The position numbers were made by a program, and so were the translations under genes. 52,424 nucleotides of DNA from Chitinophagaceae bacterium (lineage in GTDB: Bacteria; Bacteroidota; Bacteroidia; Chitinophagales; Chitinophagaceae). The stretch spans positions 1 to 52,424 of the forward strand of contig JAQBNK010000013.1 in NCBI GenBank assembly GCA_028288595.1. The letters run 5' to 3'. This document shows, in pieces, positions 1-52,424 of this stretch. Positions within the stretch are counted from its first letter, which is position 1, and each line of letters starts with the position of its first letter. The notes beneath the pieces were generated by a model that had not been told where the DNA came from, searched no databases, and worked only from the letters and a program-made list of their open reading frames with translations.

Positions 1-81
1 TCAACATTCTCCGTTTTTTTTGGTCAGGTTTGTACTTTCATAACAAGCTGTTTTGGTTAAGTAGTCGTTAGTTTTAAGCAT
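1..81 (-). other. Short open frame downstream of fecR, function unknown
   Basis: An ATG at position 81 opens a 26-codon frame that ends in TGA exactly at the window edge. It begins 16 bp after the fecR stop codon. FecR genes of this kind are usually followed by a susC gene, but this frame has no signal peptide and is too short. It may be chance, or a leader peptide ahead of a gene outside the window. Nothing in the residues is recognisable. Confidence 0.15.
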
Positions 82-97
82 ATGAACACGGGTATTT

Positions 98-1177
98 CTA
101 CCTGATAATTATCCTTCCCTCTTTTTCCTGGTATTTAAAATTGAGCGCCACTTGTAAAGCTTCCATCACCTCATTCAATGATTTATTTTCGAAAGTTGCC
201 GTGAAGTGCCTGGCTTTGATATTCTCATCTTCAATCACAATCTCAATGTTGTACCATTGTTCGATCTTAGAAAATACGCGGCCCATATTTTCATTATCGA
301 ACGAAAGTTTATTATAAACCCAGGACGTCTCTGCATTACTGCTATCCCTCTTATTAAAGTGGATTTTAGTGAGTGCTAACAGTGGCATTTCTTCATCTGT
401 TGCATCCAGCGATTTTTTAGTTTCCCTGGAAGAGGTTTTTATATATGATGCATCACTGTTAAGAACCGTCAGTTTTTCGTTTGGTTTCAGAATAATGTTT
501 TTCTTTTCTTTTCCGTGAAGGGTTATTTCGATCATGCCATGAATCAAAGAAGCTTCGGTGGTGTTCTCCCTGGGGTATGAACGCACGTTGAAAACTGTTC
601 CAAGCACCTTAACATCCATTGTTCCGGTATGTATAATGAAGGGTTTGCGGGGATTTTTGGCAACGTCGAAAAAAGCTTCGCCGGTTAGCTGAACTTCGCG
701 GCTATCACCGGTAAAATTTGCTGGGTAAATAATTTTACTATCAGCATTCAGCCATACACTTGTTCCGTCGGGTAACAGGATGTGTGATTTGGAACCTTTC
801 CTGGTGGCTATTTCATTCTTGCTGGTTACTTTATTTTCAGCAGCAGGTAAAAAGAAATAAAACTGGATTATTGTCGCAACAGCTAAAAAGACGATGGCAA
901 ACCGGGCATACTTAAACTTAGCCGGTCTTATTACAGAAGCTGTTCTTTGTTCTTCTTCAAATTCCTCGTTTACCTGTATGCGAACGGCCTGTGAAGCGTA
1001 AGCCTGCTCTGCTTCGAGTAATTCAAATTCAGTCAGATCCTTTTTAGCAAAAACAGATTGATAAAGCTGGTTGAACTCTTTATTAGTATGAAGTATATTT
1101 TGTAGCTCCAGCCTTTCACTTTTTGTGATCGACTGAGCCAATTCTTGCCTGACGAGATATAAAAATCTTTCTTCCAT
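98..1177 (-). CDS. FecR-family anti-sigma factor
   Basis: This is a 359-residue inner-membrane anti-sigma factor that would hold the neighbouring ECF sigma factor and release it when an outer-membrane receptor signals. The cytoplasmic N-terminal part is about 90 residues, one membrane segment lies at about 93-110, and the periplasmic FecR domain covers about 125-220 (LLPDGTSVWLNADSKI, LTGEAFFDVAKNP, VLGTVFNV). The C-terminal DUF4974 domain, related to the secretin/TonB short N-terminal fold, covers about 285-359. Order and length fit the Bacteroidota family. The sigma gene lies 77 bp upstream on the same strand. The cognate SusC-type receptor would be expected beyond position 1, outside the window. 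Confidence 0.95.
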   Translation of the reverse strand: MEERFLYLVRQELAQSITKSERLELQNILHTNKEFNQLYQSVFAKKDLTEFELLEAEQAYASQAVRIQVNEEFEEEQRTASVIRPAKFKYARFAIVFLAVATIIQFYFFLPAAENKVTSKNEIATRKGSKSHILLPDGTSVWLNADSKIIYPANFTGDSREVQLTGEAFFDVAKNPRKPFIIHTGTMDVKVLGTVFNVRSYPRENTTEASLIHGMIEITLHGKEKKNIILKPNEKLTVLNSDASYIKTSSRETKKSLDATDEEMPLLALTKIHFNKRDSSNAETSWVYNKLSFDNENMGRVFSKIEQWYNIEIVIEDENIKARHFTATFENKSLNEVMEALQVALNFKYQEKEGRIIIR

Positions 1178-1254
1178 AAAGCAGTTACCTATCAGACAGT
1201 AAAAAAAACCAAAGTCCCCACAAGGAAGTCAAAAAAAAAATAATATAATTTTTA

Positions 1255-1854
1255 TTATAATATCAGCGCAAGATCAAAGAATGAAAAAAGAAGTATATAA
1301 AAATAAGAGCGCATAGCACTCATTAATTTATGCAATGCATTATTTAAGTGCCTGTCTACAGTATTGGTTGAAATATTGAGGATATCTGCCACTTCTTTAT
1401 AAGTTAAGTCATCTTCCCGTACAAGTTTATAGACCATCCGGCATTTGGGCGGTAGCTCTTTTATGGATTCATTAATTTTTTTTCTTAATTCATCATGTAT
1501 GAATAATTCCTCCGGGCTTTCGTTATCCGGGTCACATTGCAAATCAAGAGATTCAATATCACCCGTTGCAGACTTTTTATTCTTCTTCAGTTCGTTAATA
1601 CAGGTATTTCTTACTGCCTGGTATAAATAGAGCCTGAGGTTGTTTATTTTTAAAACATCTTCTTTCATGGTCCATACTTTCATCAGCACATCACAAACAA
1701 CTTCCTCTGCAGGTTCTTTTGTTTTTAAAAATGAATAAGCAAAATGAAGCAGTGGTTTATGAAAATGGAGGAAAAGTTTTTTATAAGACGGTTCATGCCT
1801 GCTAACAGCAATTTTAGTTTGCAATTCAATAATATCCTGGAGGGTTAATTGCAT
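1255..1854 (-). CDS. ECF RNA polymerase sigma factor
   Basis: This 199-residue protein is a sigma-70 factor of the extracytoplasmic-function type typical of Bacteroidota glycan and iron loci. Region 2 spans about residues 20-95 (YSFLKTKEPAEEVVCDVLMK, LRLYLYQAVRNTCIN). Region 4 spans about 125-180 (ELPPKCRMVYKLVREDD, YKEVADILNISTNTVDRHL) and carries the helix-turn-helix that reads the -35 element. The last 15 residues are strongly hydrophobic (YILLFSFFDLALIL), which is common in this subfamily. It is followed 77 bp later by its FecR anti-sigma partner. The target promoters cannot be read from this window. Confidence 0.95.
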   Translation of the reverse strand: MQLTLQDIIELQTKIAVSRHEPSYKKLFLHFHKPLLHFAYSFLKTKEPAEEVVCDVLMKVWTMKEDVLKINNLRLYLYQAVRNTCINELKKNKKSATGDIESLDLQCDPDNESPEELFIHDELRKKINESIKELPPKCRMVYKLVREDDLTYKEVADILNISTNTVDRHLNNALHKLMSAMRSYFYILLFSFFDLALIL

Positions 1855-1990
1855 GGCAGAAAGGGGTATAACAGTAGTTCCTGATCGTTAGAACATTTAA
1901 ATTATCGTTTTTATATTACTAAAACAAGCTTTTAGCCAGTATTTTTAAAAGCGAAATTGGATGAATTGAAACTGCATATTTATATAAAAT

Positions 1991-2016
1991 AAAGCCGCCC
2001 TGGAAAGGGCAGCTTT
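1991..2016 (-). terminator. Hairpin terminator after the glycan operon
   Basis: GCCCT and AGGGC pair around a 4-nt loop. After one C/A mismatch the stem continues with AAAGC and GCTTT. On the minus strand the hairpin is followed by a T-rich stretch (TTATTTTATAT). It lies 47 bp after the stop of the last gene of the 2063-13137 operon, where a Rho-independent terminator is expected. The rest of the 1855-2062 gap should hold the promoter of the sigma/fecR pair, but no clear boxes were found. Confidence 0.65.
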
Positions 2017-2062
2017 TTGCTTGCAATAAGAAAAACTACTGCTTAGGTAGTAAGTTCAAATT

Positions 2063-3322
2063 CTATTTAGTAGTCTTCACCAGCTCAAAATAATCGATCT
2101 CTTTACCTTCTTTATCAAATACATGATAATTGATCTTATTTCCTTCAATGGTCATCATCGCGAAATTATAACTGTTGACTTTGGGAGTGAAAACCATAGT
2201 AGGCAGATCCCATCCACCAACACCCTGGAGATGTCCTCCTGAAGAACCGTTTGTTATATAAACCGTTCCCTTTGGATTATTATAAACATGAAAGTCTTTC
2301 TGTTCAAATATTTCGCTGCCCCTTACTGCTTTGTGACGCTCATATGCATGGCGATGGCCGGATAATACCAGGTCGATCTCGTATTTATCGATCAATGGTT
2401 TTAAATGTGCCTGCCAGGTTAGAATCTGGCTTACACCCCAGGAGTAAACAGGATAATGAGAATATAAAATGATCCAGTTGATCTTTTTATTTTGCTTTGC
2501 TTTTTTAAGATCATCTTCTAACCAGCGGTATTCTTCTGAACCTGCTTCAAAAAATAATGGTTTCTTTTTTATTTCTGCACCCTGCGAGTAACCTGAATTA
2601 ATAGCGATAAAATGTGTATTGCCATAATCATAAGAATAATTCAGCTCGTTACCCGGCAAATTCACAATATCATAAAATACAGGAAAAGGTTTTTGGAAAT
2701 TGACAGAGGAATCATTGTTCACTACATCATGATTTCCTGTAACTGACATGAAAGGATGATTTGCGCTGATAGGTTCGGTTACATTAAAAAGATCTTTCCA
2801 GCTTTTAACTACCGATCCGTTTTCTACAATATCTCCGTTATGAATGGTAAAATAAAAAGCATTCTTCTCCATTTCCTTAACGATAGAATCAGTTTGTTCG
2901 AAATTATAATTGCCGCCGTTGTTTTGCGTATCGCTCCACACGCCTACGACGATCTTCGATTTGTCGCCGACAACGGGGCCTGTACGAAACCTGAATAGCT
3001 GGCTCCATCCGGCTTCATCAGAACCTACTTTATAATAATAGTAAGTGGCAGGTTTTAAATTTGTGAGTGTTGCTTTGCTTACATAAGCTTTTAAATCATT
3101 TGAATATTTTACACTTGCTTTTGCTGATATTAATTTTTTATTGTCCATGCCATATTGCACCCTGCTCTCATCCTGTTTTTCATTCAACCAGGTGATGGCC
3201 ATAGTGGTTGCCGTCTTCACTTCTTTTTCTCCGTTCCAGCTAAGATGAACACCTTTGGGTTGCGCTATTGCTGCAGAACAGGAAATTATCATTAGTATCA
3301 AACCAATAAAATACAGTTTCAT
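2063..3322 (-). CDS. Purple-acid-phosphatase-like metallophosphoesterase, exported
   Basis: This 419-residue protein is a secreted dinuclear-metal phosphoesterase. Residues 1-20 are a signal peptide ending in AIAQ. Residues of about 22-118 look like the fibronectin-type domain found at the N-terminus of purple acid phosphatases (TTMAITWLNEKQDESRVQYG, YYYKVG). The catalytic domain shows GVWSDTQ, HNGDIVENG, GNHDVVNN, YSHYPVYS and SGHRHAYER, which supply the expected Asp, Asn and His metal ligands. It is the last gene of a six-gene operon, 12 bp after the GH92 gene, so it probably removes phosphate from the glycan or its breakdown products in the periplasm or at the surface. The substrate is inferred from context only. 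Confidence 0.9.
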   Translation of the reverse strand: MKLYFIGLILMIISCSAAIAQPKGVHLSWNGEKEVKTATTMAITWLNEKQDESRVQYGMDNKKLISAKASVKYSNDLKAYVSKATLTNLKPATYYYYKVGSDEAGWSQLFRFRTGPVVGDKSKIVVGVWSDTQNNGGNYNFEQTDSIVKEMEKNAFYFTIHNGDIVENGSVVKSWKDLFNVTEPISANHPFMSVTGNHDVVNNDSSVNFQKPFPVFYDIVNLPGNELNYSYDYGNTHFIAINSGYSQGAEIKKKPLFFEAGSEEYRWLEDDLKKAKQNKKINWIILYSHYPVYSWGVSQILTWQAHLKPLIDKYEIDLVLSGHRHAYERHKAVRGSEIFEQKDFHVYNNPKGTVYITNGSSGGHLQGVGGWDLPTMVFTPKVNSYNFAMMTIEGNKINYHVFDKEGKEIDYFELVKTTK

Positions 3323-3334
3323 AAAAAAATGATT

Positions 3335-5557
3335 TTAAAAGTTTTGTGCATTTACATTTATCGCAGAAGGTGGCGCACTCTGCGGATTACTGCCCCAGCT
3401 TTTATTCGGAGAAGGGCCCATTACCAGTTCCAGCTTTCCGCCATTCACCAGGTCTTTATGACTGAACCATGCCTGGTTCCATACTTTCCCATTTAAAGTA
3501 GCGCTTTGTATGTAACGGTTAGTCTTAGAATTATTTTTCGCGACGATCGTAAAACTTTTATTGTTTGCGAGTTGTATTGAAGCTTCATTAAAACTGGGGC
3601 TACCAATATTATAAACAGGTAATCCCGGTGTAACAGGATAAAATCCCATCATAGACAAAACAATGAATGCACTGGTGCCACCACCATCTTCATCACCGGG
3701 TATACTGAACACATCATCTCTGTACCATGTATCCATCAGCATTCTTATTCTCTTCTGTGTTTTCCATGGGGCTCCTAAATAATTATAGAGATATGGGATA
3801 TGATAGCTGGGCTCGTTACCGATTGAATATTGTCCTACCAAACCCGTAGCATCAGGGAATCTTGCCCAGAATTCGTACTTGCTCCGGCCCAGGTCCTCCC
3901 GAAATAACTGATCGAGTTTTTGTTCTGCTTTTTGTTTTCCTCCCATGAGATCAAACAAACCGTTAAGATCATGTTTCACATCCCAGTCGTAAGTATAATC
4001 ATTGTTCTCCGTTGTATAATCCCGGCCTCCCATGCCGCCTGAAAATTTTGGATCGAAGGGTTCTATCCATTTGCCGGCTTCATCTTTAGGCCACATGAAA
4101 TTTTTATCTGTGCGGAAAACATTTTTATAATAACCTGCTCTCTGCAGAAATAAGCCCTGGTCATTATTAAGGTTAAGCGATTTAGCCAATTGTGCTAAAC
4201 ACCAGTCATCATAACTATTTTGTAAAGTAACCGCGACAGCCTGTCTTTTTTCAAAGCTATGTACTTCGGGTACGGTTTCTTTTTCATTAGGCCATAACGA
4301 AGGGAAGTAACCGTTTTTATTATAAAATGTATCGAGACTTGTTGCAGGTCCATTTCTCCATGGCAGTAAAGTTGCTTCCAAAGAGTTTTTCCTCAATCCT
4401 TCATATGCTTTTTTCAAATCAAAATTTCTAACTCCTTTAAACCATGCGTCTGCAACCCAGGCTGCAACATGGTTTCCCGTCATACAAGGATTATCACCGA
4501 AGATCAACGCGAAAGAAGGCATCCATCCTGATTGCTCATACATTTTTACATAAGACTCAATTTTATCACCTTCCTGACCAGGATTTAATATTGTATGAAG
4601 CGGCTCGTCAGCGAGGTACATATCCCATATCCAGTTGTCTACATAAAATGGACGCGAGTCTGTGTGCACCTGGTGATCATAAGCGCTGTAATATTTGCCG
4701 TATTCAGAAATATCCACCATACGTTCGTAGGTTCGGTATAACGCTGTATAAAATGTCCTTTTCTGTGCTTCAGTTCCTCCCGAAACATTTACCTGGTTTA
4801 AAACACGCTGCCATTCTTTTAATGCCGTATTCTTTACGGTGTTAATATCCCACGACGGAATTTCCTTTTGTAAATTTTCTTTTGCCTGTTCGATACTGAT
4901 GAAAGAAATACCGTATCTAAAATCAACGGCTTGCTGGTTACCGGATAATTGAATTAATAACTGTTTTTTATTAGCAGCTCCGTTTTGCTGCCATTCGATA
5001 TCTGCATTTGTTTCTGCATACACGAATGCTTTCATTCCATTGAAAGTTTCAGAGCCGGTTATTGTTCTTTTTCCCTGTACGGCTAATTCGCCTTCCGCAT
5101 TAATAACATTTAACCTGAGCCATTTAACATCTGAAGAAGGAAATTTAAAATGATAATAGCCACTATGTCTTGAGGGAGAAAATTCCACTTCAGTATTGAT
5201 CTCCTCTAAATTAACACTATAATAATACGGGGTCGTTTTCTCCAGGTCGTAAGTTGTTTTTTCTTTCCAGTTTTGTTGGAGTCCCGGTTTTGCAGGCATC
5301 AATGCAAATACATTTCCTATCCGGTGAGAATACATGGTGAGCGGGAAATAACTGATCTGGTCGTCGAGCTGATCTTTACGAACAGGGTACATTCTTATTA
5401 CGCTGTTCGGCAAATGCGCTGTTGGCCGCGTAGGCTCAAGCAACTGACCCACGCCGCCGATCGTTGGATCTACATAAGCAACGTTGCCTAGATTTTGTTG
5501 CTGCGCATGCGCAAACGTCAAAAAGAAAAGCGGTAAAAGAGCGATGATTTTTTTCAT
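3335..5557 (-). CDS. GH92-family glycoside hydrolase (alpha-mannosidase type)
   Basis: This is a 740-residue exported member of glycoside hydrolase family 92, whose studied members are calcium-dependent exo-alpha-mannosidases. The ATG at 5557 starts a clear signal peptide (LLPLFFLTFAHAQ); an upstream TTG at 5575 is less likely. Family marks are YVDPTIGG near the mature N-terminus, GNEPSYHIPYLYNY, which holds the expected acid Glu, and PGDEDGGGTSAF followed by MGFYPVTPGLPVYNIGSP, which holds the expected base Asp. The N-terminal domain is diverged: the usual glycine-rich first loop is replaced by QLLEPTRPTAHLPNS. Removal of alpha-linked mannose is therefore likely, with linkage and phosphate tolerance unknown. 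It lies between two phosphatase genes in the operon. Confidence 0.88.
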   Translation of the reverse strand: MKKIIALLPLFFLTFAHAQQQNLGNVAYVDPTIGGVGQLLEPTRPTAHLPNSVIRMYPVRKDQLDDQISYFPLTMYSHRIGNVFALMPAKPGLQQNWKEKTTYDLEKTTPYYYSVNLEEINTEVEFSPSRHSGYYHFKFPSSDVKWLRLNVINAEGELAVQGKRTITGSETFNGMKAFVYAETNADIEWQQNGAANKKQLLIQLSGNQQAVDFRYGISFISIEQAKENLQKEIPSWDINTVKNTALKEWQRVLNQVNVSGGTEAQKRTFYTALYRTYERMVDISEYGKYYSAYDHQVHTDSRPFYVDNWIWDMYLADEPLHTILNPGQEGDKIESYVKMYEQSGWMPSFALIFGDNPCMTGNHVAAWVADAWFKGVRNFDLKKAYEGLRKNSLEATLLPWRNGPATSLDTFYNKNGYFPSLWPNEKETVPEVHSFEKRQAVAVTLQNSYDDWCLAQLAKSLNLNNDQGLFLQRAGYYKNVFRTDKNFMWPKDEAGKWIEPFDPKFSGGMGGRDYTTENNDYTYDWDVKHDLNGLFDLMGGKQKAEQKLDQLFREDLGRSKYEFWARFPDATGLVGQYSIGNEPSYHIPYLYNYLGAPWKTQKRIRMLMDTWYRDDVFSIPGDEDGGGTSAFIVLSMMGFYPVTPGLPVYNIGSPSFNEASIQLANNKSFTIVAKNNSKTNRYIQSATLNGKVWNQAWFSHKDLVNGGKLELVMGPSPNKSWGSNPQSAPPSAINVNAQNF

Positions 5558-5591
5558 CTTTTTATTTTTAATCAAACCAAAAATTTTTTTA

Positions 5592-7235
5592 TTAATTCTT
5601 AATCACCTCAGCAATCGGCTTACCGATACAACCATTGGGCTCCTGTATATGAAGAAGAGCGGCAAGTGTTGGGGCGATATCTGTCATGTTAGTTTGTTTC
5701 ACACTGGATCCATGTTTAATCCCCCATCCCATCCACAGCAATGGTATATGTGCATCATAGGCGTTCCACGAACCATGCGTGGTGCCCGTGGCATTAGCCG
5801 CACCAGAATACCATGCAGGCTCTAATACAATAGTAACAGGCCCCGAGCGATCTGTATTATACCCGTTAATGATACGGGTCTTCAAAAGCTCAGGAACCGC
5901 AGACTGTGCTATGTTTTTTGCATCAACAACAAATGCTACCCCGGGTTTATTGCTTAAAAAGTTTACACAATCCTTCCTGATCGATTCCTCATCCAGTTTA
6001 TTTTTTTCTATTTCTTTATAATTGAAATGTACCTGAGAGTTACTGAAACTGGTAACGATGTTCTTTATTTTGTAATTGCTTTCTAAAAAACTATTGAGAT
6101 CTTTTTGCACCTGGCCGCTTTGCCATAATCCTGCAGGAATGTTTTTATCGATGAGAAGATTAGGATTATGTGCTGCACCATGATCAGCAGAAAGAAATAC
6201 AGTATAATTTCCTTTTCCGAGTTTTGTGTCCAGGTAAGTGAAGAATGATGCCAGGTCGCGGTCAAGTCTTAAATAAGTATCCTCTACTTCAATTGCATTT
6301 ACCCCAAATTTATGACCGATATAATCTGTGGATGAGCAACTCACCGCAAGAAAATCAGTAACCGCATTTTGTCCAAGTCTTTCTTTGTCAATTGCAGCTT
6401 TTGCAAGGTCGAGGGTAATAGTATTGCCATAAGGCGTGGAACGAATGATATCAAAATTTTTACTGAACATGGATGATGTCTTCACAGGAAAGGTGGAAGT
6501 AGTTTGTCCCATAAACTTTCCTTCATAACGATTATCATCAGGAGAACTTTGAACATAAGTTTTAATATCGTACAAAGTGTTCCAGTCCTGGTTTAAATAT
6601 TTTTCTGCAAGGCGTTGTTCATTAAATTGCTTTACCCAGGCTGGCAATTCTTTCATGTAATAAGTACTGGTGATCCAGTTACCGCTTGCATTATCAAACC
6701 AATAAGCTGCATCCGCCGTATGGCCCCCAGGTAAAATACTTCCGCGGTCTTTTAACGATATGCCGATCACTTTTGACCTGAAATTGGTAGCGAGTTTTAA
6801 TTCATCGGTAATAGTGCTTGCCAATAAATTACGGGGCGACATTTTTCCTTCGTCGGAAGAACTACCAACTGATTGAACAGTGCTATCTTCAGTACAATAA
6901 ACCGTTTTGCCTGTAGCATTCACAATAAAATCGTTCCCAGTTATTCCGTGTATAGCGGGTACTGAACCTGTATAAATAGTGCTGTGCCCGATAGCAGTTA
7001 CCGTGGGCACATAATCAATGTAAGTATTCTCGCAGGTAAATCCTTCGTTTAGTAAACGTTTGAATCCGCCATTTCCGTACCGGTCATAATAGCGGTATAA
7101 ATAATCCCAACGCATCTGGTCTATTACAATTCCAACTACCAGCTTTGGCCGGGGCAAAGTTGTTGCAATATCTTTTTGCGCCTGGCTAATTACAAACCCA
7201 AAGCAAAGCAAGACAACAATTATGATTCTTCTCAT
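5592..7235 (-). CDS. pafA: PafA-type alkaline phosphatase
   Basis: This 547-residue periplasmic phosphatase belongs to the alkaline phosphatase superfamily and resembles PafA, the phosphate-insensitive monoesterase of Bacteroidota. A signal peptide ends near residue 20. Metal and active-site marks are VVGIVIDQMRWDYL (Asp39), PTVTAIGHS, where Thr80 is the expected nucleophile, SLKDRGSILPGGH, which holds the Lys/Arg pair used for phosphate binding, SADHGAAHN and the late THGSWNAYD metal site. Length and order fit the family well. In the operon it sits between the GH99-like lipoprotein and the GH92 gene, which points to dephosphorylation of sugar phosphates released from the imported glycan. General phosphate scavenging is the alternative. 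Confidence 0.93.
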   Translation of the reverse strand: MRRIIIVVLLCFGFVISQAQKDIATTLPRPKLVVGIVIDQMRWDYLYRYYDRYGNGGFKRLLNEGFTCENTYIDYVPTVTAIGHSTIYTGSVPAIHGITGNDFIVNATGKTVYCTEDSTVQSVGSSSDEGKMSPRNLLASTITDELKLATNFRSKVIGISLKDRGSILPGGHTADAAYWFDNASGNWITSTYYMKELPAWVKQFNEQRLAEKYLNQDWNTLYDIKTYVQSSPDDNRYEGKFMGQTTSTFPVKTSSMFSKNFDIIRSTPYGNTITLDLAKAAIDKERLGQNAVTDFLAVSCSSTDYIGHKFGVNAIEVEDTYLRLDRDLASFFTYLDTKLGKGNYTVFLSADHGAAHNPNLLIDKNIPAGLWQSGQVQKDLNSFLESNYKIKNIVTSFSNSQVHFNYKEIEKNKLDEESIRKDCVNFLSNKPGVAFVVDAKNIAQSAVPELLKTRIINGYNTDRSGPVTIVLEPAWYSGAANATGTTHGSWNAYDAHIPLLWMGWGIKHGSSVKQTNMTDIAPTLAALLHIQEPNGCIGKPIAEVIKN

Positions 7236-7273
7236 GTATGATTAATAAGTAACCGCTAAGAAAAAGAAAAGTT

Positions 7274-8323
7274 TTATTTTTTCTTAAGTTCTCTTTTTGT
7301 CAGGTTCAAATAATCCTGGTTGTATTCATTTGCAGGCTCAAGCGTATTACCCTTTTGAAAATCATTCCATGAATTAATAAAGATCAGCCGGTTTTTACCC
7401 ATAGCTCTTTTAGCGACGTTGCAATAGTCAACATAATTTTTTTCATTACGCGGTATCACATACTGTGCAGGTGTTGATGGGTTGTTCCAGCCAGGAAATA
7501 TGCACGGCACAAATTCAATGTTCCAGGCTTCGAGGGTTTTCTTCCAGTTCTGCCAGTTTAAATCACTGTAACTATAGAAGGCAAAAGAACGATCATAATC
7601 TGTAGTGCTCCAGGTTGTAGGAACTATCGCATCGAATGCACGCTGTGTTGTTTCAGCATAATTTAATGGCGCTACCCAGCCGGTGGTTAATTCACCCACC
7701 AGGTAAGAATCGTAACCCCATATTTTCATAGAGAGTCTTACAGAATCGGCTACTTTTTTATAATCAATACTCGTTGCTGCCGCCGCTGCAAGATTTAATG
7801 GTGATAACAACACTACCGGTTTGGCATCGATCTTATAATATGTGGAAGAAGTAATGTAAGTGTCGCTTAGTGTTTTTAATTCTGCCAGCATGGTATTCAA
7901 TTTAGCGCCTGTTAAAGGAGCTGCGTTGGTAGCGCCTAAGTGAGCCGTATTATAATCGATCACCATTTTTACAGAACTGTTAGCAGCAACGGTTTTAAAA
8001 TTACTCAGTATAGCATTATCTGCAGTACCGTTCCATTTAAAAATAAAAAAATCAACACCTCCTGCAGTGGCCCAGGTTAAATGCTGTTGCATAACACTTG
8101 CAGTAAGCGCATCATATTTCCCGAGCGTTGGAGTAAATGGTATGGTTACTGCCCAGTCCGCAGTTTTATACACAGAATAATAAGCCCCAACCCTTGCATC
8201 TTCCGTAAGGTTAACCTGTGGTATAGGAAAAACATATTTGGTTGGATCAACTATGATTGAATCGTTTTTCTTGCATGCAACGAAGCTGAGGGAAAGAGCC
8301 AGAAAATATATTACACGTTTCAT
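7274..8323 (-). CDS. GH99/WbsX-like lipoprotein
   Basis: This 349-residue lipoprotein has a signal peptide with the lipobox SFVAC before KKND, so it is probably anchored at a membrane or on the cell surface. The rest resembles the (beta/alpha)8 fold of the GH71/GH99/WbsX group: VGAYYSVYKTADW, GGVDFFIFKWNG, and the C-terminal INSWNDFQKGNTLEPANEY. In many relatives the last motif reads SWNEWxEG, so the usual acidic residue after the linker is Lys here, and catalysis by the family mechanism is uncertain. It follows susD by 27 bp and precedes pafA. A decayed paralogue of its 3' end lies at 17339-17708. It may hydrolyse or bind an internal mannan linkage. Confidence 0.75.
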   Translation of the reverse strand: MKRVIYFLALSLSFVACKKNDSIIVDPTKYVFPIPQVNLTEDARVGAYYSVYKTADWAVTIPFTPTLGKYDALTASVMQQHLTWATAGGVDFFIFKWNGTADNAILSNFKTVAANSSVKMVIDYNTAHLGATNAAPLTGAKLNTMLAELKTLSDTYITSSTYYKIDAKPVVLLSPLNLAAAAATSIDYKKVADSVRLSMKIWGYDSYLVGELTTGWVAPLNYAETTQRAFDAIVPTTWSTTDYDRSFAFYSYSDLNWQNWKKTLEAWNIEFVPCIFPGWNNPSTPAQYVIPRNEKNYVDYCNVAKRAMGKNRLIFINSWNDFQKGNTLEPANEYNQDYLNLTKRELKKK

Positions 8324-8350
8324 ATAAGCCAGTTTGAAATTCTAATGATT

Positions 8351-9976
8351 TTATTGAGGGAGATAAGGATTACGCTTTGTTGGTAAAGCAAACCACAACT
8401 TAGTTTTCATTGCATCCGGTCCGTTCAGATACGTAAGCGCTTTTGTTACTTCATCTTTGTTAACGTTGTATTCAATGTCAGGATAAAGTAAACGCTGCGG
8501 TACATACGCGTATCCAACTGTGCCGCCTTCGCTGCCATCCGGGTTAAAATGCGGAGGGAATTCAAGCACCTGGGTTCTGCGTATCAAAGTCCAGGCATCA
8601 AAAGCATTATAGAAACCAGCGAGCCATTCCTGCATAACGATCTGGCGGAAAGGATCAAAAGTTAAAATAGCACTGGTAGTAATACCTATGTAATCAGTGA
8701 ACTGTGAACCACGTCCAGTTGTATCAACTTTGGTGTTCCATTTAACACCTGGCTGTGCGAGGTAAGCATTGATCTCTGTTTGCGGCAAATTATATTTTGT
8801 CATAGACGCAGTGATGCCCTCAACATAATATAGATCCGCCGTTTTTGATCCTCCCCATCCTTTCAATGCAGCTTCCGCTTTTAAGAAACATGCTTCTTCA
8901 TAAGAAAGAAATACATATTCAGCATCGGGCTTTGCAAAATAATCACCCACCTGGGAATAGTCGAGCTGCGCCCTGTTCGCATGTGGATTATTTGGCATAC
9001 TAAAGCCTGTTGGTAAACTGGTTGTTTTAGGCTGACCCCAATATTTTCCAACGTTAGGTCCCTGTGTAGCCGGCTTTGCATAAATCTTTAAACGCGGGTC
9101 GTTGTACGGCAGCATGTGCTGAACCAATGATTCACTAACAACATTTAATGACGTAGCATTAGAGGTTGCATTAAAGACATTATAATTATAAAAGAAACTC
9201 CAGGTCTGTGAAGTGGTTCCCCAGAATGAACGGGCAGTTTCCCCCTGATTTAAAATTGTATTTGCTTCATCAGCTAAAACTTCTGATGCAACCTGCTTTG
9301 CAACTGTAGGGTTACCATTTGGTGCAGGATTAGAGATGCGCATTGCTAAACGCAACCGTAAAGTATTCGCAAATTTTTTCCATTTGATCAGGCTTCCTGC
9401 ATAAATAGCATCGGAAGTAGCTTTATAGGTATCGCCGGATAAATTGATTGCTGCCGCGGCTGCTTTCAAATCGTTCATCAGGCTATAATAAATATCTTCC
9501 TCTTTATCATAGGCCGCATGATTGTCGCCATTCAACGCTTGTGATCTTGGAATACTTCCCCAAATAGCAACCATATTAGAATAGATATAACATTCAAGGA
9601 TTTTAGCGATAGCCACCCTGTTATTATATGCGGGCTGACCCCCAAAATTTAATTGTATCTGGTGAACAGGCTGTAGGCAGGTTACATACGGTATCCTCCA
9701 GTAATCAGTTGTGGAAGCTGCGATCTGCCAGTAACGCTCGTACTGTCCTCCTCCTACTGAGACATAATTAGAATAATGCGAAAGCGCTCTTCTGCGCATA
9801 TCGCCACCATAATAATTCATCGTATTAAGGATCGCTGTGTTTAATAAATATTCGGGATCAACAACTTCCGGCCTGTTGGGATTTACATTCAGCTCAGCAA
9901 GATTTTTTTTGCATGAACTCGTTCCAATGCTAAAAAAAGCAAGCATTATCACTAAAAAATTATACCTGGATTTCAT
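8351..9976 (-). CDS. SusD/RagB-family glycan-binding lipoprotein
   Basis: This is a SusD-like surface lipoprotein that would cap the SusC channel and bind glycan. The ATG at 9976 is preferred to an upstream GTG because it starts the signal sequence directly and leaves 11 bp after the susC stop. The lipobox is GTSSC, with the cysteine followed by KKNLAELNVNPNRPE, a common SusD beginning. Helical repeats and the motifs YIYSNMVAIWGSIP and EACFLKAEAALKGWG fit the SusD-like_2 (RagB) branch. The C-terminus has the usual PDIEYNVN, TKLWFALPTKRNPYLPQ ending. It forms the import complex with the gene just upstream. Confidence 0.95.
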   Translation of the reverse strand: MKSRYNFLVIMLAFFSIGTSSCKKNLAELNVNPNRPEVVDPEYLLNTAILNTMNYYGGDMRRRALSHYSNYVSVGGGQYERYWQIAASTTDYWRIPYVTCLQPVHQIQLNFGGQPAYNNRVAIAKILECYIYSNMVAIWGSIPRSQALNGDNHAAYDKEEDIYYSLMNDLKAAAAAINLSGDTYKATSDAIYAGSLIKWKKFANTLRLRLAMRISNPAPNGNPTVAKQVASEVLADEANTILNQGETARSFWGTTSQTWSFFYNYNVFNATSNATSLNVVSESLVQHMLPYNDPRLKIYAKPATQGPNVGKYWGQPKTTSLPTGFSMPNNPHANRAQLDYSQVGDYFAKPDAEYVFLSYEEACFLKAEAALKGWGGSKTADLYYVEGITASMTKYNLPQTEINAYLAQPGVKWNTKVDTTGRGSQFTDYIGITTSAILTFDPFRQIVMQEWLAGFYNAFDAWTLIRRTQVLEFPPHFNPDGSEGGTVGYAYVPQRLLYPDIEYNVNKDEVTKALTYLNGPDAMKTKLWFALPTKRNPYLPQ

Positions 9977-9987
9977 ATATGACACAG

Positions 9988-12900
9988 TTAAAAAGTTAGA
10001 ATTAAATTAAAGCCATAAGTTGATGATGGCGGTAATGAACCGTATTCAATACCCTGCCCGTTACCGGAAGTAACACTGGCTTCCGGATCAATACCGGCCG
10101 GAGTATTTTTATGAATGGTCCATAAATTTCTTCCTGACAGAGATATTCTGGCTGATGATAATGGTAATTTTTTTAATAAAGAAGCAGGAAGATTATAACC
10201 AACGACTATTTCTCTCAGTTTAACATAAGAAGCATCGAACATTTCCAGTTCTTCATTATTGAAATAACCTTTTCCTTTAATAGCATTATCCGGGTTTAGA
10301 TATTTGTCATTAGGTTTTCCATTTTCAAAATAAGCATCACTGAAAATGAAACCGGTATTGGTAAGATTTGGATCCTCACCCAAAATATAAGTATGCAGGT
10401 AATAATCTTCACGTCCTGTGAGTGTAAATGCAAAAGCACCAGACTGCAGCTCGCGTTTGTATGTACCGGAATAGAAACTTCCGCCGTTGCGTATATCAAT
10501 CAAAAAACTGAAAGTGAAATTTCCTACTTTAAAATTATTAGTGATGCCACTTGTCCAGTTAGGCAGTGCACTACCCAGTAATGTATTCGGAGTAGTTAAT
10601 ACGCCGCCATCCGGTGCTACTAATTTCCTGTTAAGTGAATCTCTTTTCCAGCCCCGTCCCCTGATAATACCATATGGCTGTCCCACCTCTGCGTAAACAT
10701 TAGCATTACCGAACCATGTATTTAATAAGAATGCATTCACACCATCGATAAGACTAACAACTTTAGAGCGGTTCTTTGCAAAATTTACCAGCACGTTCCA
10801 GGAGAATTTTTTATTCTGAACCGGCGTTGCGCCCAGAACTATTTCATGACCCCAGTTATCAATTTGACCTGCGTTGTAATACCTTGTCTGGTAGCCACTG
10901 GCAGGTGTTATCTGCGCCGTAATGATCTGGTTTGTTGTTGATGATTTATAATAAGTATAACTTAAGGTCAGTTTATCATTCAGGAAGCGGAGGTCTACGC
11001 CACCTTCTGCAGATGCCGTTTTTTCAGGCTTAAGATCCGGGTTAAAAAATGTAGAAGAAAGTGAAGCATAAGCCTGCCCGTTATAAATTCCATTGAAAGA
11101 ATAAGTAGGTTCTAACTGGTAAGGATCTGTATCACTACCTACAATTGCGTAAGAGGCTCTGATCTTACCGAATGAAAGAATATTTCTCGGAATGGTTTTA
11201 AACGCATCTGTGAAAACAAAGCTTCCTCCGATCGACGGATAGAAATAAGAATTATTCTGAATAGGTAATGTAGATGACCAGTCATTTCTTGCTGTTACAT
11301 CAAGAAACAAATAATTTTTGTAGCCAAATGAAACAGAAACATAAACGGAGTTGATCGCTTTTTTCGTAACAAAATCTGTTGCGGTTGGAGACTCACTTGA
11401 ATTACTAATATTGATCAGCCCTGCCTGTATAAGTGAGTTGATCTGCGCCCCTCTTTTTTGTGTAACCGATTGAAAACGTCCGGCGCCAACAAAAGTGTTC
11501 AAAGAAATATTACCAAACTTTTTTGTTGCAGTAAGGATAACATCAGCATTAATATTGTTGAGCTTATTGTTGAAAGTTTTTAAGAGTCCGTCTGCATCTG
11601 ATTGTGCTCCTTTATTATTAAATTCATAACCATCGGTCCATGTCATTTCCGTACCCAGCCTGGCTGTTAATTTCAGCCATCTATTAAAACTGATATTAGC
11701 ATTAAACGCACCAAGGAATTGATCACGTGTATCCTGGTTAGGATTTTCGTTAATAGCCCAATAAGGATTTAAGAAACTGGTGTGTGTGTTTGTTTCGTTG
11801 CCAAGAGAATCTTTATATACTGCATAATCAGAAAAACGAACATCACGAACCATGAATGCATATTGATAAATAGGATTCTTTGTACTGCCATTCATGTACT
11901 GGCGGTTAGTTACCGTGTTGCGTGAAAAAGTAATTTTAGAATCGAGGTTAAACCAATCAGCAACATTATTAGTAACTCGCAGGTTAATAGTATTCCTTGT
12001 GTTTTTATTTATGCCTGCCACTACACTGTTCCCATAATAGTTTGTATACGAGAAGCGGTAACTATTCTGTGCATTTCCTCCTTCCAGTGCGATGGCGTTT
12101 GTGATCATTCCTGCAGTCTGGTAAAAATCCAGGATGTTATCAGGTTCTGGCAGGTAAGCTTTTAACTGCCCGTTAATTCCATAAACGGGCTGACCTAATA
12201 AAGGAGCACCCCAACTGGTATTAAACACTCTTTCATTTGGAATACGTGCAGGATTACTGGTTGAACCTGAACCTTCCAGTTTATAAGCAGCGCCTGCTCC
12301 AAACACATTCTGGTATTCAGGGAATTCAGTGATTCGCTGAAACGACATGTTTGAATTGAACGTTACTTTAAATCTTTTACCTGATGATTTTTTTGTAGTG
12401 ATAAGAACAACACCATTCGCAGCTCTTGAACCATATAGTGCTGATGCATTTGGTCCTTTTAAAATTTCGATATTTTCAATATCCTCAGGATTGATATTCG
12501 CAGCAGCGTTACCATAATCCAGATTGTTATTTCCCGATGTTGAAAGTGTTTTATCACCAGCTTCGTTATCGACAGGAATTCCATCAATAACAAAAAGCGG
12601 CTGATTATTTCCGGTGATGGAATTCGTTCCCCGAATAATTATCCGTGCGGAACCGGTGGTGCTTGATGGAGGTGTTATCTGAACACCCGCAACTTTACCC
12701 GAAAGCGAACTGACGATATTTGTTGACGGCGCTTCGGTAATATTGGTAATATCCATTTTTTGCCTGGAGTAGCTTAACGCCTTAGCTTCCCTCCTGATAC
12801 CAAGTGCTGTTACAACCACCTGGTCTAGCTGGGAATTAGAACCTTCCAGTTGAATATTTACAACTGGCTGGCCATTTAATTTTTGCGTAAAAGGAGCCAT

Positions 12901-13137
12901 GCCCACATAAGTGAAAGTGAGTTCCTTAACACTTGCAGGAACTCTTATATTATAAATTCCCTGGGCGTTAGAAACAGATTGAATTTTTCCATTTCCTGTA
13001 GTGGCTGAAACATTGACTCCCTGTAAAGGAGTTTGATCAGTACCGGTAGTTACTTTACCGGTTATTACAGTTTCCTGTGCAAGAATACTGGTAGTGGCAA
13101 AAAACAAAAAAAGCAGCAAGCAATTAATCGTTTTCAT
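9988..13137 (-). CDS. SusC/RagA-family TonB-dependent outer-membrane transporter
   Basis: This 1049-residue protein is the channel of a SusCD glycan importer. It has a signal peptide to about residue 20 (TTSILAQ), a carboxypeptidase-regulatory-like domain at about 22-105 (ITGKVTTGTDQTPLQGVNV), a plug domain at about 110-230 with SARIIIRGTNSITGNNQP, LFVIDGIPVDN and EILKGPNASALYGSRAANG, and then a 22-strand-type barrel ending in GFNLILTF. It is the first gene of the 2063-13137 operon. Its promoter region holds a LacI-type palindrome at 13315-13328, so transcription is probably repressed until a sugar inducer binds the LacI protein encoded at 17833-18864. Confidence 0.97.
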   Translation of the reverse strand: MKTINCLLLFLFFATTSILAQETVITGKVTTGTDQTPLQGVNVSATTGNGKIQSVSNAQGIYNIRVPASVKELTFTYVGMAPFTQKLNGQPVVNIQLEGSNSQLDQVVVTALGIRREAKALSYSRQKMDITNITEAPSTNIVSSLSGKVAGVQITPPSSTTGSARIIIRGTNSITGNNQPLFVIDGIPVDNEAGDKTLSTSGNNNLDYGNAAANINPEDIENIEILKGPNASALYGSRAANGVVLITTKKSSGKRFKVTFNSNMSFQRITEFPEYQNVFGAGAAYKLEGSGSTSNPARIPNERVFNTSWGAPLLGQPVYGINGQLKAYLPEPDNILDFYQTAGMITNAIALEGGNAQNSYRFSYTNYYGNSVVAGINKNTRNTINLRVTNNVADWFNLDSKITFSRNTVTNRQYMNGSTKNPIYQYAFMVRDVRFSDYAVYKDSLGNETNTHTSFLNPYWAINENPNQDTRDQFLGAFNANISFNRWLKLTARLGTEMTWTDGYEFNNKGAQSDADGLLKTFNNKLNNINADVILTATKKFGNISLNTFVGAGRFQSVTQKRGAQINSLIQAGLINISNSSESPTATDFVTKKAINSVYVSVSFGYKNYLFLDVTARNDWSSTLPIQNNSYFYPSIGGSFVFTDAFKTIPRNILSFGKIRASYAIVGSDTDPYQLEPTYSFNGIYNGQAYASLSSTFFNPDLKPEKTASAEGGVDLRFLNDKLTLSYTYYKSSTTNQIITAQITPASGYQTRYYNAGQIDNWGHEIVLGATPVQNKKFSWNVLVNFAKNRSKVVSLIDGVNAFLLNTWFGNANVYAEVGQPYGIIRGRGWKRDSLNRKLVAPDGGVLTTPNTLLGSALPNWTSGITNNFKVGNFTFSFLIDIRNGGSFYSGTYKRELQSGAFAFTLTGREDYYLHTYILGEDPNLTNTGFIFSDAYFENGKPNDKYLNPDNAIKGKGYFNNEELEMFDASYVKLREIVVGYNLPASLLKKLPLSSARISLSGRNLWTIHKNTPAGIDPEASVTSGNGQGIEYGSLPPSSTYGFNLILTF

Positions 13138-13498
13138 TTTGTAGAATTTACAGCGTATAAACAGTTAAGAATTGGTGTGTGAAATTTTGATTATAAACAA
13201 TTAGAAAAGTAAACGATTTTTTTTTCGACTGTCGTGTGATGCAAAGTATAATTCCCCGATAATGAGAAAATATGGCAACGATCAATTTGCAACCGAGTAC
13301 CAAACTTATAATAACTAAAACGTTTTAGCAAATCTTTTAAATTCATTTTCCAACAATTTCGTAATACAGAAAAAATAAAATTAAAATTGAATGCAGCGAA
13401 AAAAAAGATAGGAAAAAGGTATAATAAGTTACCCTCCGGTTTCACTAAAAACATCAACCAGAAGGCTTAGTTTATTATTGTTCAGCCCGGCAGTAGGA
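13138..13498. other. Intergenic region upstream of susC
   Basis: These 361 bases lie between the end of the 13499-14767 gene and the susC start. The only clear content is the operator-promoter at 13301-13332, which leaves an untranslated leader of about 155 bases before susC. An 88-codon minus-strand frame (13191-13457) runs through the promoter, has unusual Phe/Lys-rich composition and is judged not to be a gene. No hairpin followed by a T-run was seen for the upstream operon. Confidence 0.6.
13301..13332 (-). promoter_or_regulatory. LacI-type operator inside the susC promoter
   Basis: Read on the minus strand, a TTTG (13332-13329) is followed by a 20-bp spacer and then TAAGTTTG (13308-13301), which match the Bacteroidota -33 and -7 elements. 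The spacer holds the perfect 14-bp palindrome CTAAAACGTTTTAG at 13315-13328. LacI/GalR operators commonly have such a central CG. The same 20-base string occurs at 17767-17786 with the same promoter elements around it. A repressor bound here would block RNA polymerase. The boxes and the regulator are inferred; the palindrome is directly seen. Confidence 0.8.
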
Positions 13499-14767
13499 TT
13501 AATATGTTCTGTAAGGGATTTTAGTTTGAAATGGAATCTCTTTTTTTAGCATGCCCGCTGCCTGCCCTGCCAGCCACATATAATGATCAGACGGAATTTC
13601 TTTTTCAATAGGAACGAATTTACTTTCACCAACAGGTACAACTTTCGCACATTTAAAAATGGCTGTGCCTTCATCTATTTCGTCAAACATAGCAACATAG
13701 ATCATTTTCGCCCCCACATCAATCGCTCCTGCTAATTGCTTCCAGAAAAAATTTCCCTTATTACGCGGTATTGCATCGAAGGGATCATTATGCCGCATAT
13801 TTTGCCAGCTGAATCCGGGATATACAACAGGAACATAATCCAATCCGTTCTTTGTACACCATGCCAGATCGTTTTTCAGCCGGTCTTTAAATTGCGGATA
13901 AGTGTCTTCATTATAACGTCCGACAAACCAGGGCTGAACAATATCTATTTTCTTAATTATTTTATGCAGCAGTGAATCGTCCTGGGTATCATATTTTAAT
14001 TCACGCCACCAGGTTGGTACGCCTAAAAGAACAGAGCATCCTCCATAAACAGGATCGTTCTTCAAAAAATCAATAATTTTTTCTACTTCTTTCAATCCAT
14101 ATTTCCTGCCGTCGTTAAAACCAGCGCCCCACACAGCTACCAACGGTTTATTACGATGAAAAAGATAATTTTCGCAGGCTTCTTTTTTATTGAATTTGTA
14201 TTCATCGATCAATTGCTTCCAGTCATCTATCACCTTTGTATAATCTTCCGCCTTCATGCCGGAAAGATCATACATGATTGAAATTGCACGGTCATATTTT
14301 TTAGCAGCTTTTATAGCAGAACCTAAAACTTTTTCATAATGCTTTGCCCCTTTCGGATTCATCACAGTTGTAATAAAGCGCTGCATAAAAGCACCATCAA
14401 TACCGTAATCCTTCATCCATTTAAAATGAAGATCAACCGTACTTTCATCATAAGAACTAAAAACATAAGCAGGCTGACCATCCGGGAGATTAAAAGCTGT
14501 TTTATATTTTACTGTGTAGTCGGTTACATCTGGCCAATAATCAACTTTTGTACTGCCGGGTTCAAATGTTTTCCCTTGTGTATAATGGTTCCATCCCCTG
14601 TCTGCACCATCTCCTTCAGCATTAAACCAACCTTGGTACCCAACCATCACAAGGTTATTATACGACATGTGTTTCCATTTCTTTTCTTTCTGTGTTTTCT
14701 GGCTGTTGCCGCACAGGCAGGAAGTAAAAAATAAAAAAGCCAGTAATAGTTTTCTTTTAAGAAGCAT
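13499..14767 (-). CDS. GH71/99-like glycoside hydrolase, exported
   Basis: This 422-residue protein starts with a signal sequence (LLLAFLFFTSCLCGNSQ) that contains a possible lipobox. The mature part matches the glycoside hydrolase 71/99-like family: MVGYQGWFNAEGDG, AYVFSSYDESTVDLHFKWMK, GIDGAFMQRF, PLVAVWGAGFNDGR, and MFDEIDEGTAIFKC near the C-terminus, where the acidic pair is a candidate catalytic site. GH99 enzymes act as endo-alpha-mannosidases, which would fit with the GH92 gene in the first operon. It is the last gene of the second operon, 23 bp after the ROK kinase. The exact substrate is not visible. Confidence 0.8.
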   Translation of the reverse strand: MLLKRKLLLAFLFFTSCLCGNSQKTQKEKKWKHMSYNNLVMVGYQGWFNAEGDGADRGWNHYTQGKTFEPGSTKVDYWPDVTDYTVKYKTAFNLPDGQPAYVFSSYDESTVDLHFKWMKDYGIDGAFMQRFITTVMNPKGAKHYEKVLGSAIKAAKKYDRAISIMYDLSGMKAEDYTKVIDDWKQLIDEYKFNKKEACENYLFHRNKPLVAVWGAGFNDGRKYGLKEVEKIIDFLKNDPVYGGCSVLLGVPTWWRELKYDTQDDSLLHKIIKKIDIVQPWFVGRYNEDTYPQFKDRLKNDLAWCTKNGLDYVPVVYPGFSWQNMRHNDPFDAIPRNKGNFFWKQLAGAIDVGAKMIYVAMFDEIDEGTAIFKCAKVVPVGESKFVPIEKEIPSDHYMWLAGQAAGMLKKEIPFQTKIPYRTY

Positions 14768-14790
14768 TGTTATGTTTTAAATATTAAAAA

Positions 14791-15684
14791 TCAAACATGG
14801 GCGGCCTGTAAAATTTTTGATTCTTTTTTATGCCAGGTGCTTGCAGCTCCTATTAAAGCAGATTGCTCACCCAATAAAGCTTTTGTTATTACGGGGGCCA
14901 GGCGCAAGTCTTGTAAACCAGTCATTAATGATTCCGAAAACAATTCAAAGGCATTAGAAATATTTCCACCAATTACAATGCATTCGGGTTGTTCTTTATT
15001 GATTATCGGTTTTAGAAATGATGCAAGATTTTTTCCGAATTCATTAAAAACCTGCCTGGCCATCATATCATCAGCCGCTAAATCTGACAACTCTTTTACC
15101 CCTTTTATTTCTGTTCCGCAAAGAATTTGATACCGGCTAACAAACCATCTTGTTGAAAGATAATCTTCAGCTATACCTTCTAAGAATGACGAACACCAAA
15201 GGTTAGCGTCTTCCGTTTTACCATAATGTAACCGCGCAGAACCAAGCCCTGTTCCCAGTGTTATACCAATAGCTTTATCTTTTCCTGCAGCTGCGCCACT
15301 GAAGACTTCGCCCTTCAAAAAACTTTCTGCATCGTTTATAAACCGGATGTTGTTTGGAAATATCCCTAATTTATCAGCTAGTAAGTTTCTGACGTTAAGC
15401 TCATAAAGTGAATCATACTTATCCTGGTTTTCCATTAAAGAAATACCCGACGAATAATCAAATGGCCCCGGCATAGCTATCCCCACCTTATTATCAAAAC
15501 TTTGCGTATCGAATACTTTTTTTATTACGTTGCTCCAGATAATAATGATATCTTCTGCCTGCGCTCCTGAATTAACGGCCTGCCTCGCAAAACGGCTATT
15601 GACTATGTTGCCATTATCCAAGTCTACTAATGCCGCTGTGATATGTGATCCCCCAATGTCTACTCCTGCAATTCTTTGACTCAT
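14791..15684 (-). CDS. ROK-family sugar kinase
   Basis: This 297-residue cytoplasmic protein belongs to the ROK family, which includes glucokinases, fructokinases and N-acylmannosamine kinases. The N-terminal phosphate-binding motif is AGVDIGGSHITAALVD. KVGIAMPGPFDYSSG and NDAESFLKGE follow, where the Asp of NDA is the expected catalytic base, then AIGITLGTGLGSARL and the C-terminal ECIVIGGNISNA. It lacks an N-terminal helix-turn-helix, so it is a kinase and not a ROK repressor. The usual CXCGXXGCXE zinc motif is absent. It probably phosphorylates a monosaccharide released by the two operons; mannose is a guess from context. Confidence 0.88.
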   Translation of the reverse strand: MSQRIAGVDIGGSHITAALVDLDNGNIVNSRFARQAVNSGAQAEDIIIIWSNVIKKVFDTQSFDNKVGIAMPGPFDYSSGISLMENQDKYDSLYELNVRNLLADKLGIFPNNIRFINDAESFLKGEVFSGAAAGKDKAIGITLGTGLGSARLHYGKTEDANLWCSSFLEGIAEDYLSTRWFVSRYQILCGTEIKGVKELSDLAADDMMARQVFNEFGKNLASFLKPIINKEQPECIVIGGNISNAFELFSESLMTGLQDLRLAPVITKALLGEQSALIGAASTWHKKESKILQAAHV

Positions 15685-15719
15685 GACTTTATTTTTTATG
15701 CGTCAATATAAATTATTTC

Positions 15720-16031
15720 TCAGTTCTTGTTTAGCTGCTGCAGCTTAGTAAGGTTGACTGTTTCAAAAGGTTTTTCAGAAAGTCCATTATAATAATTAAG
15801 CACTACATCTCCCTCCGGTCCTGATATAGATATTACAGCATAACCAGGCAGGTCTGCTTTTGAAAATTTAAGAATGTGTTTTTTTTCTTCAGTCAAAATT
15901 TTCGTTCTTATATCTTCGAGCTTGTCATAATGCATATCTCCCGATACAATAAAGTTCGCATCCTGGGCCCAGCAGATAACAATGCAGAAACTAAAAAAAA
16001 ATGTAAGGCTGAATATTTTAAATGCTTTCAT
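15720..16031 (-). pseudogene. Metallophosphoesterase with most of its middle deleted
   Basis: This 103-codon frame has a signal peptide (MKAFKIFSLTFFFSF to CWAQ), then VSGDMHYDKLED, which matches the first metal motif of the intact neighbour (LLADIHFDKLEH). It jumps after about 15 residues to FSKADLPGYAVISISGPEGD and ETVNLTKLQQLNKN, which match the neighbour's end (FEYADFCGYSTVSVS, RTVNVSKLFNPVS). About 250 central residues with the GD, GNHD and GHLH motifs are missing, so it cannot be an active phosphoesterase. The frame is still open, so it may be translated as a small exported protein. The simplest reading is an in-frame internal deletion in a duplicated gene. Confidence 0.75.
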
Positions 16032-16040
16032 GAATAAAAT

Positions 16041-16127
16041 TTATTTCACCACACCCTTCTCAAAAACATCGTTAAACAATGGCAGTAAAGTTTCTGGACT
16101 TCCCTGACGCATATAACTGGTGTATCG
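16041..16127 (-). pseudogene. 3' tail of a lost gene, family unknown
   Basis: A 28-codon open stretch with a protein-like sequence (RYTSYMRQGSPETLLP, LFNDVFEKGVVK, stop) ends 9 bp before the start of the deleted metallophosphoesterase gene. A stop codon interrupts the frame directly upstream (TAA at 16128-16130), and no start codon or longer frame is present. The position, just ahead of the next gene's ATG, is what the end of an upstream operon gene would look like. I do not recognise the family. Confidence 0.4.
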
Positions 16128-16196
16128 TTATGGGTAATTTTTATTATCCACAGAAAACATTATTTAATTGAAACGTCCTCATACAAGTTTGATATT

Positions 16197-17333
16197 TTAT
16201 GAAACGGGATTGAAAAGCTTCGACACATTTACGGTTCTCCATGGATTCGTATCTACGTTTGCATATAACGACATCATCACTTCATTTCTATGTGAAACAC
16301 TAACAGTAGAATATCCGCAAAAGTCTGCATATTCAAAATGTTTGATAAATGGTTTTTCTTTTTCGATATTTTCTCTTCTTTCCTGCAATGATGCCAGAGC
16401 AAAGTTGGGCTCCAGTTTCAGCAGGTCTGTATTGTATGCCTCTACTCCTGTTAAATGGTCTTTGATTGGAGCTCCCGGCGCAGGAACAACGCTACCGGTG
16501 CATACCTGTACGAAATTTCCTTTAAGTGTACTTCTTGTAAGTACGCTTGTCTTATGCAGGTGGCCGCAAAGCACAATAGCTTTATGTTCTCCCAGTATGT
16601 TCAACAGATCTTCCCGCAATTGTTGTTCACTTGGCTTGGCAAAAACATGCCAGTTGGCACGTGAATTAAATGGAACGACAGGCTGATGTACACAGAAAAA
16701 TAAAATATCTTCTTTATGTTCCTTAATTATTTCCTTTAACCACTGGAGGCTCTTCTCGCCTGTGTAACAGTCGAACAAAATAAACCTGGCGTTCTTATGC
16801 ACGAAAGTAGAATTAGCACTAGGCATCGGTTGTTTTTGCTCCTGGCTCTGCCATTGAAGAACAGTACTTGCATAAGTTTCCGGTGCGCCTTCACCAGTAA
16901 TATCATGATTACCTTTTATTACAAAAAAAGGCCTGTTAAGTTGTTGTGATGCTACCAGCGAAATAAATTCTTTTGTTTGTTTCTGAGCTAATTGTTCAGA
17001 ACCACATAAACCTTCAACAAAATCGCCAAGCTGCAGATAAAAATCCGCATTTAATCTCCTGGCTTTTTGTTTTGCCACTTCAAATAACGTTGGAAGGTTC
17101 TCCCTTGTAATCCGTGAATAATTTTCTATCTGCACAATATCATTTGGATACTTTTCTTTCAGATAATTCATATCATGATGCTCAAGCTTATCAAAATGGA
17201 TATCAGCCAATAATAAAAAATCAAAACCGTTACCGGGACTTGGAATAAAATTAAATGCTGATGCTCCTAAAGGCAATGCCGCAGCAAGGGTGCCGAGTGA
17301 AGTAATAAACTTTCTTCTGTTTAATGTGCTCAT
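16197..17333 (-). CDS. Tat-exported calcineurin-like metallophosphoesterase
   Basis: This 378-residue protein carries a twin-arginine signal (NRRKFITSLG, then a hydrophobic stretch to ASAF), so it is folded with its metals before export to the periplasm. The metallophosphoesterase core shows LLLADIHFDKL (Asp44, His46), LQLGDFVEGL, FVIKGNHDITGEG, CVHQPVVPFN and VLCGHLHKTSV. The C-terminal portion of about 90 residues (from STLKGNFVQVCTGSV to the end) is the region also retained in the shortened copy at 15720-16031. It is the intact catalytic gene of the second operon and probably removes phosphate from a glycan product. The start is the ATG at 17333, 5 bp after the end of an upstream remnant. 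Confidence 0.9.
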   Translation of the reverse strand: MSTLNRRKFITSLGTLAAALPLGASAFNFIPSPGNGFDFLLLADIHFDKLEHHDMNYLKEKYPNDIVQIENYSRITRENLPTLFEVAKQKARRLNADFYLQLGDFVEGLCGSEQLAQKQTKEFISLVASQQLNRPFFVIKGNHDITGEGAPETYASTVLQWQSQEQKQPMPSANSTFVHKNARFILFDCYTGEKSLQWLKEIIKEHKEDILFFCVHQPVVPFNSRANWHVFAKPSEQQLREDLLNILGEHKAIVLCGHLHKTSVLTRSTLKGNFVQVCTGSVVPAPGAPIKDHLTGVEAYNTDLLKLEPNFALASLQERRENIEKEKPFIKHFEYADFCGYSTVSVSHRNEVMMSLYANVDTNPWRTVNVSKLFNPVS

Positions 17334-17338
17334 CGTAA

Positions 17339-17708
17339 TTATTTGAATATTTCCACCACCTGTGGATGATTATATAATTCCTTAATAGATTTTGTTACTT
17401 GATCTTGAATTGACTCTTCATTATATCAAGATAAGTGCACCATATTCTTTTGCCGGTTCGAGACTTGTTCCAAACTGAAAATTGTTCCCTGAGTTGATAA
17501 GCACCAGCCTGTTCTTGTCCATGTTTTTGTCCAGTTTTCCAATTCAGGTCGCAGAAATAATTCAGGATACTGTCCAGTCATATTCGTCCGGTGCCAGTGG
17601 GTTAGGTTCCACTGCATCTATAGCTTTAATGGCTGTATGTAACGCTGTAGCGGCAACTGAAAGGATGTGTGGTTAAGGAGGTGAGAAAGGGAGAAAAATG
17701 ATTCTCAT
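17339..17708 (-). pseudogene. Frameshifted remnant of a GH99/WbsX-like lipoprotein gene
   Basis: No long frame survives here, but the pieces are recognisable. One frame reads DKNRLVLINS, then NNFQFGTSLEPAKEYG, which matches GKNRLIFINS and DFQKGNTLEPANEY at the end of the 7274-8323 protein. A second frame reads ILNYFCDLNWK ahead of it. Another reads YLDIMKSQFKIK and a stop, which matches YLNLTKRELKKK and a stop. A third frame gives IKELYNHPQVVEIFK and a stop at 17339, 5 bp before the next gene. An ATG at 17708 could be the old start. Most of the central gene is gone. This fills most of the 499 bases between 17334 and 17832. Confidence 0.7.
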
Positions 17709-17756
17709 TTAGCAATCGTTTAGTTTTTTGGAAAGCTTTAACTGTATGGCAATACC

Positions 17757-17786
17757 CAAACCTACCAACTAAAACGTTTTAGCAAA
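17757..17786 (-). promoter_or_regulatory. LacI-type operator inside the second operon promoter
   Basis: On the minus strand, TTTG (17786-17783) is followed by an 18-bp spacer and TAGGTTTG (17764-17757). The spacer holds the same perfect palindrome CTAAAACGTTTTAG (17769-17782) as the susC promoter. The promoter points at the remnant, the intact metallophosphoesterase, the ROK kinase and the GH71/99-like gene. It starts 47 bp downstream of the end of the LacI-family regulator gene, whose product is the obvious candidate to bind here. Confidence 0.8.
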
Positions 17787-17832
17787 ATAATTTTTATTCT
17801 TTTAATCTTTTTTTAAGGTCAGTCTTCAAGAC

Positions 17833-18864
17833 CTATTTAAGAAGTCCCAGAGAAGAATTTCGGATGTTTAAATGAGGCTTTATTAATAATTGCTGAAGGG
17901 GCAAATTTTCCGATCCGCTGTCCAAATTCTCGAGCAGAATATTGATGAGTTTTTCAGACATTTTTTCAATTGGCTGATCCACAACAGTTATAGCGGGTGT
18001 ATATAAACGGAATAATTCAAGGTCATCAAAGCAGACCACTCCTATGTCTTCAGGAATACGCAATCCCAAACTTTTAATAGCGGTTAAACCATCAATTCCG
18101 AGGTAATTGGTTCCGAAAAAGACGGCATCAATTTCTTTATTATCTTTTAAAAATGTTCTCAGTTCCTTGGTTATTTTATCGGCAGGATCATTATAAGAAA
18201 CCTTCTTGATGTAGTTTTTTCTTTTGTGTCTTGCCAATGCATCTTTATATCCTTTCAACCGTGCATCCATTTGTGTTTGCTCTGAATCAATCGTGATAAA
18301 TGCAATGTTCTTAAAGCCCTGTTCTATTAAATGATCTACAGCCTGCTGAGATCCGTTGAAATTATCAAGCGCAACATAATTTGTTTTAATGGAGGGAAAA
18401 TACCGGTCGAATAATATGAGTTTGCAATTGTCATTAACCATGGTTTCAATCACATCTTCGATCCCGGCCACAGGTGTTATTATGTATCCGTCTACTTGTC
18501 GTTCACGAAAAACTTTTATCAGCTCCCTTGTCTTATCCTCATCATTGCCTGAGCTGCAATAAAATATTTTATATCCTTTTTGATTTGCATTTTCTTCAAT
18601 CAGCCCCGCAATCTGGGCAAAAAACGGGTTAGCAATATTTTCAACAATTAAACCAATTACGTTGCTTTTACCTGTGCGCAGACTTTTGGCCAGGTAATTA
18701 GTTACATAGCCGTGGTCCTTGGCGTATTTCAATACTTTTTTTGCCAGTTCTTTGGTGATGCGCTTTTCTTCTGCTTTACCATTTAAAATAAACGATACCG
18801 AAGTAGGAGAAATATTTAATTCTTTAGCGATATCTGTAATACCGGGCCTCTTTTTATTTATCAT
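17833..18864 (-). CDS. LacI-family transcriptional repressor
   Basis: The ATG at 18864 is chosen because it places the helix-turn-helix at the very N-terminus (GITDIAKELNISPTSVSFIL), as in other LacI proteins; a longer frame opens at 18966 but adds 34 unrelated residues. After the hinge helix (LAKSLRTGKSNVIGLIVENI) comes a periplasmic-binding-protein-like sensor domain (NPFFAQIAGLIEENANQKGY, LILFDRYFP, NYVALDNFNGSQQAVDHL, VVCFDDLELFRL). At 343 residues the length is normal. It lies next to one of the two identical palindromic operators, and no second LacI gene is in the window. The inducer is unknown but is likely a sugar made by the two operons. Confidence 0.92.
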   Translation of the reverse strand: MINKKRPGITDIAKELNISPTSVSFILNGKAEEKRITKELAKKVLKYAKDHGYVTNYLAKSLRTGKSNVIGLIVENIANPFFAQIAGLIEENANQKGYKIFYCSSGNDEDKTRELIKVFRERQVDGYIITPVAGIEDVIETMVNDNCKLILFDRYFPSIKTNYVALDNFNGSQQAVDHLIEQGFKNIAFITIDSEQTQMDARLKGYKDALARHKRKNYIKKVSYNDPADKITKELRTFLKDNKEIDAVFFGTNYLGIDGLTAIKSLGLRIPEDIGVVCFDDLELFRLYTPAITVVDQPIEKMSEKLINILLENLDSGSENLPLQQLLIKPHLNIRNSSLGLLK

Positions 18865-18984
18865 TTCATTGTACTTCTTTTCGAAGTTAGTATAAACGTC
18901 CTCAAGTTTTATTGAACCCTTAAGGAAATAAGCGTTGAGAAAACTTAACGAAAACCTTTTAGTCAACGTTAGAACGAATGCTAA

Positions 18985-20145
18985 TTAGTTTACTTCCAGG
19001 GCATCTTTACCGGGAAGCAGTGGAAATTTGTTATGTGGTTCAAGCTGGTACCAAAACACAACAGACGAGATATCATCTTCAAGAGGAAGGTAACGTCCTC
19101 CATTTCTCCATCCAAGCGCCTGGATAGTGACCCGCAAATTATTTTCAAAACGGATTGGATCTGCAATATGCCAGCGGTACATACCAAAACGTTGTGCCAC
19201 CTGGTAATGACCATCGCCTTTTATTACCTGGTGAAGCCCTGAATAAGGAGTTGAAAACTCTGTATAGTTAGTCTCCTCTATACCCTGGCTATTTTTCTTT
19301 CTTGTATCAAAATCATAAGCGCCGCCAAAATAATCTTCGGTGCCCGTGCCGCAGATAGTAGGATATTCCCTGTCTCCATCCATAAAAAATTTTATCTCGC
19401 CTTCTCCCCACCATCCGTTCTTATGTGAACCATATGCCATATAGGTACCAACGTACTGACCCTTACCTTTTATACTGTCTATAAGTATGTAATCTTTTTT
19501 ATAAGGAAGGGGATTTGATCTTCTGAACTGCGCATGAAAATACCCGGCATCAGATGGAACCGTGGTAAGTGTATAATCCACCTGGTAATATAACACCATG
19601 TCTTTTTCATCGATGTTCTCCATCGTGATCCTGCATTTTTTTCTGAAAGGCATCGGCCAGTAACAATTAAAACCACTACCGGGATTAACGCAAACAGCTA
19701 AAGAAGTAAGCGGCGAAAACTGTCCCCATCCCATTGCAAAAAAATCTCCTGCGGGAACTTCAACAGAAGGCATGGTTTCATCATCCCAGTAAAACCGGAG
19801 TATAGAAAAACGCCAGTTGCCTGTAGGCGTCATCCACATATGCTGGATCGCTCCCGGCCCGGTTATTTCTGCCAGCGTAAAAATTGTTTTGGTTTTAATT
19901 ACCACACTCGGACTTAGTTTCCATCCCTTTCCCAGATCCCTCGAAGCATTTGATCCTGTTCACGTAGTAGCCATGCCGCCCTGCCCCTTTGCACCGTTGA
20001 AATTTTCAGGACTGATAGAACGTGTTTTAGCATCTGATACACGAAACATATTTCCCATGTTCACTTCTATCCCATTAAAATTTCCCTGGCTGAATGCGGT
20101 TGCTGAAGTAAACAGCAGTGTTATAAAAAAAAGTTTTGGCAGCAT
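18985..20145 (-). pseudogene. GH172 (DUF2961) gene interrupted by an in-frame TGA
   Basis: The C-terminal frame (18985-19959) has clear DUF2961/GH172 motifs: EITGPGAIQHMWMTP, LRFYWDDETMPSVEVPAGDF, YWPMPFRKKCRI, and CGTGTEDYFGGAYDF, where the Glu-Asp is the expected catalytic region. The N-terminal part (from ATG 20145) is a signal peptide LPKLFFITLLFTSATAFSQ and then RSISPENFNGAKGQGGMATT. The two parts are in the same frame and are joined by a single TGA at 19960-19962, in a motif that normally reads GGMATxGTG, so one base change from GGA (Gly) explains it. GH172 enzymes include alpha-D-arabinofuranosidases and difructose dianhydride enzymes. This copy is probably inactive, unless the TGA is a sequencing error. 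Confidence 0.85.
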
Positions 20146-20192
20146 AATAACTATTGAGGTATAATGACATTGTAACAATTTTTTCTAATCCA

Positions 20193-21527
20193 CTATACAT
20201 ATTTTGTTTTGCCCGGAATAGCGACAGGATAATAACCATCTTCATTTGGCAAAACAGGCGGTGCAGCATTCCAGTCGTATACTTTCGGTTGAAGATCAAG
20301 TCCTGAATTAATTGCTTTATCCCATTCAATTATCTGGCCGCTGTAAGTTGCCATGCGACCCAGGATGGAAGTCATCGTACTCCTGGCGCCATTCTCAGCA
20401 TCAGCAAATTTGTATTCGTTTTTAGCAATCGCAGCAAACAATTCATCATGCTCGGTTTGATAAGGGTTATTCTCTGTTTTTTTATCAAACTGGAATAACA
20501 CGTTTCCTTTATTATCAACAATATTAGCAGCGTCGCATTGTATTTTCCCTTTCGTACCTACTAGTAGTTCATCCACGCGGCTCATAGTACCCGGTATGTG
20601 ACGGCACTGACTGTTAAGAATAGACCCATCGGCATATTGAAATTCTACGTAATGGTGATCGAATATTTCACCATTATTTTTTCCTTTGCGTACCTGTCTC
20701 CCACCCATTCCCTGAGCTCTCACAGGATACCCGCCTTTGAACCAGTTTATCACATCTAGATTATGAATGTGTTGTTCAGTAATGTGATCTCCGCAAAGCC
20801 ACACAAAATAATACCAGTTGCGCATCTGGTATTCCATTTCCGTCTGGTTGTATTTGCGTTCACGCACCCATACGCCGTCGTTGTTCCACCATGCCTGCGC
20901 AGAAGTAATATCACCGATCTTGTCTTTTTGTTTGAATAATTCGCGGTAAGAATTCTGGTAATGACGCTGAAGTCCTACCACCACATTTAATTTTTTCTGC
21001 TTTGCGATTTCTGCTGTTGCCAATACTTTTTGTACACCAGCAGGATCAGTTGCCACCGGCTTTTCCATGAACACATGTTTATTTTGTTTGATGGCCTCGG
21101 CAAAATGAATCGGCCTGAAACCAGGAGGCGTAGCAATTAATACAACATCAGCTAATGGAATCACTTTCATATAAGCATCGAAGCCTGCAAACTTTCTTTC
21201 TTCCGGAACATCGATCCTGTTCTTTACACTTTCCTCGCCGGCTTTTTCAGCGGTAAGAGACGTATAACACCTATCAAGATTATCCCGAAAAGCATCTGCC
21301 ATCGCCACCAGTTTTACATTTTGTTTAGACAGCAATGCCTGCATAGCAGCGCCGGTACCGCGTCCGCCGCAACCGATCAGTGCGATCTTTATTGTATCTG
21401 CCGAACCTGAAAAATAATTTGCTCCTGCTAAAAAAGGCGCGGCCATCAAGCCGCCGGCGAGGATGGAAGTTTGTTTTACAAACTCTCTCCTGCTATTGGG
21501 GTTGGTGCTGGAAGAATCGTTGTGCAT
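20193..21527 (-). CDS. Gfo/Idh/MocA-family oxidoreductase, Tat-exported
   Basis: This 444-residue protein has a twin-arginine signal (NSRREFVKQTS and a hydrophobic stretch). The Rossmann fold starts at KIALIGCGGRGTGAAMQAL and binds NAD(P). The conserved EKP motif is present (HVFMEKPVATDPAG). The C-terminal substrate domain includes WWNNDGVWVRER, CGDHITEQHIHNLDVINWF and HYVEFQYADGSILNSQCRH. Exported members of this type are often linked to sugar oxidation or to GH109-like glycosidase chemistry. It lies 14 bp after the formylglycine-enzyme-like gene and 47 bp before GH172, which suggests one transcription unit. Confidence 0.9.
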   Translation of the reverse strand: MHNDSSSTNPNSRREFVKQTSILAGGLMAAPFLAGANYFSGSADTIKIALIGCGGRGTGAAMQALLSKQNVKLVAMADAFRDNLDRCYTSLTAEKAGEESVKNRIDVPEERKFAGFDAYMKVIPLADVVLIATPPGFRPIHFAEAIKQNKHVFMEKPVATDPAGVQKVLATAEIAKQKKLNVVVGLQRHYQNSYRELFKQKDKIGDITSAQAWWNNDGVWVRERKYNQTEMEYQMRNWYYFVWLCGDHITEQHIHNLDVINWFKGGYPVRAQGMGGRQVRKGKNNGEIFDHHYVEFQYADGSILNSQCRHIPGTMSRVDELLVGTKGKIQCDAANIVDNKGNVLFQFDKKTENNPYQTEHDELFAAIAKNEYKFADAENGARSTMTSILGRMATYSGQIIEWDKAINSGLDLQPKVYDWNAAPPVLPNEDGYYPVAIPGKTKYV

Positions 21528-21541
21528 ATGTTAGTTTTAGT

Positions 21542-22504
21542 TTATTCAGTTAAGTACAATTTAAAGAATTCTTCGGCTTCCTGCGCCGTAGGTTGTTTTA
21601 GCGGACGGATAATTCTAAATCCTACTGAAGGAGCATCTGTTAACCACCACTTACTTTTTGGTATTTGCGGGTCTCTCCTGTTCCACGAAGGTTCTGATTT
21701 AATTCGTGTTGCTGACCGCAGGTGAAGGGCATCATCATCATAACCACCCCCTTTTACAACTTTAGGAAAACGGGATGGATTGGCAGGCATAACCGGGTCG
21801 GCATCATCATCCTTCATTTTCTGAAAAGCATTTTGATCATAGTGATCAAGTGTCCATTCTGCTACATTTCCCAGCATATCATACAATCCCCACGCATTCG
21901 GCTTTTTCAATCCTGTTTTTTGAAATTTACCCTTGCTGTTTTGCTGGTACCAGGCGTAATCACCAAGTTCTTTTTCATCATCACCAAAAAAATAACTTGT
22001 AGTACTCCCTGCCCTGCATGCATATTCCCACTCAGCTTCTGTAGGCAAGCGATAAAAGATGCCGGTTTTATTATACAACCACCGGCAATACATTAATGCG
22101 CCATATTGCGAAAGACTGTTTACCGGGTATCCGCCTTCTTTTCCCATGCCACCGCTAAAATCTATGTATTGAGGGCTGGGACGGGTGATCGCATCCACAG
22201 AAGAATTCTGGCTCAACGTTTCATCTTTATAAAAAACATCAAACTCGTCCCGGGTAACTTCATATGCACTCATCCAGAAAGCAGAAATTTTTAGTTTATG
22301 CTGAGGAGATTCATCCGGCTGATGACCCTTCTCTTTATTGCCACTACCTATTATAAAACTGCCTGCAGAAATGGGAATCATTTTAGTTTTTAAGGTTGAT
22401 CCGGGGATGAGTTGATCATAAGCCTTAAAATCAGTTTGAGGTAACTGGGCAGGCAATGAAATAATACTGATCACAAATAAATTAAGCAGCAACAGTTTCT
22501 TCAT
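21542..22504 (-). CDS. Formylglycine-generating-enzyme-family (SUMF1) protein, exported
   Basis: The ATG at 22504 begins a signal peptide (KKLLLLNLFVISIISLPAQ) and is preferred to a start at 22567. The protein is about 320 residues. SUMF1 family marks are IPISAGSFIIGSG, SAFWMSAYEVTRDEFDVF, GALMYCRWLYNKTGIFYRLP, TEAEWEYACRAGSTTSYFFG, NAWGLYDMLGNVAEWTLDHY and a C-terminal GFRIIRPL. Such proteins either oxidise a sulfatase cysteine or act as lectin-like or gliding-associated partners. No sulfatase lies in the window, so the enzymatic role is uncertain. It precedes the Tat-exported oxidoreductase in the same direction. Confidence 0.88.
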   Translation of the reverse strand: MKKLLLLNLFVISIISLPAQLPQTDFKAYDQLIPGSTLKTKMIPISAGSFIIGSGNKEKGHQPDESPQHKLKISAFWMSAYEVTRDEFDVFYKDETLSQNSSVDAITRPSPQYIDFSGGMGKEGGYPVNSLSQYGALMYCRWLYNKTGIFYRLPTEAEWEYACRAGSTTSYFFGDDEKELGDYAWYQQNSKGKFQKTGLKKPNAWGLYDMLGNVAEWTLDHYDQNAFQKMKDDDADPVMPANPSRFPKVVKGGGYDDDALHLRSATRIKSEPSWNRRDPQIPKSKWWLTDAPSVGFRIIRPLKQPTAQEAEEFFKLYLTE

Positions 22505-22583
22505 GCGGGGTATTTGCAGAATGAGAAGATAAGAATTTAAAAATAATGAGCCTCCATAAAAGACCAATTATTGATTTTATCAA

Positions 22584-23585
22584 TTACTGGTAGTGAAATT
22601 TAAACCTCCGAGTTGCATCAACCTTTATTTGGCCATTTTTTTCCTGTGCGATTAAAACTTCTGCATCCATTTTCCTGGCCAGTTTTTTTGATTGCCGTAC
22701 ACCTAGAATGCTGCATGCTGTAGCAAGCCAGTCTGCAGTGGTTGAGTTTGAAGATATAACGGTTACATTTTTTTGAGATGTTACCCCATAGCCCGTTCGT
22801 GGATCAATGATATGCGAATATCTTTTCCCGTTGTGTTCGATGTATTGATATGCGTCGCCTGAAGTCGAGGCGGTACAATCATGTAATATTAATTTCTCTT
22901 TTTGCAATGCGTCTGGCTTTCCAGGAAGATTAATACCAATGCTCCAGCCATTTTTCCCTGGCGGCGAGCCGCTCATTGCAATGTCGCCACTAACATCAAC
23001 TAATGCTTTGCTGATCGACCAGTCATAAAGCCTTTCAATTAATTTCCCTGCGATGTATCCCTGGGCAATACCTCCCAGGTCTAGCTGCATTCCTGGTGTA
23101 AGCAGTTTTACTTTTCTTAGAATTGTATCGATGATTATATTCTTAAATCCAACCAAACTTTGCATGTGTCTTATGGAAGAATCAGAAGGAAAATAATTTT
23201 CTCTTCTTGATTTTCTCCATAACCTGCTAAGCGGCGCAATACTAATATCAAAAACGTTTTGACTTAATTTATATGCTCTTTGTGACTCAACCAGGATATC
23301 ATATAAAGCTGGCGAAACATTAGCATAAATATTTTTACCGGCAGTTGTGCAGAGGAGATTCAATTCACTGGTATCGATATAATCACTAAAAATATTTACA
23401 AAAGAATCTACGAGTTTAAAACAATCACCGGCGGCGTTAACCGCATGCATTGAATCGTTATCATAAAAAATAATTGAAAGCGGTGAACCCATTTTTTGCT
23501 GGCTGAAGGAAAATCGCCGGGTCTGTGCATTGCTTATAATGGCTAAAAAAAATATTGTTCCTGTCAAAAGCAGTCGGTGTAACAC
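22584..23585 (-). CDS. apbE: FAD:protein FMN transferase (ApbE family)
   Basis: This 333-residue protein would attach FMN from FAD covalently to a Thr of a partner flavoprotein in the periplasm. It starts at a GTG (23585) that leads straight into the signal sequence LHRLLLTGTIFFLAIISNAQ. ApbE motifs are DIHS-like FDISIAPLSRLWR, MQLDLGGIAQGYIAGKLIE, ALVDVSGDIAMSGSPPG, and STSGDAYQYIEHNGKRYSHI with IDPRTGYG, the metal and flavin-binding segment. No obvious target flavoprotein is in the window. The response regulator gene lies 24 bp upstream, so it may be co-transcribed with the two-component system. Confidence 0.92.
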   Translation of the reverse strand: MLHRLLLTGTIFFLAIISNAQTRRFSFSQQKMGSPLSIIFYDNDSMHAVNAAGDCFKLVDSFVNIFSDYIDTSELNLLCTTAGKNIYANVSPALYDILVESQRAYKLSQNVFDISIAPLSRLWRKSRRENYFPSDSSIRHMQSLVGFKNIIIDTILRKVKLLTPGMQLDLGGIAQGYIAGKLIERLYDWSISKALVDVSGDIAMSGSPPGKNGWSIGINLPGKPDALQKEKLILHDCTASTSGDAYQYIEHNGKRYSHIIDPRTGYGVTSQKNVTVISSNSTTADWLATACSILGVRQSKKLARKMDAEVLIAQEKNGQIKVDATRRFKFHYQ

Positions 23586-23609
23586 TTAAGAATTTTAGGA
23601 AAAATAAGA

Positions 23610-24317
23610 CTATTTCATATTTCTGTTAACCAGTTTATAGCCAATGCTCCTGATATTAATTATTTCAACATCAGGTTCTTCTTTAAGCAGGTTTCTCAGT
23701 TTTGTGATATACACATTCAAATTTTTACTGTTGAATATATTATCATCCCCCCAAAGTTCCAGCAACATTGTCCTGCGGTCCAGCACCCTGTTTGTATTTG
23801 CACAAAGCCGTTTTAATATCTCTGTTTCCTTAAACGATAATTTATACACCTGCGATGGCGTTCTCAGTTCCTGGGCATGAATATGAAAAATGCATTTACC
23901 AAGTGTGATGATAGCTGAATGATTTTCATTTTTGCCTGACTCGTTTTTTCTTTCCAGCAAGGATCTTACTCTCACTAATAACTCATCCATGATAAAAGGC
24001 TTCTTTATATAGTCATTGCATCCAAGGTCGAAGCCCTTAACAAGATCAACCGTCTGAGATTTTGCGGTAAGCATTATTACTGGAACATTTTTATCCAGTT
24101 TTCTCAGATGACCTAAAACTTCAAAGCCATCCATGCGGGGCATCATAATATCAAGGATAACCAGCGAAGGATTTAATTCGGTAAAATAATTTAATCCTTC
24201 AGCGCCATCTTCAGCAACCATCACGTCAAAATTGTATAATGCAAAAGTCTCTTTAATGATAAGAGACAATTTTCTTTCATCTTCAATTAAAAGTATTCTT
24301 TCACCCATGTTTCTCAT
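23610..24317 (-). CDS. OmpR-family response regulator
   Basis: This 235-residue regulator has a receiver domain (ILLIEDERKLSLII, then the phospho-acceptor Asp56 in LVILDIMMPRMDG, MLTAKS, and Lys in YIKKPF). A winged-helix DNA-binding domain spans about residues 135-232 (LSFKETEILKRLCANTNRVL, NLNVYITKLRNLLKEE, SIGYKLV). A second ATG at 24308 gives a more usual start (MGERILL). The gene overlaps the sensor kinase stop codon by 8 or 17 bp, a sign of translational coupling. Targets may include the apbE gene that follows. Confidence 0.95.
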   Translation of the reverse strand: MRNMGERILLIEDERKLSLIIKETFALYNFDVMVAEDGAEGLNYFTELNPSLVILDIMMPRMDGFEVLGHLRKLDKNVPVIMLTAKSQTVDLVKGFDLGCNDYIKKPFIMDELLVRVRSLLERKNESGKNENHSAIITLGKCIFHIHAQELRTPSQVYKLSFKETEILKRLCANTNRVLDRRTMLLELWGDDNIFNSKNLNVYITKLRNLLKEEPDVEIINIRSIGYKLVNRNMK

Positions 24318-25725
24318 TTAAAGGGAGATGTAAAATAAATGTACTGCCCTCATTCAAAACACTTTGTACTTCTATTGAGCCATTATGCTTTTCGATTATT
24401 TTTTTTGCATAGGATAAACCGAGGCCGTATCCTTTAACTGTGTGAATGTTCCCGTGTGGTACCCGGAAAAATGCCTGGAATATTTCCGATAAATAACCGG
24501 TCGGGATACCAATGCCCTTGTCTTTAACTGATATGCTAATTCCATTTGCTGTTTTATGACAGGCAATGTCTACCTGCACCGGGCCGTTGGAATATTTAAT
24601 AGCATTATCAACCAGGTTGTTTAAGGCATTTGCAAGATGTATTCTATCTGCCTTCACTTTTGTAGCGCCTTCACCCGCAAAGAAGTTTATTTGCACTTTC
24701 TTATCATTAATCAGCCGGTGATTATCTATTATGGTTGATATTAATTTTTCCAGGTCTATCTCTTCATAGTGCATATTCAACTCTTCTTTGTCTTCAACCG
24801 CCATGTTCAGTATTTTTTCTACTAACTGGTCGAGATGTAATAATTCCTCCCGTGAAGTCTGGAGATAAAAGCGCACTTTCTGTTGATCCTCCAGGCCGTG
24901 ATGATTCAAAATCGCGTCAATAGCGCTTGATGCAACAGTAATGGGTGTACGCAGTTCATGGGTCATGTTATTAATGAAATCGTCTTTTATTTCGGTGATC
25001 TTTTTTTGCTTCCTGATTGTTTTAATAACATACAATAATGCAATATTGGTGAGGATAAAAGTTAACAGGCTGCTGATGAGTATCCATGCTGTTTTCTTCT
25101 GAAGAAAAGCAGGATAAGGTTTGAATGATGCATAAACAAACAGATCGCCATAAGTATTAACCATCATGGCAGCAGTTTTCACAGAAAATTCGTTATGAGA
25201 ACGTGGATAGATGGCTTTCGTAGCCGTAACTCCTGCGCTCCTTACATTCTGTTTATGTGCTGACGGTTTTGATTTTGCCGTTCGCATAGTATCCAGGATA
25301 TAGGGAGCTTCAATATTATTTCGTTTCAGGGTCGATTTAAATATTGAGTCGAATAACTGAATGTCGAAAATATTCCTGTTACGCATTTGCACCATCTGCG
25401 TATAACCGAGGCTGCCTTCAATAGAATCCATTGATATACCATGCCCGGTAAAAATAATTTGGTTGCTGTCTTTTATACCTGCAACGGGAGGATATAGTTT
25501 TTCATTGCCGGCAATAATGTAAAATTTCCCTGTAGATTCTTTTTCTTTCCTCACATAGTTTACCTGGTAGCGCATCATCGCCTCGCCAAGCGCACTTGTA
25601 AGACTGCGTTCATACTGACTCGCCTGCTCCTGGTAATTGTTATAAATCCATATCACCTGCAAAACATCTATAACGATGAGAAATACAAATACAAGAAACA
25701 ATACCCATTTTATTTTTTTCTTCAT
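24301..25725 (-). CDS. Sensor histidine kinase
   Basis: This 474-residue membrane kinase has two transmembrane segments at about 7-28 and 212-234, with a periplasmic sensor region of about 180 residues that shows no known domain. The dimerisation domain holds the phospho-acceptor His256 (NNMTHELRTPITVASSAID). The ATPase domain has the N box NALNNLVDNAIKYSNG, the G1 box VKDKGIGIPTGYL, and the G2 box VKGYGLGLSYAKKI. It lies directly upstream of its response regulator. The signal is unknown. A tandem 10-bp repeat lies in the short divergent region upstream. Confidence 0.94.
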   Translation of the reverse strand: MKKKIKWVLFLVFVFLIVIDVLQVIWIYNNYQEQASQYERSLTSALGEAMMRYQVNYVRKEKESTGKFYIIAGNEKLYPPVAGIKDSNQIIFTGHGISMDSIEGSLGYTQMVQMRNRNIFDIQLFDSIFKSTLKRNNIEAPYILDTMRTAKSKPSAHKQNVRSAGVTATKAIYPRSHNEFSVKTAAMMVNTYGDLFVYASFKPYPAFLQKKTAWILISSLLTFILTNIALLYVIKTIRKQKKITEIKDDFINNMTHELRTPITVASSAIDAILNHHGLEDQQKVRFYLQTSREELLHLDQLVEKILNMAVEDKEELNMHYEEIDLEKLISTIIDNHRLINDKKVQINFFAGEGATKVKADRIHLANALNNLVDNAIKYSNGPVQVDIACHKTANGISISVKDKGIGIPTGYLSEIFQAFFRVPHGNIHTVKGYGLGLSYAKKIIEKHNGSIEVQSVLNEGSTFILHLPLNEKHG

Positions 25726-25766
25726 AACGATTAACCTGCAATGTATTCACAATACAGTTTTGGTTT

Positions 25767-25786
25767 ATACTAATTAATACTAATTA
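25767..25786. repeat. Two 10-bp direct repeats in a divergent promoter region
   Basis: ATACTAATTA occurs twice in tandem between the histidine kinase gene (minus) and the TlpA-like gene (plus). The spacing of 10 bp, one helix turn, is typical of OmpR-family response regulator boxes, so autoregulation is possible. No clear -7 element was assigned. The sequence is AT-rich and the repeat could be chance. Confidence 0.35.
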
Positions 25787-25848
25787 ATATAAGTTTCATC
25801 TTTTGTCGCGGGCACCACCGGAACTTTGAAAAATAAAAAATCAGCGAT

Positions 25849-26874
25849 ATGAAAATGTATATTTTTTTGCTCGGCCTTCTTGCATTTACAGTTGCAGAAG
25901 CACAAATAAAACAGAAGTTCACTATTAAGGGTGATGTTAGTTCTGTAAATGAAAAACTGGAAAAAGTGTATTTCCGTTACAGGCTTGAAGGAAAAAATGT
26001 AGACGACAGTGTCAGGGTAAAAAATAATCAATATGTTCTAACAGGTATAATTGATGAACCGGTTATGTTAGCGATGAGCGCAGGGTATGTAAATCCTTTG
26101 GTGGAACACGATTATCGCAGAGATTATGAAACCATTCATATTACACCCGGAACAATTGCTACTGTTAAACACCATGAGACCTTTGCTTCGGCAGATGTAA
26201 AGGGTTCTGCAGCGCAGGATGAATACATGAAGCTACATTCAAGACTTGTTAACGGAGAAACAGATTTTGTTCCTGATTATATCAGGCAGCACCCCAACTC
26301 TCCCCTCGCTTTATTCCTGCTGAATTATTTTGTTATTGGCCCGTCTCTTAATCCTGATACCGCTGAACCTTTTTATAATTTATTATCAGAACAAAATAAG
26401 AATACACCAACCGGTAGAAAACTTCGTGAAAACATTGATGCAACAAGAAGAACCGCTATTGGTAAGATGGCACCGGAAATACAGCAAAAGAATGAAGCCG
26501 GGCAAGCTGTAAGTCTTTCCGGTTTTAAAGGGAAATATGTACTCGTGGAATTCTGGGCAAGCTGGTGCGGCCCCTGCAGAAAAGAAAATCCGGCGCTATT
26601 AGCAACCTATCAAAAATACCATAGTAAAGGTTTTGATATTTTTGGCATCTCCGTAGACACAGATAAAAACAGCTGGCTGAATGCAGTTAAAAAAGATGGA
26701 CTGGAGTGGGTTAATACAGCCGATCTTCAGGATTCGGATCATAACCCTGCGGCAAAAATGTATGCTGTAAGCGGAATACCAACGAGCTGGCTGGTTGATC
26801 CCAATGGTAAAATTGTCGCTAAAAATCTTCGCGGACAGGCACTTGAAAATAAGCTGGCAGAAATTTTCAAATAA
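25849..26874 (+). CDS. TlpA-like thiol:disulfide oxidoreductase with DUF4369
   Basis: This 341-residue exported protein has a signal peptide ending near residue 19 (FTVAEAQ). Residues of about 22-125 form a DUF4369-like beta domain (FTIKGDVSSVNEKLEKVYFR). The C-terminal thioredoxin domain starts near residue 208 (GKMAPEIQQKN) and has the active site WASWCGPCRKEN with Cys240 and Cys243, then GISVDTDKNSWLNAVKKDGL and a cis-Pro in SGIPTSWLVDPNGKIVAKN. It would reduce or rearrange disulfides in the periplasm. A strong hairpin terminator follows, so it is probably transcribed alone, divergent from the kinase. Confidence 0.93.
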   Translation: MKMYIFLLGLLAFTVAEAQIKQKFTIKGDVSSVNEKLEKVYFRYRLEGKNVDDSVRVKNNQYVLTGIIDEPVMLAMSAGYVNPLVEHDYRRDYETIHITPGTIATVKHHETFASADVKGSAAQDEYMKLHSRLVNGETDFVPDYIRQHPNSPLALFLLNYFVIGPSLNPDTAEPFYNLLSEQNKNTPTGRKLRENIDATRRTAIGKMAPEIQQKNEAGQAVSLSGFKGKYVLVEFWASWCGPCRKENPALLATYQKYHSKGFDIFGISVDTDKNSWLNAVKKDGLEWVNTADLQDSDHNPAAKMYAVSGIPTSWLVDPNGKIVAKNLRGQALENKLAEIFK

Positions 26875-26893
26875 CTTTTTCTACTGACTTCTG

Positions 26894-26928
26894 AATGTAT
26901 AAACCCGGTTATGCCGGGTTTATACATT
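26894..26928 (+). terminator. Strong hairpin terminator after the TlpA-like gene
   Basis: Perfect 15-bp arms (26894-26908 and 26914-26928, core AAACCCGG and CCGGGTTT) enclose the loop TTATG. The following bases GTATATTT are T-rich. It lies 20 bp after the stop codon. No minus-strand gene ends nearby, so it serves the plus strand. Confidence 0.85.
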
Positions 26929-26995
26929 GTATATTTCTATGCCGGGTGAATTTTATATCTTGATGATCATTCTATTCCTTCATTAAAACAATGTT

Positions 26996-27391
26996 ATGAT
27001 GTCTGTTCCTTCCTATTTTTTAAAACAAGAACCCGGGAGAAAAGAAATTTTATCATCCATCCATTCTATCATTACGCAAGAAGATAAAACTGTTGATGGA
27101 AGTGTAGGATTAATGATGGGAAAAGAAATGATCCTCTACAAACAGAAAGGATATTTTAAATACGGCCTCGCCAGTGTTAAAAACTATATGACATTGCATG
27201 TTATGCTTATCTATGGAGATTCGCCCCTTCACTCCAAATATAAAACCCTGCTGCCAAAAGCGGATTTCCAAAAAGGATGTATCAATTTTAAAACTGCAGA
27301 AGAAATGCCCCTCGATATTATAAGACAACTGTTTAATGACTGCGCCAAAGTGGATTATGCAGCTATGCTTTCAAAATACAAAAAGAGTTAA
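26996..27391 (+). CDS. DUF1801-like small cytoplasmic protein
   Basis: This 131-residue protein has no signal peptide or membrane segment. It resembles the DUF1801/YdhG-like group, proteins of unknown function with a fold related to frataxin-like domains. Visible features are GREIL-like KEILSSIHSIITQE, MMGKEMILYKQKGYFKYGL, YMTLHVMLIYG and a C-terminal LFNDCAKVDYAAMLSKYKK. A second ATG lies one codon downstream. The next gene, 8 bp after, encodes another DUF1801-like protein, so the pair may work together. Family assignment is tentative. Confidence 0.7.
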   Translation: MMSVPSYFLKQEPGRKEILSSIHSIITQEDKTVDGSVGLMMGKEMILYKQKGYFKYGLASVKNYMTLHVMLIYGDSPLHSKYKTLLPKADFQKGCINFKTAEEMPLDIIRQLFNDCAKVDYAAMLSKYKKS

Positions 27392-27399
27392 GGCACTTA

Positions 27400-27798
27400 A
27401 TGAAACCAGGAACATCAATCAAAATAAGATCACTCGTACAGCTATTCGAAATTCTCCCTGAAAATGAAAGGATCATCACTGATGTACTAAGGCAAATAAT
27501 AATTGAGAATTTACCTGGTTACTGTAAGGAAAAAATTTCTTTCAACGTCCCTTACTTCTATGGAAAAAAAGGGATCTGCATTATATGGCCAGCGACGATT
27601 CCGCGTGGAGGAATTAAAGAAGGCGTATTACTTGGCTTTTGGTATGGATATAAACTAAAAGATCGTGACCGCTATCTTGTCCATGGAACGAATAAACAGA
27701 TCTTTTATAAGATTTATAAATCCCCTGATCAAATTAATGAGACTGCAATTGTCAAACTCTTGAAAGAAGCTGTGCAGTTAGATAATCCTGCAGGATAG
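27400..27798 (+). CDS. DUF1801-domain protein
   Basis: This 132-residue cytoplasmic protein shows the DUF1801 pattern: an N-terminal helix with LPENERIITDVLRQIIIEN, then KEKISFNVPYFYGKKGICII and LGFWYGYKLKD, where the aromatic-rich strand is typical. The function of the family is unknown. It starts 8 bp after the preceding gene, so both are likely translated from one message. An inverted repeat with a T-rich flank lies 115 bp after the stop. Confidence 0.75.
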   Translation: MKPGTSIKIRSLVQLFEILPENERIITDVLRQIIIENLPGYCKEKISFNVPYFYGKKGICIIWPATIPRGGIKEGVLLGFWYGYKLKDRDRYLVHGTNKQIFYKIYKSPDQINETAIVKLLKEAVQLDNPAG

Positions 27799-27912
27799 TC
27801 CTCCTTCTTTTATTTAATCTCTTTCCTGGCAATACCTGTATCAATTATGAACATCAGCATGTTCGTATTCGAACACATGCATATTTACAAAATACCATAA
27901 TCTCCTTATTAT

Positions 27913-27936
27913 CAATGCCAAATTCACTTGGCATTG
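27913..27936. repeat. Perfect 9-bp inverted repeat, possible terminator
   Basis: CAATGCCAA and TTGGCATTG pair around the 6-nt loop ATTCAC. The downstream flank TTCTTTCTG is only moderately T-rich. It may end the DUF1801 pair transcript, or serve as a protein-binding site ahead of the blaI promoter that begins 19 bp later. Confidence 0.5.
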
Positions 27937-27954
27937 TTCTTTCTGTGTCTATTC

Positions 27955-27997
27955 CTAATAAATTAGTTGTACTACTAATAAATTAGTATTAGACTTG
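27955..27997 (+). promoter_or_regulatory. BlaI-type operator within the blaI/M56 promoter
   Basis: The perfect palindrome TACTAATAAATTAGTA (27973-27988) resembles operators of the BlaI/MecI group. A shorter version, CTAATAAATTAG, lies at 27955-27966; the shared AATAAATTAGT cores start exactly 20 bp apart. A candidate -33 (GTTG, ending at 27969) and -7 (TAGACTTG, 27990-27997, one mismatch to TAnnTTTG) are 20 bp apart and enclose the stronger palindrome. The message would begin only about 10 bases ahead of the blaI ATG. Autorepression by BlaI is inferred. Confidence 0.7.
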
Positions 27998-28012
27998 CAG
28001 AAACAATTTCAA

Positions 28013-28375
28013 ATGGAGAAACTGGCCAAACGGGAAGAACAGATCATGCATGTTTTCTGGGATTTGCAAAAGGCATTTATCAGGGATATTATTCCGCTTC
28101 TCCCCGATCCTAAACCGCATTATAACAGTGTTGCAACAATGGTAAAGATCCTTGAAGAGAAAGGTTTTCTTAGCCATGAAGCGGTAGGGAACATGTATTC
28201 CTATTTCCCGGTTATTACCCGCGAGGATTACCAGAAACATTCAATGAAGGATATAGTCAGCAGGTATTTTGATAATTCCTATCCCCGCATGCTGGCCTTC
28301 TTTGCCAAAGAGCAAAATCTTTCTGAAGAAGAATTGAATGAGATCATCAACACAATTAAATCTAAAAAGTCATGA
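28013..28375 (+). CDS. BlaI/MecI-family transcriptional repressor
   Basis: This 120-residue winged-helix repressor starts at the ATG at 28013; an upstream TTG at 27995 is less likely because it would overlap the predicted promoter. Motifs are LAKREEQIMHVFWDLQKAFI, HYNSVATMVKILEEKGFLSH, in which the recognition helix lies, YSYFPVITREDYQKHSM, and a C-terminal dimerisation helix (LSEEELNEIINTIK). BlaI proteins are cleaved or released when the partner M56 membrane protease is activated. The stop codon overlaps the ATG of the M56 gene by 4 bp, so the two are translationally coupled. Confidence 0.95.
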   Translation: MEKLAKREEQIMHVFWDLQKAFIRDIIPLLPDPKPHYNSVATMVKILEEKGFLSHEAVGNMYSYFPVITREDYQKHSMKDIVSRYFDNSYPRMLAFFAKEQNLSEEELNEIINTIKSKKS

Positions 28376-30702
28376 TAACTTATATCATTCATGCTGCTGT
28401 TTATCTTGCAGGTTGTCTTGCTTTTTATAAAATATTACTTCAAAAAGAAACCTTCTTTAAACTGAACCGTTTTGTATTGCTGGCCTGCCTTGTTCTTTCT
28501 TTCAGCCTTCCTTTTCTTCCCGTCCCGCAACAGTGGTCCTTCAGAAAAACAGAAACACCAGCGGTCTTTTCCGTGCAGGAACAAATACCTTATTTCAACA
28601 CAGCAACCGTTCCCACGATCCAGCAACCCCAGCCCGCTGTTATAACAAAACCGCAGGTGATCAAACAAAATTCCATCAGCTGGACACAGGTAACCACCTG
28701 GCTCATTTATCTCTACTGGTTTGGCCTTGCTGTTTTCGGTATCAATTTTTTATTTCAGGTCATCACCCTGTTTTATCGTGCTTTTTCGAGACCAGTAATA
28801 AAAGACGGACGTTTTAGGATTGTTGAAATGAGTGGTGATCATGCCCCTTGTTCATTCGGGAACAATATTTTTATCAACCCCGAAAAATATGACTGGGAAA
28901 TTTATAACCAGGTACTGTTACATGAAAAAATTCACATTGAACAAGGACATAGTTTCGACATTTTACTTGCGGAGATAGTACTCATTTTTCAATGGTTCAA
29001 TCCATTTGCGTGGCTATATAGAAAAGAACTCGAAAACAATTTAGAATTTCTTACCGATGAGGAAGTGCTTCAGCATCATGTAGAAAAATCAAGTTACCAG
29101 ATTAGTCTTTTAAAAGTCTCTGCCCCGCATTTTCCTTTAAGTCTTACAACCAACTATAATCAATCACTCCTGAAAAAAAGATTAGTTATGATGAACGCAA
29201 AAAAATCAAACGTGCATACAACATGGAAGTATCTTTTTCTACTTCCTTTATTAGTAGGAATTGCCTGCTTTATGAATGAACCTTTTGCTGCGGGCCAGCA
29301 AGTGAATTCAGAAACTAAAAATAAAAAGGGCGAACGTAATGTAAACGATGCCGAGGGTGCCTGGTTTGCGACGATTAAAAACGACAAGATCCAGCTTCAG
29401 TTTAAAAAAGATGGTGATAACCCAAATTCTTTAAACGGTTCTATTTTCGATTTATCTGAATTCAAGAATCTTCCAAGGGGTGAAGCGGGAAATTTTTCGC
29501 TTACACGGGAAGCGGGCACCATGAACTTCACTGGCAGATTTGAGGGGAATGAAGGAATGGGCCGTTATAAATTTGTGGCTGATAACAGCTTTAATGAATT
29601 CCTCGTAAAAGAAGGCATTACCGATATCAGGGGTGATCGCGACATGCTAACATTCTTTAACGTGAATCTTAAACGGTCGTATGTGCAAATGCTAAAGAAC
29701 AATGGTTATACAACCCTTAGAAAAAATGATCTTATTCCATTGGCCGCTCTGGATATAAATGAAAATTACATCAGGTCTATCAGGCAGAATGGTTTTTCAA
29801 ATATTGCACTGCATGATCTAATTCCGTTTAAATCCCTGGGTATTGATGCCGCATACATCGAAGATATCCGTAAGGCAGGGTATACTAATGTATCAACAAA
29901 CCAAATAATCTCTTTTAAAGCCCAGGGTATAGATGGAAAATATATTGCTGATGTTCGCAGCAGCATACAATTTGGAAACGAAGAAAAGAAATTACAAAAC
30001 AAAGAAAAAGATAAAGCATCAAAAGAGACAAAGCAATTGAATGATAATAATGATAAAAACAATTATAATAAGAATGAAGACAGGGACGGTAATGAAAGGA
30101 TAAGAGAAAAGATAAAGGAAAATTATAGTGATGGTTTGTCTCCCGATAAAATTATGTCCTATAAAGCGCTTGGGATTAACCAGGAATATATCCGCTCTTT
30201 GAAAGAAGCAGGATATAATAACCTTTCAAGCAGGGACATTACCGGGCTGAAGGCACTTGGTGTTGACGCCGCCTACATTAAATCTGTTGCTGCCATGGGC
30301 TATCCCAGTATGACTTCAAATGACTTGCAAAGTTTTAAAGCACTAAACATTACAGCAGATTTTATTAAAGGTTTTGAACCGTTAGGTTATACAAATATTC
30401 CAATGAGGGAGGTTGTTTCTTTAAAGGCCCTGCACATTACACCTGAGTTTATAAAAGGGTTTAACGATGCCGGCTATAAAGATATTCCGCTGAAAACTGT
30501 AGAATCTTTAAAGGCGATGAATGTTACACCCGGCGATATACAGGAATATAAAAAACTGGGGTTTGAAAATGTTTCTGTAAGTGAAGTGATTGATGCTAAA
30601 GCCACGGGCACCACGCCTTCATTTATTACATCGATGAAATCTAAAGGTCATGACTTGAAAAGCATCCGCAAGTATATGATCTTAAAAAGCGTCATCGACT
30701 AA
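28372..30702 (+). CDS. BlaR1-type M56 metallopeptidase with ten 29-residue repeats
   Basis: This 776-residue membrane protease would sense an envelope signal and inactivate BlaI. Membrane segments are at about 1-20, 33-52, 107-136, 195-215 and 285-303. The zinc site is HEKIH (184-188) with a downstream acidic LEFLTDEE. After the last membrane segment comes a region with DAEGAWFATIKNDKI, then repeats of 29 residues starting near 427, 456, 485, 514, 596, 625, 654, 683, 712 and 741. The pattern is xxKALGIxxxYIxxxKxAGYxNxxxxDI. A charged, Asn/Lys-rich linker (about 531-590) splits the array. A beta-lactam sensor domain is absent, so the inducer is unknown; the repeats may be the sensor. Confidence 0.9.
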   Translation: MITYIIHAAVYLAGCLAFYKILLQKETFFKLNRFVLLACLVLSFSLPFLPVPQQWSFRKTETPAVFSVQEQIPYFNTATVPTIQQPQPAVITKPQVIKQNSISWTQVTTWLIYLYWFGLAVFGINFLFQVITLFYRAFSRPVIKDGRFRIVEMSGDHAPCSFGNNIFINPEKYDWEIYNQVLLHEKIHIEQGHSFDILLAEIVLIFQWFNPFAWLYRKELENNLEFLTDEEVLQHHVEKSSYQISLLKVSAPHFPLSLTTNYNQSLLKKRLVMMNAKKSNVHTTWKYLFLLPLLVGIACFMNEPFAAGQQVNSETKNKKGERNVNDAEGAWFATIKNDKIQLQFKKDGDNPNSLNGSIFDLSEFKNLPRGEAGNFSLTREAGTMNFTGRFEGNEGMGRYKFVADNSFNEFLVKEGITDIRGDRDMLTFFNVNLKRSYVQMLKNNGYTTLRKNDLIPLAALDINENYIRSIRQNGFSNIALHDLIPFKSLGIDAAYIEDIRKAGYTNVSTNQIISFKAQGIDGKYIADVRSSIQFGNEEKKLQNKEKDKASKETKQLNDNNDKNNYNKNEDRDGNERIREKIKENYSDGLSPDKIMSYKALGINQEYIRSLKEAGYNNLSSRDITGLKALGVDAAYIKSVAAMGYPSMTSNDLQSFKALNITADFIKGFEPLGYTNIPMREVVSLKALHITPEFIKGFNDAGYKDIPLKTVESLKAMNVTPGDIQEYKKLGFENVSVSEVIDAKATGTTPSFITSMKSKGHDLKSIRKYMILKSVID

Positions 30703-30800
30703 AAATTCCTTTTTAAAATAGCACATGAGAATAGCTGACTGATGTTGGCGAAAAATACTATTGCCCAAACATCAAGAACATTAACCACTAAAAACTGCTT

Positions 30801-33236
30801 ATGCGCTATTCGAAAAAAATTATTTTTCAAACCATGTTCCTTTTTCTTATTGGCTGTACTTCGATTGCACAGACCGGCTCCATTACAGGAAAACTTACAG
30901 ATGAAAAAGGCTCGGTATTAAAATACGCCAATGTCGCTTTATTGAAAGCAAATGATAATGTTTTTACCGGAGGCGTCCTTACAGCTCCTGATGGTAACTT
31001 CTCTATCAAAACACCACAATCGGGAGCTTATATTTTACGGATAAGTTCAATTGGTTTTACAGAAATAAAAACAGCTGTTTTTGAAGTACCCGCAATAACG
31101 TTTTCAAAAGACTTCGGAACGATTATACTAAAAGAAGAAGTAAAAAAATTGAATGACGTATCAGTAGCGGTGCTTCGTCCAACTATTACCCAGAAGGCAG
31201 ACAGGATGGTTGTGGGTATAGAAGGTACGGCCATGGCAGCGGGTAGTACTGCTTATTCTGTTTTATCTAAAGCGCCGGGTGTATTCATAGACCAGGATGG
31301 AAATATCCAGTTGAATGGACGAACCGGCGTAACAGTAATGATTGATGAAAGATTAACCTATCTCTCTGCAAGGGATCTTCGCAACATGCTGGAAAGTATG
31401 CCCGCCGAAAACATAAAGAATCTCGAGATCATTCCCAATCCTTCGGCGAAATATGATGCAGAGGGCACTTCGGGCATTCTCAATATCAATCTTAAAAAGA
31501 ATACACAGCAGGGAATGAATGGTAGTGTTAATGCAGGATATAATTATAATGGCAAGCAACCTGGTTATACTGCAGGTGCCAGCATTAATTATAAAAGCGG
31601 CAGGTGGAACTCGTTTCTGAATACAGATGTATCAAGGCGTGCGGGAGGCCGGGAAGCAACGTTCACAAGAATTTTCAATAGTGCACAAAAAACAACTTAC
31701 TTCGATCAGTCTGCCATTGGCAACTATTATGTACAGGGCCCGCCGTCATTCCGTCTTGGCAGTGATTACAATTTTAATAAAAATCATAGTGCTGGTTTTA
31801 TTATCAACTTTGGAAGTAATAAATCAACCAGCGAATTTTTAACGAACACTTATATCGGGAACGCTCCTAAACAACCTTCACAATATATAGATGCGGATAA
31901 TTATAGTACAAACCAGTTTACGAGCTATACATCGAACCTGCATTATTCTGGAAAGCTTGATACACTAGGAACATTGCTATCAGCAGACATTGATTATGCA
32001 AACATCAGGAACAAGGGTGAATCTTATTTCTATAATTATTTCACTACAATTTCCACTTCACAGACATCAAAAGATTTTCTTTATACAAATACGCCGAATG
32101 GCTTTGATATTTATTCTGCCAAAATTGACTTTACACTTCCTTTAAAGAAGAGCAATAAACTGGATATAGGCGCTAAAGCAAGCCATGTAGTTTCTGATAA
32201 TGACTCCCGTTTTTATTTTAATAACGGTTCGTTAGTGCCGGATCCGCAGCGTACCAATCATTTTTATTACAAAGAAAATATTTATGCTGCCTACTTAAAC
32301 TGGAGCGGTAATCTCAGCAAGAAATTAACTGCACAGGCAGGATTAAGAGCGGAAGAAACGCAATCAACAGGTAATTCATTTACTACGGGTAAGATTACAG
32401 AACGTAATTACCTGGACCTGTTCCCGAGTGTATTCCTTCAGCAAAAAGTAAACGGCAATTATGGTATTAATTATAGTTACAGTCGCAGGCTAACAAGGCC
32501 GAGCTATGGCAACCTCAATCCTTTCCGTGCATATCGCGACCCCTATACATATGTAGAAGGCAACCCCTACTTGCGTCCGCAATACACGCATTCATTCAGT
32601 GTTACCCAGGTGTTTAAAAAATTATACAATGTTATTCTCAGTTACCAGCTAACAAAAGATGTGATGTCCGAAATTCCTATACTTGATGTTGCGACTACTA
32701 CTACAGTTTACACCACCGGAAATGTAGATCACAATCGTAGTATAAGCATAACAGGAATTGCGCCTTTAAAAATCAGCAGGAAATGGGACACTCAAAACAC
32801 CATATTGCTTTCTCATAATAAATTTAGCATGGCCTCTGACAATGGACAATTAAACAATGAACAATTATTTTTCCTCTTCCAGTCTAACCATACCATTTTA
32901 CTACCAAAGGACTTTCGCTTAGAATTGAATTTGTTGTATCGTGGGCCTGCTGCCTCTGGTCTATACCATATGGCCGCTATGAGTCGTGTAGATATGGGCC
33001 TGAAGAAAAGTTTTTTCAACAAAAAAATTGACGTGGTGCTAAATATAAATGATGCATTCAAGGGTTATAGGTTTTTATGGACAACCAATATCAATGGTAA
33101 CGTGAATGATTTTAACCAGTATTTGCGCTGGCGCAATGCGGGCATTACTTTACGCTACAATTTCAGCAAAGGGCAAAAAGTGGATACGAAGCGCAGGAAC
33201 AATACCCTGGATGAATTGAACCGTGCAGGAGGATAA
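30801..33236 (+). CDS. Outer-membrane beta-barrel receptor with CarboxypepD_reg domain
   Basis: This 811-residue protein has a signal peptide with a possible lipobox-like region (FLFLIGCTSIAQ). A carboxypeptidase-regulatory-like domain covers about 25-110 (SITGKLTDEKGSVLKYANVA). A plug domain follows (VLSKAPGVFIDQDGNIQLNG, LRNMLESMPAENIKNLEII, NPSAKYDAEGTSGILNINLK). The barrel of the OMP_b-brl_3 type has YSRRLTRPSYGNLNPFRAYR, DPYTYVEGNPYLRPQYTHSF. It is TonB-receptor-like but may not transport. It lies 98 bp after the M56 gene in the same direction and may be a target of the BlaI control or a partner of the sensor. Confidence 0.9.
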   Translation: MRYSKKIIFQTMFLFLIGCTSIAQTGSITGKLTDEKGSVLKYANVALLKANDNVFTGGVLTAPDGNFSIKTPQSGAYILRISSIGFTEIKTAVFEVPAITFSKDFGTIILKEEVKKLNDVSVAVLRPTITQKADRMVVGIEGTAMAAGSTAYSVLSKAPGVFIDQDGNIQLNGRTGVTVMIDERLTYLSARDLRNMLESMPAENIKNLEIIPNPSAKYDAEGTSGILNINLKKNTQQGMNGSVNAGYNYNGKQPGYTAGASINYKSGRWNSFLNTDVSRRAGGREATFTRIFNSAQKTTYFDQSAIGNYYVQGPPSFRLGSDYNFNKNHSAGFIINFGSNKSTSEFLTNTYIGNAPKQPSQYIDADNYSTNQFTSYTSNLHYSGKLDTLGTLLSADIDYANIRNKGESYFYNYFTTISTSQTSKDFLYTNTPNGFDIYSAKIDFTLPLKKSNKLDIGAKASHVVSDNDSRFYFNNGSLVPDPQRTNHFYYKENIYAAYLNWSGNLSKKLTAQAGLRAEETQSTGNSFTTGKITERNYLDLFPSVFLQQKVNGNYGINYSYSRRLTRPSYGNLNPFRAYRDPYTYVEGNPYLRPQYTHSFSVTQVFKKLYNVILSYQLTKDVMSEIPILDVATTTTVYTTGNVDHNRSISITGIAPLKISRKWDTQNTILLSHNKFSMASDNGQLNNEQLFFLFQSNHTILLPKDFRLELNLLYRGPAASGLYHMAAMSRVDMGLKKSFFNKKIDVVLNINDAFKGYRFLWTTNINGNVNDFNQYLRWRNAGITLRYNFSKGQKVDTKRRNNTLDELNRAGG

Positions 33237-33313
33237 CACATCAATCCTAGTTTATTAGCAGTCATTTGCACGGGATAATGTATATCGAACAAGAAACAAT
33301 TTAATATAACAGT

Positions 33314-35770
33314 ATGATCAGAACATATATCAAACTGGCATTCAGAAACCTGGTAAAAAACAGGGTTTTCTCTTTCATCAATGTATTTGGTCTTGCAACA
33401 GGATTAACGTGTTGCCTCCTGATCTCACTTTATATATATCATGAGTTTAGTTATGATCAGTATCAAAAACTTGGTAAGAGGCTGTACCAGTTAGGGACAC
33501 TTTCAATAAAAGAAGGAAAAGAAAACCGCTTTGCGACTACGCCAGCGCCTATGGCACCCGCTATGAAACAGGAGTTGCCGGAAATTGAAAGTTATACCAG
33601 GCTGATTAAAGCTTTCCAGGACGATAAAACACTTTTCCAGTATACAAGCGGGAAAGAAGCGGTAAAATCATTCTATGAAACACAGGGATATCTTGCTGAT
33701 TCAACCTTCTTCCGGTTGTTCACTTATGCATTTAAAGAGGGTGACCCAAAAACAGCTTTGAATGAACCCAATACCCTGGTGATATCTGATGAGATCGCTG
33801 ATAAAATATTCGGAAAAGCTTCTGCCTTAAATAAGATCATTCATATCAACAGCAACACGAATGGAGAATATGACTTTAGGGTAACAGGCGTTTTTGTTCC
33901 TTCAAAAACACCTTCCCATATTGATGCAAGATTTGTTATGTCGATGAAAGGCGGCGAAGTTGGTGCATGGATAAACAATATGGGCACTGATATAATGAAT
34001 AACAATATGTTCTTTACTTACTTTCTTTTAAAGCCAGGCACCGACGTAAAGCGGCTTGAAGCAAAGTTTGAGGCATTTATCACAAAGCATGCCGGCGCAG
34101 ATCTTAAAGCACAGGGCCGCAACAGGAAACAATATCTTACTCCTGTCAGGGACATTCATTTGTATTCAAATGACAACGGCAATAATGTTACCGCCGGCGG
34201 AAGCCTTAGTTATTTATATATCCTGATGTCTATCGCTATTGTTACTTTATTAATTGCCTGTGTAAATTTTATGAACCTGTCTACTGCACGTTCTTCAAAA
34301 CGGGCTATAGAAATTGGTATGAGAAAAGTGCTGGGTGCCGAAAAAAATTCGCTGGTAATTCAGTTTCTATGGGAATCTGTACTGTTATCGTTTATCGCTT
34401 TTATTTTGGCTCTTGGGCTCACTCTTTTGCTAATGCCTGTATTTGAACAGTTATCTGGTAAAGACTTTACTTATTCTATTCAGCAATACACCTGGCTGAT
34501 CACGGGGTTCTTAGTGATCACAATGATCACTGGCCTCATCGCCGGTATTTATCCTGCATTTTATTTGTCAGCTTTCAAACCCGTGAAAGTGCTGAAAGGG
34601 AAATTCTCCAATTCACTAGGCGCAGTTTCTTTAAGGAAAGTGCTGGTGGTTTTTCAGTTTGTTATTTCAGTAGCCTTGATCGTTGCCTCAGTAACCATCA
34701 GCAACCAGATGGATTTTTTACGCACAAAAGATCTTGGTTTTCAAAGAGACCAGCAGGTCGTGATCCCTTTGCGTACCACTACAGCAAAAACTATTTATCC
34801 TGCATTTAAAAGTGAATTACAATCAAATTCTGCAATCTCTTCTACGGGCGCTTCTAATTTTTATCCGGGTATCGCCAACACGACCGACTGGCTTTTATAT
34901 AAACAAGGCAAACCTGCTGATCAAACCAAAACAGTATTTATGAACCGGGTTGATGACAGCTATTTACAAACCCTTGGAATAAAACCAGTAGCCGGAAGAT
35001 TGTTTTCTAAAGAGTTTCCGTCAGACACTAATAATAATATCATTTTGAATGAGCAGGCCATTAAACAATTTGAATTTGCTTCTCCTGCTGAAGCAATCGG
35101 TAAAAATATTATGGCTGATCGCGGTACCAGCCATGTCTTTTATAATATTATTGGTGTCGTAAAAGACTTTCATTTCAAGGATCTGCATACAAGTATAGAA
35201 TCTTATGGTTTCCTCTTAAATAAAAGACCGCTTTATAATTATGTTATCGCTCATTTGAAAGGGAATAATATAAAAGCCGGGCTCGGCAGTATATCTGCAA
35301 CCTGGACGAAATTGAATCCGAATGAACCTTTTGAATATAGTTTTCTCGATAAGGACTTTCAAAAAAATTATAGTGCCGAAGATCGCCTGGCATCCATCAT
35401 TCGCGATTTTACTATTATTGCCATTTTTATTTCCTGCCTTGGGTTATTTGGGCTCACTACTTTTAGCGTAGAACAGCGAACAAAAGAAATAGGTATCCGC
35501 AAAGTTTTGGGTGCAAGCACTTCAGGAATTGTAGGCCTTCTATCGAAAGACTTTTTAAAACTCGTATTTATTTCATCGCTGATAGCTTCTCCCCTTGCGT
35601 GGTATTTTATTAACCGCTGGCTGGAAGGATTTGCCTACCGAACACCTTTTACAATATGGATCGTTGTTGCAAGTTGTATGATTGCTTTCGTCATTGCATT
35701 TCTTACGATCAGTATCCAGGCAATACAAGCAGCATTATCAAACCCCGTCAATAACTTAAGAACTGAGTAG
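33314..35770 (+). CDS. MacB/FtsX-type ABC transporter permease
   Basis: This 818-residue inner-membrane permease has the duplicated form common in Bacteroidota. Each half carries a periplasmic MacB_PCD-like region and FtsX membrane segments. Segments lie at about 20-42, 295-318, 345-370, 390-415 and 440-460 in the first half, and near 700-720, 745-765 and 775-800 in the second. FtsX signatures are ARSSKRAIEIGMRKVLGAEK and QRTKEIGIRKVLGAST. No ATPase gene is adjacent, so the energy subunit must be elsewhere. Members extrude peptides, antibiotics or lipoproteins. A bidirectional hairpin follows the stop. Confidence 0.92.
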   Translation: MIRTYIKLAFRNLVKNRVFSFINVFGLATGLTCCLLISLYIYHEFSYDQYQKLGKRLYQLGTLSIKEGKENRFATTPAPMAPAMKQELPEIESYTRLIKAFQDDKTLFQYTSGKEAVKSFYETQGYLADSTFFRLFTYAFKEGDPKTALNEPNTLVISDEIADKIFGKASALNKIIHINSNTNGEYDFRVTGVFVPSKTPSHIDARFVMSMKGGEVGAWINNMGTDIMNNNMFFTYFLLKPGTDVKRLEAKFEAFITKHAGADLKAQGRNRKQYLTPVRDIHLYSNDNGNNVTAGGSLSYLYILMSIAIVTLLIACVNFMNLSTARSSKRAIEIGMRKVLGAEKNSLVIQFLWESVLLSFIAFILALGLTLLLMPVFEQLSGKDFTYSIQQYTWLITGFLVITMITGLIAGIYPAFYLSAFKPVKVLKGKFSNSLGAVSLRKVLVVFQFVISVALIVASVTISNQMDFLRTKDLGFQRDQQVVIPLRTTTAKTIYPAFKSELQSNSAISSTGASNFYPGIANTTDWLLYKQGKPADQTKTVFMNRVDDSYLQTLGIKPVAGRLFSKEFPSDTNNNIILNEQAIKQFEFASPAEAIGKNIMADRGTSHVFYNIIGVVKDFHFKDLHTSIESYGFLLNKRPLYNYVIAHLKGNNIKAGLGSISATWTKLNPNEPFEYSFLDKDFQKNYSAEDRLASIIRDFTIIAIFISCLGLFGLTTFSVEQRTKEIGIRKVLGASTSGIVGLLSKDFLKLVFISSLIASPLAWYFINRWLEGFAYRTPFTIWIVVASCMIAFVIAFLTISIQAIQAALSNPVNNLRTE

Positions 35771-35777
35771 ATTTTTC

Positions 35778-35836
35778 AATTCAAAAGTAAAAAGTCAAAA
35801 AATGAAGTCTCCCTTTTGACTTTTTACTTTTGAATT
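35778..35836. terminator. Bidirectional 23-bp inverted repeat between convergent genes
   Basis: Perfect 23-bp arms (35778-35800 and 35814-35836) enclose a 13-nt loop (AATGAAGTCTCCC). The A-rich left arm and T-rich right arm would end transcription on both strands, which fits its place between the plus-strand permease and the minus-strand lipoprotein, whose stop is 2 bp away. The arms consist of 7-bp units such as TTTTGAC, TTTTTAC and TTTTGAA, which continue beyond the arm, so it may have formed from heptamer repeats. Confidence 0.7.
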
Positions 35837-35837
35837 T

Positions 35838-36038
35838 TTACTTTCTCGCACTGTCCCTTTTTTTACTCGCTGAATCAGAATTATATAAACTATCCTGTAC
35901 AACTCTTGTTGAGTCGGTTGTTGCCGCGTCAGTGTAATTCTTGCCATTTCTGCCGTTGGCATCATCTGCTCTGTCCGTACCCTGCCCGCAACTGCCAAGT
36001 ATAAGAATCGAAAAAAATAATATGATCGTTGTTTTCAT
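35838..36038 (-). CDS. Small lipoprotein, unknown function
   Basis: This 66-residue protein has a textbook lipoprotein signal (LFFSILILGSC), with Gly and Gln after the cysteine. The remaining 48 residues are Asp/Ser/Lys/Asn-rich and low in complexity (DRADDANGRNGKNYTD, SDSASKKRDSARK), and probably unstructured. It is likely exported to the outer membrane. No family is recognised. It is convergent with the permease gene and divergent from the RMD1-family gene. Confidence 0.65.
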   Translation of the reverse strand: MKTTIILFFSILILGSCGQGTDRADDANGRNGKNYTDAATTDSTRVVQDSLYNSDSASKKRDSARK

Positions 36039-36126
36039 AAATCGTTTTTAAAACAAATACCAAATTCCTGCCATAAACCTTGCACCGATATTATAAATAC
36101 GGCCCCAAATTCGCTCTGCTAACAAT

Positions 36127-36918
36127 ATGCAAAAGGTTTTTTCTTACCAGGTAGCCGACAGTATAGACCTGCGGTTAATGAAAACCGTATTTAAGGGGGA
36201 GTTGTACTACAGCGATGCAGATGAATTGTTTTACAGAACAGGCGACCACCGGTTTGTTTATATTTTCAAATATGGTGTAGTCTGTTTTCTTAATTATACT
36301 GAAGAAGAAATTCCGGCCTTCCTTAAAACGGTATCACCCTGTTGCAACAATTTTTTTGATAAGACATTAAGTGAAGAGTTTCTGGTAGAGACCGGCGCTA
36401 AAGAAATTAAGGTTGGTTATAATAAGATCGAGGTAATAAAAGCAACCGTAGAAATTTTAAGGATCGTAATGCTGAACGTGTCTCAATCAGTAGCGCTGGA
36501 TTATTATTATGATCAAAGCGTGGCGATGTTAAATGAAACGAATTATCACACCAGTATTCTTGAAAAAAAAGGCAGCCTCGATATTTCCGGAAAAAGACTT
36601 AAAAAATATATTGGTAAAACATTATTATTAAAAAACCGCATCGCACAAAACTTATACATTTTTGATTCGCCTCCCGAAACCTGGGAAGATGAAACTTTAA
36701 ATAAAATCGACCTGGAAATGAAGAAAACTTTCGACCTGCAAGACAGGTTCAGGAATATTCATGAGGGACTTAATATTGTCCGTGATAACCTCGATCTCTT
36801 CAAAGATCTCTTGCAATATAAACACAGCACAACCTTAGAGTGGATTGTAATTATCCTGATTTTGATTGAAGTGCTGCATTTGCTGATCATCAATTTTTTT
36901 CCGGGCTTACAGAAGTAA
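36127..36918 (+). CDS. RMD1/YagE (DUF155) family protein
   Basis: This 263-residue protein matches the RMD1/DUF155 family, whose mitochondrial relatives affect translation and division and whose bacterial role is unknown. Features are YRTGDHRFVYIFKYGVVCFL near residue 45, VIKATVEILRIVMLNVSQSVA, the conserved ALDYYYDQSVAMLN, the helical region KKYIGKTLLLKNRIAQNLYI with PPETWEDETL, and one C-terminal membrane anchor (LEWIVIILILIEVLHLLIINFF). It should be tail-anchored in the inner membrane facing the cytoplasm. It appears to be a single-gene unit. Confidence 0.85.
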   Translation: MQKVFSYQVADSIDLRLMKTVFKGELYYSDADELFYRTGDHRFVYIFKYGVVCFLNYTEEEIPAFLKTVSPCCNNFFDKTLSEEFLVETGAKEIKVGYNKIEVIKATVEILRIVMLNVSQSVALDYYYDQSVAMLNETNYHTSILEKKGSLDISGKRLKKYIGKTLLLKNRIAQNLYIFDSPPETWEDETLNKIDLEMKKTFDLQDRFRNIHEGLNIVRDNLDLFKDLLQYKHSTTLEWIVIILILIEVLHLLIINFFPGLQK

Positions 36919-36961
36919 ATCAAAGACTTGCAATGCTATTATTAAGTGATATAGCTTTTTA

Positions 36962-38035
36962 TCACGCCAGCTTCACTGTCTCTCCTGTCTTCACAGATTC
37001 ATCGCAGGCAAAAGCTATCTTCAGGCTATTTAAAGCATCAGCAATATGATCGGTAAGGTCAATATCTTCTTTTATTGCTTTTAAAAAATACCGTTGTTCA
37101 CGGTTACAAAGTTCCTGGTGATCCGGTTCTTCTTTCAAATCGATCCATTCATCTGCCTTCGCAAACTCGCCATTATTATTAAGGTCTGCATAATGCACTT
37201 TAATAGATTCTGTTTTTGTATGCGACCCCACATCGTCAGATTTTCCTGCTGTGCCTGCAGACTTTGCCACAATAGAAACACAACCTTTAGGTCCGATTAC
37301 ATCTTTTACAAAAAAAGCTGTTTCACTCATCATTGGCCCCCATCCTGCTTCATACCATCCCACAGATCCATCCTCGAAACGTATTTGCAATTGCCCATAA
37401 TTATAATTGTCCGCGGCTATTTCTTCAGTAAGTCTCGCACCGATCGCATTTACCTGCAGAGGCTTTGAGCGTGTCATCTGGCACATCACATCTATATAAT
37501 GGACGCCGCAGTCAACTATGGGGCTTAAGGTCTTCATTAAATTTTTATGAACATTCCATTTAGCACCGCGGCTCTGCTGGTTCAGGTTCATACGCATCAC
37601 CAACGGCTTACCCATGGTGCGGGCCACCTCAATAAATTTTTCCCATGAAGGGTGATGCCTTAATATATAACCAACTACTAATTTTTTACCTGCACTCTTT
37701 GCAGCAGCCGCGACTTTCTCTGCACCCGCAACCGAGTCAGCCAAAGGCTTTTCAATAAAAACATGACATCCATTTGTCAGTGCCATCAATGCTAGTTCTT
37801 CGTGCGTATCAGGATAAGTGGAGATACAAACTGCATCCGGCTTTGTTGAAGCTATTGCCCCATCCATATTATCAAATAATGGATAACTGCCGCCTAATTT
37901 TTCATTCAAAATAACTTTACTGTTTCCTCTTGAGACAATACCGCATATTTCAAAACCCTCCAGTGAATGGTATGCAGTTGCATGAGATTCACCCATATGA
38001 CCGCAGCCGACAACAAGAACACGAAGGTTTTTCAT
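36962..38035 (-). CDS. Gfo/Idh/MocA-family oxidoreductase, cytoplasmic
   Basis: This 357-residue enzyme has the N-terminal NAD(P)-binding motif RVLVVGCGHMGESHATAY and the conserved EKP (HVFIEKPLADSVAG). The substrate domain carries VVGYILRHHPSWEKF, LSPIVDCGVHYIDVMCQM, which holds the family His, and GWYEAGWGPMMS. No signal peptide is visible, unlike the relative at 20193-21527. It probably oxidises or reduces a cyclic polyol or sugar. The neighbouring minus-strand Dabb gene, 61 bp upstream, may share a promoter. Confidence 0.92.
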   Translation of the reverse strand: MKNLRVLVVGCGHMGESHATAYHSLEGFEICGIVSRGNSKVILNEKLGGSYPLFDNMDGAIASTKPDAVCISTYPDTHEELALMALTNGCHVFIEKPLADSVAGAEKVAAAAKSAGKKLVVGYILRHHPSWEKFIEVARTMGKPLVMRMNLNQQSRGAKWNVHKNLMKTLSPIVDCGVHYIDVMCQMTRSKPLQVNAIGARLTEEIAADNYNYGQLQIRFEDGSVGWYEAGWGPMMSETAFFVKDVIGPKGCVSIVAKSAGTAGKSDDVGSHTKTESIKVHYADLNNNGEFAKADEWIDLKEEPDHQELCNREQRYFLKAIKEDIDLTDHIADALNSLKIAFACDESVKTGETVKLA

Positions 38036-38073
38036 CAGTTATGAATTTTGAATTGTTGTTAATGTGAGGCTCT

Positions 38074-38115
38074 ACTCATTACTCATCACTCATTACTCAT
38101 TTTTCCTCACTCATC
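38074..38115. repeat. Tandem heptamer repeat, six units
   Basis: The units read ACTCATT, ACTCATC, ACTCATT, ACTCATT, TTTCCTC, ACTCATC. They overlap the 3' end of the Dabb gene: the last residues MSEEK and the stop codon on the minus strand are made from repeat units. This suggests that the array grew into the gene end. Similar 7-bp arrays, with other units, lie at 35778-35850 and 43008-43097. Confidence 0.75.
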
Positions 38116-38417
38116 GAATCATAAACAACCACTTTCTTCCAGAGCGGCGAACAATCCTCTATAAATTTTTTATGGACAGGATGATCCTGGTATTCATTCT
38201 GATCTTCTACAGAACTAAAAAATAAAAGCTCTGAAACGGAAAAGCTGTTATCAACCACTTCCCTTTTTTCAGTTGACGCAGGAACGCCAATATACATTTC
38301 CTTAATCACTTCAATTTCCGAAAATGTTTTTAAACCCGCGAGCAGCTTAGCAAGGTCTTCTTCAGAGTTGGGATTCTTTAACCAGAAATAAACCTGGTGA
38401 ATGATGCGATTATTCAT
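38097..38417 (-). CDS. Dabb (stress-responsive alpha/beta barrel) protein
   Basis: This 106-residue protein, started at the ATG at 38417 (a second ATG is 15 bp upstream), resembles the Dabb family of dimeric ferredoxin-like barrels. Typical features are [18 protein letters not shown] at the start, the central [20 protein letters not shown], and [20 protein letters not shown] with the family His-Pro. Its biological role is unknown in bacteria. The C-terminal five residues derive from a heptamer repeat. Confidence 0.85.
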
Positions 38418-38579
38418 ACAAGAAAAATACAATTCAGTAAGAATAATAGCAAATTAGTTTGATCGCAGTTGCGGGTTTTGGTTTTGGGAATTCAGCTATC
38501 GGGTATCGATTCATTCAACATCTTCCTAGGCAATCTGACGGTCTCATTCTTAAGAATTAACAATAATATCAATGAGGTA

Positions 38580-38613
38580 TTGTTTTCTAATAGAAAACTT
38601 TATATTATATTTG
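38580..38613 (+). promoter_or_regulatory. higBA promoter with palindromic operator
   Basis: TATATTTG at 38606-38613 matches the Bacteroidota -7 element, with a weaker -33 TTG at 38580-38582. Between them is the near-perfect palindrome GTTTTCTAATAGAAAAC (38582-38598, 8-bp arms around one base). A second inverted repeat, AACAATA (38559-38565) with TATTGTT (38578-38584), overlaps the -33. These are likely HigA-binding sites for autorepression. Transcription would begin at or next to the GTG start codon of higB. Confidence 0.65.
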
Positions 38614-38617
38614 TACA

Positions 38618-38929
38618 GTGTTTAATATTATTACCCGTAAAACACTGCTTGACTATTGTAAGAAATACCCGGAAGCTGCACCGGCGTTACAAGGATGGTA
38701 TTACGAACTTTTAAAAACAGAATTTAAAAACTTTAACGAGCTAAAAAAAGTTTACGGCAATGCGAGTATAGTTGGAGATAACAGAGTGGTATTTAATATT
38801 ATGGGCAATAAATATAGACTGGTTACAAGAATGATGTTTGATTTCAGGGCAATCCAAATAAAGTGGTTTGGCACGCACGCTGAGTATGATAAGATAGATG
38901 TGCTTGATGTAAAATTTAAAAAAAAGTAA
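38618..38929 (+). CDS. higB: HigB-type mRNA interferase toxin
   Basis: This 103-residue protein is a type II toxin of the HigB (RelE-superfamily) group, which cleaves mRNA. The start is a GTG, supported by alignment of MFNIITRKTLLDYCKKYPEA with the HigB beginning (MHLITQKALKD). Further marks are FKNFNELKKVYGNASIVGDN, VVFNIMGNKYRLVTRMMFD and the C-terminal IKWFGTHAEYDKIDV, in which His and Tyr are the expected catalytic site. The antitoxin gene follows after 1 bp. There is almost no leader upstream of the GTG, so leaderless translation is possible. Confidence 0.93.
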   Translation: MFNIITRKTLLDYCKKYPEAAPALQGWYYELLKTEFKNFNELKKVYGNASIVGDNRVVFNIMGNKYRLVTRMMFDFRAIQIKWFGTHAEYDKIDVLDVKFKKK

Positions 38930-38930
38930 G

Positions 38931-39287
38931 ATGCAATTAAAGCCGATTAAAACAAAAAAAGATTACGAGGTGTGTCTTCAATGGATAGATGAAATGTTTG
39001 ATAAAAAAATAAAACCTGGCTCAAATGAAGGTAACCAGGTGCAAATAGCATTGTTATTAATCAAACAATATGAAGATGAGCATTATACTATCCCTACCCC
39101 AGATCCAATAGAAGCCATAAAATTGAAGATGGAAGAAAAAGGATTAAAAAATAAAGATCTCGTTGGGATCATTGGCAGCAAAGGATATATCTCATCGTTA
39201 CTCAGCGGGAAAAAACCTTTAACGCTTGAAATAGCCAGAATATTTCATAAAAAGTTAGGGGTTCCTGCAGAGGTTTTACTATCATAA
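38931..39287 (+). CDS. higA: HigA-type antitoxin
   Basis: This 118-residue protein pairs with HigB. The N-terminal half (about 1-55) is the toxin-binding HigA-like part (YEVCLQWIDEMFDKK). The C-terminal half is a helix-turn-helix of the XRE class (AIKLKMEEKGLKNKDLVGII, GYISSLLSGKKPLTLEIARI). It starts 1 bp after the higB stop, in the toxin-first order that is normal for higBA. It should repress its own promoter through the palindrome at 38582-38598. Confidence 0.94.
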   Translation: MQLKPIKTKKDYEVCLQWIDEMFDKKIKPGSNEGNQVQIALLLIKQYEDEHYTIPTPDPIEAIKLKMEEKGLKNKDLVGIIGSKGYISSLLSGKKPLTLEIARIFHKKLGVPAEVLLS

Positions 39288-39341
39288 TTACGCACATAAT
39301 TTGATACAGAAGGTTTTAATCCTGCACTCAACAAAAATCCT

Positions 39342-41225
39342 TCACCATCCTATTCCATAATCTTCTCCATGATTACTCGATCCTCCCCACAAACTTCCAT
39401 GTTTCCAATCGAAATAAATTGCATTGATCGGTCCTGATGTACGTTCTTCAAAACTTAACTTATATCCCATCTTTTTTAGTTGTTCTCTCACCGGCTCAGG
39501 GGTTTTGGTTTGAAGTAATATATCACCCGGCCTTGGCTTTCTATCTTCTATTTTTGTTCCGCCCAGTGATAACCATAGTTGATTGGTATTAATATTAGCG
39601 GCTTCTGTAGATTGCTGAACTGTCATTCCGAATTCAACCATATTTAAAAAGAACTGCAGTAAATTCTGGTCCTGCGTATCGCCACCCTGCACACCAAAAG
39701 CCAGGAATGGTTTACCATCTTTCATTGCCAGTGTTGGTGTTAAAGTAACTCTTGGTCTTTTACCCGGCTGCACAACATTAAACGGATCCTGTGCCGCATC
39801 TAAAACAAAACTTTGCATGCGCTGGCTCATACCCACACCTGTATTACCTGCAATGCATGCCGGCGTCCATCCGCCACTCGGTGTAATGGAAACAACCCAG
39901 CCTTCTTTATCAGCGGCTTCAACAGAGGTGGTACCACGCCAGAGACGATCCATATAAGCAGGATCTTCATAAGCAGTGCCAGCATCATGAACGGGAAGAA
40001 AACCATCCTGCCGGTTTTTACTACTGTCATATCCTCTTGTTTTTAAAAGTTGTGAATAAGGATTTGTTCTTCCTTCGTAAGGATAAGGATCTCCCGGCCC
40101 CGGATCAGGATTATTGCGGTCATAATTAATTAATGCTGCACGATCTTTTGCATACTGTTTACTTAGTAATCCTTTCATGGGTTGAAGGGATGGAGCAAAA
40201 TCAGGATCGCCATAATAAAAATCCCTGTCAGCAAAAGCAAGGCTCATCGCCTGGTAAACCGTATTTATATACCGGCTGGAATTATAACCCATACGCTTTA
40301 AATCGAAATTCTCAAGAATGTTAAGTGTCTGCAATAACATCGGCCCCTGTGTCCATTGAGAAAGTTTGTAAACATCTACTCCTTTATAATTTATTTTTAA
40401 AGGCTCCTCTTGTTTTACTTTCCAGTTAGCAAGATCATTCAGTGTAATTAATCCTCCCTGCTCCTGGCAACTGCGAACAAATTCTTTAGCGATGTCTCCT
40501 TTATAAAAACGATCATAAGCAGCATAGATAGCCTGCTTACGGTTCTTTCCATTTTTTAATGCCTGCCTTTCCGCAGCTACCATTTTTTCTAAAGTAGCGA
40601 GCAGATCTTTTTGTATAAATATTTCGCCGGCTTCAGGGGCTTCTCTCTTTTCTCCCCCATGTGTGAGAAAAACTTTTTTTGAATAGGGCCACCCCTTGAT
40701 CATTGCTTTGTTTTTCTCAATGCTGTTTGCAGTCTGTGCTTCCATCGGGTAACCTGCTGCCATTTGCATAGCAGGTGTTAAGACCTGTTCGAGACTCATG
40801 GTCCCGTATTCAGCAAGCATAGTGCATAATCCACCGGGGGTTCCCGGGGTTACTGCTGCCAGCGGACCATATTCGGGCGGATAATTCATCCCCTTATTTT
40901 TAAAAAAACTGGCAGTGGCGCCGGTTGGCGCAACACCCAGTGCGTTGATACCGATAACCTTTCCTGTTTTTGGGTTATAAATAATGGCCTGCGTTTCACC
41001 ACCCCAGCTAAGTACATCCCACATGGTACAGGTTGCTGCGAGCATGGCACAGGCCGCATCTACTGCATTGCCGCCTTTCTGAAAGATAGCTGCGCCGGCG
41101 GTTGCAGCCAATGGTTTACCGGTTACCGCCATCCAATTCTTTCCATGCAAAGGCGGCTTCTGCGTTTGTTGTGCAGAAGCCGCCATGTATAAACAAAATA
41201 CTAATAGTGTGAGAACGATTTTCAT
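39342..41225 (-). CDS. ggt: Gamma-glutamyltransferase family protein
   Basis: This 627-residue exported enzyme would cleave or transfer gamma-glutamyl groups, as from glutathione. A signal peptide ends near residue 18 (YMAASAQ). The Ntn-hydrolase processing site is RLWRGTTSVEAADKEGWVVS, with Thr432 as the likely nucleophile after autocleavage. Other marks are GKPLAATAGAAIFQKGGNAV, DAACAM, WGGETQAIIYNP, PLAAVTPGTPGGLCTML, and SGPINAIYFD near the end. The lid-loop motif of the E. coli enzyme is not obvious. The 97-bp gap to the FKBP gene upstream suggests its own promoter. Confidence 0.93.
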   Translation of the reverse strand: MKIVLTLLVFCLYMAASAQQTQKPPLHGKNWMAVTGKPLAATAGAAIFQKGGNAVDAACAMLAATCTMWDVLSWGGETQAIIYNPKTGKVIGINALGVAPTGATASFFKNKGMNYPPEYGPLAAVTPGTPGGLCTMLAEYGTMSLEQVLTPAMQMAAGYPMEAQTANSIEKNKAMIKGWPYSKKVFLTHGGEKREAPEAGEIFIQKDLLATLEKMVAAERQALKNGKNRKQAIYAAYDRFYKGDIAKEFVRSCQEQGGLITLNDLANWKVKQEEPLKINYKGVDVYKLSQWTQGPMLLQTLNILENFDLKRMGYNSSRYINTVYQAMSLAFADRDFYYGDPDFAPSLQPMKGLLSKQYAKDRAALINYDRNNPDPGPGDPYPYEGRTNPYSQLLKTRGYDSSKNRQDGFLPVHDAGTAYEDPAYMDRLWRGTTSVEAADKEGWVVSITPSGGWTPACIAGNTGVGMSQRMQSFVLDAAQDPFNVVQPGKRPRVTLTPTLAMKDGKPFLAFGVQGGDTQDQNLLQFFLNMVEFGMTVQQSTEAANINTNQLWLSLGGTKIEDRKPRPGDILLQTKTPEPVREQLKKMGYKLSFEERTSGPINAIYFDWKHGSLWGGSSNHGEDYGIGW

Positions 41226-41323
41226 ACAGAAGTTTTAATTAACCGGTAAGTTAAAGATGGCAATTAATTACTGTAAAAACAATCGTTGAATTATAAGTGT
41301 TGATCGCAGGAATAGGATACAAC

Positions 41324-41758
41324 TTAACTGATACTCAATAATTCTACTTCAAATATTAAAGTACTGTTCGGGCCGATCGTTCCACTCACCTGCCTGTCAC
41401 CATATCCTAAGTGTGGAGGAATAAAAAAGCGCCATTTACTTCCGAGTGGCATTAATTGCACGCCCTCTGTCCAGCCTTTTATAACAGCGTTTAAAGGGAA
41501 TGTTGCAGGTTGTCCCCGCTGCACAGAACTGTCAAATACGGTTCCGTCGATCAGTGTCCCATGATAATGACAGGTAACTTTATTATTTGCATTTGGTTTA
41601 GCGCCTGTGCCTTCTGTAATTACTTCGTACTGCAGGCCACTGGGCAATGCGATAATGCCAGGCTTATTTTTATTCACTTCAAGAAAGTCCTCACCCGCTT
41701 TTAAATTCGCGGTTGCTTTTTCATTCTTTAGCTGAAACAACTTATCTGTAATTCCCAT
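41324..41758 (-). CDS. FKBP-type peptidyl-prolyl cis-trans isomerase
   Basis: This 144-residue enzyme has an N-terminal helical stretch of about 40 residues (NEKATANLKAGEDFLEVNKN) like the FkpA/Mip type, but no signal peptide, so it is cytoplasmic unless the start is elsewhere. The FKBP domain covers about 45-144: GLQYEVITEGTGAKP, VTCHYHGTLIDGTVFDSS, NAVIKGWTEGVQLMPLGSKW, FFIPPHLGYGDR and GPNSTLIFEVELLSI. All proline-binding aromatic positions are present. It helps prolyl isomerisation during protein folding. Confidence 0.94.
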   Translation of the reverse strand: MGITDKLFQLKNEKATANLKAGEDFLEVNKNKPGIIALPSGLQYEVITEGTGAKPNANNKVTCHYHGTLIDGTVFDSSVQRGQPATFPLNAVIKGWTEGVQLMPLGSKWRFFIPPHLGYGDRQVSGTIGPNSTLIFEVELLSIS

Positions 41759-41861
41759 GGTAATTTTTTTGCGAAAATAATCTTAGTAAAGAAACAATGA
41801 CAATAAAATTGAAGGATGGCAATTTCAAAACCAACGGCCGGCAATTATATTGTATACCGGG

Positions 41862-42998
41862 TTATACCCTGATATAAATTTTTCTTTTTGCTAACACCCA
41901 TCCTACGCTCCAGCAGAGCAGCATATAACAAATGGCGAATAAAAAAGCGCCCAATGCCCCGGGTGCAATCTTCTGGAAAAAATAAGTATTGGCGTCGGTA
42001 TACAGGTTCGATCTCGGGCCGGTCCGTATCATTATACAGGAGATCAACAAAACTTCCGACAACATATAAATGAACAAAGTATTCTTACCAAAAATCACAA
42101 AGAAGTTGGGCCAGTTTAATTTTGTCCAGTGTTCTATCTCCACGATAAAAATTAAAGCAGATATAATTAAAAGATCCAGCCCGGTTGTAAGCAATACAAA
42201 TGAGCTGCTCCATAATTTTTTATTGATCGGGAAAGCCATGTTCCAGCAGAGTGCCACAAAAATCAAGAAACATCCTGCCAGCATTAATTTAGCGATACTG
42301 TTATATCCTTTACCATTTTGCCTGATGAATTTGCCGGCATAATACCCGATCACAACATTTACAATTGCAGGAAGTGTACTCAAGATTCCTTCCGGATCGA
42401 AAGGAATTACTTCGCCATGATATAAATGATCGTTACCAAGAACCGCTTTATCAAGATATAAGCCGGCATTACCCAGTATACTGAATGGTTGCATGTTGTC
42501 GCCAAAAACTAAAAGCAAGATCCAGTAAACGAGAAGTAATAATATGCTAACGATGATCACTTTTCTTGTCGACAAATAATGAACGAGTATGGATGCAAAA
42601 AAATAACAAAGTGCTATGCGCTGTAATACACCCATGATGCGGGTATTACGCAGTGGTGCGGCTATTACATGTCCTGCCGCATCCAGCCTGAAGAACGGAT
42701 ACCAGTACATGAGATAACCCAGCAAAAATATCAGCAATGTTCTTTTAATTATTTTTCTCCACACCGCTGAATCGCTGATCTGCCTGTATTTATCCATCGA
42801 AAAACTCATTGCATTTCCTACAGCAAACAAAAAAGAAGGAAACACGAGATCAGTCGGCGTGAATCCGTGCCACCCTGCGTGTTCAAGCGGTGCATAAGGC
42901 ATAGCCCCGCTACCGGGTGTATTTACAATAATCATAAAGCAGACCGTCATTCCGCGAAAAACATCCAGGGATAAAAATCGCTCGTTAGTTGTGCTCAT
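41862..42998 (-). CDS. Heparan-acetyltransferase-like (DUF5009) membrane protein
   Basis: This 378-residue protein has about ten membrane segments and matches the HGSNAT/DUF5009 acyltransferase group. Marks are FLSLDVFRGMTVCFMIIVN, HAGWHGFTPTDLVFPSFLF, in which the His is the expected active-site residue, LLIFLLGYLMYWYPF, and VLQRIALCYFFASILVHYL. Relatives transfer acetyl groups across the membrane to sugars; bacterial NagX-type members serve amino-sugar use. The substrate is unknown. It stands apart from the glycan operons. Confidence 0.85.
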   Translation of the reverse strand: MSTTNERFLSLDVFRGMTVCFMIIVNTPGSGAMPYAPLEHAGWHGFTPTDLVFPSFLFAVGNAMSFSMDKYRQISDSAVWRKIIKRTLLIFLLGYLMYWYPFFRLDAAGHVIAAPLRNTRIMGVLQRIALCYFFASILVHYLSTRKVIIVSILLLLVYWILLLVFGDNMQPFSILGNAGLYLDKAVLGNDHLYHGEVIPFDPEGILSTLPAIVNVVIGYYAGKFIRQNGKGYNSIAKLMLAGCFLIFVALCWNMAFPINKKLWSSSFVLLTTGLDLLIISALIFIVEIEHWTKLNWPNFFVIFGKNTLFIYMLSEVLLISCIMIRTGPRSNLYTDANTYFFQKIAPGALGAFLFAICYMLLCWSVGWVLAKRKIYIRV

Positions 42999-43007
42999 GT
43001 AGGAGAA

Positions 43008-43059
43008 TTATGAATGATGAGTTATGAATGATGAATTATGAATGATGAATTATGAGTGG
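43008..43059. repeat. Tandem 14-bp (2 x 7) repeats
   Basis: TTATGAATGATGAG is followed by two copies of TTATGAATGATGAA and a partial TTATGAG. Each 14-mer is two related heptamers (TTATGAA and TGATGAG). The array begins just 10 bp upstream of the DUF5009 gene start, so it may influence its leader. It lies 5 bp away from a second heptamer array. Confidence 0.8.
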
Positions 43060-43062
43060 CTT

Positions 43063-43097
43063 GCATCCTGTATCCCGTATCCTGCATCTTGCATCCA
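43063..43097. repeat. Five tandem heptamers
   Basis: The units are GCATCCT, GTATCCC, GTATCCT, GCATCTT and GCATCCA, exactly 7 bp each. They end 4 bp before the 3' end of the small lipoprotein gene. The unit sequence differs from the neighbouring TTATGAA-type array, while the period is the same. Confidence 0.8.
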
Positions 43098-43101
43098 CTT
43101 T

Positions 43102-43416
43102 TCACTCATCACTGATAGTTGTTTTAATAACTGATTTCCCATCCGGTGTGAAAAGGACCCGTCCTTTTTTATTTTGAAGAGCTCCCGTTGAATCGATGTA
43201 ATGGAAATCGAGTGTATATAAAAGTGGTTTCTTAAATAAGGTATCCGGCGATTCTCTTACCGTGTCTTCTCTAAAGGCGGTAATATCAAAAGCGCGGGCC
43301 TTTATTAGTTTTCTTCTGACTGAATCTTTTGCTATTATCTGGCGGTTGTCGCGGTCGAACCGCGGATTTTCGCAGGAAGCGAAAACAATGATTAACAACA
43401 AGCATATTAATCTCAT
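43102..43416 (-). CDS. Small lipoprotein, unknown function
   Basis: This 104-residue protein has a lipoprotein signal (LICLLLIIVFASC, cysteine at about residue 15). The mature part is charged and Asp/Arg-rich in the first half (FDRDNRQIIAKDSVRRKLI) and has beta-type stretches in the second (LLYTLDFHYIDSTG, GRVLFTPDGKSVIKTTI). No family is recognised. It is divergent from the DUF885 gene, with 159 bp between the starts. Confidence 0.65.
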   Translation of the reverse strand: MRLICLLLIIVFASCENPRFDRDNRQIIAKDSVRRKLIKARAFDITAFREDTVRESPDTLFKKPLLYTLDFHYIDSTGALQNKKGRVLFTPDGKSVIKTTISDE

Positions 43417-43575
43417 AAGCAGTAACCGTTGTTTAATGAGTTAGTAAAATAGGGAATCTTATTTAATTGTCAACTTAGTTTTTACTACAGACTATTCACA
43501 TATAAAAGAATGCATAAACTTGTATGTGGCTATTTGAATATCTTTCCTTTAAATTCTCATTTCAATTTTTCACCA

Positions 43576-44871
43576 ATGAAACGATTCCTCTTCTTTCTTT
43601 CCTGTTTTCTGATCCTCTCATGCTCATCATCAAAACATAACAAAGAAGAACTGGATAAGCTGGCAGAAAAATATGTGAGGCTCGGCCTTTCAATCGGGCA
43701 GTACGACGCCGATTTCGTGGATGCTTATTATGGACCGGATTCGCTGAAATCCACTGCTGTGAAGGCAACCAGCTTTCCGAAAGACAGTTTGCTTCAATCT
43801 GTGAATGACCTGCAAAACGAGTTAAAATCATTTACCGGAACCAATGATAGTTTTCAGCAAAGAGCTAACTGGATGTCGCAACAACTGGTTGCTTTCAGCA
43901 GAAGAATAAAAATATTTTCGGGTGAATACCGCCCTTTTGATGAAGAATCCAAAGAACTTTTTGGTGTGGTGGCACCTTCGCATGCTGAATCTTATTTTGA
44001 CTCTTTATCAAAACAACTCGATGGTTTACTTCCGGGTAGTGGAACTACAGCTAGCAGGTTCCAGCAACTCGCTAATCATTTCATTATTCCAAAAGAAAAG
44101 ATCGATACCGTTTTTAAAACCGCCATTGCTGAGGCCCGTAAACGTACACTCGCACATTATCCCTTACCTGCCGGCGAAAACTTTACACTCGAATATGTGA
44201 CTAATAAATCGTGGAGCGGTTATAACTGGTACAAGGGTAATTTTCACAGTATTGTACAAATTAATACCGACCTGCAAATATTTATTGAACGTGCCATAGA
44301 TATTGGAAGTCATGAAAGTTATCCCGGCCACCACGTTTACAATATGCTGCTGGAAAAGAATTTATACCGTGATAAGGAACAGGTTGAAATTTCTTTCTAT
44401 CCTTTATTTAGTCCGCAATCTTTAATAGCAGAGGGAAGCGCTAATTATGGAATTGAAGTAACATTTCCGGGAGATGAAAAAGTTCGTTTTGCAAAAGAAG
44501 TACTCCTGCCATTAGCTGGCCTGGATACCACCGGAATTTCTTTGTACTACAAAATGCTTTACATGAAAGGGCAATTAAACTTTGCAAGGAATGAAGCAGC
44601 GAGAGGACTCTTAAACGGTGCCATACAGGAGCCTGAAGTATTAAGATGGCTGATGCAATATTGCTGGATGAATGAAGAAACAGCCGCAAAATCTGTAAGC
44701 TTTATCAAAAAATACAGAAGCTATGTGATCAATTACAACTATGGACAACAGTTGGTTCGCAACTATATCGAAAGCGCAGGTGGAACAGAAAATGCACCGG
44801 CGAAAAGATGGGAACTGTTTGGAAAATTATTAAGCACACAGGTGACACCACAGGAACTGCAAAAGAAATAA
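43576..44871 (+). CDS. DUF885-family lipoprotein, putative metalloprotein
   Basis: The ATG at 43576 gives a lipoprotein signal (RFLFFLSCFLILSC) and is preferred to the ATG at 43510. The protein is about 431 residues. The DUF885 zinc-type motif is IGSHESYPGHHVYN with a later Glu in SLIAEGSANYGIE, as in a gluzincin-like HExxxGHH arrangement. The C-terminal helices include YMKGQLNFARNEAARGLL. Members of DUF885 are thought to be carboxypeptidase-like, but the function of this one is unproven. The next gene starts 5 bp after its stop, so the two are probably co-transcribed. Confidence 0.82.
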   Translation: MKRFLFFLSCFLILSCSSSKHNKEELDKLAEKYVRLGLSIGQYDADFVDAYYGPDSLKSTAVKATSFPKDSLLQSVNDLQNELKSFTGTNDSFQQRANWMSQQLVAFSRRIKIFSGEYRPFDEESKELFGVVAPSHAESYFDSLSKQLDGLLPGSGTTASRFQQLANHFIIPKEKIDTVFKTAIAEARKRTLAHYPLPAGENFTLEYVTNKSWSGYNWYKGNFHSIVQINTDLQIFIERAIDIGSHESYPGHHVYNMLLEKNLYRDKEQVEISFYPLFSPQSLIAEGSANYGIEVTFPGDEKVRFAKEVLLPLAGLDTTGISLYYKMLYMKGQLNFARNEAARGLLNGAIQEPEVLRWLMQYCWMNEETAAKSVSFIKKYRSYVINYNYGQQLVRNYIESAGGTENAPAKRWELFGKLLSTQVTPQELQKK

Positions 44872-44876
44872 TAGTA

Positions 44877-45269
44877 ATGATTTTCAGGGAAGCAGTAATA
44901 GCAGACATACAACAAATTCAGCGGGTACGCAATTCAGTAAAAGAAAATGTATTATCAAACCCGGCATTGGTGAGCGATGAAGATTGCAAAGCATTTTTGA
45001 CTATAAGAGGTAAAGGATGGGTCTGCGAAATTGAAAATGTAATTACTGGGTTCTCCATTGTTGATATGCGGAAAAAAAATATCTGGGCACTATTCGTGCA
45101 CCCGGTAAATGAAAAAATGGGTATCGGTAAAAAACTGCACGACCTAATGCTTGACTGGTATTTTAATCAAACCCAAAAAACTGTTTGGCTTGGAACAGCA
45201 CCCAATACAAGAGCGGAAAATTTTTATAGAAAAGCCGGCTGGAAAGAAACCGGTACACGGAAAAGGTGA
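44877..45269 (+). CDS. GNAT-family N-acetyltransferase
   Basis: This 130-residue cytoplasmic enzyme starts at the ATG at 44877; a longer frame runs back into the DUF885 gene. GNAT marks are IFREAVIADIQQIQRVRNSV at the start, GWVCEIENVITGFSIVDMRK, the acetyl-CoA-binding loop VNEKMGIGKKLHDLMLDWYF and the C-terminal TAPNTRAENFYRKAGWKETG. It transfers an acetyl group to an unknown amine. It follows the DUF885 gene by 5 bp. Confidence 0.92.
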   Translation: MIFREAVIADIQQIQRVRNSVKENVLSNPALVSDEDCKAFLTIRGKGWVCEIENVITGFSIVDMRKKNIWALFVHPVNEKMGIGKKLHDLMLDWYFNQTQKTVWLGTAPNTRAENFYRKAGWKETGTRKR

Positions 45270-45315
45270 AATAAAGTTTGAAATGAGTTATGAGGACTGG
45301 AAACAAAAAGCTCAA

Positions 45316-47682
45316 TTATAGATCAACAATTTGTTTTCCCGGCTTAAGTAAAATTGTTTTTTCATTCCAGATAAAATTTCCTGTTAATCCCGGAGGTAAA
45401 ATAATTTCAGCATGCATTCCTTTTTCTCCTTTCCTGTTTAATATCACTTCAATCTCACCATTGGGATGCGGTATTTTTCCGGTTACATTGTGTAATTCAC
45501 CAAGGGCTGGTTTTATTTCTACTTTTTGAAATCCGGGAGATGAAGGATTAATGCCGCATATCGTTGCAAAAAAATCATAGTTCGGACTGGCGCTCCATGC
45601 ATGACAATCAGATCGTGTGGGATCAGGATTTTCAGCAAAAGTGGTGAGACCAATCTTCAGCATATCTCTCCATGATTTCAACTGCGAATAATATAAGTTA
45701 GCCATACCTGCTTTTTTCAAAGCTCTGGTTAAATAAAAACGATAATAGAATGTTGCCTGGCTAAGCGTTGTATCGTACAATACTTTCATCATCACCTCTT
45801 TTGATTTCTCCTGTGGAACCGCGCCGGATAAAACGCCCATAATTCCTGCATGCTGGCTGAATGTTTTTTTGGTGGGATCATCAGCCATTAAATTCTTAGC
45901 AACATCAAAACAATTTTTATAAGTACCGGCGCTTAACTGCACAGCTAAACTGCGATAATGTGCTGCCTGTGTTTTTTTATTAAAATAATCGAATACTTCG
46001 GCGGCCTGCCTAAGTGTATAAACATATTGAAGGGTTACAATCGAGGAATTTCCATTATTAGCAGCAGGTGGTGTACCGCCGGGAAATGCTTTGTTCCAGT
46101 CTACAAAGCTCCACCACTTCATTGGCCCCAGCATATTTATATTGGGATCGATCTTATTTTCATACCAATTCAAAACACCTTCTGCTGCAGTTAAAAATTG
46201 TTTAATAAAAACAGGATCACGGTGCATAAAATAATCATGCAGCATCGAAACCCAGAACAAAGAAAAAGGCGGGATCACCTGCGTGCGGTTACTCGGGTAC
46301 CGCCCCTGTGTGAGGCCCTCGGGCACACGTGAGTTATAAAAATCAATGATCGCTTTTCGCATGAGCCTGTCATCACCTGTAACATATAACGAGATGAGAG
46401 ATTGAATGCGTGTATCACCTTCATACTGCAGTTGCTCGTAATAGGGACAATCAAAATAAGTTTCGCCTGCACAGAGTCGTGCAGTTCTCCAACCCACTGT
46501 CCACAGATCCTGCAGCGATTGGTCATTACTGGTAAATGAAGCTTTAACCGTAAAAGGATAACCGGTGTACATACCATACAGATCTTCAATTATTAAAGGC
46601 TCGTCTTTTGTATCAATATCGAGTTGCAGGTAACGATAAGTTTTGAACCATAGAGGGCGAAATAATCTTTTCGACCCACCGTCTGGTTGAAACACATCAT
46701 AATTACCAATGATCTCCTTTCCTTCAATTTCATTTCGATTCTCTTTCTTACCATTTTTAAATAATGCTTCAGCATAAGTGAGCCTGATATTTGAATTTTT
46801 ACCAGAACTCACAATTAATTCAGGATAGGCAACAGTGTTGAAAGACTGGTCCAATAAAATAGTTACATGCTGGTTTGCAGGAACAGTTAGAGGATGATTG
46901 CCTTTTAAAAAATCATTCGTCACATTTATTCCTGAAGCTCTTCGTACTAAAGGAATACGTTGTAAACTTTCTTCCATCAAAGGAATATTTCTCGGAACAA
47001 GTGACCATAAATTATCTGAGCCATATCCTACAGGCACCGGCGATGAAACTCTTTTAGCAGCCTGCCATGAATTATCATCATAACTATTTTGTTCCCATTG
47101 CCATGGATATAATGCAGCATTTACACTATCGCCCGGACCCACTACCATATAGGTGCGAAGTTTTTGCGCATTATCAGTAGAGCATGGATGATATGATTTG
47201 TTGATGAGCACTTTCCATGATGAATTCGTATTGATGGCTTTTTCATTTTCACCGTCACCTTGCAGAACAAAAGCTGTTTGATTAGAGATTTGAGCCACGG
47301 GTGCATGTTCGCCCATGTTCCAGACAAGTGCGGCTATTACATTTTTTCCCGGCAGTAAGAATGGTGCTATATCAAGTGTTTCAAAATACCAGTTATACAA
47401 GTCGCCTCTCGAAGGTCCGCTGCAAACAGCTTTTCCATTAACAAATAACCTGTATCGATTATCCGCAGAAACATGAACAATAAATTTTTGTGGTTTTGAT
47501 TCCAGTGCAATTGTATTGCGAAAATGATAAACGGCATAACCACGGGGAACTGCATCTGCACTTGTTATCCAGGAAGCCGACCAGTAATTATTCAGCAAAG
47601 AAGGATTGATTGATAACTGCTGAGCATTTATTGATAAAATAATAAACAGTGTCAAACAAAAACCAGTAATACGTGTTTTCAT
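45316..47682 (-). CDS. GH78-family alpha-L-rhamnosidase-like protein, exported
   Basis: This 788-residue protein has a signal peptide (FCLTLFIILSINAQQ). An N-terminal sugar-binding beta domain covers about 35-180 (FIVHVSADNRYRLFVNGKAV, CSGPSRGDLYNWYFETLD). The six-hairpin catalytic domain starts near 390 (LWTVGWRTARLCAGETYFDC, PYYEQLQYEGDTRIQSL), where Asp and Glu of YEGDTR fit the GH78 acid region. SDCHAWSASPNYDF near 695 holds the second expected acidic and His site. The C-terminal beta domain ends the protein. It would release terminal rhamnose. It lies alone, apart from the SusCD locus. Confidence 0.9.
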   Translation of the reverse strand: MKTRITGFCLTLFIILSINAQQLSINPSLLNNYWSASWITSADAVPRGYAVYHFRNTIALESKPQKFIVHVSADNRYRLFVNGKAVCSGPSRGDLYNWYFETLDIAPFLLPGKNVIAALVWNMGEHAPVAQISNQTAFVLQGDGENEKAINTNSSWKVLINKSYHPCSTDNAQKLRTYMVVGPGDSVNAALYPWQWEQNSYDDNSWQAAKRVSSPVPVGYGSDNLWSLVPRNIPLMEESLQRIPLVRRASGINVTNDFLKGNHPLTVPANQHVTILLDQSFNTVAYPELIVSSGKNSNIRLTYAEALFKNGKKENRNEIEGKEIIGNYDVFQPDGGSKRLFRPLWFKTYRYLQLDIDTKDEPLIIEDLYGMYTGYPFTVKASFTSNDQSLQDLWTVGWRTARLCAGETYFDCPYYEQLQYEGDTRIQSLISLYVTGDDRLMRKAIIDFYNSRVPEGLTQGRYPSNRTQVIPPFSLFWVSMLHDYFMHRDPVFIKQFLTAAEGVLNWYENKIDPNINMLGPMKWWSFVDWNKAFPGGTPPAANNGNSSIVTLQYVYTLRQAAEVFDYFNKKTQAAHYRSLAVQLSAGTYKNCFDVAKNLMADDPTKKTFSQHAGIMGVLSGAVPQEKSKEVMMKVLYDTTLSQATFYYRFYLTRALKKAGMANLYYSQLKSWRDMLKIGLTTFAENPDPTRSDCHAWSASPNYDFFATICGINPSSPGFQKVEIKPALGELHNVTGKIPHPNGEIEVILNRKGEKGMHAEIILPPGLTGNFIWNEKTILLKPGKQIVDL

Positions 47683-47803
47683 AAGCGTGGTTATGCGTAA
47701 AAGTTAGTAAAATTGCCGCAAAGAGACCAAGCCCTGATTTACTTTGTGTTTCTTTGTGCCTTAGTGGCTAATTACTAATCGATGTTTTAATTTAAATCAT
47801 ACT

Positions 47804-48259
47804 ATGGAACCACTTCTTATAAAAAACAGTATTACAATCGATGCGCCTGCATCAAAAGTTTGGGATGCATTGATAAACCCTGATCAAACAAAAAAATACA
47901 TGTTTGGCTGCGAAACCGTTTCTGACTGGAAACCAGGAAGCCCGTTGCTCTGGAGAATGGATTATGAAGGAAAAGAATTTACAGCAGTGAAAGGAAATAT
48001 TATTGAGATACAACCCGAAGAGTTATTGTCTTATACTGTAATTGATCCCAATAATCCTACGATAGAAGATATTCCGGCGAACTATTTGACAGTAACCTAT
48101 CAATTGCGATCAGAAAATGGACAAACAATTTTAACCGTAACGCAGGGAGATTATAATAGAGTTGCTGAAGGTGAAAAAAGATATAAAGAATCTTATAATA
48201 ACGGCGAGGGCTGGAACCCAATATTGGTTAAAATAAAAGAATTACTGGAATCAGACTAA
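47804..48259 (+). CDS. SRPBCC (AHSA1-like) domain protein
   Basis: This 151-residue cytoplasmic protein fits the START-like SRPBCC fold used to bind hydrophobic ligands or activate Hsp90 in the AHSA1 branch. Marks are ITIDAPASKVWDALINPDQT, KPGSPLLWRMDYEGKEFTAV, GNIIEIQPEELLSYTVIDP, VTYQLRSENGQTILTVTQGD and the C-terminal GWNPILVKIKELLE. The ligand is unknown. It is convergent with sdpI, with 40 bp between stops, and lies near the ArsR regulator, an association often seen with AHSA1 genes. Confidence 0.92.
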   Translation: MEPLLIKNSITIDAPASKVWDALINPDQTKKYMFGCETVSDWKPGSPLLWRMDYEGKEFTAVKGNIIEIQPEELLSYTVIDPNNPTIEDIPANYLTVTYQLRSENGQTILTVTQGDYNRVAEGEKRYKESYNNGEGWNPILVKIKELLESD

Positions 48260-48299
48260 ATAATTTCCTTCCGCTTCTGTTAGCATCCCTATTTTTTCA

Positions 48300-48962
48300 C
48301 TATACAGTCATTCTTTTTTTATCTCTAAATAATCGGTAAGAATAAACTGAAGGGATAATTGTGATAATAGCGATCATCGGAAGAAAAACGTATAAGCTTA
48401 CGTTTACCGGGAGGAACACGGCAACAACAGCAAATATTAATCCGCACCAGAACCACAACTTACCGGCAAGCAAATGCGTTTTGCGCCAGTTTTCATCGTC
48501 ACTTAGGGTCCATGGCAATCTTAGCCCGGCAAAATAATTGGGTTTGATATTGTGCATATAGTTGCCGATAAAAGCAAAAAGTAATCCCATTAATGGGAAT
48601 AATACATGTTCAAGAACGATCGCTCCTTTTGCAGAAGATAAGATGATAAGAAAATTAATGATGGCCATAAATACACTCAATCCTATTGCAAGTTTTGCAT
48701 ACCGGGTGGAATCTTTATTTTGTCTTTTCGGATCGATACGATGCAGGTTAGTCAGCAGAAAATAAACGCCTAGAGAAGCGATTACAAAAGCAGCCACAGG
48801 AATAATCATTTCCGACTTGTCACCAACTCTGTCGGGCTGCAAATTGCTTCCAAAATGGAGCGGAACAGTTGAAGGTATACTCGTCCAGATAGCGGCGAGG
48901 TAAATACAGGGCGCCAATGAAAGTAAAACGATAATGACAGCGAGTGTAGTTGTCTTTTTCAT
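48300..48962 (-). CDS. sdpI: SdpI-family membrane protein
   Basis: This 220-residue inner-membrane protein has six predicted membrane segments. The N-terminal DUF1648 domain (LAPCIYLAAIWTSIP, PLHFGSNLQPDRVGDKSEM, IIPVAAF) is followed by the SdpI domain (NYFAGLRLPWTLSDDENWRK, THLLAGKLWFWCGLIFAVVA). In Bacillus subtilis SdpI gives immunity to the SdpC killing factor and also traps the repressor SdpR. Here it follows an SdpR-like gene by 5 bp. No sdpC-like toxin gene is in the window, so it may serve immunity against other cells or envelope sensing. Confidence 0.93.
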   Translation of the reverse strand: MKKTTTLAVIIVLLSLAPCIYLAAIWTSIPSTVPLHFGSNLQPDRVGDKSEMIIPVAAFVIASLGVYFLLTNLHRIDPKRQNKDSTRYAKLAIGLSVFMAIINFLIILSSAKGAIVLEHVLFPLMGLLFAFIGNYMHNIKPNYFAGLRLPWTLSDDENWRKTHLLAGKLWFWCGLIFAVVAVFLPVNVSLYVFLPMIAIITIIPSVYSYRLFRDKKRMTV

Positions 48963-48967
48963 AAAAA

Positions 48968-49231
48968 TTATTTCTTTTTTGATTTAAACTGCATGAACCA
49001 TTGTACAATCTCATCCACTACTGTTGTATTAAGTGAATAAGAAATGAACTGCCCCTCTTTAATTGAGTCTACTAACCCCGCTTGTTTCAAAAGATCAAGA
49101 TGGTGCGAAATGCTGGGTTTTGAAATATTAAAGCATTCAGCAATTTCTCCCGCCGTCATGTCTTTTTTCCTGAGCAGTTCTAGTATTTCCCTGCGTGTCT
49201 GGTCGTTCAATGCTTTAAAAAGAATATTCAT
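48968..49231 (-). CDS. sdpR: SdpR-like ArsR-family repressor
   Basis: The ATG at 49231 gives a beginning (MNILFKALNDQTRREILELL) that matches SdpR; a longer frame opens at 49273 with 14 extra residues. The winged helix has MTAGEIAECFNISKPSISHH, LDLLKQAGLVDSIKEGQFIS and YSLNTTVVDEIVQWFM. It is 87 residues, close to the Bacillus subtilis protein. It should repress its own operon through the palindrome at 49497-49518, and be sequestered by SdpI when a toxin is sensed. Confidence 0.94.
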   Translation of the reverse strand: MNILFKALNDQTRREILELLRKKDMTAGEIAECFNISKPSISHHLDLLKQAGLVDSIKEGQFISYSLNTTVVDEIVQWFMQFKSKKK

Positions 49232-49276
49232 GTTTCCAGGTATGTTTTCATATTCGGACGATTGTCTAAACATTAT

Positions 49277-49474
49277 TTAATAAAAAGTTTTTTTTGCCAA
49301 TGCAGCAACCGGAAGTATTAAGTTTTCCATTTCTACAAATTTGTCAGACTTTAATTGCTTTTCAAAATGCAAGGGCTTTATCGCCGGAACTTTATTCTGA
49401 TGCATTATAAAGTAAATACAAGGCTCTGCTAAAAGCAATAAAAAAAACGTTGTTATGAGGGATATCTTTTTCAT
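49277..49474 (-). pseudogene. Truncated sdpI copy (N-terminal DUF1648 part only)
   Basis: This 65-codon frame aligns with the first 60 or so residues of the intact SdpI at 48300-48962: LLLAEPCIYFIMHQNKVP with LLSLAPCIYLAAIWTSIP, KPLHFEKQLKSDKF with VPLHFGSNLQPDRV, and ILPVAA with IIPVAA. It then stops after LAKKTFY beside an eight-base A run. All SdpI-domain segments are missing. The next gene begins 3 to 45 bp later. It is the first gene after the promoter, so it may still be translated as a small membrane peptide. Confidence 0.8.
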
Positions 49475-49496
49475 ATACAGTAATTACATGTTTGTA

Positions 49497-49535
49497 TATT
49501 TAGACAAATATCTAAATACTATTAAAAAAAACAAA
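49497..49535 (-). promoter_or_regulatory. Promoter and palindromic operator of the sdp operon
   Basis: On the minus strand, TTTG (49535-49532) and GATATTTG (49512-49505, one mismatch to TAnnTTTG) are 19 bp apart. The palindrome TATTTAGA/TCTAAATA with a 6-bp centre (49497-49518) covers the -7 box, as expected for an ArsR-family autorepressor. The start would be about 25 bases ahead of the ATG at 49474. Confidence 0.6.
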
Positions 49536-49621
49536 TTCTTTTTACATGAACGGTAATTTTGATGCGGCGAAGTGGTTTGCCATTTTCGGCAGAACTACCT
49601 AATATTGAATAAATTCTTGGT

Positions 49622-52357
49622 ATGAAACTCGTGTGCTGGCTGGCTTTCGCAATTATGCTCTTCTTTTTGTCTAATACATTGAATGCGCAGGATATTGGCG
49701 GGTTTCCTCCTTCCACTAAATGGAAACAGATCAACACAGACACTGTAAGAGTAATTTTCACGGATCCTGCTCTTGCTCAGGCAAAAAGAATAGCTACGCT
49801 CGTTGAGCGCATGGCCGCGGAAAGGCCTGTAACACTGGGCGAAAAATTAAAAAAGATCAATATTGTTTTACACAATAACACAACGCTTGCAAACGGTTAT
49901 GTAACACTCGGGCCGAGGCGGAGTGAATATTATCTTGTTCCAGGTTCTAACAATTTTGAATTTGGCAATTTACCCTGGTACGAAAACCTGGCGGTGCATG
50001 AGTACAGGCACGTACAGCAGTTTAATAATTTCAATCACGGCATATCCCGTTTATTTTCTTTCTTATTTGGTCAGCAGGGACAATTATTAGCCAATTCTAT
50101 CGCAGTGCCGGATTGGTTTTTTGAAGGAGACGCTGTTTATGCAGAAAGCGCTTTTACCGGTATGGGGCGTGGGCGGCAGCCGTTATTTATCAATACCTAT
50201 AAAAGTCTCTGGCTTGATAATAAAAATTATAGCTGGATGAAATTGAGGAACGATTCATACAAGGATTTTGTTCCTAACCATTATTACCTCGGCTATTTGT
50301 TGGTGAATTATGGTTACCTGAAATACGGGCCGGCTTTCTGGCAAAAAGTTACCCGGCGGGCGGTTGATTTTGAAGGTATTATTTATCCTTTTCAGCATGC
50401 CGTGCAAAAAGAAACCGGTATGAGTTTTAAAAACTTTTATAAAGGAGCTGTAAACTATTATCAAAAACAACTGGTTAATCATACTCCTCCAAAAGAAATT
50501 ACGAAAGAGTATACGAATTTTTATTTTCCGCAACACATCTCCAAAGATTCCGTTTTATTCCTGGAAGAAAGTTTCAAAAAAAGACAGCGCTTTTATATTC
50601 AAACGCCAACAGGCAAACATTTTATTAAACTGAAAGATATTGGAACAGAAGAATGGTTTACTTACCGGAACGGGCAGGTTGCCTACACCGCTTACCAGCC
50701 ACACCCCCGCTGGAGCCTGGTAGATTACAGCAATATTATGCTGCTGGATATTCATTCAGGTAAAAAAACAAAACTGACCAATAAAGGAAAATACTTTAAT
50801 CCTGATATTTCTCCTGATGGCAAGTCAGTAATGGCTATTTCGATTAATGATTCTTTACAAACAGAGTTACATATCCTGGATGCAGCATCAGGTTTTCTTA
50901 TAAAAAAAATAATGCCATCGCAGGGAGAATATTTTATTCAGCCTAAATACATTGATAATAGCAATTCGATACTCGGCATTCGGTACAACGATGGCACAAT
51001 GAATTTAAGCACACTGCAAATCGCAAATGGCACCCGGCAAGCATTAACGGGGAACCAGCATTTTGCCATGGGCAATTTTTATGTAAACAGTGACACGGTT
51101 TATTTCACTGCTTCTTATACCGGCAACGATGAATTATTTGCACTCAATTTAAATAATCAAAAAATTTACCAGCTTACCGATTCAGAGATAGGCAATTATT
51201 TTCCCGCGGTATCAGGTAACCAGGTTACATGGTCCGCATTTACAGCGAATGGTTATCAAATGCAGTCTGCTGCCTTAAATGAAATGAAATGGAAACAGGT
51301 GAGTTTTCCTGGAAATTATGTGCAGGGTAAATTATACGATGTGGCTGATGCACATAAAAATGTTCTTGAAACCCCAACACGTGATTTTGCTGTGAAAAAA
51401 TTTCCAAAGACGACGGGCTTAATTAACATCCATTCCTGGGATCCTTCTTCTTTAACGGTTTACAGTAATAATATTTTAAACACACTGGCACTGGAGTTAA
51501 GTTACACACCGGATTACACCGATCATTCCGGTACCATTTCTTTCACGGCATTATATGGTGGTTTCTTCCCGGTAATAACAGCCGGCGTTGACTATATAAC
51601 TAACCATCGTATTACGCTAAATGGAACTGATTTTAATATTAATCAAACCGAGGCTAAACTGGGTTATTATATTCCACTAAACTTTACTGGTGGTGTTTCA
51701 GTGAAGAACCTGGCTTTCGGTAGTAGTTTTATTCACAGTAAGATCAATACCGACAACAAAAACGTTTCATTTAAAACACGGTCTTATTTATCTCATTTCA
51801 TCAGCTGGTCCCATACCTCGATAAGAGCAAGACAACAAGCATATCCTCGATTAGGCTACAGCATTTCTTCTTCTTTCAGGCACGAACTGGATCGTAAGGC
51901 AACCCAGTGGAACACAGATGTTTCGTTTTATTTACCGGGCCTATCTACTAATCATAATTTAATTTTCACCGCTAATTACCAGCGGATCGATACCAGCCAC
52001 ATTCTTTTTTCAACTGAGCACAAACTGGCGAGGGGTTACAAGAATTATGTTTTTCCAAGGATGTTTACACCAACCGTAAACTATCATTTGCCTGTTGCTT
52101 ATCCTGATTGGGGCTTCGCCAACCTCATTTATTTCGCAAGAGTGAGGGCCAACATCTTTTTCGACAGGTCTTATGTAAGAATCAATAATTCCACTAAAGA
52201 TCATTTCTCGAGTACCGGCGTAAATATGCTGTTTGATACGAAAGTTTTTAATGCCCTGGAGGTCACTTTAGGGGGCCAATACAGTTACCTGCTGAATAAA
52301 AAATATGCTGGATCGAAGCGGCACATTGTGGATTTCACCCTCGGACTGCCATTTTAA
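49622..52357 (+). CDS. Exported gluzincin-like protein with TolB propeller and C-terminal barrel
   Basis: This 911-residue protein has a signal peptide ending near residue 23 (LSNTLNAQ). An N-terminal peptidase-like domain holds HEYRH (126-130) and, about 40 residues later, PDWFFEGDAVYAES with Glu168, a HExxH plus E arrangement as in gluzincin peptidases. TolB/PD40-type repeats follow at about 330-600 (FNPDISPDGKSVMAISIND, YFPAVSGNQVTWSA). The C-terminal third has alternating strands (LALELSYTPDYTDHSGTISF, KLGYYIPLNFTGGVSVKNLA) and ends in Phe, as in outer-membrane barrels. It may be a surface protease anchored by its own barrel. I do not know a characterised member. Confidence 0.75.
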   Translation: MKLVCWLAFAIMLFFLSNTLNAQDIGGFPPSTKWKQINTDTVRVIFTDPALAQAKRIATLVERMAAERPVTLGEKLKKINIVLHNNTTLANGYVTLGPRRSEYYLVPGSNNFEFGNLPWYENLAVHEYRHVQQFNNFNHGISRLFSFLFGQQGQLLANSIAVPDWFFEGDAVYAESAFTGMGRGRQPLFINTYKSLWLDNKNYSWMKLRNDSYKDFVPNHYYLGYLLVNYGYLKYGPAFWQKVTRRAVDFEGIIYPFQHAVQKETGMSFKNFYKGAVNYYQKQLVNHTPPKEITKEYTNFYFPQHISKDSVLFLEESFKKRQRFYIQTPTGKHFIKLKDIGTEEWFTYRNGQVAYTAYQPHPRWSLVDYSNIMLLDIHSGKKTKLTNKGKYFNPDISPDGKSVMAISINDSLQTELHILDAASGFLIKKIMPSQGEYFIQPKYIDNSNSILGIRYNDGTMNLSTLQIANGTRQALTGNQHFAMGNFYVNSDTVYFTASYTGNDELFALNLNNQKIYQLTDSEIGNYFPAVSGNQVTWSAFTANGYQMQSAALNEMKWKQVSFPGNYVQGKLYDVADAHKNVLETPTRDFAVKKFPKTTGLINIHSWDPSSLTVYSNNILNTLALELSYTPDYTDHSGTISFTALYGGFFPVITAGVDYITNHRITLNGTDFNINQTEAKLGYYIPLNFTGGVSVKNLAFGSSFIHSKINTDNKNVSFKTRSYLSHFISWSHTSIRARQQAYPRLGYSISSSFRHELDRKATQWNTDVSFYLPGLSTNHNLIFTANYQRIDTSHILFSTEHKLARGYKNYVFPRMFTPTVNYHLPVAYPDWGFANLIYFARVRANIFFDRSYVRINNSTKDHFSSTGVNMLFDTKVFNALEVTLGGQYSYLLNKKYAGSKRHIVDFTLGLPF

Positions 52358-52378
52358 TCTTCTTTTAAATGTGAAAAT

Positions 52379-52398
52379 CAGGTTTAACCTGCCTTTTT
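52379..52398 (+). terminator. Short hairpin with T-run
   Basis: CAGGT and ACCTG pair around TTA, and after CC a run of seven T follows. It lies 22 bp after the stop of the last gene. The stem is only 5 bp, so strength is uncertain. Confidence 0.5.
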
Positions 52399-52424
52399 TT
52401 CTGTTTATTTCCTGTGGAAAAAGA

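Follow-up and report, generated by a model that had tools for sequence, protein, structure and literature searches.

A palindrome inside two predicted Bacteroidota promoters as the probable operator of an adjacent LacI-family protein

The window analyzed here, the whole 52,424-nucleotide stretch of DNA from a Chitinophagaceae bacterium, carries the perfect palindrome CTAAAACGTTTTAG inside the spacers of two predicted sigma-A promoters. Judging from the sequence, we consider it likely (probability roughly 0.8) that the adjacent LacI-family protein uses this palindrome as its operator, and that repressor dimers would keep sigma-A RNA polymerase off the promoters of both operons until a sugar brings about their release. 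The operator, promoter and regulator set is complete and testable, and it lies in a Bacteroidota-type sugar locus whose predicted substrate class is an alpha-mannoside-type glycan. The switch itself is of a familiar kind; the fresher parts of the analysis are a Phe-type recognition class among LacI homologues and an sRNA-like element in a related genus. Feature positions are collected in Table 1.

Table 1. Positions of the sites, predicted promoters and genes within the window.
Feature	Position	Strand	Remarks
GH92 glycoside hydrolase (alpha-mannosidase family)	3338..5575	-	
Alkaline phosphatase PafA	5592..7235	-	NCBIfam equivalog, score over cut-off
GH99/WbsX-like protein	7274..8323	-	
SusD-like lipoprotein	8351..9985	-	
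SusC-like TonB-dependent receptor	9988..13137	-	operon 1, first gene
Predicted sigma-A promoter, susC operon	13301..13332	-	TTTG-N20-TAAGTTTG, operator 1 occupies spacer
Operator 1 (putative)	13315..13328	.	perfect palindrome CTAAAACGTTTTAG, intergenic
Second GH99-like protein	13499..14767	-	Pfam GH99 32.3 bits, slightly under cut-off 33
ROK-family sugar kinase	14791..15684	-	
Calcineurin-like metallophosphatase	16197..17333	-	operon 2, first intact gene
GH99-like gene relic	17442..17636	-	between promoter 2 and metallophosphatase
Predicted sigma-A promoter, metallophosphatase-ROK-GH99-like operon	17757..17786	-	TTTG-N18-TAGGTTTG, operator 2 occupies spacer
Operator 2 (putative)	17769..17782	.	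palindrome identical to operator 1, intergenic
LacI-family regulator	17833..18864	-	recognition motif ISPTSVSFILNG, Phe at AA-20
Operator 3 (candidate, degenerate)	18949..18962	.	minus strand CTAAAAGGTTTTCG, 2 mismatches

Exact copies of the palindrome, which is even with a central CG, were found in the window only at operators 1 and 2, both intergenic, as an earlier note on this DNA had claimed for the intergenic regions. The genome-wide scan proposed in that note turned up no unrelated exact copies in the 4.14-Mb genome (4,139,020 b, 190 contigs), only these two (n = 2), and no place with a single mismatch (n = 0). Two-mismatch places numbered 23, including operator 3, with 18 of the other 22 falling within open reading frames and 4 outside. 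The same note had correctly placed a LacI-family gene next to the second site and had identified both exact sites, while overlooking the degenerate third one, which lies 85 bp upstream of the lacI ATG, between TTG and TAAGTTTT with a spacer of 16; this position in the lacI promoter suggests that lacI may be autoregulated. The distance to the start codon is 178 bp for operator 1 and 436 bp for operator 2, and a literature search did not find the letters of the palindrome in any paper.

The Bacteroidota sigma-A consensus is described as a -33 TTTG combined with a -7 TAnnTTTG (PMC2483708, PMC9723704). Both elements are exact at both promoters, bearing out the claim that the palindrome fills spacers of 20 and 18 bp, and when both strands of the window were scanned for strict TTTG-N17..21-TAnnTTTG, exactly two occurrences were found, each containing the palindrome. 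Across the whole genome this pattern occurred 108 times vs 191 times for a control (the reversed pattern), and because the count falls below that of the control, the promoter pattern alone constitutes no evidence. By a rough estimate, the chance that a random 14-mer would lie inside such a spacer is about 1.6e-4, and 2.5e-8 for two independent cases. The two promoters have 20 letters in common, TTTGCTAAAACGTTTTAGTT, and given this they may descend from one event; if so, the figure of 1.6e-4 applies. That the common stretch is longer than the palindrome could also mean that one promoter fragment was duplicated and that neither copy has a regulatory role, but this we regard as highly improbable, since the flanks diverge beyond TTTGCTAAAACGTTTTAGTT, the spacers differ in length, and the same palindrome is found at sugar genes in other genera.

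The genes downstream of the first promoter include a susC-susD pair together with GH92 and GH99-like genes, which is the composition of a SusC/SusD polysaccharide utilization locus, and the substrate is most likely an alpha-mannoside-type glycan. The earlier note had the position of the second site right and missed both its 436-bp distance from the ATG at 17333 and the GH99-like gene relic, which accounts for this gap ahead of operon 2. The relic was recognized by a 62% match over 29 aa (E 3e-9), with a second, colinear piece that is weak (35% over 20 aa, E 0.12).

Among 294 genomes of the family, 24 exact copies of the palindrome were detected, 17 of which adjoin lacI, susC, GH92-operon or ROK-kinase genes, while 5 lie where an sRNA-like element has its promoter region and 2 look accidental. 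Some copies separate lacI from susC-type genes, and others precede GH92-GH20, ROK kinases, or a phosphoesterase-symporter operon followed at some distance by GH92; in three genus g3 genomes, homologues of the ROK kinase have the same palindrome just upstream. GH92 homologues were present in 14 of 48 LacI stretches vs 0.83 expected. In other genera, this palindrome or a close variant of it recurs beside lacI genes of the subfamily to which the window lacI belongs, and beside susC, GH92 operons and ROK kinases. This strengthens the earlier assignment of the site to the LacI protein encoded next to it, which very probably uses the palindrome as its operator.

Several of these copies could instead point to another regulator of the genome as the reader of the palindrome, with the adjacency of lacI due to chance. 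The exact copies before the g3 ROK genes have no LacI within the fetched 15 kb, the 15-kb stretches holding five g7 copies contain no LacI, and in G268 the exact copy is about 1.8 kb from a VSK-type LacI gene, nearer than the F-type one. However, the same g3 genomes encode F-type LacI homologues elsewhere (L141, L163, L170) with similar sites CTAAAACGATTTAG, all 22 of the 22 g7 genomes have an F-type LacI, and the three other LacI-family genes that a search with the window LacI found in its genome have helices ending in VSK, VSR and VSR, in a comparison limited to the LacI family. A reader other than the F-type LacI is thus, in our estimation, very unlikely. In G226, an exact copy lies 12.5 kb from an L-type (not F-type) LacI.

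With the adjacent LacI protein as the reader, a dimer bound at operator 1 or operator 2 would cover the spacer separating the -33 TTTG from the -7 TAnnTTTG, so that sigma-A RNA polymerase would be unable to engage either promoter. The weaker site at the same position in the lacI promoter would confer autoregulation, and a sugar freed from the substrate of the locus would bind the effector domain and release the repressor. We infer binding, repression as opposed to activation, the effector and the transcription starts from knowledge of the family and from the site geometry. A LacI that binds these palindromes and activates, or acts both ways, would be compatible with the relatives, in which the operator is placed differently relative to the start or promoter: the strict promoter pattern was absent around all other fetched palindrome copies, and a scan of a genome-contig collection (perhaps one outside which the window's genome lies) for TTG-operator-N1..11-TAnnTTTG returned no match. 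We nevertheless judge activation or a dual role unlikely, as the degenerate copy placed alike in front of lacI is in keeping with autorepression, and a dimer bound between the -33 and -7 elements would sit in a classical occluding position for a repressor.

The C-terminal effector domain of the window LacI, which is periplasmic-binding-protein-like, scored well above the cut-offs (PF13377, 101.7 bits vs 26.5; PF00532, 78.1 vs 22.2), and the N-terminal helix-turn-helix reached 23.0 bits with PF00356, for which the cut-off is 27. From residue 9 on, the protein aligns with solved LacI-family proteins (best 1.2e-37), with CcpA and PurR among 29 matches. None of the 20 NCBIfam models listed in a test for named regulators scored above its cut-off, the best being RbsR (197 bits vs 382).

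In several respects the system resembles the local LacI-family regulons described in PMC4052901, where sites are mostly even palindromes with a central CG and 72% of the studied regulators are autoregulated: it has an even CG-centered palindrome, adjacent sugar operons and likely autoregulation. Unlike those regulons, the operators here are inside Bacteroidota -33/-7 promoters, and at 178 and 436 bp from the start codons they fall outside the 30–140 bp that hold more than 75% of LacI-family sites (PMC4052901). The Bacteroides regulators UxaR, UxuR and KdgR are LacI-family proteins of the same phylum, to which SusC/SusD and the promoter type point for the window; in this comparison by family, they differ in controlling hexuronate and ketodeoxygluconate catabolism (PMC4052901). 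As in the work on the TVSR code (Camas et al., 2010; PMC2978694), operators were read from local regulation, and AA-20 and NT-6 seem to be the positions that matter. In that published code, R at AA-20 pairs with G at NT-6, whereas the window LacI has SVSF at AA-17 to AA-20, and hence does not belong to the TVSR recognition group, and its palindrome has T at NT-6. The terms TVSF, phenylalanine and Bacteroid are absent from the main text of PMC2978694. A recognition class with Phe for Arg at AA-20 and T for G at NT-6 would lie outside this TVSR-restricted code.

We compared 109 homologous LacI proteins, 75 with Phe at AA-20 and 34 without. CG-centered palindromes with the half-site TAAAN were found beside 32 of the 75 F-type LacI genes and 0 of the 34 non-F genes, and beside 28/71 and 0/33, respectively, when the window and four stretches fetched for holding the palindrome were dropped. 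In a sample of 30 genera from one bacterial family, TAAA was the commonest NT-6 to NT-3 word (12 genera); after the same exclusions it was present in 10 of 28 genera, with ATAA, AATA and AAAT reaching 1, 0 and 0. For 43 of the 75 F-type homologues, no TAAA site was found within -500..+800 of their own gene, and the same was true of the closest homologue (L067, G268, 58%). A tree of the effector domain yielded 4 independent starred pairs, for which the sign test was not significant and was underpowered, and the Phe-20/TAAA link cannot be separated from shared ancestry on this tree. Separately, of 4 stretches with SAA-type helices, 3 had CTTAATC half-sites, a sample too small for a code.

The sRNA-like element was present in all 22 genus g7 genomes examined. 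In it, an exact copy of the operator is combined with a -7-like box and about 65 nt of strictly conserved sequence that close with a terminator-like hairpin. A conserved 26-mer beside the palindrome occurred once in each of 19 genus g7 genomes and was not found in any of 11 others; a reading of this 26-mer as a dif site was dropped because the opposite strand reads as a promoter, about 65 nt and a terminator. We offer as a tentative and rather doubtful proposal that the window LacI belongs to a Phe-20 class outside the TVSR code, with the operator core TAAANCGNTTTA seen in those 12 genera, and that this class also controls the g7 small RNA; if true, a sugar repressor would be the switch of a genus-specific sRNA. 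A literature search yielded no paper connecting LacI and a small RNA in Bacteroidetes/Chitinophaga. A comparison of the L121 stretch with Rfam yielded 9 matches at E <= 1, none above a gathering score, and an RNA model of the g7 element had no match in the window's genome. With stricter filters, this model matched 10 of 107 family genomes at E <= 0.01, 8 of which are outside genus g7 and have scores of at most 43.6 bits. The two g7 genomes with matches showed extra, weaker ones (3 in G105 and 2 in G006).

We found the palindrome CTAAAACGTTTTAG at operators 1 and 2, the two places described in the earlier note, with no third exact copy in the window. A scan of the 4.14-Mb genome (190 contigs) returned these same two exact copies, so that unrelated copies are absent, and no copy with one mismatch was found there. 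Places with two mismatches numbered 23, one of which (candidate operator 3) sits 85 bp before the lacI start, while 18 of the remaining 22 fall within open reading frames and 4 outside them. Candidate operator 3 reads CTAAAAGGTTTTCG, sits between TTG and TAAGTTTT with a spacer of 16, and is possibly a weak autoregulatory site; autoregulation is reported for 72% of the LacI-family regulators studied (PMC4052901).

The proposal that both palindromes fill the spacers of TTTG/TAnnTTTG box pairs on the minus strand was borne out, the two sites reading TTTG-CTAAAACGTTTTAGTTATTA-TAAGTTTG and TTTG-CTAAAACGTTTTAGTTGG-TAGGTTTG. These boxes are the -33/-7 consensus reported for Bacteroides fragilis (PMC2483708), and the same -7 box is reported for flavobacteria (PMC9723704). 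The strict pattern TTTG-N17..21-TAnnTTTG occurs in the window at these two sites only. Genome-wide we counted 108 occurrences, fewer than the control's 191, and the pattern alone therefore proves nothing; what is improbable is its coincidence with the palindromes (roughly 1.6e-4 for one, and 2.5e-8 for two independent ones).

Coordinates and contents of the features at the locus
Feature	Position	Description
Operon 1	leftward from 13137	SusC, SusD, GH99/WbsX-like protein, alkaline phosphatase PafA, GH92
Operator 1	13315-13328	exact palindrome
Operon 2	leftward from 17333	metallophosphatase, 103-aa ORF, ROK kinase, second GH99-like protein
GH99-like relic	17442-17636	between promoter 2 and metallophosphatase; 62% over 29 aa (E 3e-9) to 7274-8323 product
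Operator 2	17769-17782	exact palindrome
lacI	17833-18864 (-)	F-type (Phe at AA-20 of recognition helix)
Candidate operator 3	18949-18962	two mismatches
DUF2961 gene	about 18985-20190 (-)	in-frame TGA at 19960-19962

Judging from strand and spacing, the genes of operon 1 probably form one transcript, as do those of operon 2. Operator 2 is separated from operon 2 by a 436-bp gap that contains the GH99-like gene relic, to which a second, weaker colinear piece belongs. The LacI-family gene, encoded on the same strand, does adjoin the second site from the upstream side. Further upstream, the DUF2961 gene with its in-frame stop is probably a pseudogene or the product of a sequencing error.

Comparing candidate readers within the LacI family alone, a search with the window LacI protein identified four LacI-family genes in this genome. 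The window protein has the helix S-P-T-S-V-S-F, and the other three helices end in VSK, VSR and VSR. In the published LacI code, R at AA-20 pairs with G at NT-6 (PMC2978694). The window palindrome has T at NT-6, which would suit the F-type protein better than the other three. Separately, another LacI-type gene (helix VSTVSK / VSTISK), found on contig 118 of the window's genome (L017) and in genome G268 (L122), has CGAAACCGTTTTCG upstream in both, with G at NT-6; the one on contig 118 is ~7 kb away from a GH92 gene.

For 109 LacI homologues (at least 200 bits), drawn from 120 fetched stretches and the window itself, we listed the CG-centred palindromes that had six or seven of their 7 pairs and lay in intergenic DNA between -500 and +800. 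A TAAAN half-site lay beside 32/75 F-type proteins versus 0/34 with Y, I, A, L, C or S at AA-20 (Fisher 5e-7), or 15/39 versus 0/23 when collapsed by genus and helix (4e-4). Since L111-L114 had been fetched for holding the palindrome, we excluded them and the window, which left 28/71 versus 0/33 (3e-6), and 13/37 versus 0/22 collapsed (1e-3). TAAA was the commonest NT-6..NT-3 word, in 12/30 genera, and after the exclusions in 10/28 (AAAA 6, ATAA 1, AATA and AAAT 0). On the other side, 43 F-type proteins out of 75, among them the closest homologue, had no TAAAN site within -500 to +800. An effector-domain tree (FastTree) gave only 4 independent starred pairs for Phe-20 versus the TAAA site, so shared ancestry is a possible source of the link; the two never went opposite ways in these pairs, and TAAA sites are present in both large clades. 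F-type LacI would be a fresh recognition class in an otherwise familiar kind of system, and the finding at the window locus is real, specific and well explained. Three further homologues (L079, L080 and L093) carry SAA-type helices with CTTAATCGATTAAN palindromes near their genes, hinting that Ala-Ala at AA-15/16 may specify a different NT-5.

Among 294 genomes of the family, 186 of which have LacI homologues at E <= 1e-30, 19 together contain 24 exact copies, the two in the window included. Nine separate an F-type LacI gene from the gene that follows (two each in G084 and G161, one each in G213, G258, G292, G228 and G190). Pfam or BLAST identifies this following gene as SusC/TonB-receptor-like in G161, G228, G190 and G084; in G213 and G258 the assignment comes from length and first residues only, and in G292 the gene is truncated by the contig end. 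Three copies (G225, G267, G002) precede genes for ROK kinases that share 44-48% identity with the window's, one precedes GH92-GH20 (G228), five lie in an sRNA-like element (G269, G105, G176, G228, G006), one is within an ORF (G201) and one lacks an explanation (G035).

In the genus g7, all 22 genomes examined have an exact copy 10-17 bp before TATTTTTG or a TATTTTG box; its presence was already known or seen for 9 of them when the remaining 13 were fetched. The element, located after a carA-like gene (L116, L117, L118, L120, L121, L210-L226), consists of the palindrome, a -7-like box, a conserved sequence and a terminator-like hairpin. Positions 1-43 are invariant across eight distinct ~66-nt sequences; in the hairpin, 7 of 9 pairs are constant, 1 shows a one-sided change and 1 is compensated, so that covariation is thin. 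An Rfam search gave no match above the gathering score. A single LacI homologue passes E <= 1e-120 in each genome; one of the 22 is partial and another contains an in-frame TGA. A CTAAAWCGW-type site precedes 17/22, and its distance from where the helix-turn-helix begins is 55 bp or less in 16 cases and 245 bp in the other. In G105, a second, weaker RNA-model match (49 bits; contig 1, 253900-253966) adjoins the main element, as if duplicated.

The remaining two of the 24 exact copies bear on whether another regulator reads the palindrome, with lacI adjoining by chance. In G226 a susC-type gene follows the copy, and both GH92 and an L-type LacI are found within 15 kb. In G268, which holds the closest LacI homologue (58%), the copy precedes an operon of phosphoesterase and symporter genes, beyond which GH92 lies, and a VSK-type LacI is ~1.8 kb away. 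Both somewhat favour such a reader, and the count of 12/30 TAAA genera likewise slightly lowers confidence in the adjacent LacI. With these points taken into account, we give a probability of about 0.80 to the main reading, in which the palindrome is the operator of the adjacent LacI and bound dimers block the polymerase, and regard another reader as very improbable; that the g7 element is a candidate sRNA under the same LacI class, a class outside the published code, we propose only tentatively.

For the adjacent LacI, the best-supported mechanism is occlusion: dimers would sit in the promoter spacers and shut out sigma-A polymerase, and sugar binding would make them let go. Relatives place the operator differently, no strict TTTG/TAnnTTTG pair surrounds the copies outside the window, and a search of the genome contig collection found the complete window architecture nowhere else; the precise operator-promoter geometry is thus a local trait. 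GH92 homologues (>80 bits to the window's) occur in 14/48 LacI stretches (L067-L114) versus 0.83 expected, given that 37 genomes totalling 215 Mb contain 234 GH92 genes; the 14 stretches span 8 genera and are not all independent, as L112 and L114 were fetched for the palindrome. Given this enrichment, and because GH92 is an alpha-mannosidase family, our best guess at the substrate would be an alpha-mannoside-type glycan; the window's GH92 matches the NCBIfam model aman2_put.
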